Of a DNA stretch of 64,000 nt, positions 1 through 64,000 are shown piece by piece. The stretch covers positions 1,808,388 to 1,872,387 of the forward strand of contig RPFO01000296.1 of NCBI GenBank assembly GCA_009746045.1. The letters run 5' to 3'. The translations under genes were made by a program, and so were the position numbers. This stretch comes from Mesostigma viride. Its lineage: Eukaryota; Streptophyta; Mesostigmatophyceae; Mesostigmatales; Mesostigmataceae. The first letter of the stretch is position 1. Every line of letters starts with the position of its first letter. The notes under the pieces were generated by a model. It saw nothing but the letters and a program-made list of their open reading frames with translations. It was not told the DNA's origin and ran no database searches.

Positions 1-159
1 CCAACGGCACCTTGAACGCCTCATTTGGTTACGGGACGTAAAAGTTATGACGTTTCCTATAGGCTGTGCCGACAGTACCCGGCGCGCCACTGTGGGCGCG
101 TACGGACACAGGATGTACAAGTGTCACTTTGATAGTCCGCAGGACGTTGACAGGACTTG

Positions 160-345
160 TACAGGACTTGATGGTCAATTGATAGGTAGGCGTGCTGTAG
201 CGTGCCAGGACCTATAAGACAATTGATGCTGAGTAGTGTACGGATAGGTCCACAGGACTAGCCGTATGGACAATTGATAGATCTGCGCGCCAAAGGCGTG
301 CCAGAGTCTGTGTAATCAATTGATTGACAGTTCAGCTGTGACAGT
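160..345 (+). promoter_or_regulatory. Leader with repeated CAATTGAT motifs (copy A)
   Basis: The motif CAATTGAT, or its near palindrome TCAATTGA, occurs four times at roughly 45 bp spacing (near 177, 221, 269 and 317). It alternates with short inverted repeats such as CAGCTG pairs near 331-352. The same arrangement is in copy B (about 9742-9905). This part is nearly identical between the copies although ORF1 just downstream is strongly diverged. The likely role is LTR promoter or RNA packaging, by inference only. A conserved AATAAA-like stretch (near 507 and 10076) precedes ORF1. Confidence 0.45.
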
Positions 346-595
346 GCAGCTGAATACTTGGACGCGTCCCTAGCAAGCTATATGTGTGACTTGGTCGCAC
401 TGGGACGCTAGCTCTTGCGTGCACGCTCTCTTGGCACAACGACCCTGTCGTCTGTGCTACGTGCAGTCTCGGACTTGACGTGACTTACGTCTGTGTTTGC
501 TGGTTATAATAAAGGCAACTTTCCTGCAAGAGCCATGGATTCCCTCGGGGTTAAACTCTCATTCAACTCGTATTACAATCTTCGTAACAAGAAAA

Positions 596-1381
596 ATGCC
601 GGACTCGATGGAGTTCCGCATACCGAGGGATTCTGAAATTTTGGGCAGTCCAGCGGACATCGCCGAATCTCCGGCTGGTCCTTCGACGACTCCTGTTCGT
701 GAAGATCGTCCGGTTCTTAATCCGGCGTGGCAGCGTGTTGTTGACCAGGCGGTAGCGTCCAGCTCGGAGCTACGCGCTCAGCAGCAGGCACTGCTGCAAG
801 GCTTACGACTGCCACCCCCGCCTCCGCAACCTTCGATTGTTTCGGGGTTTCGCGGTTATCTCGATTCCATTCGAGCTTTGCTTGCGGACTTCGAAGTCCA
901 TACCCGGGCGGGGTTGCAAGCGCCCAGCGCGGTTGCCGAGGTCTCTGAGGAGATCGACAACGCGGTTTCATCGCTTACAGGTTATCAGCGCAATCTCGCT
1001 AACTGGCTGTCGGTTCGTTCGGGCGTCATTCCGACGATCACAACCAACCTGTTTCAAGACCTTGCGATTCTGCAGTTGCTGTCGCGAGGCTTCCGGACGC
1101 GAGAGCGGCAATTGCTGCTCAACCTTGTCGCGTTCTTGTCTGCATTGCGAGAGTGGGCGCCGGACGGGTGGGATTTTCTAACGATTCTTACCAACCCGCT
1201 CCGCATCGTCACCCGCCGCCGACGTCGCCGCATTGATCCGGTGACAGGCCGTCGGTTGGACCCCATCGTCATTGAAACTCCGATGACGATTGAGGTTGGG
1301 CAAGGCCAGGAGGGGCCTGCGCCTGTCGTCAACGATCCAATTTACGACTACGACTACTGCGATTTTCGTGGTTTCGACTGA
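596..1381 (+). CDS. ORF1, unrecognised protein upstream of gag (copy A)
   Basis: 261 codons from the ATG at 596, which matches the ATG at 10162 in copy B; both begin Met-Pro-Asp/Asn-Ser. I recognise no family. Visible features: an acidic, proline-rich N-terminal third, a helical-looking central region containing TTNLFQDLA and RERQ...NLVAFL.ALREW, a run of arginines near residue 203 (possible nuclear or RNA-binding signal), and a conserved end Y-x-Y-C-D-F-R-G. Copy B keeps these blocks while many third codon positions differ, as expected of a selected protein. It sits between the leader and gag, where Copia elements normally have no gene. An upstream in-frame codon at 497 is less likely because copy B does not share that extension. 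Confidence 0.7.
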   Translation: MPDSMEFRIPRDSEILGSPADIAESPAGPSTTPVREDRPVLNPAWQRVVDQAVASSSELRAQQQALLQGLRLPPPPPQPSIVSGFRGYLDSIRALLADFEVHTRAGLQAPSAVAEVSEEIDNAVSSLTGYQRNLANWLSVRSGVIPTITTNLFQDLAILQLLSRGFRTRERQLLLNLVAFLSALREWAPDGWDFLTILTNPLRIVTRRRRRRIDPVTGRRLDPIVIETPMTIEVGQGQEGPAPVVNDPIYDYDYCDFRGFD

Positions 1382-1506
1382 ATTCGGCATGGTGGCGCGG
1401 TCGGCACCGGGGCAGGCGGCTTTTTGACAGATTGTACATATCTACCTGTCTTTTGTTTTACAGCTGCTTAGCTCAGGGGGCATACACACAGCGAGTGTAG
1501 TTTACC

Positions 1507-2640
1507 ATGGCTGAGGGACGCCGTAGCAAGGGCCTAGCCAGTGGGAATAATAATGGAGGTGCAGGTAGTGGAACCGCTCACGTAGATGACGTGGGGGTTA
1601 CCGGTGAGATTACCAATGTACCTGTTAATAATAATGCACAAGCTGTTCATGGTTTTGACCTTACCACTCAGGGCTTATTAATTGTTAATCAGCTGCAACC
1701 TGTAACATCAGACTCCAAGCCTAAGCAGGCTGAAGAGTTTGTAGAAGGGCTGGAAGGGTTTCCTAGTTTGTACGGGGGTACCAACTACTATCAGATCTGG
1801 ATAGGCAGCAGCACGTTTGGCAAGTGCACTGATCAGATCAAAGACCTAACCAGGGAATGCAGCAAGAAGGCCAACAAGGCCTGGGCAGTATATGTAGCTG
1901 AGCTGAAGGAGTTGCTTGAAGACCAGCGCAAGAAGGTCGGCATCCATTGGCAAGACAAGTATCAAGGGTGGGAGGTCAAGGGGGATCTCATCCAGAATTT
2001 CCTTAGCTATTGCAAAATGGTTGAGGAACTTAGGCAGGGCCCACGGTTTCAACGTGGCAGACAACATAGCCCTGACCAACTGGTTGAAGGTCTCTGGGCT
2101 GGATAAGGCCACACGTGGATCTTTAAAGGTCATGTGTGCCCCACACTCAACCCTCAAGGCCTACAAGGTCATAATCAAACAAGCACTCGAGGCAGAGGAG
2201 CTGTTTGAGGGTGGAGTGCCAGCAGTGAAGGCTACCCACGCAGGTGGGCGTACCCAGGGGGGCTCCAAATCGTCTGAGGCTGACAGAAGCCAAGGAGGGC
2301 GTAGGGGCAACCACAACAAGCGGAAGGCCAATCATTCACCCGACCCTGACGGGAGGTCACACTCCAAGTCGGTGTTCAGGCGGGTGGGTGGTCAGCCCAA
2401 GCAGGGCAACACATCTGACAACGGGGGCGGTGCATGGCCAGGGCAAGTCAAAGATCCAATGCTACCTGTGCAAGGGGTGGGGGCACATAAAGAAGGAGTG
2501 TCCCAGCTTCAAGAAGACCCAGGGCCAGGGCAGCAACAAGAATAACAACAACAAAAACAACAACAAGAACAACCATAAGTCCCAGGCAGGCCAGCCTTCA
2601 ATCAAAGGGCAGTCAACAAGAAGACAGCAAGGAGCAGTGA
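1507..2640 (+). pseudogene. gag: gag (copy A), frameshifted
   Basis: Homologous over its whole length to the intact gag of copy B (11073-12194). It opens with MAEGRRSKG and has the C-x2-C-x4-H-x4-C zinc knuckle (CYLCKGWGHIKKEC) near 2460-2502. The frame is lost by a 4 bp insertion near 2030, a CATG insertion near 2433 and another 4 bp insertion near 2601. A 3 bp insertion near 1862 is frame-neutral. The 5' third differs from copy B mostly at silent sites, whereas the part after about 2125 is nearly identical. It ends at the same TGA as copy B (2638-2640). Confidence 0.85.
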
Positions 2641-4298
2641 CTGTCTGAGGCAACCCCTTCACACCTTAATTCACCAAAAGGGGAGGCCATGCAGGTGCTC
2701 CAATGCAGATTTTATATCTGGGCGAAGAGAGGGTGATCTCCAGGTTCAGGGTGGCCCCAGGTCACCTGGAGAGGTACAGGTTCCTATGAAGACGTCCTTG
2801 ACAGCTGATGCAGCTGTAAGAATGTCTGACCCCATGCATCCTCGTGCTGGGCACAAGGAGTTACGTTAAACAGTGCCGGAACCTTTTTGCCGCCTGAGGC
2901 AAATCGGGCCGGAACACTATTTTGCCCGGAATAACCACTTCCGAGCACCCAAGTTAATTCGGCCGAATTAACTTGGGTGCTCGGAAGTGGTTATTCCGGG
3001 CAAAATAGTGTTCCGGCCCGATTTGCCTCAGGCGGCAAAAAGGTTCCGGCACTGTTTAACGTAACTAAAACCTGGCCTCGTGGAGGGGGGACGAAGAGCC
3101 CGAGACATCCGCCTAGGCCGCTGAGCACGCACCACTAAATGCGCCGGAGCTGCCTCAGTGAGGATTCGAACCCCTGACCTCCAAGGTGCACAGGTTTTAG
3201 TTACGTTAAACAGTGCCGGAACCTTTTTGCCGCCTGAGGCAAATCGGGCCGGAACACTATTTTGCCCGGAATAACCACTTCCGAGCACCCAAGTTCATTC
3301 GGCCCTCATTTTGAGAGAAACCAATGTACAACCACAGAGGGGTGTGAAGGCCTCTGGTGGTATGCATGTGGTCCCTGCTGGCGGTCCAGGTGTTGGGCAT
3401 GAGCAGGGTGACTCAGGCTCTGAGTCAGAACAGGATGGAAGTCAGCATGGTGATGCTGGACAACCTGACAGCACAGTCCTGACTGTGCCAGGGACTGCTT
3501 CCTCTGTGTACCAGGAGTTGGGTGCCCGAATCCACAACATGTTTGGGCATGCCACTTCTTTGTCCAACAACTTTGCCTTCCGTATGGGTAGGGCACCCCT
3601 TCTCAAGGCGTGCCAGCAAGCTGCCTCACGGTGTAAGTGCCAGTTGTCCTCCAACAAGCCCAGGAAATCACATGCCAAAGCTCTACCTCAGAGCATTGGT
3701 GATCTGCAGTGTGATATCCAACACATCAGGGGCATGCAACTGTTGGTGTGCGTAGACAGGTACACAAAATACAAGGTGCTGGAGCATTTACCTTCTATGA
3801 AGAACAGGTACTTGCTGGCTGCCCTGCAGAATGTACGAGCCAAGTTTCCTACCACAAGGATCCAGGTGGACATGCAGTTTCAGCATCTCAAGGGTGATCC
3901 CACCCTTCCTGAGTTGCTGGTTACACCTAGGGAGGCTCATGGGCAGCAGGGTGCTATATGTAGAGAGGGCAATCCAGGAGGTCAAGAAGTTGATCATCTC
4001 TGAAGACTGGGTACCCTTGTCTGCACCTGCACTTGTACGTCAGGAGTGCATGGCTGAGGAACGTGGAGCAGCAGCTGAACAGCAGGGTCAATTTCTACTA
4101 TGATGGAGTTGCTGTCAGCCCAATGGGTCTATATCATGGCCTGTGCCCTCCACATGTGCTGGAGGGCTGGAAACATGCTGCACATGTCACCTTTGCCAAG
4201 CTGAGGGAGAAGGACCGGGGTTGGAAGATGCTGGAGCCACAAGTGGGTCAGAAGGTCCTAGCTTGGAAGGAACCTAGCCTTTATGGCAAACGTGGTAG
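2641..4298 (+). pseudogene. pol (copy A) part 1: integrase
   Basis: Contains the integrase zinc-binding pattern H-x-H...C-x-C (IHNMFGH ... CKCQ, about 3528-3645). The catalytic core follows: first Asp in LQCDIQHI, second in IQVDMQF, and Glu in the GxxER-type block. The Glu is disrupted here by a 4 bp insertion near 3957. Another 4 bp insertion lies near 4037. Interrupted by the palindromic element at 2859-3303 and, after the conserved WKEPSLYGKRG block, by LTR element C1. Not functional. Confidence 0.85.
2859..3303. mobile_element. Palindromic-LTR mini-element FB1, right end truncated
   Basis: A 208 bp near-perfect palindrome (2859-3066) starting AGTTACGTT and ending AACGTAACT, then a 132 bp spacer (3067-3198), then one arm of a second copy of the palindrome (3199-3303). 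The second palindrome stops at its centre and about a dozen bases of flanking copy A sequence are missing, judged against copy B around 12400. The spacer has tRNA B-box-like sequence on the minus strand (GGGGTTCGAATCC). No ORF. The complete relative is at 60620-61163. Confidence 0.85.
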
Positions 4299-4810
4299 TG
4301 TTAAAGGACATGGGGTTATTATTATGGGGACTTAAATTAATAATTTGTAGGTGGTGAATCATTGCCGACTTAAGCGTCAGGAGCCAGGAAAATTATTTAT
4401 TACGTCCATATGGTGTGGCTTTCCATGGCTACCTCAAGGTAGCGTGAACATTGGTAATTATGGTAGGTGAGTGGTGGCGGCGGCCCTGGTATGCGCATGG
4501 GCCGACAATGGGTCGATAACGACAGCTGGTATGTTGGAACATGGTGCATGCGCATGCATGACTCGGTACGGCATGGTATGACATGCACATGACACAATAC
4601 TATAATCTGGTGAAGATAGTGACCAATGGTCCTAGTGCCATTGTACAACTTGGCACATAGTCATAGTGTCCGTTCACGTAGGACAAATCCCACTTAGGTA
4701 CTACTATCCGAGCATATCTATTTGTTAATTAGGGCTCGAATACAACTGCCCGTATTATAGATTTCTGCACGGTCAGCATAATGGGCATATTCAAGACAGG
4801 ATTCTTGACA
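4299..4810 (-). repeat. LTR of element C1 (3' LTR)
   Basis: 512 bp, near-identical to 6458-6969. A conserved 82-codon reading frame inside it recurs in other copies but lacks an ATG, so I do not call it a gene. Confidence 0.92.
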
Positions 4811-6457
4811 CCCTCCTTGCACATGATGCTGTCTATAAATACAAATGCTAGATCCTGGGCGAGGGTAGTCGGGTACCTAAGTGGATTCCCTCCTTACACG
4901 ACACCCTGGTCTTGATATAAAACAGCAAGAAAAATGAGGGCAAGGTTGTGTAGCCCCATATTGTCACATGGAGTGCGCCACACGAGGGTGGAGCCAAACT
5001 GGAAACAGGCTCTTAAACTGGAAAGACTGGTTGCTCAGTGTTGAGGCTGGATGCAGACTGTAGCCGGTACTGGTTGATGCCAGGGTTGCAGCTCGAAACG
5101 TTGGGAACTGGTAGCGGCTGGTAAACCGGTGACGTCAGCTGTTGTGTGTGCACACACGATCTATGCTGTGTGTGGGTACAGTTTCTTGTGTGGTGCTGGT
5201 AGTGCTACTTTGACTTGTTTGCCAACAGGTTTTGATGCAACTTACTGCAACTACTACAAGGTGAACTGTGACGTGAGGATGTAGAGCTGGTTGCTGGACT
5301 GCTACTTGCTAGCTAGACAAGTGCGTGCAGCTGACTGCAGCTACTATCTACTCTACGCCTGTGGTGGAGAGTCATGCATGTGCTGCTGGGTGCTACTACT
5401 TCTCCTTGCTGGCTAGGCAAGTGTGGGTAGCTGCCTGCATGGACTATGCAGTGTACTCTGTTCCTGCTGGTGTTGCCTGCTGTGCTTGTTGATGCCAGTG
5501 TGATGGTGCTGATGGGACTGTGCTGTTACTGCTGCTTACATTATGGGGCAACTGGTTGCTAGTGGGTGTCTAGTGCTGGCACGTGATAATGCAACTAGCT
5601 GTTACTGCTGCTAGTGGTGCCTGCAACTAGTTAAATGTGACTGAATTATAAAACTGCAACTAGTGCTGAAAACAACGTGGGGGTTAGTGAGCACCCTCCT
5701 TAGTGTGGTGTGCAGCTGTGTCAGCAGGCTGGCCTTGAGAGCAGGACCCAGGGAATGTTCCCCTTTTTCTTGGAAACTTGGAGCATGGCAGGCTCTGGGC
5801 TCTTGAAGTGATGACCGTTTAAAAAGAATTCCGGTTTAAAAGAATGCGCCCAAAAGAATGTTGATGCCACGCGAAATGGTGCCGGTACAAAAGAAAGACC
5901 GGTTCTCATGAAAAATTCTTGAGGTAAACAGCTCCGCCGATTTCTCGTCGATGCTCACAGCTCGCGCGGCTCAGTGGGAGCCCGTCAGTGACCCCGCGCC
6001 GATTGAACGCACTGCACTTGGCCAAAAATGTGCTGCCAGGTAAAAAATCACTGGCGCTGCCTGGAACCAGAGCCGGCACCTTTTGAGTGCCAGGCTTCAG
6101 TGCCGACGTCCCCATCACCGAAATGTTGGCGTTTGATCAGTTTCGGGCATATATAAGTATAAAAGCGTAGATCTGGCCTGCGCACCGGAGCTTGGGAAAT
6201 TCTTGACGGATTTTAGCGACGGTAGGTGTCACCCCGAATATTTGGTGTTACCACACGTTGAAGTAAGTCGATTGAAAGCCTTGAATTTCACGGTAGCATC
6301 TGCGCCATAATCATGGTCGTATCAAGTACAAGAATTCGACCAAGCTGCTCCGTATATGAAAATATAAACTATGATCAAGGCGCTCAATAAAATGTGAGCT
6401 GCCGCTTAGAGGTTGGTTAATTCCGTTGAAAGATCTTGCCCCGGACCTCCGATGCCA

Positions 6458-6969
6458 TGTTAAAGGGCATGGGGTTATTATTATGGGGACTTAAATTAAT
6501 AATTTGTAGGTGGTGAATCATTGCCAACTTAAGCGTCAGGAGCCAGGAAAATTATTTATTACGTCCATATGGTGTGGCTTTCCATGGCTACCTCAAGGTA
6601 GCGTGAACATTGGTAATTATGGTAGGTGAGTGGTGGCGGCGGCCCTGGTATGCGCATGGGCCGACAATGGGTCGATAACGACAGCTGGTATGTTGGAACA
6701 TGGTGCATGCGCATGCATGACTCGGTACGGCATGGTATGACATGCACATGACACAATACTATAATCTGGTGAAGATAGTGACCAATGGTCCTAGTGCCAT
6801 TGTACAACTTGGCACATAGTCATAGTGTCCGTTCACGTAGGACAAATCCCACTTAGGTACTACTATCCGAGCATATCTATTTGTTAATTAGGGCTCGAAT
6901 ACAACTGCCCGTATTATAGATTTCTGCACGGTCAGCATAATGGGCATATTCAAGACAGGATTCTTGACA
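6458..6969 (-). repeat. LTR of element C1 (5' LTR)
   Basis: 512 bp, same length as the partner LTR. Adjoins the primer-binding-like site on its inner side and target duplication GGTAG on its outer side. Confidence 0.92.
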
Positions 6970-7830
6970 GGTAGCTGGAGTCCTGGGGTGGTTACCCAGG
7001 TTGATGAAGCTAGCCACGCATGCTTGGTCAGCATGGAGGACGAACCAAAGCATGTGCACCGGCTGAGTTGGTCATATGTCAAGCCTAACCTGATGAATGA
7101 GGGCAGTCAGGCACAAGGCTCACAGGACCTGCAGGATTTTCAGGTCCCAGGTGACATCACTGACGCAACGACCACATCTGTTGCAGGGGAATCTGTCAGC
7201 CCTGGCCAGGTTGCAGAGGTACCTGTTGAACAGGCTGCAAGGTCAACAGCTGGGGAGTCAACTGTCAAGCCCAAGGCTCTAACCAAGCCCAGGGGGACCA
7301 GTTTGGCTGGATTGATTGGGGCTCTGCAAAGCCGAGCCAAGAAGCAGCCCAAGGTAGCCAAGCTCAGGTGGCATGGCAATCTGGGGCTGGACACTGCCTT
7401 AGAGGTAGACACTAATTCTCAGGTCTCCATCATTGGGACCAGAGCTGCAGCAGGGTACAGCATGACTGAACCCAGCTATCAGTTTGTGTCTGACTTCAGT
7501 GGCGGGGTACACGTGAAGGTACTGGGTGAGGTATCTATTCCTATCCTTGGACAGGACACTGCATTTTGTGTCTTGCATGGAGGGCCCTATCAGGGACCTG
7601 CTCTTCTGGGGCAGAATTTCCTATGCCAGGATGGGGTAGTGATCACGTCCTCTCTCCTGACTAAGGAAGGGGCTGGTCAGGTCCCACTGATTAATTTCAG
7701 GACCACTCACCTATCACGTGCAGTAACCAGGACGGTTAAGCGTGTGCAAGTGTGCCAGGGGCAGGAGCCCTTGGTTGATGACCTCATACTGCCAGCTGCT
7801 AGTCATCCAAGCAGTTTGGGCATTGAGTTA
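6970..7830 (+). pseudogene. pol (copy A) part 2: integrase C-terminus and protease-like domain
   Basis: Resumes exactly where 4298 stopped (GSWSPGVVTQVDEASHACLV). A linker follows, then the retropepsin-like domain: active-site-like ALEVDTNSQVSIIG near 7402-7443, a flap-like FSGGVHVKVLGEVSIPILG stretch, and a second hydrophobic-Gly motif (ALLGQNFL) near 7600. The usual D-S/T-G triad reads D-T-N. Compared with copy B there is a CATG insertion plus 2 extra bases near 7572. The sequence ends abruptly at the start of copy B. Confidence 0.85.
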
Positions 7831-7907
7831 ACGTAAAGGATTTACGTTAGATGGATAGAGATTGTTACGCTCTTTCCAACGGCACCTTGAACGCCTCATT
7901 TGGTTAA

Positions 7908-9596
7908 CCCCTAAATGGTCTTGCTGCCGATTTTCCGCCAAAAATCGAGTTCCAGCCGATGCATCGGCCCCTTCTCGGGGGACCAGATGCCGCGAAATCT
8001 ATTGAGAATTAGAAAAAGTTTAGCTGAGAAGATCGAAAGTTTATAAAATTCTTCACAGCATGGTACTAGGGTTTGCATACTTTTGACAAAGTTATAGAGG
8101 TGTTCTGGCCGGTCAAAGTATAAGGGGTCAGGGTACTTTTTCACGTACAACGTGCATTCCGGAAAACGACGACCTGGCCATGGCGGCTTGCGCCCACGCA
8201 TGGCATTTACGTTTGCGTTCGAATTTTCTGTCCAAACTTAGGATATTGATTTTAAACGTCCTAAAGATCATACAGGCCAATTTTTGGTTCGCGGGAATGC
8301 CATTTGATAGGTGTCGGCAGCGTTCTTGCTGGAAAAAACTGCGATCAGGCCGGACGATAGAAACGTTGACAGCAATACCTTTCCGGCGTATTTTAAAGGA
8401 TATATCGGTTTCTTTTTACTTTTTATGATACATAGTAGTCGTAAACGTGCAAGGGTGGCCAGAAATCGCCGAATCCAGCGACCATGCTGCACAGCTTTGG
8501 TGTGCCGAAATGCGCCATTTTGCGGCCACCGGCTGGGCCAAGGTAACGCCATCCATGCCTCGTAAAGCTTAAGCATCGTTTTCCTATCGATGTTTGACAT
8601 TTATATATACGTTCTAGCTTGTGTAGCACATTCTTTTTGCACTATTCATGCTCTTTCTTGACCCTGGCCTGGCCCCTTTCTAAAACACCATTCTTAGATG
8701 CTTCCCTCAGTCAGTTGACCTGCCACAGGGTGATGGTGATAAGTTTTAGAGGATGTATGGGTTTGAATACCTCCATATATGTTTGTGATACATTTCCCAT
8801 ACACATATTGCATGAGTGTGAGGCAGTTGGCTGGTCTCTGTGGCATCATCAAGCACGTAACTGGTGAGTAAAAGCTTCCCATTGACAGCATGTGCCACCA
8901 GGTGTGCTGGCCATCACCTGGCAAGCTATAGCAGCTTAGGCCTAGTTTATCCTTGCTAGGGCAGGCTGAAATAGGCTCAACACCACTAGTTTGTTGGTGG
9001 CTGCCTCCTAGAATGCATGCCTTGCGTAGGGTGTCCGTACCACGTTACCTACGTGCATGGACAAGGTGGCACCTGCACATAGGTGCCATGTAAGGGCAGT
9101 GTGATGATGCAGTTATGTTTCCCCATCATTGTGGAAGGGAAATGTATTGTTTGGCATGGTTGGGGGCCATATTAGGAGGTGGTATGCCCACCCCTACTCC
9201 CTTGGTTGCTTTTTACCAACGGTACCCCTATGGGCTGTACTGGGTGTAACTGCTGGTATACCCACCCAAATGATGACCCCAATGGCTCAAACTGTTCAGC
9301 AACTAATTGTTTATCATCCCTGAAGTGGTAGGTGCCTAGGTTTTATAACATAATTCAAAATGCACATTCTACCAAAAATGAAAACGCGCGTCTTGACCCC
9401 CCTGACTTTGACGGCAGTTAAACATGGCCTACCCTGCATATATGTGAGGTTGTGATATACCAACCCGAAGGGCAACTCATGGATATGCTTGGCCCCCAAG
9501 GACAGCCATTGGATATGGGTAGGTTGGATGGCATCTGGTTTGCAAAATTGTGAAGATCCAGCCGATTTATCGGCAGGATCTCAGACCATTTAGGGG
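7908..9596. mobile_element. TTAA-flanked non-autonomous DNA transposon (piggyBac-like)
   Basis: TIRs CCCCTAAATGGTC (7908-7920) and GACCATTTAGGGG (9584-9596), flanked by TTAA on both sides (7904-7907, 9597-9600). Copy A shows the unoccupied site near bases 32-36 (TTAC there). TTAA duplication and a CCC start are hallmarks of piggyBac, and the tips resemble those of the piggyBac at 33180-36108. The 1.69 kb interior has no transposase or other recognisable gene. Confidence 0.85.
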
Positions 9597-9600
9597 TTAA

Positions 9601-10161
9601 GGAACGTAAAAGTTATGACGTTTCCTAGGCTGTGCCGACAGTACCCGGCGCGCCACTGTGGGCGCGTACCGGGACACAGGATGTACAAGTGTCACTTTGA
9701 TAGTCCGCAGGACGTTGACAGGACTTGTACAGGACTTGATGGTCAATTGATAGGTAGGCGCGCGGTAGCGCGCCAGGACCTATGAGACAATTGATGCGGA
9801 GCAGTGTACGGATAGGTCCACAGGACTAGCCGTATGGACAATTGATAGATCTGCGCGCCAAAGGCGTGCCAGAGTCTGTGTAATCAATTGATTGACAGTT
9901 CAGCTGTGACAGTGCAGCTGAATACTTGGACGCGTCCCTAGCAAGCTATATGTGTGACTTGGTAGCTCTAGGACGCCAGTTCTTGCGTGCACGTTCTCTT
10001 GGCACTGCGACCCTGTCGTCTGTGCTACGTGCAGTCTTGGAAGTGACGTGACTTACGTCAGTGTTCCTTATTCTTAATAAAGGCAACATTCCTGCAAGAA
10101 CCATGGCGGAATTCAGGGCATTCACTCTCTCACAACTCGTATTACTCGCCTCGTTCCAAAC
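9601..10161 (+). promoter_or_regulatory. LTR/leader of copy B downstream of its insertion
   Basis: Nearly base-for-base the same as 36-595 of copy A, including the CAATTGAT series, CAGCTG inverted repeats and the AATAAA-like stretch. No primer-binding site starting TGG that I can recognise. Confidence 0.6.
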
Positions 10162-10910
10162 ATGCCAAATTCTGAGGAATTCCGCATTCCAACTGATGAG
10201 GAGGTAGCTGCTCCGCCGGCTGACCCCTTACCGGCTCCGCGTTCGCGCGAGCCCAGGCCGGCTGCGCCATCGTGGCAACAACTGCTTGACGAGGTCACGA
10301 TTTCGCTTGACGAACTCCATCGTCGGCAGCGCGCAGCGCTCCCATTGCTCGGGGATTTTCCCGAGGACCCCCAACTGCCGCAACTGGTGCCGGCCATTCG
10401 TGGGCCGCTGGACACCATTCGAAACATTCTTTCGCAATTCACGGTCCAGGTCCGTGGCGGTTTGCGGTCGGTAACTGAGGTCACCACCGCTATCGAGGAG
10501 ATCGACAACGCCATTTCCTCGCTGACCGGCTACCAGAGAAATTGCAAAACTGGGCATCGACACGCACGGGGGGCGCGCCGGTGGTCACAACCAATTTATT
10601 TCAAGACCTCGCATTGCTGTCGCTGCTCACTCGCGGCGTACGCAGTCGAGAGCGACAGGTGCTCATCAACCTGGTCGCCTTTCTTGCAGCCTTGCGCGAG
10701 TGGATTCCCGCAGGCTGGGAGTTGCTGTCAATTTTTACACATCCTCTGCGCCTCGTCGCGCGTCGGCGAATTGAAATTTTCGAGCCGACGCAAAACGCAG
10801 CGAACACACCGGTGTTGATACATACGGGCGCAGGTCCGGCACACACGCCGGATATGGAGGATCCAGCGTACTCCTACCAGTACTGTGATTTTCGCGGCCT
10901 CGATTACTGA
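10162..10910 (+). pseudogene. ORF1 (copy B), one frameshift
   Basis: Starts MPNSEEFRIP and carries the same blocks as copy A ORF1 (EEIDNAxSSLTGYQRN; TTNLFQDLAxL; SRERQ; NLVAFLxALREW; YCDFRG near the end). A single-base deletion near 10540, just after YQRN, moves the rest into another frame, which then stays open to 10910. More than half of the central residues match copy A by eye, and several conserved stretches differ only at silent positions. Function unknown. Confidence 0.7.
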
Positions 10911-11072
10911 ATAAATCGGCCCGTTTTCACGTACAAGTTGGCATTTTGTCAAGTTTTCAGCGGCGATTCGCGGGGGCGGCGGCGACACCGGCGCAGGCGG
11001 CACTTGAGACAGTTGTGTACATACCTTCATTTGCTGCTTTGCTGAGGTGTTTTGGATAGCTTGTAGGGCATA

Positions 11073-12194
11073 ATGGCAGACGGGCGCCGTAGCAAAGGTG
11101 CCCCAGCTAGCGGGAATAATGGTGGTGCTGGTAGTGGGACAGCTCACGTAGATGACGTGGGTGTCACCGGGGAAATTACCAATGTTCATCACAACCCTAA
11201 TAATACACAAGCTGTTCATGGCTATGACCTTACCACCCAGGGTTTGCTTATTGTGAATCAACTGCAACCTGTCACGTCAGACTCGAAGCCCAAGCAGGCT
11301 GAGGAGTTTGTGGAGGGGCTAGAGGGGTTTCCAAGTTTGTACGGTGGTACAAACTATTACCAGATCTGGATAGGTAGCCAGACTTTTGGCAAGTGTACAG
11401 ATCAGATAAAGGACCTCACTAGAGAATGCAAGAAGGCCAACAAGGCCTGGTCAAGCTACGTGGCAGAATTAAGGGAGCTGCTAGAGGATCAGAGGAAGAA
11501 AGTGGGGATCCATTGGCAGGATAAATACCAAGGGTGGGAGGTGAAAGGATACCTGATCCAGAACTTCCTTAACTATTGTAAAATGGTTGAGGAAGGCAGG
11601 GCTCACGGCTTTAATGTTGCTGACAACATAGCCCTGACCAACTGGCTCAAGGTTTCTGGGCTGGACAAGGCGACACGTGGCTCCTTAAAGGTCATGTGTG
11701 CCCCACACTCAACCCTCAAGGCCTACAAGGTCATAATCAAACAAGCCCTCGAGGCAGAGGAGCTGTTTGAGGGTGGAGTGCCAGCAGTGAAGGCTACCCA
11801 CGCAGGTGGGCGTGCCCAGGGGGGCTCCAAGACGTCTGAGGCTGACAGAAGCCAGGGAGGACGAGGGGGCAACCATAACAAGCGGAAGGGCAACCATTCA
11901 CCCGACCCTGACGGGAGGTCACACTCCAAGTCGGTGTTCAGGCGGGTGGGTGGTCAGCCCAAGCAGGGCAACGCGCCTGACAACGGGGGAGGAGGCCAGG
12001 GCAAGTCAAAGATCCAATGCTACCTGTGCAAGGGGTGGGGGCACATAAAGAAGGAGTGTCCCAGCTTCAAGAAGACCCAGGGCCAGGGCAGCAACAAGAA
12101 AAACAACAACAAGAACAACAACAAGAACAACCATAAGTCCCAGGCAGGCCAGCCTTCAAAGGGTAGTCAGCAAGAAGACAGCAAGGAGCAGTGA
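11073..12194 (+). CDS. gag: gag polyprotein (copy B), intact
   Basis: 373 codons from ATG 11073. Basic, Gly/Asn-rich N-terminus, then a helical capsid-like region (residues about 90-240, ESLEGFPSLYGGTNYYQIW-type sequence with many Lys/Glu), a Ser/Gly/Lys-rich hinge, and one C-x2-C-x4-H-x4-C zinc knuckle at residues 316-329 (CYLCKGWGHIKKEC). The Asn/Lys-rich tail is typical for RNA binding. It should assemble the virus-like particle. It ends in TGA, and pol continues in the same frame (see 12192). Confidence 0.85.
   Translation: MADGRRSKGAPASGNNGGAGSGTAHVDDVGVTGEITNVHHNPNNTQAVHGYDLTTQGLLIVNQLQPVTSDSKPKQAEEFVEGLEGFPSLYGGTNYYQIWIGSQTFGKCTDQIKDLTRECKKANKAWSSYVAELRELLEDQRKKVGIHWQDKYQGWEVKGYLIQNFLNYCKMVEEGRAHGFNVADNIALTNWLKVSGLDKATRGSLKVMCAPHSTLKAYKVIIKQALEAEELFEGGVPAVKATHAGGRAQGGSKTSEADRSQGGRGGNHNKRKGNHSPDPDGRSHSKSVFRRVGGQPKQGNAPDNGGGGQGKSKIQCYLCKGWGHIKKECPSFKKTQGQGSNKKNNNKNNNKNNHKSQAGQPSKGSQQEDSKEQ
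12192..12194 (+). promoter_or_regulatory. Candidate gag-pol readthrough stop (TGA)
   Basis: Context CAG-TGA-CTG. I checked codon by codon that the same frame stays open from 12195 to past 12470, into the integrase. The same TGA context is present in copy A (2638-2640). The related element D has gag and pol in one uninterrupted frame. Readthrough, as in some retroviruses, is the simple explanation; it is inferred, not shown. Confidence 0.5.
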
Positions 12195-12927
12195 CTGTCT
12201 GAGGCAACCCCTACACACCTTAATTCACCCAAGGGGGAGGCCAGGTGCTCCAATGCAGATTTCATATCTGGGCAACAAGAGGGTGATCGCCAGGTTCAGG
12301 GTGGCCCCAGGTCACCTGGAGAGGTACAGGTTCCTATGAAGACGTCCTTGACAGCTGGTGCAGCTGTAAGAATGTCTGACCCCATGCATCCTCGTGCTGG
12401 GCACGAGGGTGGACCTCTCATTTTGAGAGAAACCAATGTACAACCACAGAGGGGTGTGAAGGCCTCTGGTGGTATGCATGCATGTGGTCCCTGCTGGCGG
12501 TCCAGGTGTTGGGCATGAGCAGGGTGACTCAGGCTCTGAGTCAGAACAGGATGGAAGTCAGCATGGTGATGCTGGACAACCTGACAGCACAGTCCTGACT
12601 GTGCCAGGGACTGCTTCCTCTGTGTACCAAGAGTTGGGTGCCCGAATCCACAACATGTTTGGGCATGCCACTTCTCTGTCAAACAACTTTGCCTTCCGTA
12701 TGGGCAGGGCACCCCTTCTAAAGGCGTGTCAGCAAGCTGCCTCACGGTGTAAGTGCCAGTTGTCCTCCAACAAGCCCAGGAAATCACATGCCAAAGCTCT
12801 ACCTCAGAGCATTGGTGATCTGCAGTGTGATATCCAACACATCAGGGGCATGCAACTGTTGGTGTGCGTGGACAGGTACACAAAGTACAAGGTGCTGGAG
12901 CATTTACCTTCTATGAAGAACAGGTAC
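12195..12927 (+). pseudogene. pol (copy B) part 1: integrase N-terminal half
   Basis: Linker, then integrase zinc-binding H/C residues (IHNMFGH ... CKCQ, about 12640-12760) and the first catalytic Asp (LQCDIQHI). A CATG insertion near 12478, absent from copy A, shifts the frame. The sequence is cut by TIR element E at the TAC duplication (12925-12927) and resumes at 23257. Confidence 0.85.
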
Positions 12928-13010
12928 GAGGGGATTCATAGGTGTTTGCTCAATTTCACAAGTCTTCAAATGAGTAAAAATAAAATCTTTCAGATCTGAG
13001 GGTACCTAAA

Positions 13011-13905
13011 GCTGGACTGTTGCAGGCAGCATGTAGACCATGAAAATAGACCACCCACGAAAATTGGGCTCATTCTGAGCTCAAATGGTGACATGTGACA
13101 GCATACATGTGCAGTTTTTCGTCATTTTCCCCCTTTTCTTACATGAAACAAATATGAATAGTGGACAAATGAACTCATTTCAGGCTGGACTGTTGCAGGC
13201 AGCATGTAGACCATGAAAATAGACCACCCACAAAAATTGGGCTCATTCTGAGCTCAAATGGTGACATGTGACAGCATACATGTGCAGTTTTTCGTCATTT
13301 TCCCCCTTTTCTTACATGCAACAAATATGAATAGTGGACAAATGAACTCATATCAGGCTGGATTCTTGCAGGCAGCATTATACCATGAAAATAGACCACC
13401 CACAAAAATTGGGCTCATTCTGAGCTCAAATGGTGACATGTGACAGCATACATGTGCAGTTTTTCGTCATTTTCCCCCTTTTCTTACATGAAACAAATAT
13501 GAATAGTGAACAAATGAACTCATATCAGGCTGGATTCTTGCAGGCAGCATTTATACCATGAAAATAGACCACCCACGAAAATTGGGCTCATTCTGAGCTC
13601 AAATGGTGACATGTGACAGCATACATGTGCAGTTTTTCGTCATTTTCCCCCTTTTCTTACATGAAACAAATATGAATAGTGAACAAATGAACTCATTTCA
13701 GGCTGGATTCTTGCAGGCAGCATCTAGACCATGAAAATAGACCACCCACAAAAATTGGGCTCATTCTGAGCTCAAATGGTGACATGTGACAGCATACATG
13801 TGCAGTTTTTCGTCATTTTCTCGGTTAACTTACATGAAACAAATATGAATAGTGAACAAATGAACTCATATCAAGTTGGATTCTTGCAGGCAGCATTTAG
13901 AAAAT
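13011..13905 (+). repeat. Left subterminal array of element E (~172 bp x 5)
   Basis: Units begin near 13011, 13182, 13356, 13528 and 13700, each starting with a GGCTGGA(C/T)T-like segment and containing TGAGCTCAAATGGTGACATG. Inverted relatives are at about 22480-23150, so the element could fold into a long hairpin. Confidence 0.9.
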
Positions 13906-14153
13906 GCACATTGCCAGCTTTTACGTCATATCCCATTGAAAAAAAATAGATGAGCCATGAGCCATGAAACCTGTTCACCCAAATATGGTTTTATCCCATT
14001 TGATATATGTTCTACCAATTGTAAGGACATGTAATAAACCTATGAACCAAGGTCATAAGACACGGAATGTGTTGATCACAAGGCTGCTAGCCGCAAAGCA
14101 TGCACCGAGAAGGTAGGGCAGCCATGAAAAATTAAAAGCCACATGCGGCAAGG

Positions 14154-14834
14154 CTAGTCATCAGAGTCTGAATCAGGAATGATGGGAGGCCGGCGCTTGT
14201 GGCGCGGGGTGGCCTTGGCTTGCTTCATTGCCGTGGAACGCTGGGCGACCTGCTTGCGAATGCACTCAGTAATGTCCGCCTTCCCTCGCGCAATGCTCGC
14301 AGGTGGAAGATTTGGCAACTGCACACCGGGGCATGCGCAAAGCGCAGCCTGCACCTCATCAAATCCCACTATTTCATCGTCGCCATCGGAGTATAGCAGA
14401 TGGGCCATGTCGTGCTCCTTACTAAAGGCCGTCACATGGCCATGATACCGCTTCTCCCCCGAGTTGGGGCCCGAAAATATCTTGCATACCAGGGTCCCCA
14501 CCAACCATTCCGGCTCTGGCACGTCCATGACACGCGATTTGAAAAGTCCCACCGCCGTCTTCTCCGCCATCGCCGGGGTTCCGTACCCATCCCACTGAAT
14601 CCAGTCGAGCGAGAGCCCAACAACAGCATCCTTCGTGTGCTGCGTCAATGTGCCACTGCTTGTCAAGCCCACCCGGCGCACCTTGCCCCCCCCGCACGCC
14701 ACGAAGACAAGACGATTGTGCTTGCCTTCACTGAAAATGTGTGGGTACCTGTCCTTGTGGCGGCGGGCAGGGGGAAATGGGCCGAGCTCGGGCTGAAGGG
14801 CGAAAACCGCGTTGTGTACGAGTGCGAGCCGTAG
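14154..14834 (-). CDS. Hypothetical protein fragment with Tudor-like segment
   Basis: Open frame of about 227 codons on the minus strand with no ATG at its start; an in-frame stop lies just upstream. A neighbouring frame (up to about 15127) carries plausible continuing sequence (GDLSPDAVVELECYG), so an intron or frameshift joins the two. A segment G-x-L-V-x-K-x-F ... Y-x-G-x-V ... Y-S-D-G-D-D-E near 14370-14475 looks like a Tudor/chromo-type chromatin-binding fold. The C-terminus is basic and ends in Asp/Ser repeats. An acidic stretch further upstream (about 15450-15520) may belong to the same gene. Function not known; probably cargo or transposition-related. Confidence 0.4.
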   Translation of the reverse strand, partial: LRLALVHNAVFALQPELGPFPPARRHKDRYPHIFSEGKHNRLVFVACGGGKVRRVGLTSSGTLTQHTKDAVVGLSLDWIQWDGYGTPAMAEKTAVGLFKSRVMDVPEPEWLVGTLVCKIFSGPNSGEKRYHGHVTAFSKEHDMAHLLYSDGDDEIVGFDEVQAALCACPGVQLPNLPPASIARGKADITECIRKQVAQRSTAMKQAKATPRHKRRPPIIPDSDSDD

Positions 14835-15959
14835 CACTCAAGTTCAACCACGGCGTCTGGCGATAAGTCGCCGGTGATGTTGCGGGCCACCACGTACAGC
14901 AAAGGAGTGAAAGGCATTAGGGGGCTGCACAGAAGATCGCAGCTGTCCTTTAGCCCCGGATGTTGACACATCATCGGCTTCCCCACGTCCTCGATGCCCT
15001 CCCATGCTGCAGCGGATGCTTGCTTTAGCGCGACCGCTGCATCCTCTGCGCGTCGCACAGTGCTCAGGGCTAGCGGGCCGCCCCGCGTGGACAACGGGGT
15101 CAACCAGCGGCACGAAGCAACGAGCACCCTCCAATGCTAGACGCGTTTCCGCATCCAGGTCAGTGGTGGCACTCGGGCCTGCTCCGCTCTGATTGGGTCG
15201 CCGCAGCGCCTGGATTTCCGCTCTACAGTGTAGTTGGCCCAATATTTGCTGCGCCAATGCAATGGCGGCCTCCCAGATTACAAACGACGACAGGGCTTTC
15301 TCGGGATCTTGGATGCATCGGCGTTTACAACACCGACCGCGCTGCAACTCCGACTGCCGCGATCACGTCGGCATTTGTAGCGTATTTCAATACTGTCGAG
15401 GCAGACGATTTTAATCCTGTTGTGCGAGCCTCACGGCACCCACCATCTAGATCATCATCGTCATCACTGATATCGAGATGGTCGACCTGCAAGTCATCAC
15501 CGTCTACTACGCCCTTGTATGCCTCGTGGGGAATCGACACTGCCTGGGCATAAATTCCGTCCCCTTGTACGACACGGGCCCATGGTGGTCGGGACGTAAG
15601 AGGCTCAGCAACACCAAAACGCCGACGAACGTTCGCCAGCAAGCTGCCTCATCCCCTGCGGCTAAAACAGGGGGCCCAGGGGTCAAGGGTCGACTTCTTC
15701 AATGTCCAACGACATCCAATTCCAGCGCCCCCCACCATATTCGTCACGGCGCCTCAAATAGTCTGAACCTTCACGACCGCCCATGGCAGCTCTCGCGAGC
15801 GATTATTCTAGCTCCGCAAAATTATTGCAATCAGCCAATTTGATCGAATTCACCATCGTCTCGCTCGGGGTTGGCACGCCTCTCCCAATGATGCCTCTCC
15901 TGCCTCTTTTGTGGCTCGATCTTCCACCGACTCAGCGCGGCGTATGAAAGTTCCATTCA

Positions 15960-16735
15960 TGCAGAATTCATTCACCGACCCCCAACACTGACCGTACAGC
16001 CAGAACATACGAAAAGGTCTTGCATTCTCAATGAAAATGGGCTGTAACGGCATTCCATTGAGAATTCCATTCAGAACTCATTCACCGACCCCCAACACTG
16101 ACCGTACAGCCTGAATTGGGCTGAACATGCGAAAAGGACTTGCATTCTCAATGAAAATGGGCTGTTGCGGCATTCCATTGAGAATTCCATTGAGAACTCA
16201 TTCACCGACCCCCAACACTGACCGTACAGCCTGAACTGGGCTGAACATGCGAAAAGGACTTGCATTCTCAATGAAAATGGGCTGTTGCGGCATTCCATTG
16301 AGAATTCCATTGAGAACTCATTCACGACCCCCAACACTGACCGTACAGCCTGAACTGGGCTGAACATGCGAAAAGGACTTGCATTCTCAATGAAAATGGG
16401 CTGTTGCGGCATTCCATTGAGAATTCCATTGAGAACCCATTCACCGACCCCCAACACTGACCGTACAGCCTGAACTGGGCTGAACATGCAAAAAGGTCTT
16501 GCATTCTCAATGAAAATGGGCTGTTGCGGCATTCCATTGAGAATTCCATTGAGAACCCATTCACCGACCCCCAACACTGACCGTACAGCCTGAACTGGGC
16601 TGAACATGCGAAAAGGACTTGCATTCTCAATGAAAATGGGCTGTTGCGGCATTCCATTGAGAATTCCATTGAGAACCCATGCACCGACCCCCAACACTGA
16701 CCGTACAACCTGAACTGGGCTGAACATGCGAGAAA
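15960..16735. repeat. 120 bp minisatellite in element E
   Basis: About six and a half copies of a 119-120 bp unit (starts near 15961, 16081, 16201, 16321, 16440, 16560, 16680), each containing CCCCCAACACTGACCGTACA. Because the unit is a multiple of three it gives a long minus-strand frame with a 40-residue repeat, which I do not treat as a gene. Confidence 0.93.
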
Positions 16736-16968
16736 CGAAGGACCATCCAAAAGTGAAAAAATTCTGATTCAAACAGTCCGCGGTGTTGTCCGAGCCTCGC
16801 ATGCAAATGGCATTTGAATGAACAAAGCACAGTGACCGTCGTCTTTGCGCGCGCGCGGCTGCAGGTGCGTACAGCCTGCCAAGCACTACCGGTAATTACT
16901 TTGTGCGCGCACGAACAAAACCAACGTCGCCGGCGATTGTTTACCAAAACGTGCCTGCATAATATGAT

Positions 16969-17613
16969 ATGGCAATGAGTGAAACTGAGAACCAGAGGGC
17001 AAAACGCCTGTGTTATGCAAATACTTTAGGTGTTTGCGTGTTAGATCATGAAGATGGGGCAGATAACCAATGTCAGGGGAGATTGACGTGCAGGTGCTTT
17101 GTGTACGTCGAAAATATTGTTCATGAACGGATTTTGGCAACGGTGAAGAAATTCTGGAAGCTACGTAGATGGCATGATAGGTCAGTATGCTGTTCGGTTT
17201 TACAATTTCTTTTTCCGCCCAGTAGCTGCGGATATCGCGAGTATGGGTTATGGTACGCTTCTGGGCTAATGGGCGACCCGGGCAACAGAGGGACCTGGGC
17301 AGTTAGATGGGTCAAAGAGTCTCCATTTTTTCGTCGTGATATCGCAGTCACGCCTGGCGAAAACCACGGCGAGCGCGAGCCATATTTTACTTTTGCCGCA
17401 AGGCTGGGTGCTTCCCGGGCGTCACCGTCCTTTAATATATATTTCTTGAGCTGTTCCGCGCAGCTGGCGGCCTGGGCGCACGTCAAGAACAAGGTTCCGG
17501 ATGTCATCCGCAACCGCGTCGTTCTAAATAAGCGTGTCAAGAGTATCGTAGCTTATAACTCCCGCAGACTTTATGATTCCGGTTCTTTTCGATGCCCAAC
17601 GTCGTGGTTGTGA
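16969..17613 (+). CDS. Hypothetical ORF of 214 codons
   Basis: Opens MAMSETENQRAKRL after a repeat-free stretch inside element E. No recognised domain; cysteine-rich patches and several Trp. An opposite-strand frame of 139 codons overlaps it and I cannot decide between them. Possibly chance. Confidence 0.15.
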   Translation: MAMSETENQRAKRLCYANTLGVCVLDHEDGADNQCQGRLTCRCFVYVENIVHERILATVKKFWKLRRWHDRSVCCSVLQFLFPPSSCGYREYGLWYASGLMGDPGNRGTWAVRWVKESPFFRRDIAVTPGENHGEREPYFTFAARLGASRASPSFNIYFLSCSAQLAAWAHVKNKVPDVIRNRVVLNKRVKSIVAYNSRRLYDSGSFRCPTSWL

Positions 17614-18264
17614 TTACGCCTATGTCCGGGGAACTTAAAGGAAGTTTGCTGGGTAATGCTTTCTTTTCCCGTGTTGTCACTGAAAAGGTAAACGGCCTTG
17701 TGTCGTCAAAACAGCAGCAAGCAGAAGTCACTGTGCTTAGAATTGCAATGTGGTAGTTTGATTTAACACATATACTGCCTTGTTGCTGAAAACTTTTTCA
17801 AGGCCTGCTGGGATGTTGCCCATATGTTTCCAACGCTTTAACTCATGTCCAAGTGAGCTAGACTGGCTTGGAAACTTGAGCTTGTCATGCTTACATTGTG
17901 CTTGTATTGCTATTTGTGCCTCTTTGCAGTATCTGCTTTATATATAATTGAAGGCTTCAGCATCATTGTCGAGCACCGTGGTGGCAGCCAAGCCTCCAAT
18001 AACGATCATGGACCTAACCTTGCCAAGTATTTGCTTCTTATTATTTCATTCTTTGGACTGAGCTAGCTTTGAGCTAGCTTTACACCTGCTATTTGGCCTG
18101 CACCATGGTCCCTGGCTGCCAGTTACATTTTGTGCCCCCCCCCGGCAGGCTGCAGGGTCTAGGATAGCGAGGGTGTAACGTAGACATGTTGTGGGCACCC
18201 TGGGTGCATTTTCAGGACCAGCCTTTACTTTACCTGGCCCTGCCTTCTTTCTGGGCATATTAAA

Positions 18265-18342
18265 GATAACGGCAGGCTCGAGCTACCATGGTCCGGATTC
18301 TCCCGATTTCTGGCCTGCGCTGGTTGTCTCTTTGATATTGTT
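18265..18342 (+). repeat. ~75 bp segment shared with the CACTA element
   Basis: Contains CTCGAGCTACCATGGTCCGG and is repeated in inverse orientation at 26356-26432 with only a few differences. Sequence on either side is unrelated. Confidence 0.85.
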
Positions 18343-18742
18343 GACTTGAGTGCTTGTTGGTCACTCGCGTAGCGACCCCCCTGCATTCATAAATCGTAAA
18401 CCATTATACAATGAGCATATTTCATGGATGTTAAGCATTGCTACTCTTGAACACATCATACATGAACATGTTTCCATGCCGTACCCATGGATATGTTAAA
18501 ATGTGTGAGTTATTACAAATGGTATCCATGCTTAATTAATTTGGATGGTACTGGTACCTATTTCTAGTTACCAGTTTTACTCGTAACTACAAATCGTAAC
18601 CAGTTTTAGAACCGAGCTGGCGCGAATGCCAGTAGATATTTCCGTGATATTTTTAGGTCTGCATGCTGCTAGAGCTAGATGTGTAGTACACCCTGATACC
18701 GGACATCACTATGTTCAGACCAAGTTTGCAGGGACTAATTAA

Positions 18743-21035
18743 GGGGAGGGGACACCCCTAAAGGGCACTTTTCTGGAAACCATACCTATGCATGTGCTAA
18801 AAATCCAATAATGATCGGGGACCATAAATATGATTTTTTTAAAAAATTCCAACCACTTGGGGGGGGTACTAGCCCCCACCCGATGCCGGTTACGCGCTAA
18901 AAATAGAAAAAGACGCTACTTTTGGCATATTTTCCCTAGGACAATGGGCAAACATATTTGGACCAAATCATATATTTCCATATAGTTCCCCCACTTTTGA
19001 GAAAGTCTGCCTAATTTTGAGCACAAAACAATGATGTTTAGACACATTGATGGATTTTCCCGCAAAAAGGGTACTTTTTTTCACCAAAAAAAATAAAACA
19101 AATCATAAACACATGGAATCATGCCATATCTTATATTTTCAAATACTAGAGAGGGGGGACATGCAGCCCCAAATTTTCAGGTCATTCTGACAAGCGCAGC
19201 CCTATTTGATGGATATTCCTGGATTGCCACCTGTGACGAAGCTAAGGGAGGTTTTAGCTAGTATTTAACCACACTAACACCCCTTTATACATCTAAGCCT
19301 CATGAAAACTGGCCAAACCACATACTACCATTCTCTGCACAAATGGTACCTCCTATGTTCAAGGTTTGACGCCATTCTGACAAGAACTGCCCAAGTTACA
19401 ACCATTCCAAGACGGCCACCCATGTAGACGCTACAAGGAAATTAGAGTAACCATTTAGCCACACTAGCACCTCCTTCTTCATCAAAGACATCTGCAAATT
19501 GACCAAAGCACACATAATCAACTCTTGCACGCTGACGGCAACGCATGCTCAATGTGGGGGGTCATTGCGACAAGAACTGCTCAAGTTGATGGGTTTCCTA
19601 TATGACCACATGACAAGGCGCTAAGGACCACTCAGTAAGTTAGTAACCCCACAGTGCCACTTAATATGCCATCCAACATGCACCAAAACCATGCAGAGTA
19701 TGTTTACAAAGTACAAAGGGGTGGCCCCGCACCTCATATGTCTTCATCATCCCTCCAGCATGGCCAGCCTTGTAAATATGTGCATAGCCTTGACGATGGT
19801 AGCCCTAACATGCCTAAGCAGTATTTCCTATGTTTCTCCCAGGTTAGAGTGTAAGGTTGATGCCAACCAAGCTAATCAACACAACAACACCTCCTAAACT
19901 GTCCTCCCCGGCATGGATGACAAACTGGGACTATGGAGGGCAAGGAACCAAGTAGGAACATGGTATATATAGCTTGCATGCAGTCATGCATGTCAACCGT
20001 GGTTGGCTCAGCACATTGTAGTCTTGTCACATCATCATAACAAAGGACAGCTCAAACAACCATTGGTGCCAGCTATCTACATGCAGTCACACAAATGCAA
20101 TATCTCCAACATCATCATCACTAAAACACTTCCATCCCTGCACGATAAAATGCAAAGAAACCATTGGCGGCCCTTCACCGCATGAGCGCTGTGATGCCGC
20201 TGCGGCCTGCGAAGGCCGAAGAGAGGGTGCGTCACTCTCAAACAACAAGAAGCGTCCATACGCACAACATCCTTGCCAGAACACGTTTTATGAAATGCCT
20301 TATACCTTCCCGAAGAGCTACAGGCTGCGACTGGAGCGGCCCTGATCACGACATCAACGAAAACAATCTAAAGCTGCCAGGTATTCGACAACACAACGGC
20401 AAGCGACGGCGAGCTAGCTGGCGGAAACTGCCCAAAAAGAACGCAAAAAACCTCGAACGATGAGCTCATAGAAGAAAGCACCGATAGCAGATAACATTCG
20501 CGACAAAGCTGTACCTTGCCCTCGTAAATCCCTCGCCCAGGCGCGCAACAACAGCCGTTCTTCCATGGACAGGTCAGACACGCACTGCGCAGGTCTGAAC
20601 AATTACTTACCGATAATGGCCGAAAATCTGGCAAAAAGCAGCAGCTCGGTTTAGAATTCGATGCAACCGATATTAATGCCTGATTCACGGTCAGAACAGC
20701 CCCCCAAACCGCTATTTTACAGCCGCTATCATGAATTCTATTTCATTCCGCGCGACCAAAAAATTCAGATTACCCCCCATGCCGATGGCATAAAAAAACA
20801 ACAGCGATATTGTAAACCAGCTGATTTCCGCCACAAACTAACATCATAAACTCATCTCCTTTTAGATTCGAGTAAAATTTTTGCATTTCGCCTGCCCTAG
20901 TGTGGTAGTTTCGCCTGAACGCAGTCGCCATGGCCACTTCCGCAAGGGGTGCGCGCACCGTGCACGTGAAATTTGTGACCTTCGGTTCCGGCGCGAATTT
21001 TTTGGCGCCAAAAAATTCGGGGGTGTCCCGTCCCC
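18743..21035. mobile_element. TTAA-flanked DNA transposon F
   Basis: TIRs GGGGAGGGGACACCCC (18743-18758) and its inverse GGGGTGTCCCGTCCCC at the right tip (one mismatch), flanked by TTAA (18739-18742, 21036-21039). Tips differ from the other two TTAA elements here, so it may be a different piggyBac branch or a Kolobok-type element. 2.3 kb with no recognisable transposase; 19200-19700 holds three loosely similar segments, each with a GACAAG(A/C)(A/G)C core. Confidence 0.75.
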
Positions 21036-21474
21036 TTAACGGTTACAGTACAGGGGGGTACCCTGGTGCACAGCTGCCACTCATTTTTAGCTTGTCATCT
21101 TCCAGTTATTTTTAGATAGTACAGCTGGGTCCTTGTGACGTCCAGTGATGTGAGTGTTCAGAAGCCATGCATGGCTACCAATTTCACTGCCTTTCCAAGA
21201 CCAGGTCCAATAAAGTTGTTTAAACCTGACAGCATACATTTTAGGTGTATCATGTCTCGCACCCAGCGGATCCCCCTGGGGGGTCCTTAAAATGTACCCA
21301 TAGGACATTGCAACATGACCACGGCAACATGACCCCCAAGTAACTCAATATATGTGTGTGCTTTGGTCCCAATATGGATGGCAAAATTGTTATTAGGTTG
21401 GTTTGTGGACTTTATAGTGCAAAGTGCAACTGGTAACTACTTTTAGGAACGAGTTAGACACCATCCAAGGGTTG

Positions 21475-21500
21475 AAAATGTCCTCACATGAGGACATTTT
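21475..21500. other. Short perfect inverted repeat
   Basis: 12 bp arms around 2 bp (AAAATGTCCTCA-CA-inverse). It overlaps the likely ATG (21478) of the two-exon candidate, so it could form a hairpin at that start codon. Confidence 0.6.
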
Positions 21501-22081
21501 CTTGGTGATTAGACAGCAGCAGCATCCGCAGCAGCTGCTGCAACAACAGCAACACTATCGCCTCCCACTCCCTGCCGCTACAACGACTACACGAGTAATT
21601 GACGGGGACGCCGAAGTAGCGCCCCTCGCGCAAGTGCAGCAAATGCTGGCTCATATGCAACTTCCCCAGGTATGTCCTTTCCTATTGTGATTTCTTTGAA
21701 TCAACATAATCTGCCTTTGTGAATAGTTTGTTGGAGTATATAGGATATATTTGTTTGGTTTGTTGATTATTCCTTCATATACCGTGCCCTAAGGCATGCT
21801 GGCTTGATGTGCTGGGTGGTGGTGTGCAGGTTGGTGGACGCCGGCTCCCATCCATTGATCCCTTCTCTGGCACGGTCTCTGTGGCGGTGGCTGCGCTCAA
21901 CTCAATTGCGACACTGGCCATGTCTGGGAACACGACGCCCGTGCCACGATGGCGCCCGGTGACCACGTGGATGCCATCATCCGTGTCAGCTCCGCCCAAC
22001 TATGGTGTCGGCCGCCCATTGCAGCAGTGGCCAAACTTCTCCAATGACTGGACTATTAGCAATGACTGGTTTACCAGCTAA
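21478..22081 (+). CDS. Candidate two-exon gene, 3' part
   Basis: Exon 1 (ATG 21478 to 21669) is Gln-rich (RQQQHPQQLLQQQQH) and ends CCCCAG before GTATGT (21670). The intron ends TGTGCAG at 21829. Exon 2 (21830-22081) continues in the same phase (VGGRRLPSIDPFSGTV...) to a stop. Joined length about 147 residues. A possible acceptor TTTTAG at 21445 suggests more exons upstream. No family recognised. It lies near the right end of element E on the opposite strand to the 14154 gene. Confidence 0.35.
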
Positions 22082-22479
22082 GCTTATACTAGTTTCTGAT
22101 GTATTATTAAGTGAGCCAGTGCTTCTAGTAGAAGGTGATGTCTTAGTACTTATTGTATATTCATGCTGGACTGAAAGAGTACGTGGCGTGCCACTGGCAG
22201 CCGAGACATGTGCCTTGTCGTCTGTCGATGGCCTGGGTTGCTCTTGTGCCATCCCATTTCATCTCAGATTGAATCATGAAGTTTCATGATTCAGTTGATG
22301 CTTGCAAGTTTCCAGCCTGACATGATCGATCGAGTTCATTTGGTCGCACAAAAATGTTTTATTCAAGAGAACAGTGGCAATGGCATCAAACTGCATTGTT
22401 TTCCTTTCATTTGTCACCTTTTGAGCTGTAAACAGTCTATTTTGATGGTCTACATGCTGCTTACAAGTTTCCAGCCTGA

Positions 22480-23150
22480 TCTGAGTTCATTTGTTCAATA
22501 TTCATATTTGTTTCATGTAAGATAACCGAGAAAATGACAAAAAACTGCACATGTATGCTGTCACGTGTCACCATTTGAGCTCAGAATGAGCCCAATTTTT
22601 GTGGGTGGTCTATTTTGATGGTCTAGATGCTGCCTGCAAGAATCCAGCCTGAAATGAGTTCATTTGTTCAAGTGCTGTTCATATTTGTTTCATGTAAGAA
22701 AAGGGTGAAAATGACGAAAAACTGCACATGTATGCTGTCACATGTCACCATTTGAGCTCAGAATGAGCCCAATTTTTGTGGGTGGTCTATTTTTATGGTC
22801 TACATGCTGCCTGCAAGAACCCAGCCTGATATGAGTTCATTTGTCCACTGTTCATATTTGTTTCATGTAAGAAAAGGGGGAAAATGACGAAAAACTGCAC
22901 ATGTATGCTGTCACATGTCACCATTTGAGCTCAGAATGAGCCCAATTTTTTGTGGGTGGTCTATTTTCATGGTATAAATGCTGCCTGCAAGAATCCAGCC
23001 TGATATGAGTTAATTTGTCCACTGTTCATATTTGTTTCATGTAAGAAAAGGGGGAAAATGACGAAAAACTGCACATGTATGCTGTCACATGTCACCATTT
23101 GAGCTCAGAATGAGCCCAATTTTTGTGGGTGGTCTATTTTCATGGTCTGA
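22480..23150 (-). repeat. Right subterminal array of element E
   Basis: About four units of the same ~172 bp repeat as at 13011-13905 but inverted (each contains CACCATTTGAGCTCAGAATG). One weaker, diverged unit precedes them near 22290-22480. Confidence 0.9.
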
Positions 23151-23256
23151 AGGCTGGATGACCCCTGCTTTATTGACAAATATAAGGATTTAATCACATG
23201 TGGAAAAATTGAGTAAAATTTATGAAATTGAGCAAACACTTATGAATCCCCTCTAC

Positions 23257-25446
23257 TTGCTGGCTGCCCTGCAGAATGTACGAGCCAAGTTTCCTACCAC
23301 AAGGATCCAGGTGGACATGCAGTTTCAGCATCTCAAGGGTGATCCCACCCTTCCTTCAGGAGTTGCTGGTTACACCTAGGGAGGCTCACGGGCAGCAGGG
23401 TGCTATCGAGAGGGCAATCCAGGAGGTCAAGAAATTGATCATCTCTGAAGACTGGGTACCCTTGTCTGCACCTGCACTTGTCAGGAGTGCATGGCTGAGG
23501 AACGTGGAGCAGCAGCTGAACAGCAGGGTCAATTTCTACTATGATGGAGTTGCTGTCAGCCCAATGGGTCTATATCATGGCCTGTGGCCACCACATGTGC
23601 TGGAGGGCTGGAAACATGCTGCACATGTCACCTTTGCCAAGCTGAGGGAGAAGGACCGGGGTTGGAAGATGCTGGAGCCACAAGTGGGTCAGAAGGTCCT
23701 AGCTTGGAAGGAACCTAGCCTTTATGGCAAACGTGGTAGCTGGAGTCCTGGGGTGGTTACCCAGGTTGATGAAGCTAGCCACGCATGCTTGGTCAGCATG
23801 GAGGACGAACCAAAGCATGTACACCGGCTGAGTTGGTCATATGTCAAGCCTAACCTGATGAATGAGGGCAGTCAGGCACAAGGCTCACAGGATCTGCAGG
23901 ATTTTCAGGTCCCAAGTGACATCACTGACGCAACGACCACATCTGTTGCAGGGGAATCTGTCAGCCCTGGCCAGGTTGCAGAGGTACTTGTTGAACAGGC
24001 TGCAAGGTCAACAGCTGGGGAGTCAACTGTCAAGCCCAAGGCACTAACCAAGCCCAGGGGGACAAGTTTGGCTGGATTGATTGGGGCTCTGCAAAGAGCC
24101 AAGAAGCAGCCCAAGGTAGCCAAGCTCAGGTGGCATGGCAATCTGGGGCTGGACACTGCCTTAGAGGTAGACACTAATTCTCAGGTTTCCATCATTGGGA
24201 CCAGAGCTGCAGCAGGGTACAGCATGACTGAACCCAGCTATCAGTTTGTGTCTGACTTCAGTGGCGGGGTACACGTGAAGGTACTGGGCGAGGTATCTAT
24301 TCCTATCCTTGGACAGGACACTGCATTTTGTGTCTTGGAGGGCTATCAGGGACCTGCTCTTCTGGGGCAGAATTTCCTATGCCAGGATGGGGTAGTGATC
24401 ACGTCCTCTCTCCTGACTAAGGAAGGGGCTGGTCAGGTCCCACTGATTAATTTCAGGACCACTCACCTATCACGTGCAGTAACCAGGACGGTTAAGCGTG
24501 TGCAAGTGTGCCAGGGGCAGGAGCCCTTGGTTGATGACCTCATACTGCCAGCTGCTAGTCATCCAAGCAGTTTGGGCATTGGTCCTCACTCACTTCAATG
24601 CTGGACACAGCCCTATCAACTACCAAGGCCTGGTGAAGCTCATGTCCTCTCCCATTATGTGTCCCCAGGTCACACTGGGTCTGATTAAATCTGGGGAGGA
24701 CTGGATCTCCAAGAAATGCGTGGAACCTGTCAATGACCTGCCTCCTGCACGACGTCTACTCAAGCTCAAGTTTGTCATCAAGATGAAGGAGGTGGACGGG
24801 GTCAAGGTACCACATGTCAGGCCAGTGCTGAATGAGTTCAAGGGTACTGGTGAGTGCACTGCTGAGGAGTTGTATACCCCTGGCATGTTGCATGACACTT
24901 GGAGGCTGCTGCTGTGTGTACTTCTAGGCCTTCTCAATAAGGGCTTGGACTATGGCTCAGTGGTGGTAGACTTCAAGAGGGCATTTCTGGAGGGGGATGC
25001 AGATGTGGCACAGGAAAAGTGGGAGGGCAAGACGCCTTTCTATGTCAGGGTGTCTGCTGTATGGAAAAGGGACATTCACACTGAGTTCCTTAAAATCCTC
25101 AAGGGCCTGGAGGGCCTGAGGTCAAGTCCAATAATCTGGAGGGAGACTCTCAACCGTTTCCTGAAGGAGCATTGCAACTTGAAGGTCTCTCCTGTAGACC
25201 CCTGTCTGTTTCTGGGGCAATGGGAAGGCCTACCAGTGTATGCTTCGCTGCACGGGGATGACCTACATCTGATAGCTCCCACGTCGTGGCTTAAGGAGCT
25301 GATCTCCATCATTAAGTCCAAGTTTCCTCTGGGTAGGGAGCAATGGCAGGTGGAGAATGAGCCTCTATACTGTTTGTAGGCATGGAGGCCACACTGGTGA
25401 AGAAGGGGGGGGAGTGGCGTATGCTGCTGGTGGGGGGCAATGATTA
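23257..25446 (+). pseudogene. pol (copy B) part 2: integrase core, protease-like domain, RT
   Basis: Resumes the integrase (second Asp in IQVDMQF, Glu in GAIERAI) after element E. Order then: integrase C-terminus with SLYGKRGSWSPGVV, linker, protease-like domain (EVDTNSQVSIIG, then ALLGQNFL), and reverse transcriptase: LKLKFVIKM, LYTPGM, motif A VVDFKRAFLEGD (about 24960-25000) and the active site LHGDDLHL (about 25249-25270) in place of Y-x-D-D. Frame errors: 4 extra bases near 23353 relative to copy A, and a 1-base shift near 25368 that gives a premature stop. Cut at 25446 by the CACTA element. Confidence 0.88.
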
Positions 25447-25463
25447 CACTAGGAACTCGTTGG

Positions 25464-25770
25464 TGGTAAAAGTGGTAAAAGTGGTAAAAGTGGGTGGTAA
25501 AAAGTGGTAAAAAGTGGTAAAAAGTGGTAAAAAGTGGTAAAAAGTGGTAAAACGGTGGAAAACGCTAGGAGAAAAGCAGGTGGTAAAATCATTTTACCAC
25601 CTTTTACCACCCCTTTTACCACCAAAGTGGTAAAAAATACCACCAAGTGGTAAAAGCGAGGGTGGTAAAAACACGCCACAAAGTGGTAAAAGTGAGGGTG
25701 GTAAAAAGTGGTAAAAAGTGGTAAAAATGAGGGTGGTAAAAAAATACCACAAAGTGGTAAAAATGACAGT
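25464..25770 (+). repeat. GTGGTAAAAA subterminal array (left)
   Basis: Tandem and inverted copies of a ~10 bp unit (GTGGTAAAAA), including internal reversals near 25592-25625. Probably transposase-binding repeats, as in other CACTA elements. Confidence 0.9.
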
Positions 25771-26355
25771 GATAAAAAAGGGGAAAATGCAGATTTTGCC
25801 AGCATTACAACACAAGCACTGTTAAGAACAGCTTAACAGGCCATCATTCCAAATGGTTTCTTTATTACAAATAATAATACATCCCATTAACAGTTGTCTC
25901 TCTTGATTTACAATGAGGATTTAGCCCCACATTGGGCGTCTCATCGATACGTTTCCACCATTGTGAAATAACACAGGCCGCATCAAGCCCAGCCAATTAA
26001 TTTACTTCTTCTTCAGGTGTCATCATGATCAATGATGCTTCTTTGCATGAACAAAGCCACACAGTTGCCAGCACTCATGCTCTGGAGGCCTGCAGGCACA
26101 CAGAGCACCACCATTGAAGAGGACACAAGGGCAGCAAGGCAGGGGGGGGGGGGGCAGTCAGGCACGGCAGATAGTTGTTGCCCAGCAAAACCTCCTATGG
26201 TGAAATGGGTTATGCCTTAACCCCGCTAGATTTTCAGCAGTCACTCAAGCAGGCATACAGAACGGGATAATATAGCCGGTCCAGTTAGTAGCCTGTGTAG
26301 CTGAATGAACAAAAGCGAAAGCATGCCAGTGAGGGCAACTGCAAATAAGGAAAAC

Positions 26356-26432
26356 ATCAGGGAGACAACCAGCGCAGGACAGAAATCGGGAGAATCCGGA
26401 CCATGGTAGCTCGAGCCTGCCGTTATCTTGTC
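26356..26432 (-). repeat. ~75 bp segment shared with element E (inverted)
   Basis: Inverse of 18265-18342. A run of 13 G (26142-26154) lies 200 bp upstream. Confidence 0.85.
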
Positions 26433-27025
26433 CGCGTGGTCGAGTCGTTCAGGATGATGAAGATGAATGGTGATGGAAATGTGTAGCCTTGTGCATTGAA
26501 ATTATGGCTGGCTTACGTGTTAAGGAAAACATTACCTTGCAAAAACTGCTACTCTGATTGCTAACAAATAAAGGTATGGTTTGCAAAGGTGCCGCGCATT
26601 GGACGCTGACAGCAAATGAATCGGAAGATAACGATTGAAAGCAATGGTTACCGACAGATTCACAAATACGAATTGAAACAACTAAAGAAAGCGCTTGCTC
26701 ACCATAAACTTTCACCGCGCTTCTCTAGCCTTCGATGCAGACCACGTTCCTCGCCCCGTCTCTGCGATAGGGCCGCATTGCTATAGACATCTTGCAGTCC
26801 CGTGATCGCGCCGATCGCCGACCTACAGTAGCTTCCCTGGCCCTTGCTTTGAATGTTCAAGGACTCACACTGAGGAAACGATGCCTTCATCTTGTCGAGT
26901 CGCACCACATGAATACAACGGTCACACGGCTCGCAAGTCGCAACTCGGAAGGTCAAGCTTTGCAATGCCGGGCTCCTGAAATGAAGTTACGGTTACGCCG
27001 ATCAGTCTCCGGCAGCGATGTGTAC

Positions 27026-27275
27026 AGCGTGCACATTTACCTTAGTATCAAGTCATAATGGCAAGCCATATGTCCATTCGTTTGAATTTTGCTGACGATG
27101 TACGGATTAGAATCACGTACCCAGGATTTTTCTCTGGCAGGGATGTGTTCAGCGTGTACATTTACCTTAGTATCAAGTCATAATGGCAAGCCATATGTCC
27201 ATTCGTTTGAATTATGCTGATGATGTACGGATTAGAATCACGATCACAGGATTTTATGATTGTAGATGCCAATGG
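27026..27275 (+). repeat. 125 bp tandem duplication
   Basis: Two copies starting near 27026 and 27151, sharing TTACCTTAGTATCAAGTCAT and the following ~80 bases with few changes. Confidence 0.85.
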
Positions 27276-29036
27276 GTGTGCAGAGTGACAGGTCTTGCAG
27301 TGTGACCTTCGCCCGGTATTGCCGTTGCGGAAAGATACTGTCGCTTGGCCTGTAAAGTTCAAAAACTAGCGGTTGCTGCTGGTTTCGGATCGACGCCAGC
27401 AACCGACATGCTTTTGCGCCAACGGCCATAAACACATGTAGTAGTGCAGCTGCTTTTGGGTGTGGTCGACAGGACGTGATTACCCCACATTTCACTTCGC
27501 GGTTTGCGCTGGGAGTATACAGCTAATTGATTCTGAAAGGTAATGGCAGGAGGATGGGGGGTTCGATGACAGGCTAGCAGTGGTTATGTTTGCGGCTCTT
27601 AGGTTTGGAAGGGAATTTGTGGATTGGCCCATGGATTGGACTGGAGGAAGTCACCGGAACGACTTTCCTTTGCAAAGGCAGCGCCTTCGACCAGCTTTAA
27701 ATTTCAGAGCAGAAAGATGTCCAGGAGAAAGCTCACGCAGGCGTATGAGTAACAAGCTAGTCCTCGTCGCAATGTTAGACTGCTGTAGAAACCCGGCGGT
27801 TTCCTGCTATGACCTCAGGTGAGCAAGTGAGTGCTTTTGTAACATGGCCATGAATTCTGTATGCCCCATGCGTTCCCAACATTAAAGAACTGCTCCCAGT
27901 GGTGTGCGGCGCGATGCAAGGGTTTCAGATGCACATAGCATTCGTTTTGAACTTGTTGAATGGAATGCTGCAGAACAGGCAGGCCAAGGAAGTTCCGGAG
28001 TTGGAGAAGTGTGCGATGTGGAGAAACCTGGCCGGATGGCTTCAGATCCAGTCTTAACTGCACTTGTGCTTCTGGTTCTTACATCCTTTTACTGTTTGCA
28101 TTGCGTGCTGCACTTTGTACATTTGTTGGCAGCGTCATGCCGTTAGACCGGCATGCGGCGGCCTATCCGTCTGTGCTAGTAGAGCCTCTGGTTCTCTATG
28201 CTGGGTGATTGTGGTGCAGCATGGTGAGCGAACGTATGCCATTCCGTGTTGTCGGCATTGAGTTGCATGTTCCTTTTTGATATCCAGAGCTTACTTTGCA
28301 TCTTTAAAATGGTTCTCTCCAAATCTTCGCATGCCTGCAAACGAAATCCCTTTACTGGTGAGAGCAATCAGGAAGTCTTTTCATTTTGACTTTTTTGTTC
28401 TCACTCGCTTGCAACACCATAGCAAGAGGTTTGCTGGATTTTCGTCTCATTCTTCTCTTTCCAGTTACATGCCTTGCCATTAGGAATACATGACCTTGTT
28501 AGATGACTTTCTTCATCTCGTTGAGCAGTTCTGAGGCTTTGGAGGTTATTTCAAACTTGATTGGCCTTGATTACTCAATGATTTGCTATCGACTAAACGC
28601 TTGTCGCTGGTGGCTTCTATTTGTGGCATTTTGAGCGTCCTTCGCTTTGTAAAGCCCGCCATCATTAGAACTTTCAATTTGCAGTTGCACGAACTGGTAT
28701 GTTGCATCTTCTTGCGTAGCAGCTATCCCTTGTAGGCTAGTATGGTCACCTATACATCTATTCAAAGTATGGTGTGCGCCACCAGCCTTGCATTCCCTTT
28801 CACTTTAGTTTCCCTTTCTATGCCTGCATTGGGAGGCATGCATGACAAGCATTGGCATGCTTCACGCTAAGTGCGTGGTTGCAACCCTTTGCCTATTGTC
28901 AGCCAGCTTGACCCTGTGCCTTTTATGTTTTCTGTGTTTACGACTAGCAAATTCTATTGCGTAGCTAGGTTTGTGGCTTCGTTTATGTTCTGACTGTGGT
29001 TTTGTTCCTTACGCCATCCCTAGTTGGTGGCCGCTT

Positions 29037-29548
29037 TGTCAAGAATCCTGTCTTGAATATGCCCATTATGCTGACCGTGCAGAAATCTATAATACGGGCA
29101 ACTGTATTCGAGCCCTAATTAACAAATAGATATGCTCGGATAGTAGTACCTAAGTGGGATTTGTCCTACGTGAACGGACACTATGACTATGTGCCAAGTT
29201 GTAGAATGGCACTAGGACCATTGGTCACTATCTTCACCAGATTATAGTATTGTGTCATGTGCATGTCATACCATGCCGTACCGAGTCATGCATGCGCATG
29301 CACCATGTTCCAACATACCAGCTGTCGTTATCGACCCATTGTCGGCCCATGCGCATACCAGGGCCGCCGCCACCACTCACCTACCATAATTACCAATGTT
29401 CACGCTACCTTGAGGTAGCCATGGAAAGCCACACCAAATGGACGTAATAAATAATTTTCCTGGCTCCTGACGCTTAAGTTGGCAATGATTCACCACCTAC
29501 AAATTATTAATTTAAGTCCCCATAATAATAACCCCATGCCCGTTAACA
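29037..29548 (+). repeat. 5' LTR of element C2
   Basis: 512 bp; differs only slightly from its partner at 31202. Confidence 0.93.
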
Positions 29549-31201
29549 TGGCATCGGAGGTCCGGGGCAAGATCTTTCAACGGAATTAACCAACCTCTAA
29601 GCGGCAGCTCACATTTTATTGAGCGCCTTGATCATAGTTTATATTTTCATATACGGAGCAGCTTGGTCGAATTCTTGTACTTGATACGACCATGATTATG
29701 GCGCAGATGCTACCGTGAAATTCAAGGCTTTCAATCGACTTACTTCAATGTGTGGTAACACCAAATATTCGGGGTGACACCTACCGTCGCTAAAATCCGT
29801 CAAGAATTTCCCAAGCTCCGGTGCGCAGGCCAGATCTACGCTTTTATACTTATATATGCCCGAAACTGATCAAACGCCAACATTTCGGTGATGGGGACGT
29901 CGGCACTGAAGCCTGGCACTCAAAAGGTGCCGGCTCTGGTTCCAGGCAGCGCCAGTGATTTTTTACCTGGCAGCACATTTTTTGGCCGAGTGCAGTGCGT
30001 TCAATCGGCGCGGGGTCACTGACGGGCTCCCACTGAGCCGCGCGAGCTGTGAGCATCGACGAGAAATCGGCGGAGCTGTTTACCTCAAGAATTTTTCATG
30101 AGAACCGGTCTTTCTTTTGTACCGGCACCATTTCGCGTGGCATCAACATTCTTTTGGGCGCATTCTTTTAAACCGGAATTCTTTTTAAACGGTCATCACT
30201 TCAAGAGCCCAGAGCCTGCCATGCTCCAAGTTTCCAAGAAAAAGGGGAACATTCCCTGGGTCCTGCTCTCAAGGCCAGCCTGCTGACACAGCTGCACACC
30301 ACACTAAGGAGGGTGCTCACTAACCCCCACGTTGTTTTCAGCACTAGTTGCAGTTTTATAATTCAGTCACATTTAACTAGTTGCAGGCACCACTAGCAGC
30401 AGTAACAGCTAGTTGCATTATCACGTGCCAGCACTAGACACCCACTAGCAACCAGTTGCCCCATACTGTAATGTAGGCAGCAGTAACAGCACAGTCCCAT
30501 CAGCACCATCACACTGGCATCAACAAGCACAGCAGGCAACACCAGCAGGAACAGAGTACACTGCATAGTCCATGCAGGCAGCTACCCACACTTGCCTAGC
30601 CAGCAAGGAGAAGTAGTAGCACCCAGCAGCACATGCATGACTCTCCACCACAGGCGTAGAGTAGATAGTAGCTGCAGTCAGCTGCACGCACTTGTCTAGC
30701 TAGCAAGTAGCAGTCCAGCAACCAGCTCTACATCCTCACGTCACAGTTCACCTTGTAGTAGTTGCAGTAAGTTGCATCAAAACCTGTTGGCAAACAAGTC
30801 AAAGTAGCACTACCAGCACCACACAAGAAACTGTACCCACACACAGCATAGATCGTGTGTGCACACACAACAGCTGACGTCACCGGTTTACCAGCCGCTA
30901 CCAGTTCCCAACGTTTCGAGCTGCAACCCTGGCATCAACCAGTACCGGCTACAGTCTGCATCCAGCCTCAACACTGAGCAACCAGTCTTTCCAGTTTAAG
31001 AGCCTGTTTCCAGTTTGGCTCCACCCTCGTGTGGCGCACTCCATGTGACAATATGGGGCTACACAACCTTGCCCTCATTTTTCTTGCTGTTTTATATCAA
31101 GACCAGGGTGTCGTGTAAGGAGGGAATCCACTTAGGTACCCGACTACCCTCGCCCAGGATCTAGCATTTGTATTTATAGACAGCATCATGTGCAAGGAGG
31201 G

Positions 31202-31713
31202 TGTCAAGAATCCTGTCTTGAATATGCCCATTATGCTGACCGTGCAGAAATCTATAATACGGGCAACTGTATTCGAGCCCTAATTAACAAATAGATATGC
31301 TCGGATAGTAGTACCTAAGTGGGATTTGTCCTACGTGAACGGACACTATGACTATGTGCCAAGTTGTAGAATGGCACTAGGACCATTGGTCACTATCTTC
31401 ACCAGATTATAGTATTGTGTCATGTGCATGTCATACCATGCCGTACCGAGTAATGCATGCGCATGCACCATGTTCCAACATACCAGCTGTCGTTATCGAC
31501 CCATTGTCGGCCCATGCGCATACCAGGGCCGCCGCCACCACTCACCTACCATAATTACCAATGTTCACGCTACCTTGAGGTAGCCATGGAAAGCCACACC
31601 AAATGGACGTAATAAATAATTTTCCTGGCTCCTGACGCTTAAGTTGGCAATGATTCACCACCTACAAATTATTAATTTAAGTCCCCATAATAATAACCCC
31701 ATGCCCGTTAACA
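31202..31713 (+). repeat. 3' LTR of element C2
   Basis: 512 bp; preceded by the purine tract AAGGAGGG. Confidence 0.93.
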
Positions 31714-32225
31714 CGCTTACTTTGCAATGGGAGGGGGATGCCAGGTCTAGCTCATGGAAATTTTTCGTAGAATTTCTTTCAAACTCAGTTCCTTGACAAC
31801 ACAACATGTTGCCCCATGCGGTGGCCTTGTTATGCTCCTTTGATGGTGCTTGATCATTTTGCAGGAAAGCGCACCATGAGGCGAACTGAAGAACGATAGA
31901 GTAGCAATCATGGAGAGAAGGATTCTTCGTTCGTCGAGGATAGCCCCTTAGTTGAAGTAGCATTTCGTAGTCCCTCCTTTACTCTTGATGTATGGGACTC
32001 CGGCATGCCATCGGTTTCTAAAGGATTATATTGCATCAATGACAAAGTCCTTGTAGGCGTGCGCTTGCACGCCATGCAAGGTGAGCTCATGCTTGCTGAG
32101 CTCACGCAGTTGTCCTCAACTTCTCAGTTTTCTCCAAGTTAATCATGCCAATATTACATTGAATAAAGGTGCATCATTCATTGTTTGGGCCTAAACTGAC
32201 TTGTTGTCGGTTCAGCCCTTGTGTT

Positions 32226-32580
32226 TTTTACCACTTTTGTGCTCGTCGTGGTGTTCTTTTTACCACTTCAGCCACTTTTTATCACTTTTTACCACTTTTA
32301 CTGCTTTTTACTGCTTTTTACTGCTTTTTACTGCTTTTTACTGCTTTTTACTGCTTTTTACCACCATTTTCCACCTTTTACCACTTTTACCACCTCCGTT
32401 AGGTGGTAAAAGTGGTAAAAGGTGGTATTTTTTACTGCTTTTTACTGCTTTTTACTGCTTTTTACTGCTTTTTACTGCTTTTTACTGCTTTTTACTGCTT
32501 TTTACTGCTTTTTACTGCTTTTTGGTGGTAAAAAGTGGTAAAAAGTGGTAAAAAGTGGTAAAAGTGGTATTTTTTACCAC
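32226..32580 (-). repeat. TTTTTACCAC / TTTTTACTGC subterminal array (right)
   Basis: Tandem 10 bp units. The outermost are TTTTTACCAC, the inverse of the left array, but two internal blocks (about 32298-32360 and 32432-32520) are uniform TTTTTACTGC, a variant absent from the left end. Confidence 0.9.
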
Positions 32581-32596
32581 CAACGAGTTCCTAGTG

Positions 32597-33179
32597 TATC
32601 AAGAGACCCTCATTAGCAAGCTTCCTCCAGTCATCACACAGGCACTGTGTCCCATGGTGAGGGGCATGGTTGCTTGGGTGGCAGGCATTTCCAGGCCAGA
32701 CCTTATGGTCATAGCCAGGTTGCCTGATGACATGCTGGTGGAGCTAGGGTCTGCCAAGGTGGCTGATCAGGTCAGGGCTTCATCTGGCATTCTGTTGTCT
32801 GCAGTGGATTTATCACAACCCATTTGCATGGAGCTGTATGTGGATAGCTCAATGGACAGCAGGCAGGTCTCCAAGGTCAGGGGCAGGGCTGCAGGGCTCT
32901 TTGTGCTCAGACAGGAAGGCCTGGGGAGTTTGGTGAGCTGGTTTAGTCGCCTGCACAAACGGGTGGCTGTCAGTAGTGATGTGGCAGAATGCAGGGCTAT
33001 TTGTGAAGGAATTCACACTGTCAAGCCTTTATCTGAAGGAGTTGCTTCATCAGATGACTTCTAACACTCCTTGGCCACTTCAGGTTGGCCACTCTTCTAA
33101 AAACAGACTCCATGGGGATGGTGCAGTTTGTGCACAGGCAGATGGCCAGAAGTAGGGACTTGGATTATCTCCTTCTTAA
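32597..33179 (+). pseudogene. pol (copy B) part 3: RT end and RNase H
   Basis: Continues directly from 25446 (YQETLISKLPP). RNase H acidic residues are visible: Asp in ELYVDSSMDS, Glu in SSDVAECRAI and Asp in KTDSMGMVQF (near 33108). A frameshift near 33050-33070 separates the last. The sequence is cut by a piggyBac element at TTAA 33176-33179 and continues at 36109. Confidence 0.87.
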
Positions 33180-33512
33180 CCCCTCAACCGTCTTTGACTC
33201 GTGACTAAAATGAGTCACGAGTTGCACAGTATGCCACAGGTGCCCCCATTCAGCCTAATTATTTTTTCTAGACCATACTAGGAACCAAGCATAACCATAT
33301 TAGGGCCCACCTGGGGGTATAGTGGGTGGTCCCAGTGCTAGCCCCCCCTGCTCTATAAATAGCCCCCCCCTCAGGGGGGTACGGTGAGTGTGCGCGGTGA
33401 CACCGTTACAATGGATGATAGACCCCTTTCCTCAATGAGTTGACCCTGGGGTTGGTTTTGTAGATAGATTTTTTAGTTAGGATGGGATACAAACACTAAA
33501 AATTGTAACTCC

Positions 33513-34073
33513 CCCAGGGACCCATCAGCTGGTGCTAAAAATAACTGGTGACTATTTTGAGTCGCGAGTTTTTTGGGGGCTAAAATAGGCATCCTAGTGC
33601 AGTTTAATGAACATGGAAACGATAGGTAAGCATGGAGTATGGGCAAACATGCATGCTAACACTTATTCCAACCTGTGTGCCACCAATACCTGCCATAACC
33701 ACTGCAGGTCCCTGCCGGATATGATTGGAGACGACTACGCGCGGGCCGCGAGTACGGGGTTCACAACCTTATCATGCATGATGGAGCACGTATACCTTGG
33801 ATTTCACCCTAGTATTTCAGGGGGGACTGCAACTGTAGCCAAGCACTACATCCAAACACTTACATGTCTTGTTTCACCCAGGGACCCACAAGATAATGCT
33901 AAAAATAGCTGGTGACTATTTTGAGTCACCTAGTTTGGGGGGGGCTAGAATAAACATCCTAGTGCAGTTTTGAACATGGAAATGATAGGTAAGCATGAAA
34001 CATGCATGATCATGTTTATTCCAGCCTATGTGGCACAAATATATGCCACAATATGCGTAAATGCTTGCAGACC
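33513..34073 (+). repeat. Diverged ~370 bp tandem duplication in the piggyBac
   Basis: Segments from about 33513 and 33878 both start CAGGGACCCA, contain GGTGACTATTTTGAGTC, then CATCCTAGTGCAGTTT and GATAGGTAAGCATG. GAGTC-type inverted motifs recur in both and near the left tip. Confidence 0.8.
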
Positions 34074-34383
34074 CGCTGATACTGTGGTACTTATTTTTAC
34101 ATGCATGATGGACCTTGCACACAAAGTCAAAACATCCCAGCACTCCTAGATAAATTAGTGACTAAGGGACCCTGCATGCAGTAGCACTGAAAATTGCCAA
34201 CTAGAAATAGGTGGCACTGTGACCATCACGGAGCAGATTTTCAAACTGCACAAGTTATGCATAAACATGAAAGCTAATAAGACATGACCATGAAACAATA
34301 ACCCATGCAGGCTAACAACATGAAACCAAATAACACATGCACAGGTGGGTCCATGAAACAATAACACACACTTCAAACCATGC

Positions 34384-34444
34384 AGTTAGTCTCCATGCTT
34401 TGCTGTAGACTAACTTAGTCTACAGCAAAGCATGGAGACTAACT
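34384..34444. mobile_element. 61 bp perfect palindrome with 5 bp target duplication
   Basis: 30 bp arms around one C (34414), beginning AGTTAGTCTCC and ending GGAGACTAACT, flanked by CATGC on both sides (34379-34383, 34445-34449). Termini AGTTA/TAACT and the 5 bp duplication match FB2 (60620) and the D LTRs. It lies just beyond the coding end of the piggyBac remnant. Confidence 0.8.
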
Positions 34445-34533
34445 CATGCCGGCCCATGGTGATACACGGCGCGCATGAGCGCGGGCAGGAAAGGCCAAAT
34501 GCCATGCCACGTAGGCAACAAATGCTAGCATTC

Positions 34534-35797
34534 TTAGTCAGCCTCCGTAGGACTATATCCCAGGCGGACATGCTCCGCCCTGAGATGGCGGCGCCGCGCC
34601 ACCCCCTTGAGCTTCCGGGTGGTGGCTGCTGCCCCCCTCGTGGTAGTGGCGCCCTTGAAATTCTTGGCGCATTCGCCACGCTGGGAGAGGCGCTGCCATA
34701 CCCGCTGCTTCGTCACGTTGAAGTCCAGCCCCTCCACCTGCCCGGAGTGGAAGAGGCCGAAGCAGTTCCGCTCGCTGTCGCTGCAGAACGCCATGTCACA
34801 GTGCTCGCACATGACCGAGGTCTTGTGCTTCCTGCCTTGCGCGCAGCACAGCTGGCACAGCACCTGCTCCACCCAGAAATTTGCCCATCTCATGCATTGT
34901 TAAGGGGTGCCACTCACGCTCACCTGGCTTGCCCGCCCCCTTGAGCTCAGCATAGTCGTTGGTCTCCTTGACAATCTTGGCCACGACATCACGTTGGGAC
35001 CAGAAAAGGGAGAACAGCCCGAGGGGCCCAAACTTGAGCTGGGCAGGGGAAAGGTTTTGATAGCAGGCGGTACCCGTCATCGGCGACAGCACCGGAGTAT
35101 CGGGAAAAGGAAACACACCTGGCTTGCCGAAACCAGATTTCCAGACAGTCTCGGCTGGCTCCTCAGTGGCAGGAGTGTCGTTAGGAAAAAACGAATCATC
35201 GAGCTCAGCCTCACCGCTCGGCACCGGACCCTCCGCACCCTTCTGGTAAACAAAGTCGTCATCGGAAGCGTCCGAGACAACGCTCTCGCTGGCCGCCGCC
35301 TTGGTCTGACGGCGCCTTTTCGGGGCGTGGCTGATGGCTGGGTTCTTCTTCGGGTTGCCGACAGCGCACTTCCCCGGCTCGCGTCGCTTGACCGGTGTGG
35401 GCAGCTCGATATCCTCGGATTTGTCGTCGTCGTCCTCGCCGGCGTCAGAATCGCTATCCTGGCCCTGCTCGCTATCATCGTCACTGCTACCTGCCGTTGG
35501 GACCTTCCTGGCTGCGCATTCTTTCACTAGAGCTTCGTACTCATCTGAGCTGCACGAATATATGAAAATCTGCTCACGGGTGAATGGGTACGTGAGCTTG
35601 TCGTCCGGGAAATAGCACCGTGCACCATCTCCGGACCTGTTCACTGTCACTACCTTGCCCGGCAAACGTACCTCGCTGTGTTTTTCCCCATACTGCTCTA
35701 TCGCCCAGTCTAGTCCGAATTTTTCCACAGGCACTGCCATGAAAATGCCCTTCTTTACCTTGAAAGTCCGTATATCTGCCTGCATTTCGTCCGCCAT
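34534..35797 (-). pseudogene. piggyBac transposase, N-terminus fused out of frame to C-terminal domain
   Basis: The main frame (35797 to 34796, 333 codons) starts MADEMQADIRTFKVKKG. The first ~110 residues may form a small beta-barrel reader-type domain (GKVVTVNRSGDGARCYFPDD). An acidic Asp/Ser linker, a basic NLS-like APKRRRQTK and the start of the piggyBac transposase domain follow (LGLFSLFWSQRDVVAKIVKETNDYAE ... EWHPLTMHEMGKFLG). Near 34885 it is joined, in another frame (119 codons, to 34534), to the C-terminal cysteine-rich domain (CQLCCAQG...MCEHCDMAFC). The whole catalytic Asp core is missing. Family assignment rests on both ends plus the TTAA site. Confidence 0.85.
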
Positions 35798-36108
35798 GTC
35801 TACGTCCGCGCTCCCCCCTTTTTTCGCATCCTTCGTTTTCGTACGTTTTTGTCAATTTTTTTTACCGCCCAAACCTGCATGCACCAGGGTACCCTGTTGA
35901 CTTTGACCAGGGTTTCCACCCTGATACGGTGGTCAAATACGGTCAGACAAGTGTCCTACGGATAGAGTGAATCTAGATCTTTTTGGTGGTCTAGTTGGTT
36001 CCCGCCAAAACCTTCCCGCCAAATCCCTACAGGGCGCACAAACTCATGCCGAATGTGAGGCATGAGAAAAACTCGCAGTCGAAAATCGGCACGAGGACGG
36101 TTTAGGGG

Positions 36109-36253
36109 TTAAGGAATTGTCCTCCTTGGCCAATATTGAGCATATCCCTGGGGTTGACAATCCTGCTGATGCTTTGACCAAGCTAGTGCAGAAGGCAGCA
36201 GTGCAATACGAGGTTCTTCAGTCTCTGATGGACCCATCTCAGCAAGCTGTCTA
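36109..36253 (+). pseudogene. pol (copy B) part 4: RNase H C-terminus
   Basis: Reads IEHIPGVDNPADALTK, the usual end of Copia-type RNase H, then a stop at 36251-36253. It matches DEENLADALTKI at the end of element D. Confidence 0.88.
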
Positions 36254-37920
36254 AGCTGGTGCCTGGTTATAGGGCATTGGAGAGCAGATTGTGTGGTAGT
36301 GTCAGCATTGTGACTGGCATAATACCTGTATTTTTAGTCTGTACTAAGGCTCATGGACCATGGTACACTCACTCTGATTTTAATCAGGATACAGCCAGGT
36401 TTTGGCTGGGGTTCATGCTGTTGACTACACAAGGTTGACAGGTCCATTACAGACCATGTATACTATAAGAAATGTATATTTGTACATACCTCTCACAATG
36501 GTCTGAGAACCTTTATACTGGGGTTTATAGGGCGGGGTTCGATTCCCTGGTATTATGTTTCTACAAGCTGGCCTGTTCAGGTGTTTGCCTGTTCAGACTT
36601 CCCTAGTTCCCCAGGGCAGGATTTAATTGTTGCCTATGTGTTTCATTTTGTCATTTGTTTGCTGTGGCAGTTTACCATCTGGCAAGTAGACGGGCGCCGT
36701 AAGACGGGCGCCAATAGACCCCTGTTGAGAGAATGACAGGCAAACTATTGTAATACGCCTTACTTTGTCAAGTGGTATTTTAATTGTCATGGATTTATTG
36801 TACTTATATTGAATATGTACTGGGGGGAAGGCCCACACTAAATCACTAATCGAAAATTACTTGGGAAATGTTGTCTCGGGCTGATGGACATGTGTGCCCC
36901 TCAATTGCGGAGTTAAATTGGATGTATAATTGAATGAAATACATTATTACATTCCATGCATCGATGCTCGAGTCATCGCGATATCTGAATATCTTACATA
37001 ATTACAGACCCATCAATTGGAAGATCAGAAAGCTCCAGTGCATCTGCTCTACGACCGGACGTCTCAATCGTACGTAGTGCTTTCGAGTTATAATTACCCT
37101 CAATGTATGTCTGGAAAATCCACGTGCAGGCAGTGTCAAATGCATGGGATATGAACTAGTTATGTACATGTCAAGATGATGACAGTCAAGCGAGGCCATA
37201 CATGTTGACGGACAAGTGAGCCTGTAGACCTACGTCGATCCCCAGTTCCTCGATGTCGTGCGCAGCCCCGATATCATCAGATTTCCAATCCCCAACGGCC
37301 GTCGGCTCCGCAAAATCCACGTTCGCGATTAAACAGTGCAACCGCGAGGGCCGTTCTAACTTGTAATCCACCTATATAATGGGCTCCGTCTCGTCACCGT
37401 GCGTTCGCATCAACAGGACAGCCACGGGTGTCGCGACGTCTCGGACGCTGTGCACTACACGCATCATCTCGGTCATCGCAGCCGTCGAGCACGTCACAAG
37501 CATCAATTATTCTCTGGACGAATTCTCGTGACCGTGTTGATATTAATGTCTGCCAACTTCACGACTGTGAACAGCAGCCTCACGCACGTCCGGTCCATCC
37601 GACTCCGTCAGGCGGTGTTGCGAATGGCGTCCTGCGTGCAAAAACCAGTACATGAAGGACAATAATGTTAGCCCGTTAGACAGATTTGTCTGTGGTTCCG
37701 CTTACAGCAGTACTAATCACCCGTTACGCGGATTTCGGGCAAGTGGGTATCCTCCTACATTACATGTATCCAATTATGGACGGGAGATTTAAAATGGGAA
37801 ACAAGTATCAGCGAACCCAGAATCAAGGTATCCACGCAACGGTTTTGAAGAAACGGCTATGTACATATAGACACAATGAACTGAACAAAACTTTAGTAGC
37901 TCACTCGTCGTTCACTTGTT
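36254..37920. other. No recognisable gene; probably 3' end of copy B and host sequence
   Basis: No LTR partner for the copy B leader was found here. The first few hundred bases may be 3' untranslated sequence of copy B. A GGTTCGATTCC motif at about 36534 resembles a tRNA B box but has no tRNA around it. A TATA-like stretch sits near 37372. No supported coding sequence. Confidence 0.4.
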
Positions 37921-37923
37921 AGT

Positions 37924-38045
37924 CGTAACGGAGGCAGTCATTCAGTCAGTTTGCAAGTTCAGTTGGCAAGTACGGAAACACACGCAAGTGCGTAACGGAG
38001 GCAGTCAGTCAGTCAGTTTGCAAGTGCAGTTGGCAAGTACGGACC
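37924..38045 (+). repeat. 67 bp tandem duplication
   Basis: Two copies starting CGTAACGGAGGCAGTCA at 37924 and 37991, each ending GTTGGCAAGTACGG. Confidence 0.9.
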
Positions 38046-38344
38046 ACCAACCGCGTGTGTACGTCCATGATATCGCAATAATATAATCAAGAATAACAGG
38101 GAACGGTTAATGTATCCTTTACGCAGCTTTTTCGTTCAGGGCATGTTGAAATAACGAAAGTGGGGTCAGGTGTTCGAACCTTCCAAGTGCCGAATTTTTT
38201 ACGAACCAGCGCATTCACGAACCTTGCACTGGGGACGCGGTGGACGTGTACCATTACCCCGGCCTAATTCTAGCATTGTACACAAGGGGCGGTGGCTAGC
38301 AGTAAAGAAGGGCATCCTAGTCATAACGCTGGGCAAGTTTAAAA

Positions 38345-39175
38345 GCACCAACGGCCGTTGAGTAGGAAAAAAAAAGAGCAGGAGAAGAGCACGTCGACGT
38401 TTCAACAGCAAGACAAAAATATTGAACCCCGAGTACCAATGAAAATGCTTTCATGCATGTCCACCCCGACGAGGCACAAATTCATGCATGCCCACCCCGA
38501 CGAGGCACAAATTAATGAACGACAGATTTCTCACCCCCCCCCGGCACATGGAACAAGTGCCATCGCACGCACACACTTTGTAGACAGGAGAGTTTCGAGA
38601 GTCCAACGGCCGTTGGCTCGGAGAAATTGACAGTACACCCGTAAAGACATTAAAATTATCACTTTGTTGTCTTATGTGTGCCGTGTCATTTCCCAAGGTC
38701 AAAAGCCGTCAACTTCTGCACCTCTTGTCCCTCCCACCCGTACGCACTAAGCATGCCCACCTTACACTACCACATGTGGCTCTTGAGAAAACTCCCCCCG
38801 ACGATGCACATGTGCCATTCACGCACACACCTTCAGACAAGGCTATCAGTTTTTCGAAGTCCAACGGCCGTTGGCTCCGAGAAATGCTGTTACAACTCAA
38901 AATTACAATGGTGACATCCACGAGCTAGTGGTACGCCGAACAAGTGCTTGTATGACATATGGCGACTGCCCGTGAGGAAAAGTCCACCACCACACACGGT
39001 CAGTTTTTTGAGTCCAACGGCCGTTGGCTCCGAGAAATGCTGTTACAACGCAAAATTACAATGGTGACATACATGAGCTAGTGGTACGCCGAACAAGTGC
39101 TTGTATGACATATGGCGACTGCCCGTGAGGAAAAGTCCACCACCACACACGGACAGTTTTTTGACTCCAACGCAA
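38345..39175 (+). repeat. Cluster of CCAACGGCCGTTG palindromes and tandem units
   Basis: CCAACGGCCGTTG occurs at about 38351, 38602, 38861 and 39015, three of these in GTCCAACGGCCGTTGGCTC. A 153 bp unit containing it is repeated in tandem (38860-39160), and a 32 bp unit with CCACCCCGACGAGGCACAAA is doubled at 38455-38520. No coding sequence supported. Confidence 0.8.
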
Positions 39176-39507
39176 GAACAGACGTAATGCACACCAAGTG
39201 ACCAAGTGGCAAGATAAAGACACCCTTGCCAATCTCTACCCACAAAAACTTAGCCCCGAAATCCGTAGCCCCGAAATCCGTGATTGATTTGTACATTGTA
39301 GATGACAATGCAGCGATCACATGTATTCTGAAACCAACACGTTTTTACCTAGTTATCATGGTAACCAATTTATGGTTACCTAGTTATCCATGGCTAGAAA
39401 GTTGTAAATACACGATGTGGCCACACACGCCATAGATGAAAATCATAACCAGATCACGCACATGATCATGGAAGGGGACTCTATTGATCTCAAAAAAGAA
39501 AGCTCAA

Positions 39508-39562
39508 GACACCCTACACCCTACACCCTACACCCTACACCATACATCCTACAACCTACACC
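39508..39562 (-). repeat. Telomere-like heptamer run
   Basis: Four to five perfect ACACCCT units followed by degenerate copies. On the minus strand this reads TGTAGGG, one base from the plant-type TTTAGGG. Confidence 0.7.
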
Positions 39563-39600
39563 CTTAACTCTCCACCCTTAGCTTACGTGACCTTTTTTTC

Positions 39601-39668
39601 GGAGAAATGTCCGAGTGGAATGCTATGTATGGGGTAACTTTCCCAAGGGTTCGAATCCCTCTTTCTCC
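39601..39668 (+). pseudogene. Broken tRNA-Ser-like gene
   Basis: Acceptor strands GGAGAAA and TTTCTCC pair fully. The D-arm start TGTCCGAGTGG and T-arm AGGGTTCGAATCCCT are present and typical of tRNA-Ser. Between them, only sequence like the 3' side of the anticodon arm (GCTATGTAT) and a variable arm remain, so the anticodon loop is deleted. Total 68 nt, too short for a type II tRNA. It could also be the head of a tRNA-derived SINE. Confidence 0.6.
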
Positions 39669-39778
39669 ATTAGAGTTTTGTTTAGCTTCTATTCTCGTCT
39701 ACACATAATTCACACGAAGTACGCTTGCAAATACTTTATTACTATTTTGTTTGATATACTACACTAATATTATAATTG

Positions 39779-39950
39779 TTGTGTGTGTGTGTTGTTCACG
39801 TGTGCGTGTGTGTGTTGTGTGTGTTGTGTGTGTTGTGCGTATGCGTGTGCGTGTGCGTGTGCGTGTGCGTGTGCGTGTGCGTGTGTGTGTGTATATAATT
39901 TTTTGTTGTGTGTGTGTGTTGTGTGTTGTACGTGCAAGGTGTATGTACAT
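39779..39950 (+). repeat. GT-rich microsatellite
   Basis: (GT)n, GTGTT and GCGTGT runs leading directly into the minisatellite; probably the simple repeat from which it grew. Confidence 0.9.
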
Positions 39951-40301
39951 GTGTGTGCAGCCGGCCCTTGCGTGCGCGGTGTGTGTACGTTTCTGTGCAG
40001 CCGCCCCTTGCGTGCGCGGTGTATGTACGTGTGTGTGCATGCCGGCCCTTGCGTGCATGGTGTGTGTACGTGTGTGTGCAGCCGCCCCTTGCGTGCGCGG
40101 TGTATGTACATGTGTTTGCACTCGCCCATTGCGTGCGCGGTGTATGTACGTGTGTGTGCAGCCGCCCCTTGCGTGCGCGGTGGATGTACGTGTGTGCGCA
40201 CTCGCCCCTTGCGTGCGCGGTGTATGTACGTGTGTGTGCAGTTGCCCCTTGCGTGCGCGGTGTATGTACATGTGTGTGCATCCTTGTCCTTGCGTGCATG
40301 G
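39951..40301 (+). repeat. 40 bp minisatellite, block 1
   Basis: Unit of 40 bp, consensus starting GCCGCCCCTTGCGTGCGCGG. Ends in CATGG, where C3 is inserted. All four blocks belong to one array. Confidence 0.95.
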
Positions 40302-40813
40302 TGTCAAGAATCCTGTCTTGAATATGCCCATTATGCTGACCGTGCCGAAATCTATAATACGGGCAACTGTATTCGAGCCCTAATTAACAAATAGATATGC
40401 TCGGATAGTAGTACCTAAGTGGGATTTGTCCTACGTGAACGGACACTATGACTATGTGCCAAGTTGTACAATGGCACTAGGACCATTGGTCACTATCTTC
40501 ACCAGATTATAGTATTGTGTCATGTGCATGTCATACCATGCCGTACCGAGTCATGCATGCGCATGCACCATGTTCCAACATACCAGCTGTCGTTATCGAC
40601 CCATTGTCGGCCCATGCGCATACCAGGGCCGCCGCCACCACTCACCTACCATAATTACCAATGTTCACGCTACCTTGAGGTAGCCATGGAAAGCCACACC
40701 ATATGGACGTAATAAATAATTTTCCTGGCTCCTGACGCTTAAGTTGGCAATGATTCACCACCTACAAATTATTAATTTAAGTCCCCATAATAATAACCCC
40801 ATGCCCTTTAACA
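40302..40813 (+). repeat. 5' LTR of element C3
   Basis: 512 bp TGTCAAG...TTAACA, near-identical to the other C LTRs. Confidence 0.93.
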
Positions 40814-41198
40814 TGGCATCGGAGGTCCGGGGCAAGATCTTTCAACGGAATTAACCAACCTCTAAGCGGCAGCTCACATTTTATTGAGCGCCTTGATCAT
40901 AGTTTATATTTTCATATACGGAGCAGCTTGGTCGAATTCTTGTACTTGATACGACCATGATTATGGCGCAGATGCTACCGTGAAATTCAAGGCTTTCAAT
41001 CGACTTACTTCACCGTGTGGTAACACCAAATATTCGGGGTGACACCTACCGTCGCTAAAATCCGTCAAGAATTTCCCAAGCTCCGGTGCGCAGGCCAGAT
41101 CTACGCTTTTATACTTATATATGCCCGAAACTGATCAAACGCCAACATTTCGGTGATGGGGACGTCGGCACTGAAGCCTGGCACTCAAAAGGTGCCGG

Positions 41199-41943
41199 TG
41201 TTGAAAGAACTAATGGGTTTGCCTTCTACAATGCTTGTGATTGAAACCCAAATGTGCCTGTCCTTGCAGGTACAGGCTATGGAGGATGGGAGCAAAGAGA
41301 CAGAGACTCAGTTTGAGGCAGAATGATAGTGAGGAGTACCTTTGGCAAGGCTCCTCAGTTGTTTTATTAACTCGAGGAAAAAACACAGGCAGCAAACTGG
41401 AATGACCTGATTGGCTGGCTAGGAATGTGCCTAGGAATATTCTCATGTAATACTCAGGCCACCAATCAGGTTAGGTCAGTGTACAGGCTACCAATCAGAT
41501 CTAGACAAGAATAAATCTTATCTTGTAACTGCTGTACAGCCTTATCTTGTAACTGATGTACAGTCTTAACTTGTAACTGCTGCACAGTAATCTAACTATT
41601 TAATAAAAGATCTCTCTATGTGTGATCTGATGATGATGAAGTAAATCTGGCGTGAACATATCAGCGCCACATCTGACATGCACAGTGTACATGTCAATCA
41701 GTCAGCTGTCCTGTCATAGATTCTCATCTGACATGTCATAGGTCAGCTGACATAGACAGATTTGTCAGCTGCCTATAAGGATCCACTTGGCATAGGTACT
41801 AATCCCTGATTACTAAAACTGGCCACAACTTTCTCATTTGTAGGCCAAATCCAACGGGATAAAGAACAGTGGCTCCTGTACAAGAGCCTCTATCTATCTA
41901 GCCAGGTCAGGTGGGTACAAATACAAGGACCATGTCCTTGACA
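41199..41943 (-). repeat. 3' LTR of element G
   Basis: 745 bp; differs from 45448-46192 at only a few positions, so the insertion is young. Confidence 0.95.
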
Positions 41944-43286
41944 CCCCCCTTACAACACATGACCTTGCTCTAGTGCTATCCTGTCAAGTATAACACTTAG
42001 AGGAAAAGCTCTCAGCCATAGCTAAGTCAAGCCTTGACCAAACATAGGACTCTAGAATTAAATTCAGTACTCACTATCAAGGTGACATTTGGGTACAACC
42101 TTGACACCCCCCTTACCCACATGGCACCAAACCAAAAATGGGATGCAACCCAGGCCAGTGGTAAGGATCAAACACTAACTGATCACGGGTAAGTGGGCGA
42201 AAAACATCCACCCCCCTCGCTAGCAAACACCGTGGTCAAAGTAGTCAAAAGACGATCTCCACGGAAACTGGAAACTGGAACTCCGGACCGGTGACGCGCC
42301 GAGTGTCCAACGAAAGCAGCAGGAAAGATTGCCGCATCGCCCAGCAACTAGCATGTGTTGCCAAGTCAAAAACTTCGTTGGGAAGATGCGCTTTGGATCA
42401 CACCCCCCTCACTCTAGCGTCGCCTGAAAACATGAAGAAGCACACAAAATGCTCTAACACAGGCAAACTCTTAGACAATGCAGGGGACATGATGTATGAT
42501 TAACGCATAAAACATGTGATTAACGACATAAAGCATCCGACCTACGGCAGAGCACCAACGGTGAACAAGGAGCAGAACACGTAGTCCTGACACACCTTAA
42601 TCACACAGGTAACTAACATAAACCGACATAGTCATGGATCTTAGCATTAGCCAACATGAACGAACTGAAAAGACAGCTCTGATTAACCAACGATAGTTGA
42701 AAGCGACTAAAAACGGGACATGAAGCGACGACAAAGTCAGGAGCACAAACGCAGGCTATGTACAAAAGACACAACCGCAAACTGCATGAACAAACCTAGC
42801 ATGCAACGAGAAAGTATGCCCTAAGAATGGGCAACACACACGACATGAAATGAACGTGCAGATTGACCACAAAAAGGGTCAGCAAGAACGGAGACATGGC
42901 CAGCAAACCGGCGCTAGCCAAACGTACCAAGATTACAAAGAACTTGGAAAACATACCATTGCTGGTAGAAGAACGTCATGGGGACGATGAACACAGGTGG
43001 TCTAGAACTCAAATAACGCATCCCGACGAAGCGCTATGAAAAAGTCTAGCAGAAACAAAACAAGACTATGCGAGATGCATAAGGCCGGAAGGACCCCGCA
43101 CCTAACAGCACAATAGACCACAAAATATTCGTGTCTAAAGCAATTTTTCACGAACGAAAAACAGTGGCGACTTGAGATCATAGGGGTTAGTTAAGCTAGC
43201 TATCAAATTCCCAACGAACGTGACCATAGCGCATCCCCAAAAATCGCCATGAAAATAGCGGAAGCAGGGCTCCCGCACCGACCGCC

Positions 43287-45357
43287 TTAGTGCTCAAGGC
43301 AGCACTTGTGCCGGCAACTTGTTGGCTCAGCACAGTCCCAAATTGACAGGGACACGTGGCAGCCGACGACTCCAGCTCCAGGACTTGGCTCCAGGACTGG
43401 GCTTGGACTTGGTGCATCTGGTGGCCTCCCCTCACCAGGAATTCCCCCCGCAGCAAAATCCAAAATGCTGGCGCCCGAGACGCGCCACGCCAAACCCCCA
43501 CTTGATTCTGGCCAGGGAGCGAAACCGTCACGCAGCAGGCTTGGTGACGTCTGCGTGTTGGCACTAGTAGGCCAAACGATGCCAGGCTGGGGAAGCTCTC
43601 CCAGCACGCCACGTAGGTTGACATCCATGGACAACGGCAAGCCAGGTGAGCTCGCCGCTGGAGGGGTCAGGGAAACTGGTGGAGCAGAGTCCACCTGATC
43701 TGGCACGAGAGGGCTATAAGTAGTACTGCCCGACGCAGAACTCCAGGAACCGTCCTCCCCGTGTGCCCCAACGACCGGTACTAAGCCGATCCCATTCCTT
43801 GCCGTCCCCACCACGCCAAAATCCTGCACAATTGCAGGTTTGTCAGCGGAAAAACCGCCCTTGCCGCCACACGACAGTGGCGACGACACCGGGCGCAGCA
43901 AAGCGCCTCGGGAAGAAGCCTGCAGCCCCAAAGGCCGCGAAAAGCCAGGCAGAAAGCCCAGCGTCTTGGACATGGCCGCCACTGGCAGGCCAGCGCTCCA
44001 CAGCGACCCCAACGGCCGCACGGTCGTGGCCGCCAGCGCCGCCTTCTTGTTGAGAGCAGGTAACACGTAGACGTTGTCCCTCTGCTCCATCTTGTGCGCC
44101 TTGTTGTCCACCACAGCGATTTCCTGGTTGAAATCCAGCTTGTGGCCAGCCTTCACGAGCGCTCCAACAGAGAGCACCCGAACGGGCAGCTCGGGGACCA
44201 GAAGGGCTCCATCCAGTCGGAGCTCGCTCCCCGGCAAATGCACAGAAACTGTGCCAACTCCAGCAGCTTGCAGGTCGCCGCCTGATCCGACGATCTGCCT
44301 GTTGTGGGGGATAAGTGACACGAAGTCAGAACGGCACGGGGACATGTGGCTGCTCGCAGCCGAGTCCAGCACCCAGTTGAGTTTGTCGCCCGTATACTGC
44401 GTGAGAGCAGCAGCCTCCAGCGGCGTCGACGGCGACTCCTCGGCGATGGTGACCATGCAGAAGCCAGGCGGCAGTTCAGCCGCCTCCTGAGTTGCGTTGG
44501 CAGCGGATCCAGCAGGTGCGTTGCGTCCCTTGCTCTGGTTCCCTCGGTTGCCGCCCTTGCCCCCCCTGTGCTGGTTGGGGTACCAGCGTGGGGCCTTCTC
44601 AGGATGCTCCTTCCAGCAGTCTTTGTCCTTGTGATTTGACAGGCCACAGTGACTGCATTTCTTGGTCCCCCCGTTCCCCTTGCTGTTGGTGTGGTAGGCC
44701 TGGCCAGTGCCAGCACTCTCCTTTTTCACCACAGCACGTCCCCCCTTGAGCAGATCCTCCGCCTCCATGAGTGCCCTCTTCACCACAGGTAGTGGGTCCT
44801 CCTCGTTGAACCGTACAGACACCAGCGCAGGGCGGTACTCGTCTGTCAGTGCTCCCAGTAGAATGGCAGCAAAATCACGGTCCTGGATGACTCCCCCTGC
44901 AGCCTGGTAGTCAGCACGTAGAAGCTCCGCCCTCCTCACAAGCTGTTGCATGGTCTCGTTAGGAAGCTTCTGTAGGCGGTGCAGCTTGCTCCTCAGCTCA
45001 AACCTGTGACTCTTGGTTAGCCTGGTTTGCTCATAGTTCTCCATGAGACACTGCCATGCTTGGCTACCAGTTTTGTTGGCCACAGTGGCCATGAGGCGTG
45101 CAGCTTCACCTGTTAGACAGGTGAGCAAAGCTGCCCACAGGGCCTTATCAGCCCTGTCATTCTCCTCAGTGCCCAGCAGGACAGCATCCAAATTGAAAAG
45201 ACTGACAACAGCCAAAAACAGATTCTTCCACTCCTCCCACTTGCTGTAATCATCACCAGCTGCACCAACAAATTTCTTGCAGCTCTTGGCAACTGTTGAA
45301 ACAAGAGAGGTGTAGTCAGGCTGTCTGGTAGCAGTTTGGGTGTCTTGATCCTCCATG
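43287..45357 (-). CDS. gag-protease polyprotein of Copia element G, pol replaced
   Basis: The best start is the ATG at 45357 (MEDQDTQTATRQPDY); an ATG further upstream (45434) falls in the primer-binding site. Residues about 30-220 form the Copia gag (UBN2-type) domain (KWEEWKNLFLAVVS ... LLGALTDEYRPAL). The zinc knuckle is CSHCGLSNHKDKDC. A protease follows with WVLDSAASSHMSP, a D-S-A form of the usual D-S-G, and the LSVGALVKAGHKL block. After the Copia pre-integrase-like YVLPALNKKAA the sequence turns into about 230 Pro/Ser/Gly-rich residues with no integrase motifs. It could still make particles but not copy itself. Confidence 0.85.
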
Positions 45358-45447
45358 GTTGATCTGGGTCTGGGTGTTGTCTCTGGGGTAGTCAGATGAA
45401 TGTCTCTGCTCCTCAAATGCAGGGTAGGCATCAAACCTCCGATACCA

Positions 45448-46192
45448 TGTTGAAAGAACTAATGGGTTTGCCTTCTACAATGCTTGTGATTGGAACCCAA
45501 ATGTGCCTGTCCTTGCAGGTACAGGCTATGGAGGATGGAAGCAAAGAGACAGAGACTCAGTTTGAGGCAGAATGATAGTGAGGAGTACCTTTGGCAAGGC
45601 TCCTCAGTTGTTTTATTAACTCGAGGAAAAAACACAGGCAGCAAACTGGAATGACCTGATTGGCTGGCTAGGAATGTGCCTAGGAATATTCTCATGTAAT
45701 ACTCAGGCCACCAATCAGGTTAGGTCAGTGTACAGGCTACCAATCAGATCTAGACAAGAATAAATCTTATCTTGTAACTGCTGTACAGCCTTATCTTGTA
45801 ACTGATGTACAGCCTTAACTTGTAACTGCTGCACAGTAATCTAACTATTTAATAAAAGATCTCTCTATGTGTGATCTGATGATGATGAAGTAAATCTGGC
45901 GTGAACATATCAGCGCCACATCTGACATGCACAGTGTACATGTCAATCAGTCAGCTGTCCTGTCATAGATTCTCATCTGACATGTCATAGGTCAGCTGAC
46001 ATAGACAGATTTGTCAGCTGCCTATAAGGATCCACTTGGCATAGGTACTAATCCCTGATTACTAAAACTGGCCACAACTTTCTCATTTGTGGGCCAAATC
46101 CAACGGGATAAAGAACAGTGGCTCCTGTACAAGAGCCTCTATCTATCTAGCCAGGTCAGGTGGGTACAAATACAAGGACCATGTCCTTGACA
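45448..46192 (-). repeat. 5' LTR of element G
   Basis: 745 bp with minus-strand ends TGTCAAGG and TTTCAACA; abuts the primer-binding site. Confidence 0.95.
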
Positions 46193-47336
46193 GCCGGCTC
46201 TGGTTCCAGGCAGCGCCAGTGATTTTTTACCTGGCAGCACATTTTTGGCCGAAAGAGTGCGTTCAATCGGCGCGGGGTCACCGACGGGCTCCCACTGAGC
46301 CGCGCGAGCCGTGAGCATCGACGAGAAATCGGCGGAGCTGTTTACCTCAAGAATTTTTCATGAACCGGTCTTTCTTTTGTACCGGCACCATTTCGCGTGG
46401 CATCAACATTCCTTTGGGCGCATTCTTTTAGACCGGAATTCTTTTTAAACGGTCATCACTTCAAGAGCCCAGAGCCTGCCATGCTCCAAGTTTCCAAGAC
46501 TGAAAAAGGGAACATTCCCTGGGTCCTGCTCTCAAGGCCAGCCTGCTGACACAGCTGCACACCACACTAAGGAGGGTGCTCACTAACCCCCACGTTGCTT
46601 TCAGCACTAGTTGCAGTTTTATCATTCAGTCCCATCAGCACCATCACACTGGCATCAACAAGCACAGCAGGCAACACCAGCAGGAATAGAGTACACTGCA
46701 TAGTCCATGCAGGCAGCTACCCACACTTGCCTAGCCAGCAAGGAGAAGTAGTAGCACCCAGCAGCACATGCGTGACTCTCCACCACAGGCGTAGAGTAGA
46801 TAGTAGCTGCAGTCAGCTGCACGCACTTGTCTAGCTAGCAAGTAGCAGTCCAGCAACCAGCTCTACATCCTCACGTCACAGTTCACCTTGTAGTAGTTGC
46901 AGTAAGTTGCATCAAAACCTGTTGGCAAACAAGTCAAAGTAGCACTACCAGCACCACACAAGACACTGTACCCACACACAGCATAGATCGTGTGTGCACA
47001 CACAACAGCTGACGTCACCGGTTTACCAGCCGCTACCAGTTCCCAACGTTTCGAGCTGCAACCCTGGCATCAACCAGTACCGGCTACAGTCTGCATCCAG
47101 CCTCAACACTGAGCAACCAGTCTTTCCAGTTTAAGAGCCTGTTTCCAGTTTGGCTCCACCCTCGTGTGGCGCACTCCATGTGACAATATGGGGCTACACA
47201 ACCTTGCCCTCATTTTTCTTGCTGTTTTATATCAAGACCAGGGTGTCGTGTAAGGAGGGAATCCACTTAGGTACCCGACTACCCTCGCCCAGGATCTAGC
47301 ATTTGTATTTATAGACAGCATCATGTGCAAGGAGGG

Positions 47337-47846
47337 TGTCAAGAATCCTGTCTTGAATATGCCCATTATGCTGACCGTGCAGAAATCTATAATACGGGCA
47401 ACTGTATTCGAGCCCTAATTAACAAATAGATATGCTCGGATAGTAGTACCTAAGTGGGATTTGTCCTACGTGAACGGACACTATGACTATGTGCCAAGTT
47501 GTACAATGGCACTAGGACCATTGGTCACTATCTTCACCAGATTATAGTATTGTGTCATGTGCATGTCATACCATGCCGTACCGAGTCATGCATGCGCATG
47601 CACCATGTTCCAACATACCAGCTGTCGTTATCGACCCATTGTCGGCCCATGCGCATACCAGGGCCGCCGCCACCACTCACCTACCATAATTACCAATGTT
47701 CACGCTACCTTGAGGTAGCCATGGAAAGCCACACCATATGGACGTAATAAATAATTTTCCTGGCTCCTGACGCTTAAGTTGGCAATGATTCACCACCTAC
47801 AAATTATTAATTTAAGTCCCCATAATAATCACACATGCCTTTAACA
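47337..47846 (+). repeat. 3' LTR of element C3
   Basis: 510 bp, with small changes close to its right end. Confidence 0.93.
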
Positions 47847-50390
47847 CATGGTGTATGTACATGTGAGTGCCGTCGCCCCAACCGTGCATTGTGTATGTAC
47901 GTGTGTGTGCAGCCGCCCCTTGCGTGCATGGTGTGTGTACATGTGTGTGCATCCTTGTCCTTGCGTGCATGGTGTATGTACATGTGTTTGCACTCGCCCC
48001 TTGCGTGCGCGGTGTGTGTACGTGTGTGTGCAGCCGCCCCTTGCGTGCATGGTGTGTGTACATGTGTGTGCATCCTTGTCCTTGCGTGCATGGTGTGTGT
48101 ACATGTGTGTGCAGCCGCCCCTTGCGTGCGCGGTGGATGTACATGTGCGGGCAGTTGCCCCTTGCGTGCGCGGTGTATGTACATGTGTTTGCACTCGCCC
48201 CTTGCGTGCGCGGTGTATGTACATGTGTGTGCAGCCGCCCCTTGCGTGCATGGTGTATGTACATGTGCTTGCACTGGCCCCGTGCGTGCGCGGTGTATGT
48301 ACGTGTGTGTGCAGCCGCCCCTTGCGTGCGCGGTGTATGTACGTGCGTGTGCAGCCGCCCCTTGCGTGCGCGGTGTATGTACATGTGTGTGCATCCTTGT
48401 CCTTGCGTGCGCGGTGTATGTACATGTGTTTGCACTCGCCCCTTGCGTGCGCGGTGGATGTACATGTGTGTGCAGCCGCCCCTTGCGTGCATGGTTTATG
48501 TACATGTGTGTGCAGTCGCCGGCCCCGTGCGTGCGCAGTGGATGTACGTGTGTGTGCAGCCGCCCCGTGCGTGCATGGTGTGTGTACGTGTGTGTGCAGC
48601 AGCCCCTTGCGTGCGCGGTGTATGTACGTTTCTGTGCATGCCGGCCCTTGCGTGCATGGTGTATGTACATGTGCTTGCACTGGCCCCTTGCGTGCGCGGT
48701 GTATGTACGTGTGTGTGCAGCCCCCCTTGCGTGCGCGGTGTATGTACGTGTGTGCGCACTCGCCCCTTGCGTGCGCGGTGTATGTACGTGTGTGTGCAGC
48801 CGCCCCTTGCGTGCGCGGTGTATGTACATGTGTGTGCAGCCGCCCCTTGCGTGTGCGGTGGATGTACATGTGCGGGCAGTTGCCCCTTGCGTGCGCGGTG
48901 TATGTACATGTGTTTGCACTCGCCCCTTGCGTGCGCGGTGTATGTACATGTGTGTGCAGCCGCCCCTTGCGTGCATGGTGTATGTACATGTGCTTGCACT
49001 GGCCCCGTGCGTGCGCGGTGTATGTACGTGTGTGTGCAGCCGCCCCTTGCGTGCGCGGTGTATGTACGTGTGTGCGCACTCGCCCCTTGCGTGCGCGGTG
49101 TATGTACGTGTGTGTGCAGCCGCCCCTTGCGTGCGCGGTGTATGTACATGTGTGTGCATCCTTGTCCTTGCGTGCGCGGTGTATGTACATGTGTTTGCAC
49201 TCGCCCCTTGCGTGCGCGGTGTATGTACATGTGTGTGCAGCCGCCCCTTGCGTGCATGGTTTATGTACATGTGTGTGCAGTCGCCCCGTGCGTGCGCAGT
49301 GTATGTACGTGTGTGTGCAGCCGCCCCTTGCGTGCGTGGTGTGTGTACATGTGAGTGCAGCCGCCCCTTGCGTGCGCGGTGTATGTACGTGTGTGTGCAG
49401 CAGCCCCTTGCGTGCTTTGTGTGTGTACATGTGTGTGAATCCTTGTCCTTGCGTGCATGGTGTGTGTACGTGTGTGTGCAGCCGCCCCTTGCGTGCATGG
49501 TGGATGTACATGTGAGTGCCGTTGCCCCTTGCGTGCGCGGTGTATGTACGTGTGTGTGCAGCCGTCCCTTAATTGCGTGCGCGGTGTGTGTACGTGTGTG
49601 TGCACTCGCCCCTTGCGTGCGCGGTGTATGTACGTGTGTGCAGCCGCCCCTTGCGTGCGCGGTGTATGCCAGTGTGTGTGCATGCCGGCCCTTGCGTGCA
49701 AGGTGGTGTGTAAGTGTGTGTGCAGCCCCTTGCGTGCATGGTGTATGTACGTGTGTGTGCAGCCGGCCCTTGCGTGCATGGTGTGTGTACATGTGAGTGC
49801 AGCCGTCCCTTCCGTGCATGGTGTGTGTACGTGTGTGTGCAGTTGCCCCTTGCGTGCGCAGTGTATGTACGTGTGTGTGCATGCCGGCCCTTGCGTGCAT
49901 GGTGTGTGTACGTGTGTGTGCAGTTGCCCCTTGCATGCGCGGTGTATGTACATGTGAGTGCAGCTGCCCAAGAGTATGTACATGTGAGTGCCGTCGCCCC
50001 TAATTGCGTGCATTGTGTGTGTAAGTGTGTGTGCAGCAGCCCCTTGCGTGCGCGGTGTATGTACGTGTGTGTGCAGCCGCCCCTTGCGTGCATGGTGTAT
50101 GTACATGTGAGTGCCGTTGCCCCTTGCGTGCGCGGTGTATGTACGTGTGTGTGCAGCCGTCCCTTAATTGCGTGCGCGGTGGATGTACATGTGCGGGCAG
50201 TTGCCCCTTGCGTGCGCGGTGTATGTACGTGTGTGTGCAGCCGTCCCTTGCGTGCGCGGTGTATGTACGTGTGTGTGCAGCCGCCCCTTGCGTGCATGGT
50301 GAGTGTAAGTGTGTGTGCAGCAGCCCCTTGCGTGCGCAGTGTATGTACGTGTGTGTGCAGCCGCCCCTTGCGTGCGCGGTGTGTGTATAC
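47847..50390 (+). repeat. 40 bp minisatellite, block 2
   Basis: Same 40 bp unit as block 1. Ends at TATAC where element D is inserted. All six frames are largely open because 40 is not a multiple of three and the unit lacks stops; the very long frames here (up to about 700 codons) are artefacts. 48138-50390 is matched in blocks 3 and 4. Confidence 0.95.
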
Positions 50391-50817
50391 AGTTAATAAA
50401 CGACCTATGGCCTAACGCATGTGTTTATTACAATAAATCACAAGCCCCGCACCCAACGTGCACAAGGGCATTTAGCATTGTCGACAAGCAACGCTCTGCC
50501 TGGCTGCCACGTCTGGAGCAGCCGACAGTGGCCGTTGGGCTCTGTGGTGCAGCCTGAGTGGCGCGACGCCACTGCTAGACTCTCAGGACCTTAGTCCAAC
50601 ATCCGACACCTCAATGTCAGTCCCGAGTGGGTACTGGCGACGCCGTACCGCCAATCCTACTTGGGTACTGGCGTCCGTCACCAGGACTCGGCTATCGAAT
50701 AGTCTAGCCTGCCGAATCACATATAGCCGGGACTTCTGACCGAGCCTACACGTGCGAAACCCCAGAAAGCACATTGCTATCTGGTACTTAGCCTATGTCC
50801 ACGACTAGAGGCTAACT
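50391..50817 (-). repeat. 3' LTR of element D
   Basis: 427 bp. Identical to the other LTR over nearly all its length except a block after the first 12 bases, which is 16 bp shorter here. Confidence 0.93.
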
Positions 50818-51181
50818 CCAGTTTTATTCTTTTTTTTTTTTTTTTTTTTTAAGGCATCAGTGCTGCACCTCCAGTTTTTATTCCTTTTTGTTTTTTCAGG
50901 TACTTGGCAATATCATGAATAAGACATTGGTACAGGAAAACTCATATCAGACCACAATGGACGTTGTGAATTAAAGCGCCCACAGACCCCATTGCCTTTA
51001 AATCTGACAGTGTCTTTGAGGTTTCTGAACCTAGGATCCCCTGTTTGTACAAGTCAGTGGAGTGATGAGTGGCTATGGAAAAACCAGGGGGCACATCAAG
51101 AAATTATTATGTTTGTTGCCAAGTTGCCACCAGCTGGGAAAGACCATAGTCTGCACCATTAGTCTGGAGTGCCCTATTTCA

Positions 51182-54100
51182 TCATCCATTTGTCTGACTA
51201 GACAGATAGGGATTCATTGCATCACACAGAAGCTGGTACTGGGTTGCTGCTAATGACGGAATCTTGGTCAATGCGTCAGCCAGGTTCTCCTCGTCTGGCA
51301 GATGCTGCCAGCTGGAAAAATAGCTTGTTTCCTGTTTCAAAATCACCCAGTCCAGATCAGTATGCACAGCAGCAGTCACAGATTTCTTGTTAAGGAAACT
51401 AATGACTGACTGACTGTCAGTGTGTAAGTGAGCATGCACATCAGCCTTGCTGCCAGCCTGAGTTTGCAACCAGGTTAGTATGTGCTGAAGGGATCGAGCA
51501 TGCTGCACAGCAGACACCACAGCACGGCACTCAGCAGAGTTACTGCCAACAGCTTTTCTGCGATGCAATCTGCTGTACCACGACACCATGGACATATAGT
51601 CTCCCTTGTTGGTAAGGAAGAACACCCCAGCCTCCCTGGCATCCATTTTTGTTATTACCCTACTCTCCATGGAGCTGTCCATCAGACAGTTAATGTGAAT
51701 ATCTTCCATGAGGTTGAGTGGATGAATGACAAGGGAAGGTCCAGCCTTTAGTAGCTTCTGGAGATCCTTAGGTTTCATGGTTTGTAATACTGTGTCATCA
51801 ATCCTGCTGACCACTGCCAGATGAGGTGCACAGATAGCACTCAGCCACCCTAATTTTCCTTTGACAGTAGCACACATGTGAGCAGGAATGCACGGAATAT
51901 CAAGCAGCTCTAGGCATTCTTCTAAGTACTGGGCAGGCGGGGATAGAGTACACACCCACTGTTCCTGTTGCTCTTCCAGTGCTAGCATTATGCCACAGAA
52001 CTGTAGGGGTTCTGGCCCCAGCTCTGTCTGCTTTCCAATCTCATATGACTGCTGAACCTGCTGAATGAACTTGTCAACTTCAGCTCTTGGTCCACAAATC
52101 AGTTGGTCATCACCATGCCACACAAACAGGAGCAAGCCAGAGGGTGTGGGCACAGCAAAGAGACAAGGGTCCAGATCATCATAAGTGGCATTAAGTTTCT
52201 TGAACACCTCTTCTGCTGATTTTCTGAAGATAGTGGGAGCACTTTGCAAACCTTCCACCCCTAGATTTAGGAGTAGATATGGCTCATCAATATCATGTGC
52301 CCATGCAGCAGGGGTGGGAACCACATAGACCTGACCCTTCCACACATCTTGCGCTTTATCAGGGTCCCCTCTAAGGAAAGCCCTTTTGATATCAGTAGCT
52401 TTGCAGGCATAATCTTGGCCAGCATTGAGATGGTGGAGGAAGACAGAGAGCAGTATCCTGAGGGATGTTTGCTGCAGCCCAGGAGTGTAGAGTTCACCCT
52501 TGGACAGTTTTGACATGCCTTTTAATTCTGTCACACATGGCCTAGCATGATATATAGGTGAGCCTACTGGCTGTGCCTTGTGTTTTAGCACAAACTTGAG
52601 TCTCAACTTTTTGGCACCTTCTGGAATTTCCCAGACAGGAGTGACAGGTGGCTTATAGTCAGGATGCTTAGGGTTTGGCAGCACCCACTCTTCGCGGGCT
52701 TGGTGCCTAATGGCTTGGATCCATTTTTGAAACCCTTTTTGTGTTTTGCATTGTTGGATTAGAGCATCATAGTTGTGAGGAGAGTGCATGGCTAAGTCCC
52801 ACTTTCCAACCCCAAAGGACTGCGGGTGTGGCCTTTGATTGTGCACCTTTTTCTCTAGGTCAGGGATTTCACCTGGCCCATATTTGATGTTAATGGCCTT
52901 GATATAGGCATCTAATCCATGAACCAGTTGGGACAATGGAATCTTGTAGTGATCCAAGGGAATGGCTCCTACCCCAGTCACACGCAGCTGGCTAGCAGTG
53001 ATGGTGACACCTGGGTAAGAGATAAAGGGTTCTCCCAACAAAGCATTGCCCATGTACCCTTCCACTACCTGGAAAGGTGTCTGGATGCCAAGTATGGGGA
53101 TCATTACTTGACCCAACACATCTAAGGTTGTTTTGCCTGAAAAATCTTGCACCTGTGTCCATGGTGAGGGTGCAAGTTGCAGACCAGGAATGGCTTGTGC
53201 ACTGATCACACTGACCTGTGCCTGAGTGTCCACAGCTAGGATGCAGGATTCCTGGCTATAATCGGAGCACACAGCAGAGACCTTGGCCAAACCTGAGGCT
53301 TGTTTAGCCTTGCTCTTGTGAGCCTTATGCAGAGCTGCCAGGGCTTTTTCTAGCTTGGATTTGAACTCAGCTGGATTGCCTTTGTTTTGCTCTGGTACCT
53401 CATGCCTGGTTGAACTCTGCCCAGAGGGACTTACACCAGGTTGTGGGGTGACACGTACCTCACTGAGGGGTGGAGGAATGACAGAGGGTGTGGTAGTGCC
53501 ATCATCAGCTCCTGGTGTTGGAATGCTGGGTGGTTCTGCTTGCTCACCAGAGTTAAGGAGGGAATCCATGTTCAAGGACTCTTCCCCTGGCACGTCTGCC
53601 AAAGGAGGGAAATACTTCTTAACTCTATGACTGCTCACCCTGTGTTTTCTCCCTGTTTCCAAACTTCGAATATCCATATTTTTTCCTTTTTTGGTCATTC
53701 TTAGAACAGTGCACGGACCATACCACATGCCTGTCTTGCCATGTTTGGTTTCTTTGAAATATAGGACTTGTTCACCCAGTTGGAATACTGTTCTGGGGTG
53801 TGTTATGTCCTTTTCAGCTAGCTTATCAGCCACTTTAGCTCTTACTGTGTTATACAGAGCTAATACCTCTGGAGGGTACACACCTGCCTGTAAGCCAATG
53901 GGAAGGATTTCCCCCCATGGTGCATGCAACACAGGTCTAAGGTTAAGTGTAGCACAGATTTCACTGCACCACAGTGCTCTGTCAGCATAGCTTCCAGATG
54001 TGGCTTTCAGGTCAGTGGATTTCGCCACTAAAGTTTTGACTGACCTGATGGTTCTTTCAATGACACCCTGCCCTTCATGATCTTGCAATCCAGCAATCTC

Positions 54101-57100
54101 AATATTAGCATCCCATCCTTCACACTCAGCCAGACAGCTAAACTGTTGATCAAGCAGTATAGTGTCAACTGGGTAGAATCTGGGCAATGCTATCACAAGT
54201 GCTGCACGCAGTTGCTCTTTAGCCATTCCAGGTAGGGGTTCCATGACAGTGAATCTGGACCATGTGTCTTTTAGGATCAGATATTGTTCACCATCGATAT
54301 GCACGACATCACCCACAATTATTCCCCTTTGGGTGGGTGGTGTTGCGACATGCCATTTGGGAGGTTTTGGGCCATGGAACTGACATTGCTGGCAGTGTTT
54401 TCTAGCCAACCTGACAGCATTCCTGAGTCGTGAACCTCCTGCTCTTCTGGCAATCTTTTCTGCCACCACCTCATGACCCATGGCTATGTGGAGCTGGGTT
54501 GCTAGTTCCCTTAAGTCTACTGTGTCAACAGCAGCTGGGGTAAGAGCTTTGAGGTAGGGCAGTATCACATTATACGTGGAGGAGATTTTCTGAGCTGCCT
54601 CAAAATCTAGCAGTCCCTTGTCTTTATCCCCAATGATAATGAGATCATATAAATCCACATAGGCGTGCTGTGAGGACGTACATCCTTTTGGAGCCTTGTC
54701 CTGCCGGTCGCACCACGTGCCGGGGGGCAGATGGCGGGGGTGCTTGCAACCGAAGCAGAGGTCCACGTCGCCTACTGCGGGGTTCCACTTGCAGTCCGCC
54801 CGCTGGTGTCCCTTGGTGCCACACCGGGTGCACTTGTTCTTGGGACCTGCATGGGGGGGCTGAGCAGTGGGTGCAGGGGTGGGTGGGGCAGGTGTGGGGG
54901 GGGTGGGCCGCCTCCACTGGTTTGGCTTGAGCTGAGCAGGCTGTCCCGGCTGGCCTTGGGGCTGGTTGCCCTTGGCCTTCTTGGACTGGCCGCCCTGCTG
55001 CCCCCCTAGCTGGCGCTTTTTTCCTTGCCCCTTCCCTTGGGTCTGTTGGACCTTGGGGGTTGGGGTTGCAGACGGAGCACCTATAGCCAGGGGAGTCAGG
55101 CAGTCTTGGATATGGTTCATCCCCGCCCGGAAATCGTTCCACAGAGGTTTGAGACCTGCAACCACAGTGGCGTACACAGCTTTGTCCAGGTTAGCATTTG
55201 ACAACCATGAATACAGCAGGTAGCTAGCAGGCAGACCCCTGAGATCAGGGTCCTTTTCTACAGCCAACCTATAATTCTTGCAATCAGTGGCATAGTCTTG
55301 CTTGTTGACCTGGTAAGCATTAAGCCAGTTGAAACCACGGATGGATTCAAACTGTGTCCTATCCACCAGCAAGTGCTTAAGCTCATCCATGAAGGCTGGC
55401 CACAATGCAATTGCTAGGTTAGGTGTCCCAGCCTTTTCTTGGTAAATCTGGACCAAGGTTTTAATGGCTGGGGCTGACCTATGGATGGTGGTGGATGCAC
55501 GCAAGGCACTGAACCAGTTCTGGACATTCAGAGACTCAAAACAGTAGTTCAGGCTAAACAAAAATTCCTTGGCCTGTTCCTGGGTGTAACCCTCAGGTAA
55601 GCCAGGGATTTCTATTTTAGATTCTTTTTGTTTTGGGTTAAACGTACCTTTGACCGGGTCCTTCTTTTCAGCCAAGAAAGTCTTGACTGCTTGTTGAAGA
55701 TCAGCCTCCTCCATGTTCGCCCTGCCCCTTTCCAGCTGGGAGATACTGGCCAGGAGGCCATCCAGCTGGGTGCGCGACAGGTCGTCCATGGGGTTGGTGG
55801 CCATGGTCTTGAGCTGTGCCGTGAGTATGGCAAGCAGCTCTTGGACGTCCCCCTTAAGGGTGGGTGGGGTTGGGTCCACTGGGGTCCCTTTTGCCACCGC
55901 CTTGCTCTTATCTGACTGCCCTGGTGTGGGTGCAGTCTGCTGGGCCTCCGCAGAAGGTGGTTGTGTTCCAGCTTGCTGTGCTAGTGCAGTGGCTGGTGGT
56001 GTTCCAGCTGCAGGCGCAGGGTCTTGTTCCCCTTGCCTTACTCCACTGCTGGTAGGAAAACCCTTGGCCTGGCCAAGCTGCTGCAGCGCTGCTGCTTGGG
56101 CTGCCAGGCCGCCCTCACGGGCTATCATGGCCTCTAGGAGTTTATTCTCCACCACCTTGCGGCGGTGGAGCTCCTGGGCATCCGGGTCACTTGGGGGTTT
56201 GCTGGGGGAGCTGGGGACAGTGCCCTGGCTCTTGCCCTGCAGCACCCTTGGTGACACGGCCCCTCCAACCACCCTTTGGCTCAAATCAGTGCCAGGGGTG
56301 GGGAGGGTATGTGCAGGGAGTGCAGGCGTTTCTGTTGCCTGCATCTTCTCCTGCAGCTTGGTCAGCTGCAACAGGAGGGAATTGAGTTGGTCCGCTGTTA
56401 GCGTGACCCCCTCGTCCCCCTGTGCAACAACCAGCTCATTGAAGAGGCGCTCATGGAGCACCTCTCCAGCTTGCATGGCAGCCAGCTGCTTTTCAGCAGT
56501 CATGTTGCGGGCCGCTGTCTTTTTGCGGTCCCGCTCTTGCTGTGCAAGACGGCGTGCCTCTACAAACTGGGCGGCGGCCTGTTCGACCGCCTGATTGAGT
56601 GGATTCATCTCAATCTCCCCATCAGAAACCCCTGGGGAGAGGGTGACCTCGTCATCAGACAGCTGAATGCTGCCGATGACGGGTCCTGGGACCTTCTTGG
56701 TCCGCATTTTGAACATGTATGCGTCCCTCTTCAGCTTCCTCTCGTACCCCCCCGCTTTCTGAGCGGATGAGGGGACGATCGGCACCCCCGCTTGTTCTCC
56801 ACCGCTTTTGGCTATTCCGCCCTCCTCCTGAGGAGGTTGGGACGGTGCCTTAGCGGGGAGGTCAGCGGGGCTTGCCTGAGGGCTGGGGGACCGCATACTG
56901 CTTACGGATTTTTGCGAGCTAGCTGGGCTAGAAAAAACAGATTTTTCGGCCTGTTCGGCCAAGGAGGTTACCTGTTTTTGCAGGGCTGCCAGCTGCCGCT
57001 CTTGGGCGGCTGCCTTGACGCTTTGCTGAGCCATCGCTGTCGCTAGCTGCCTAGCCACTAGCTGTTCCTGCTCCGCCTGCGCCCTTCTTGCTTTTTTAAT

Positions 57101-57205
57101 TTTCTTGGCCGCAGCCTTCTCCTCTACTGTTGGCACCGTCTGCCAGCCAGCATCATCTATCCGCTTCTTTTTGAATTTCAGGCCTGGCATAATAGGATCT
57201 CCCAT
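51182..57205 (-). CDS. gag-pol: gag-integrase-protease-RT-RNase H polyprotein of element D
   Basis: 2007 codons, no interruption. Residues 1 to ~780: gag with coiled-coil and Pro/Gln-rich stretches and a capsid-like region (~530-720). Zinc knuckle CTRCGTKGHQRADC (~790-806) and a second Cys/His cluster. Integrase: H-x3-H...C-x2-C zinc site (~905-945), catalytic Asp in VVHIDGEQY (~968), Asp in TILLDQQF (~1016) and Glu in GVIERTIR (~1047); the second spacing is about 30 residues, shorter than the usual 35. Then the protease-like domain (LAVDTQAQVSVIS ~1323; NALLGEPF), RT (DIKRAFLRGD ~1605; WHGDD ~1696) and RNase H (MDSSMES, SAECRAV, HTDSQSV, ADALTK). Copia normally has protease before integrase. 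Confidence 0.93.
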   Translation of the reverse strand: MGDPIMPGLKFKKKRIDDAGWQTVPTVEEKAAAKKIKKARRAQAEQEQLVARQLATAMAQQSVKAAAQERQLAALQKQVTSLAEQAEKSVFSSPASSQKSVSSMRSPSPQASPADLPAKAPSQPPQEEGGIAKSGGEQAGVPIVPSSAQKAGGYERKLKRDAYMFKMRTKKVPGPVIGSIQLSDDEVTLSPGVSDGEIEMNPLNQAVEQAAAQFVEARRLAQQERDRKKTAARNMTAEKQLAAMQAGEVLHERLFNELVVAQGDEGVTLTADQLNSLLLQLTKLQEKMQATETPALPAHTLPTPGTDLSQRVVGGAVSPRVLQGKSQGTVPSSPSKPPSDPDAQELHRRKVVENKLLEAMIAREGGLAAQAAALQQLGQAKGFPTSSGVRQGEQDPAPAAGTPPATALAQQAGTQPPSAEAQQTAPTPGQSDKSKAVAKGTPVDPTPPTLKGDVQELLAILTAQLKTMATNPMDDLSRTQLDGLLASISQLERGRANMEEADLQQAVKTFLAEKKDPVKGTFNPKQKESKIEIPGLPEGYTQEQAKEFLFSLNYCFESLNVQNWFSALRASTTIHRSAPAIKTLVQIYQEKAGTPNLAIALWPAFMDELKHLLVDRTQFESIRGFNWLNAYQVNKQDYATDCKNYRLAVEKDPDLRGLPASYLLYSWLSNANLDKAVYATVVAGLKPLWNDFRAGMNHIQDCLTPLAIGAPSATPTPKVQQTQGKGQGKKRQLGGQQGGQSKKAKGNQPQGQPGQPAQLKPNQWRRPTPPTPAPPTPAPTAQPPHAGPKNKCTRCGTKGHQRADCKWNPAVGDVDLCFGCKHPRHLPPGTWCDRQDKAPKGCTSSQHAYVDLYDLIIIGDKDKGLLDFEAAQKISSTYNVILPYLKALTPAAVDTVDLRELATQLHIAMGHEVVAEKIARRAGGSRLRNAVRLARKHCQQCQFHGPKPPKWHVATPPTQRGIIVGDVVHIDGEQYLILKDTWSRFTVMEPLPGMAKEQLRAALVIALPRFYPVDTILLDQQFSCLAECEGWDANIEIAGLQDHEGQGVIERTIRSVKTLVAKSTDLKATSGSYADRALWCSEICATLNLRPVLHAPWGEILPIGLQAGVYPPEVLALYNTVRAKVADKLAEKDITHPRTVFQLGEQVLYFKETKHGKTGMWYGPCTVLRMTKKGKNMDIRSLETGRKHRVSSHRVKKYFPPLADVPGEESLNMDSLLNSGEQAEPPSIPTPGADDGTTTPSVIPPPLSEVRVTPQPGVSPSGQSSTRHEVPEQNKGNPAEFKSKLEKALAALHKAHKSKAKQASGLAKVSAVCSDYSQESCILAVDTQAQVSVISAQAIPGLQLAPSPWTQVQDFSGKTTLDVLGQVMIPILGIQTPFQVVEGYMGNALLGEPFISYPGVTITASQLRVTGVGAIPLDHYKIPLSQLVHGLDAYIKAINIKYGPGEIPDLEKKVHNQRPHPQSFGVGKWDLAMHSPHNYDALIQQCKTQKGFQKWIQAIRHQAREEWVLPNPKHPDYKPPVTPVWEIPEGAKKLRLKFVLKHKAQPVGSPIYHARPCVTELKGMSKLSKGELYTPGLQQTSLRILLSVFLHHLNAGQDYACKATDIKRAFLRGDPDKAQDVWKGQVYVVPTPAAWAHDIDEPYLLLNLGVEGLQSAPTIFRKSAEEVFKKLNATYDDLDPCLFAVPTPSGLLLFVWHGDDQLICGPRAEVDKFIQQVQQSYEIGKQTELGPEPLQFCGIMLALEEQQEQWVCTLSPPAQYLEECLELLDIPCIPAHMCATVKGKLGWLSAICAPHLAVVSRIDDTVLQTMKPKDLQKLLKAGPSLVIHPLNLMEDIHINCLMDSSMESRVITKMDAREAGVFFLTNKGDYMSMVSWYSRLHRRKAVGSNSAECRAVVSAVQHARSLQHILTWLQTQAGSKADVHAHLHTDSQSVISFLNKKSVTAAVHTDLDWVILKQETSYFSSWQHLPDEENLADALTKIPSLAATQYQLLCDAMNPYLSSQTNG

Positions 57206-57236
57206 GATTTTGTCTATGGTAAACGACTTTAATTCA

Positions 57237-57679
57237 AGTTAATAAACGAGTGGACCTCTCAATGCTCAATGGCCTAACGCATGTGTTTATTACAATAAAT
57301 CACAAGCCCCGCACCCAACGTGCACAAGGGCATTTAGCATTGTCGACAAGCAACGCTCTGCCTGGCTGCCACGTCTGGAGCAGCCGACAGTGGCCGTTGG
57401 GCTCTGTGGTGCAGCCTGAGTGGCGCGACGCCACTGCTAGACTCTCAGGACCTTAGTCCAACATCCGACACCTCAATGTCAGTCCCGAGTGGGTACTGGC
57501 GACGCCGTACCGCCAATCCTACTTGGGTACTGGCGTCCGTCACCAGGACTCGGCTATCGAATAGTCTAGCCTGCCGAATCACATATAGCCGGGACTTCTG
57601 ACCGAGCCTACACGTGCGAAACCCCAGAAAGCACATTGCTATCTGGTACTTAGCCTATGTCCACGACTAGAGGCTAACT
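57237..57679 (-). repeat. 5' LTR of element D
   Basis: 443 bp. Has the longer version of the variable block (57249 to about 57273), which lies at the downstream (U5-like) end in the element's own orientation. Confidence 0.93.
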
Positions 57680-57684
57680 TATAC

Positions 57685-60619
57685 TGTGTGTGCATGCCGG
57701 CCCTTGCGTGCATGGTGTGTGTACGTGTGTGTGCAGCCGCCCCTTACATGGGCGGTGTATGTACGTGTGTGTGCATGCCGGCCCTTGCGTGCGCGGTGTA
57801 TGTACGTGTTAATGCAGCCGCCCCTTGCGTGCGCAGTGTATGTCCATGTGTGGGCAGTTTCCCCTTGCGTGCGCGGTGTATGTACGTGTGTGTGCAGCCG
57901 GCCCTTGCGTGCGCGGTGTGTGTACATGTGTGTGCAGTTGCCCCTTGCGTGCGCGGTGTATGTAAGTGTGTGTGCAGCCGGCCCTTGCGTGCGCGGTGTG
58001 TGTACATGTGAGTGCAGCTGCCCCAAGCGTGCGCGGTGTGTGTACATGTGTGTGCAGTTGCCCCTTGCGTGCGCGGTGGATGTACGTGTGTGTGCATGCC
58101 GGCAAGTGCGTGCATGGTGTGTGTACGTGTGTGTGCAGCCGCCCCTTGCGTGCGCGGTGTGTGTACGTGTGTGTGCACTCGCCCCTTGCGTGCGCGGTGG
58201 ATGTACATGTGTGTGCAGCCGCCCTTGCGTGCATGGTGTATGTACGTGTGTGTGCAGCCGCCCCTTGCGTGCGCGGTGTATGTACGTGTTAATGCAGCCG
58301 CCCCTTCCGTGCGCAGTGTATGTCCATGTGTGGACAGTTTCCCCTTAATTGCGTGCGCGGTGTATGTACGTGTGTGTGCAGCCGCCCCTTGCGTGCGCGG
58401 TGTATGTACGTGTGTGCAGCCGCCCCTTGCGTGGGCGGTGTATGCCATGCAGTGTGTGTGCATGCCGGCCCTTGCGTGCAAGGTGTGTGTAAGTGTGTGT
58501 GCAGCCCCTTGCGTGCATGGTGTATGTACGTGTGTGTGCAGCTGCCCCTTGCGTGCGCGGTGTGTGTACGTGTGTGTGCAGCCGCCCCTTGCGTGCGCGG
58601 TGTATGTACGTGTGTGTGCAGCCGGCCCTTGCGTGCATGGTGTGTGTACGTGTGTGTGCAGCCGGCCCTTGCGTGCGCGGTGGATGTACATGGGGGTGCA
58701 GTCGCCCCTTGCGTGCGCGGTGTAGGTACGTATGTGTGCAGCCGCCCCTTGCGTGCGCGGTGTATGTACGTGTGTGTGCAGCCGCCCCGTGGTTGCGCGG
58801 TGTATGTACATGTGTGTGCAGTTGCCCCTTGCGTGCGCGGTGTATGTACGTGTGTGTGCAGCCGCCCCTTGCGTGCGCGGTGTAGGTACGTGTGTGTGCA
58901 GCCGCCCCAAGCGTGCGCGGTGTGTGTACATGTGAGTGCAGCTGCCCCAAGCGTGCGCGGTGTATGTACGTGTGTGTGCAGCCGCCCCGTGGTTGCGCGG
59001 TGTATGTACATGTGTGTGCAGTTGCCCCTTGCGTGCGCGGTGTATGTACGTGTGTGTGCAGCCGCCCCTTGCGTGCGCGGTGTAGGTACGTGTGTGTGCA
59101 GCCGCCCCAAGCGTGCGCGGTGTGTGTACATGTGTGTGCAGTTGCCCCTTGCGTGCGCGGTGTGTGTACGTGTGTGTGCAGCCGCCCCTTGCGTGCGCGG
59201 TGTATGTACGTGTGTGTGCAGTTGCCCCTTGCGTGCGCGGTGGATGTACGTGTGTGTGCAGCCGGCCCTTGCGTGCGCGGTGTGTGTACATGTGAGTGCA
59301 GCTGCCCCAAGCGTGCGCGGTGTGTGTACATTTGTGTGCAGTTGCCCCTTGCGTGCGCGGTGGATGTACGTGTGTGTGCAGCCGCCCCTTGCGTGCGCGG
59401 TGTAGGTACGTGTGTGTGCAGCCGCCCCAAGCGTGCGCGGTGTGTGTACGTGTGTGTGCAGCCGCCCCGTGGTTGCGCGGTGTATGTACATGTGCGGGCA
59501 GTTGCCCCTTGCGTGCGCGGTGTATGTACATGTGTTTGCACTCGCCCCTTGCGTGCGCGGTGTATGTACATGTGTGTGCAGCCGCCCCTTGCGTGCATGG
59601 TGTATGTACATGTGCTTGCACTGGCCCCGTGCGTGCGCGGTGTATGTACGTGTGTGTGCAGCCGCCCCTTGCGTGCGCGGTGTATGTACGTGCGTGTGCA
59701 GCCGCCCCTTGCGTGCGCGGTGTATGTACATGTGTGTGCATCCTTGTCCTTGCGTGCGCGGTGTATGTACATGTGTTTGCACTCGCCCCTTGCGTGCGCG
59801 GTGGATGTACATGTGTGTGCAGCCGCCCCTTGCGTGCATGGTTTATGTACATGTGTGTGCAGTCGCCGGCCCCGTGCGTGCGCAGTGGATGTACGTGTGT
59901 GTGCAGCCGCCCCGTGCGTGCATGGTGTGTGTACGTGTGTGTGCAGCAGCCCCTTGCGTGCGCGGTGTATGTACGTTTCTGTGCATGCCGGCCCTTGCGT
60001 GCATGGTGTATGTACATGTGCTTGCACTGGCCCCTTGCGTGCGCGGTGTATGTACGTGTGTGTGCAGCCCCCCTTGCGTGCGCGGTGTATGTACGTGTGT
60101 GCGCACTCGCCCCTTGCGTGCGCGGTGTATGTACGTGTGTGTGCAGCCGCCCCTTGCGTGCGCGGTGTATGTACATGTGTGTGCAGCCGCCCCTTGCGTG
60201 TGCGGTGGATGTACATGTGCGGGCAGTTGCCCCTTGCGTGCGCGGTGTATGTACATGTGTTTGCACTCGCCCCTTGCGTGCGCGGTGTATGTACATGTGT
60301 GTGCAGCCGCCCCTTGCGTGCATGGTGTATGTACATGTGCTTGCACTGGCCCCGTGCGTGCGCGGTGTATGTACGTGTGTGTGCAGCCGCCCCTTGCGTG
60401 CGCGGTGTATGTACGTGTGTGCGCACTCGCCCCTTGCGTGCGCGGTGTATGTACGTGTGTGTGCAGCCGCCCCTTGCGTGCGCGGTGTATGTACATGTGT
60501 GTGCATCCTTGTCCTTGCGTGCGCGGTGTATGTACATGTGTTTGCACTCGCCCCTTGCGTGCGCGGTGTATGTACATGTGTGTGCAGCCGCCCCTTGCGT
60601 GCATGGTTTATGTACATGT
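57685..60619 (+). repeat. 40 bp minisatellite, block 3
   Basis: Continues block 2 after element D. From about 59485 it repeats the series of unit variants seen from 48138, so a second copy of a ~4.05 kb higher-order block starts here. The minus-strand frame of 957 codons across it is an artefact of the stop-free unit. Confidence 0.95.
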
Positions 60620-61163
60620 AGTTACGTTAAATAGTGCCGGAACCTTTTGCCGCCTGAGGCAAATCGGTCCGTAACACTATTTTGCCCGGAATAACCACTT
60701 CCGAGCACCCAAGTTAATTCGGCCGAATTAACTTGGGTGCTCGGAAGTGGTTATTCCGGGCAAAATAGTGTTACGGACCGATTTGCCTCAGGCGGCAAAA
60801 GGTTCCGGCACTATTTAACGTAACTAAAACCTGGCCTCGTGGAGGGGGGACGAAGAGCCCGAGACATCCGCCTAGGCCGCTGAGCACGCACCACTAAATG
60901 CGCCGGAGCTGCCTCAGTGAGGATTCGAACCCCTGACCTCCAAGGTGCACAGGTTTTAGTTACGTTAAATAGTGCCGGAACCTTTTGCCGCCTGAGGCAA
61001 ATCGGTCCGTAACACTATTTTGCCCGGAATAACCACTTCCGAGCACCCAAGTTAATTCGGCCGAATTAACTTGGGTGCTCGGAAGTGGTTATTCCGGGCA
61101 AAATAGTGTTACGGACCGATTTGCCTCAGGCGGCAAAAGGTTCCGGCACTATTTAACGTAACT
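60620..61163. mobile_element. Palindromic-LTR mini-element FB2, complete
   Basis: Two identical 206 bp perfect palindromes (60620-60825, 60958-61163), each AGTTACGTT...AACGTAACT, separated by 132 bp. Flanked by CATGT on both sides (60615-60619, 61164-61168); the empty site is at 49268-49272. The spacer begins AAAACCT, ends AGGTTTT, and holds GGGGTTCGAATCC on the minus strand (tRNA T-arm/B-box-like). No coding capacity. Reads equally as a double foldback element or as a tiny LTR element whose LTR is a palindrome. Confidence 0.92.
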
Positions 61164-63838
61164 CATGTGTGTGCAGTCGCCCCGTGCGTGCGCAGTGTAT
61201 GTACGTGTGTGTGCAGCCGCCCCTTGCGTGCGTGGTGTGTGTACATGTGAGTGCAGCCGCCCCTTGCGTGCGCGGTGTATGTACGTGTGTGTGCAGCAGC
61301 CCCTTGCGTGCTTTGTGTGTGTACATGTGTGTGAATCCTTGTCCTTGCGTGCATGGTGTGTGTACGTGTGTGTGCAGCCGCCCCTTGCGTGCATGGTGGA
61401 TGTACATGTGAGTGCCGTTGCCCCTTGCGTGCGCGGTGTATGTACGTGTGTGTGCAGCCGTCCCTTAATTGCGTGCGCGGTGTGTGTACGTGTGTGTGCA
61501 CTCGCCCCTTGCGTGCGCGGTGTATGTACGTGTGTGCAGCCGCCCCTTGCGTGCGCGGTGTATGCCAGTGTGTGTGCATGCCGGCCCTTGCGTGCAAGGT
61601 GGTGTGTAAGTGTGTGTGCAGCCCCTTGCGTGCATGGTGTATGTACGTGTGTGTGCAGCCGGCCCTTGCGTGCATGGTGTGTGTACATGTGAGTGCAGCC
61701 GTCCCTTCCGTGCATGGTGTGTGTACGTGTGTGTGCAGTTGCCCCTTGCGTGCGCAGTGTATGTACGTGTGTGTGCATGCCGGCCCTTGCGTGCATGGTG
61801 TGTGTACGTGTGTGTGCAGTTGCCCCTTGCATGCGCGGTGTATGTACATGTGAGTGCAGCCGCCCAAGAGTATGTACATGTGAGTGCCGTCGCCCCTAAT
61901 TGCGTGCATTGTGTGTGTAAGTGTGTGTGCAGCAGCCCCTTGCGTGCGCGGTGTATGTACGTGTGTGTGCAGCCGCCCCTTGCGTGCATGGTGTATGTAC
62001 ATGTGAGTGCCGTTGCCCCTTGCGTGCGCGGTGTATGTACGTGTGTGTGCAGCCGTCCCTTAATTGCGTGCGCGGTGGATGTACATGTGCGGGCAGTTGC
62101 CCCTTGCGTGCGCGGTGTATGTACGTGTGTGTGCAGCCGTCCCTTGCGTGCGCGGTGTATGTACGTGTGTGTGCAGCCGCCCCTTGCGTGCATGGTGAGT
62201 GTAAGTGTGTGTGCAGCAGCCCCTTGCGTGCGCAGTGTATGTACGTGTGTGTGCAGCCGCCCCTTGCGTGCGCGGTGTGTGTATACTGTGTGTGCATGCC
62301 GGCCCTTGCGTGCATGGTGTGTGTACGTGTGTGTGCAGCCGCCCCTTACATGGGCGGTGTATGTACGTGTGTGTGCATGCCGGCCCTTGCGTGCGCGGTG
62401 TATGTACGTGTTAATGCAGCCGCCCCTTGCGTGCGCAGTGTATGTCCATGTGTGGGCAGTTTCCCCTTGCGTGCGCGGTGTATGTACGTGTGTGTGCAGC
62501 CGGCCCTTGCGTGCGCGGTGTGTGCACATGTGTGTGCAGTTGCCCCTTGCGTGCGCGGTGTATGTAAGTGTGTGTGCAGCCGGCCCTTGCGTGCGCGGTG
62601 TGTGTACATGTGAGTGCAGCTGCCCCAAGCGTGCGCGGTGTGTGTACATGTGTGTGCAGTTGCCCCTTGCGTGCGCGGTGGATGTACGTGTGTGTGCATG
62701 CCGGCAATTGCGTGCATGGTGTGTGTACGTGTGTGTGCAGCCGCCCCTTGCGTGCGCGGTGTGTGTACGTGTGTGTGCACTCGCCCCTTGCGTGCGCGGT
62801 GGATGTACATGTGTGTGCAGCCGCCCCTTGCGTGCATGGTGTATGTACGTGTGTGTGCAGCCGCCCCTTGCGTGCGCGGTGTATGTACGTGTTAATGCAG
62901 CCGCCCCTTCCGTGCGCAGTGTATGTCCATGTGTGGACAGTTTCCCCTTAATTGCGTGCGCGGTGTATGTACGTGTGTGTGCAGCCGCCCCTTGCGTGCG
63001 CGGTGTATGTACGTGTGTGCAGCCGCCCCTTGCGTGGGCGGTGTATGCCATGCAGTGTGTGTGCATGCCGGCCCTTGCGTGCAAGGTGTGTGTAAGTGTG
63101 TGTGCAGCCCCTTGCGTGCATGGTGTATGTACGTGTGTGTGCAGCTGCCCCTTGCGTGCGCGGTGTGTGTACGTGTGTGTGCAGCCGCCCCTTGCGTGCG
63201 CGGTGTATGTACGTGTGTGTGCAGCCGGCCCTTGCGTGCATGGTGTGTGTACGTGTGTGTGCAGCCGGCCCTTGCGTGCGCGGTGGATGTACATGGGTGT
63301 GCAGTCGCCCCTTGCGTGCGCGGTGTAGGTACGTATGTGTGCAGCCGCCCCTTGCGTGCGCGGTGTATGTACGTGTGTGTGCAGCCGCCCCGTGGTTGCG
63401 CGGTGTATGTACATGTGTGTGCAGTTGCCCCTTGCGTGCGCGGTGTATGTACGTGTGTGTGCAGCCGCCCCTTGCGTGCGCGGTGTAGGTACGTGTGTGT
63501 GCAGCCGCCCCAAGCGTGCGCGGTGTGTGTACATGTGAGTGCAGCTGCCCCAAGCGTGCGCGGTGTATGTACGTGTGTGTGCAGCCGCCCCGTGGTTGCG
63601 CGGTGTATGTACATGTGTGTGCAGTTGCCCCTTGCGTGCGCGGTGTATGTACGTGTGTGTGCAGCCGCCCCTTGCGTGCGCGGTGTAGGTACGTGTGTGT
63701 GCAGCCGCCCCAAGCGTGCGCGGTGTGTGTACATGTGTGTGCAGTTGCCCCTTGCGTGCGCGGTGTGTGTACGTGTGTGTGCAGCCGCCCCTTGCGTGCG
63801 CGGTGTATGTACGTGTGTGTGCAGTTGCCCCTTGTGTC
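61164..63838 (+). repeat. 40 bp minisatellite, block 4
   Basis: 61164-62286 follows 49268-50390 and 62287 to about 63834 follows 57685 to about 59230, unit variant by unit variant, without elements D or FB2. It therefore preserves the pre-insertion site of D. Confidence 0.95.
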
Positions 63839-64000
63839 TGAGGTTATGCCCACCTCTTGCCGTGTATTTATGCTAGGTAGTCTAGCCGTGTGCTATTCCA
63901 ACTTATCGCATCACATTTTATATAGTGGCGAGTGAGATATTTAGTGCCGATGGTCCTATTCCGGCACTGAGCGTGCAATATGTGTGGCGATAATTAGAGT
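63839..64000. other. Unique sequence at window end
   Basis: The minisatellite stops inside a unit (CCCCTTGTGTCTGAGG). No gene or repeat recognised in the remaining 160 bp. Confidence 0.5.

Follow-up and report, generated by a model that had tools for sequence, protein, structure and literature searches.

A Copia-like clade of LTR retrotransposons in Mesostigma viride quite probably bears its protease, an ILG-type retropepsin of the Gypsy, retrovirus or host type of clan AA, between integrase and reverse transcriptase (RT), and has none in the usual place, between gag and integrase. The order itself is real and conserved in this lineage, which we name after element D, a full copy in the 64,000-nucleotide stretch of DNA analysed here (the window).

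Domain organization of element D

Element D is a full LTR retrotransposon of 7289 bp on the minus strand (50391..57679), with boundaries read from the sequence and a 5-bp target site duplication, TATAC, flanking both ends (50386-50390 and 57680-57684). The 5' LTR (57237..57679, minus strand) measures 443 bp and has the termini AGTTA...TAACT, and the 3' LTR (50391..50817, minus strand) measures 427 bp; 411 bp are identical between the two, and about 16 bp are missing near the 3' end of the 3' LTR. Arrays of a 40-bp minisatellite surround the element. Its gag-pol is a single intact open reading frame (ORF) of 2007 amino acids (51182..57205, minus strand), as the initial annotation had placed it, and runs from gag with a zinc knuckle through integrase, a retropepsin-like domain and a Copia-type RT to RNase H. 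The same annotation had read this order from the zinc knuckle onwards, and it is borne out by the Pfam family RVT_2, by an integrase profile (A8) compared with the PDB, by a weak match to gag-asp_proteas and by motifs.

The profile searches that had been proposed for this translation succeeded in part. The RT (residues 1525-1725; 52031..52633, minus strand) matches RVT_2 with an E-value of 1.3e-8 and 35.2 bits, which passes the cutoff of 31.6 bits, while the CCHC zinc knuckle (residues 790-806; 54788..54838, minus strand; zf-CCHC, E 0.045) and the protease-like domain stay below theirs, and neither integrase nor RNase H was found by Pfam in element D. Residues about 1836-1990 (51236..51700, minus strand), which had no Pfam match when the whole ORF was scanned, we take to be a Copia-like RNase H by motif, as read from the sequence; this part also aligns in family D' and in the protein P0002 described below.

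The integrase of element D covers residues 906-1205 including a C-terminal tail (53591..54490, minus strand), and its assignment rests on motifs and on A8, which was built from three sequences (D, D' and B). The motif residues are H906, H911, C938 and C941, followed by D966, D1019 and E1050. Against the PDB, A8 matches HIV integrases with a best E-value of 1.4e-4 and reaches 83 chains at E ≤1; the best match spans A8 positions 67-200, and others among the matches listed begin at 54-55. The D,D,E acidic residues fall in register with a solved integrase in the single alignment printed, and HHCC was recognized by motif. Pfam rve matches family B weakly (best E 0.0052). The integrase of family B has a C-x-C variant, and the single family E locus has D as its third acidic residue. 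PDB searches with the whole D polyprotein and with an RT profile gave no match.

Domain order across copies and families

Integrase comes first in all 36 ORFs that hold integrase and protease in one frame. These ORFs come from fetched loci and the window and represent 28 distinct copies, since eight rows repeat fetches; the count leaves out L009, L022 and further window pieces, in which the domains lie in separate frames. The copies were picked by a protease search, so that the 36 of 36 describes copies with a protease and says nothing on copies that lack one. Four families share the order, with protease identities to element D of about 43-79%. The fourth is represented by one locus (L036, 2401 bases), in which an integrase scoring 227.8 bits to A8 precedes the protease in one ORF; this integrase is independent of A8, as it was not among the sequences from which the profile was built.

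Two further copies in the window, both of family B, keep the order of element D, as had been noted, and have DTN at the active site. Copy A (3275..7836, plus strand) is interrupted, with integrase pieces within 3275-4332 and an ORF (6892-7836, plus strand) that holds the integrase tail, the protease and the start of RT. Copy B (23246..25379, plus strand) holds part of the integrase, the protease (24161-24454, plus strand) and, in another frame, the RT (24600-25373, plus strand).

Searching the genome (439,911,974 bases in 2243 contigs) with the D protease yielded at least 56 D-family matches at 99-100% identity and at least 94 matches of family D' at 79% among the 150 candidates scored out of 4383; seven of the 56 have a stop-to-stop frame of 2018 amino acids. 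The corresponding search with the B protease (150 of 4517 candidates scored) lists its matches at 99-100%. LTR pairs were present in 14 of the 16 elements given and are 97.2-100% identical, and a 5-bp target duplication was seen by eye in 11 of the 12 elements with both flanks in view, the exception being L027.

The order also appears in a protein from outside the genome assembly. An alignment search of a protein collection found P0003, of which residues 3-340 are collinear in one piece with residues 1183-1511 of element D at 42.7% identity, covering the integrase tail, the protease (DTQ) and the start of RT; A8 reports no integrase there because the tail is too short. We considered an assembly error or one rearranged copy as the source of the order and rejected it, since 28 distinct copies, the sharing of the order by four families and the outside protein P0003 all argue against it, leaving this explanation a negligible chance. 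These data support the initial reading of the integrase-first order as a family trait, one that at least four families share.

Querying 5.8 billion proteins with the protease-RT-RNase H region gave one relative, P0002 (jgi/Mesvir1, presumably Mesostigma viride), with 39% identity and a protease (DTM) at its start followed by RT. P0002 has 71 matches in the genome (64 scored among 8131 candidates), and its top-scoring match is 100% identical over 699 amino acids at nine loci, in frames of 1249 amino acids, in line with Mesostigma viride as the host; L036 is one of these nine. An integrase-protease query against the whole protein database found no match among 7999 scored candidates, and a scan of IMG/VR found none. 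The absence of relatives elsewhere means little, as each collection search scored only about 8000 candidates.

The retropepsin-like domain

The domain that follows integrase in element D spans residues 1316-1407 (52985..53260, minus strand), with Asp 1326 in DTQ and the Gly of ALLG 65 residues on. The earlier proposal of a protease-like domain at this place holds for DTQ, ALLG and a weak gag-asp_proteas match, but the canonical active-site Gly is missing. In the whole ORF, gag-asp_proteas matches residues 1323-1395 with an E-value of 0.15, below cutoff; its best value, 0.003 on a 93-residue piece of element D, is also below the curated cutoff, and three of the six protease members match at E ≤10. 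A profile of the lineage's proteases reached 14 PDB chains at E ≤10 with a best E-value of 0.16, which is not significant. Nine of the chains come from retroviral proteases, three of them under the name HIV-1 and the rest under the label protease or tethered dimer; four are antibody chains and one is another protein. A smaller profile matched two tethered-dimer proteases (E 2.1 and 6.9).

The motifs follow a retropepsin pattern: the start reads x-x-V/I-D-T-x-A/S-x-V-S, F-S-G or F-D-G resembles a flap, and the end is LLG or LIG. As in retropepsins and gag-asp_proteas, an ILG-type motif follows the D-T-x-A/S-x-V-S start at a plausible distance: the Gly comes 65 residues after the Asp in D, D', B and L010 (LLG) and 66 after it in L036 (LIG). 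Unlike in those proteases, the active-site Gly is replaced by Q, N or M (DTQ, DTN, DTM) in the families seen and the score stays below the Pfam cutoff. Four places in element D fit D-[STQ]-[GAQS], of which DTQ at residue 1326 alone resembles a retropepsin site; a motif scan of the whole polyprotein found no canonical D-T/S-G triad. Further, the pieces searched by Pfam and profile show no protease match in the stretch from gag to integrase, and a motif search of element D shows none there either, which agrees with the original observation that no D-S/T-G site lies there. With the D protease masked, the protease profile finds no further match in the D polyprotein. One DTG version of the pattern, a single motif, gave 0 matches when run on the genome.

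Selection on this domain was estimated between D and D' by the Nei-Gojobori method over 12 stretches. The protease has the lowest dN of the 12 (0.113), compared with 0.123 for RT, 0.165 for the integrase core, 0.177 for RNase H and 0.357 for the linker between integrase and protease. The dN/dS ratios are 0.105 for the protease, 0.083 for RT, 0.068 for RNase H, 0.168 for the integrase core and 0.34 for the pre-integrase stretch, all rough values because dS lies around 1 or well beyond it, with an infinite value in two stretches; the ratio alone fails to single out the protease, as the linker is also low (0.133, with a saturated dS of 2.7). Between D and B, identity is 49% in the protease, 38% in RT and 32% in the integrase core, the protease being the highest among the long stretches.

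The missing Gly raises the alternative that the domain is a non-catalytic relic with a retropepsin fold, kept for structure or dimerisation, with maturation carried out by a host protease or absent altogether. The replacement of the triad Gly in the families seen and the lack of a canonical triad in element D speak for such a relic, yet the Asp and Thr are invariant in six of six aligned sequences and no stretch has a lower dN than the protease, and we regard the relic as rather improbable. The domain is likely a working protease, whose catalysis is only inferred because the active-site Gly is replaced.

Origin of the protease

Element G (41199..46192, minus strand), whose LTRs (41199-41943 and 45448-46192, minus strand) are 99.46% identical, had been put forward as an example of the canonical order in the same window. 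It does have gag followed by a Copia-type protease, which matches Pol_BBD with an E-value of 1.6e-12 and ends in the ILS-like VLSV, but no integrase or RT was found between its LTRs, including in a scan of four further minus-strand ORFs, so that element G offers a partial contrast and serves as no more than half a control. ILS is the usual motif of Copia proteases, and ILG that of almost all other clan AA proteases (Llorens et al., PMC2642776, in the part available).

With element G as the positive control, no Pol_BBD match was listed for the D, D' and B proteins, P0002 or P0003. The protease profile of the D lineage gave one chance-level match in element G (E 0.29 in a search of two proteins), outside its protease, and hhalign between the two proteases gave probabilities of 0.44 and 0.13 out of a possible 100, a weak test because one side holds one sequence. 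These results bear on a second alternative, in which the Copia protease itself moved past integrase and then drifted, its ILG motif being convergent. Element D has a Copia-type RT and no other protease was found in it, which speaks for such a move, but the ILG rather than ILS motif, the lack of a Pol_BBD match and the hhalign result count against it, and we judge it improbable. The protease of the D lineage is probably not an ordinary Copia protease that moved, and replacement looks likelier than relocation, given that the motif is ILG and not ILS, that Pol_BBD has no match and that no profile relation to the protease of element G was seen. Its source may be another retroelement or the host.

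Comparison with known elements

The D lineage shares with Ty1/Copia (Pseudoviridae) an RVT_2 RT (in element D), an integrase before RT, an RNase H-like part last (by motif), LTRs and a 5-bp target site duplication. It differs in that the protease lies after integrase and not between gag and integrase, in that this protease is of ILG type with no Pol_BBD match, and in its LTR ends, AGTTA...AACT. Element D therefore agrees with Copia in its RT and departs from it in the position and type of its protease.

The RT leaves room for a third alternative, that these LTR elements form a deep lineage apart from Copia, with a domain order of its own and a Copia-like RT. The RT motif of Copia is YVDD, and D, D', B and P0002 have HGDD; the RVT_2 cutoff is passed by D only, with B (26.8 bits) and D' (22 bits) below it and P0002 without a Pfam match, and the LTR ends are also unusual for Copia. 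Against this, D does pass the cutoff, RVT_1 was unlisted for it at E ≤10 in Pfam, and integrase stands before RT with the RNase H-like part after, as in Copia, so that we hold a lineage outside Copia to be unlikely. A fuller version gains somewhat more credence from us, while still being doubtful: a deep separate LTR lineage with Copia-like RT and RNase H, in which the protease between integrase and RT, of non-Copia type, would work without the active-site Gly and the integrase would act on AG...CT rather than TG...CA ends.

According to the available part of PMC2774666, every known Ty1/Copia genome has its integrase downstream of the protease. The Gmr1 elements of Ty3/Gypsy resemble the D lineage in having a changed pol order as a family trait, but their integrase, though before RT, is still downstream of protease, and their RT is of Gypsy type (PMC2774666). 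Petunia vein clearing virus (Caulimoviridae) has its integrase upstream of gag and thus, it would follow, upstream of protease, as in the D lineage; it is a pararetrovirus, however, and the D lineage consists of Copia-like LTR elements (PMC2774666). The initial annotation knew of no lineage with integrase before protease, and searches of open-licence papers, by topic in the titles and abstract beginnings listed, likewise found no description of this order in Copia-like elements. AG...CT ends are absent from the titles and abstract beginnings of the papers listed on unusual LTR ends, as is the word Copia from the available main text of the two Mesostigma genome papers (including PMC6947507).

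Discussion

We favor the reading that a Copia-like clade acquired an ILG-type protease between integrase and RT, and its maturation can be pictured as follows. The Gag-IN-PR-RT-RH polyprotein would dimerise, and two protease copies would pair in the particle as in other retropepsins. The paired protease may then cut at the gag/IN, IN/PR and PR/RT junctions, separating integrase from gag on one side and from RT on the other. In Copia, a short Gag-PR product without integrase is possible without skipping integrase. In the D lineage such a product would require integrase to be skipped, because the protease is encoded after it, and the dose of protease would for the same reason be tied to that of integrase.

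Several abundant families of a green alga have an order that the open-licence papers, as far as available, leave undescribed for Copia-like elements. Order-based filters can hide real lineages of this kind: a survey of 5410 plant Copia elements with GAG-PROT-INT-RT-RH removed those with an unexpected order as likely mispredicted (PMC6317226, in the part available). The retropepsin-like domains of the D lineage, where Q, N or M stands in for the active-site Gly, also allow a direct test of how strictly that residue is required. Superfamilies of LTR retrotransposons are defined by domain order, and an abundant lineage with near-identical LTRs and integrase before protease shows that this order is not fixed and that protease and integrase can reshuffle independently.

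Active-site motifs and LTR ends

The Copia-like element D, families D' and B, and the outside relative P0002 (jgi/Mesvir1), which stand for the four families with integrase before protease, each have HGDD at the RT active site; the motif of Copia RTs is YVDD. The third acidic integrase residue is D (GLIDR) in the P0002 family, as seen at one locus (L036), whereas it is E (GVIER or GAIER) in the other families. The LTRs of D (window 50391-57679, minus strand), D' and B end in AGTTA...AACT rather than TG...CA (loci L018-L020, L023, L025-L032 and L034, fetched from the same genome). At one of these B loci, a LINE-type RT-like ORF, so labeled by eye, stays open across the LTR end into the flank (positions 8140-9900 within L025).

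Element G (window 41199-46192, minus strand) has 745-bp LTRs that are 99.46% identical, but its coding content is limited to gag and a Copia protease that carries DSA; it looks like a non-autonomous derivative. Elsewhere in the window, 40-bp minisatellite arrays (47800-50400 and 57700-64000) can be read through without stops in more than two frames, counting both strands, and the long ORFs that result are therefore unlikely to be genes.

Reading frames and the gag/pol border

In family D', a single frame spans gag and pol at L018, while at L019 and L020 these are two overlapping frames, the difference falling at a run of G at the gag/pol border. In family B, the RT and RNase H parts lie in different frames at L023, L025 and L028, in contrast to locus L010, where they share one. 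An in-frame UGA CUG was found at the family B gag/pol junction, upstream of the 989-aa pol ORF, at 6 of 6 loci (L023-L028), which suggests readthrough of this stop.
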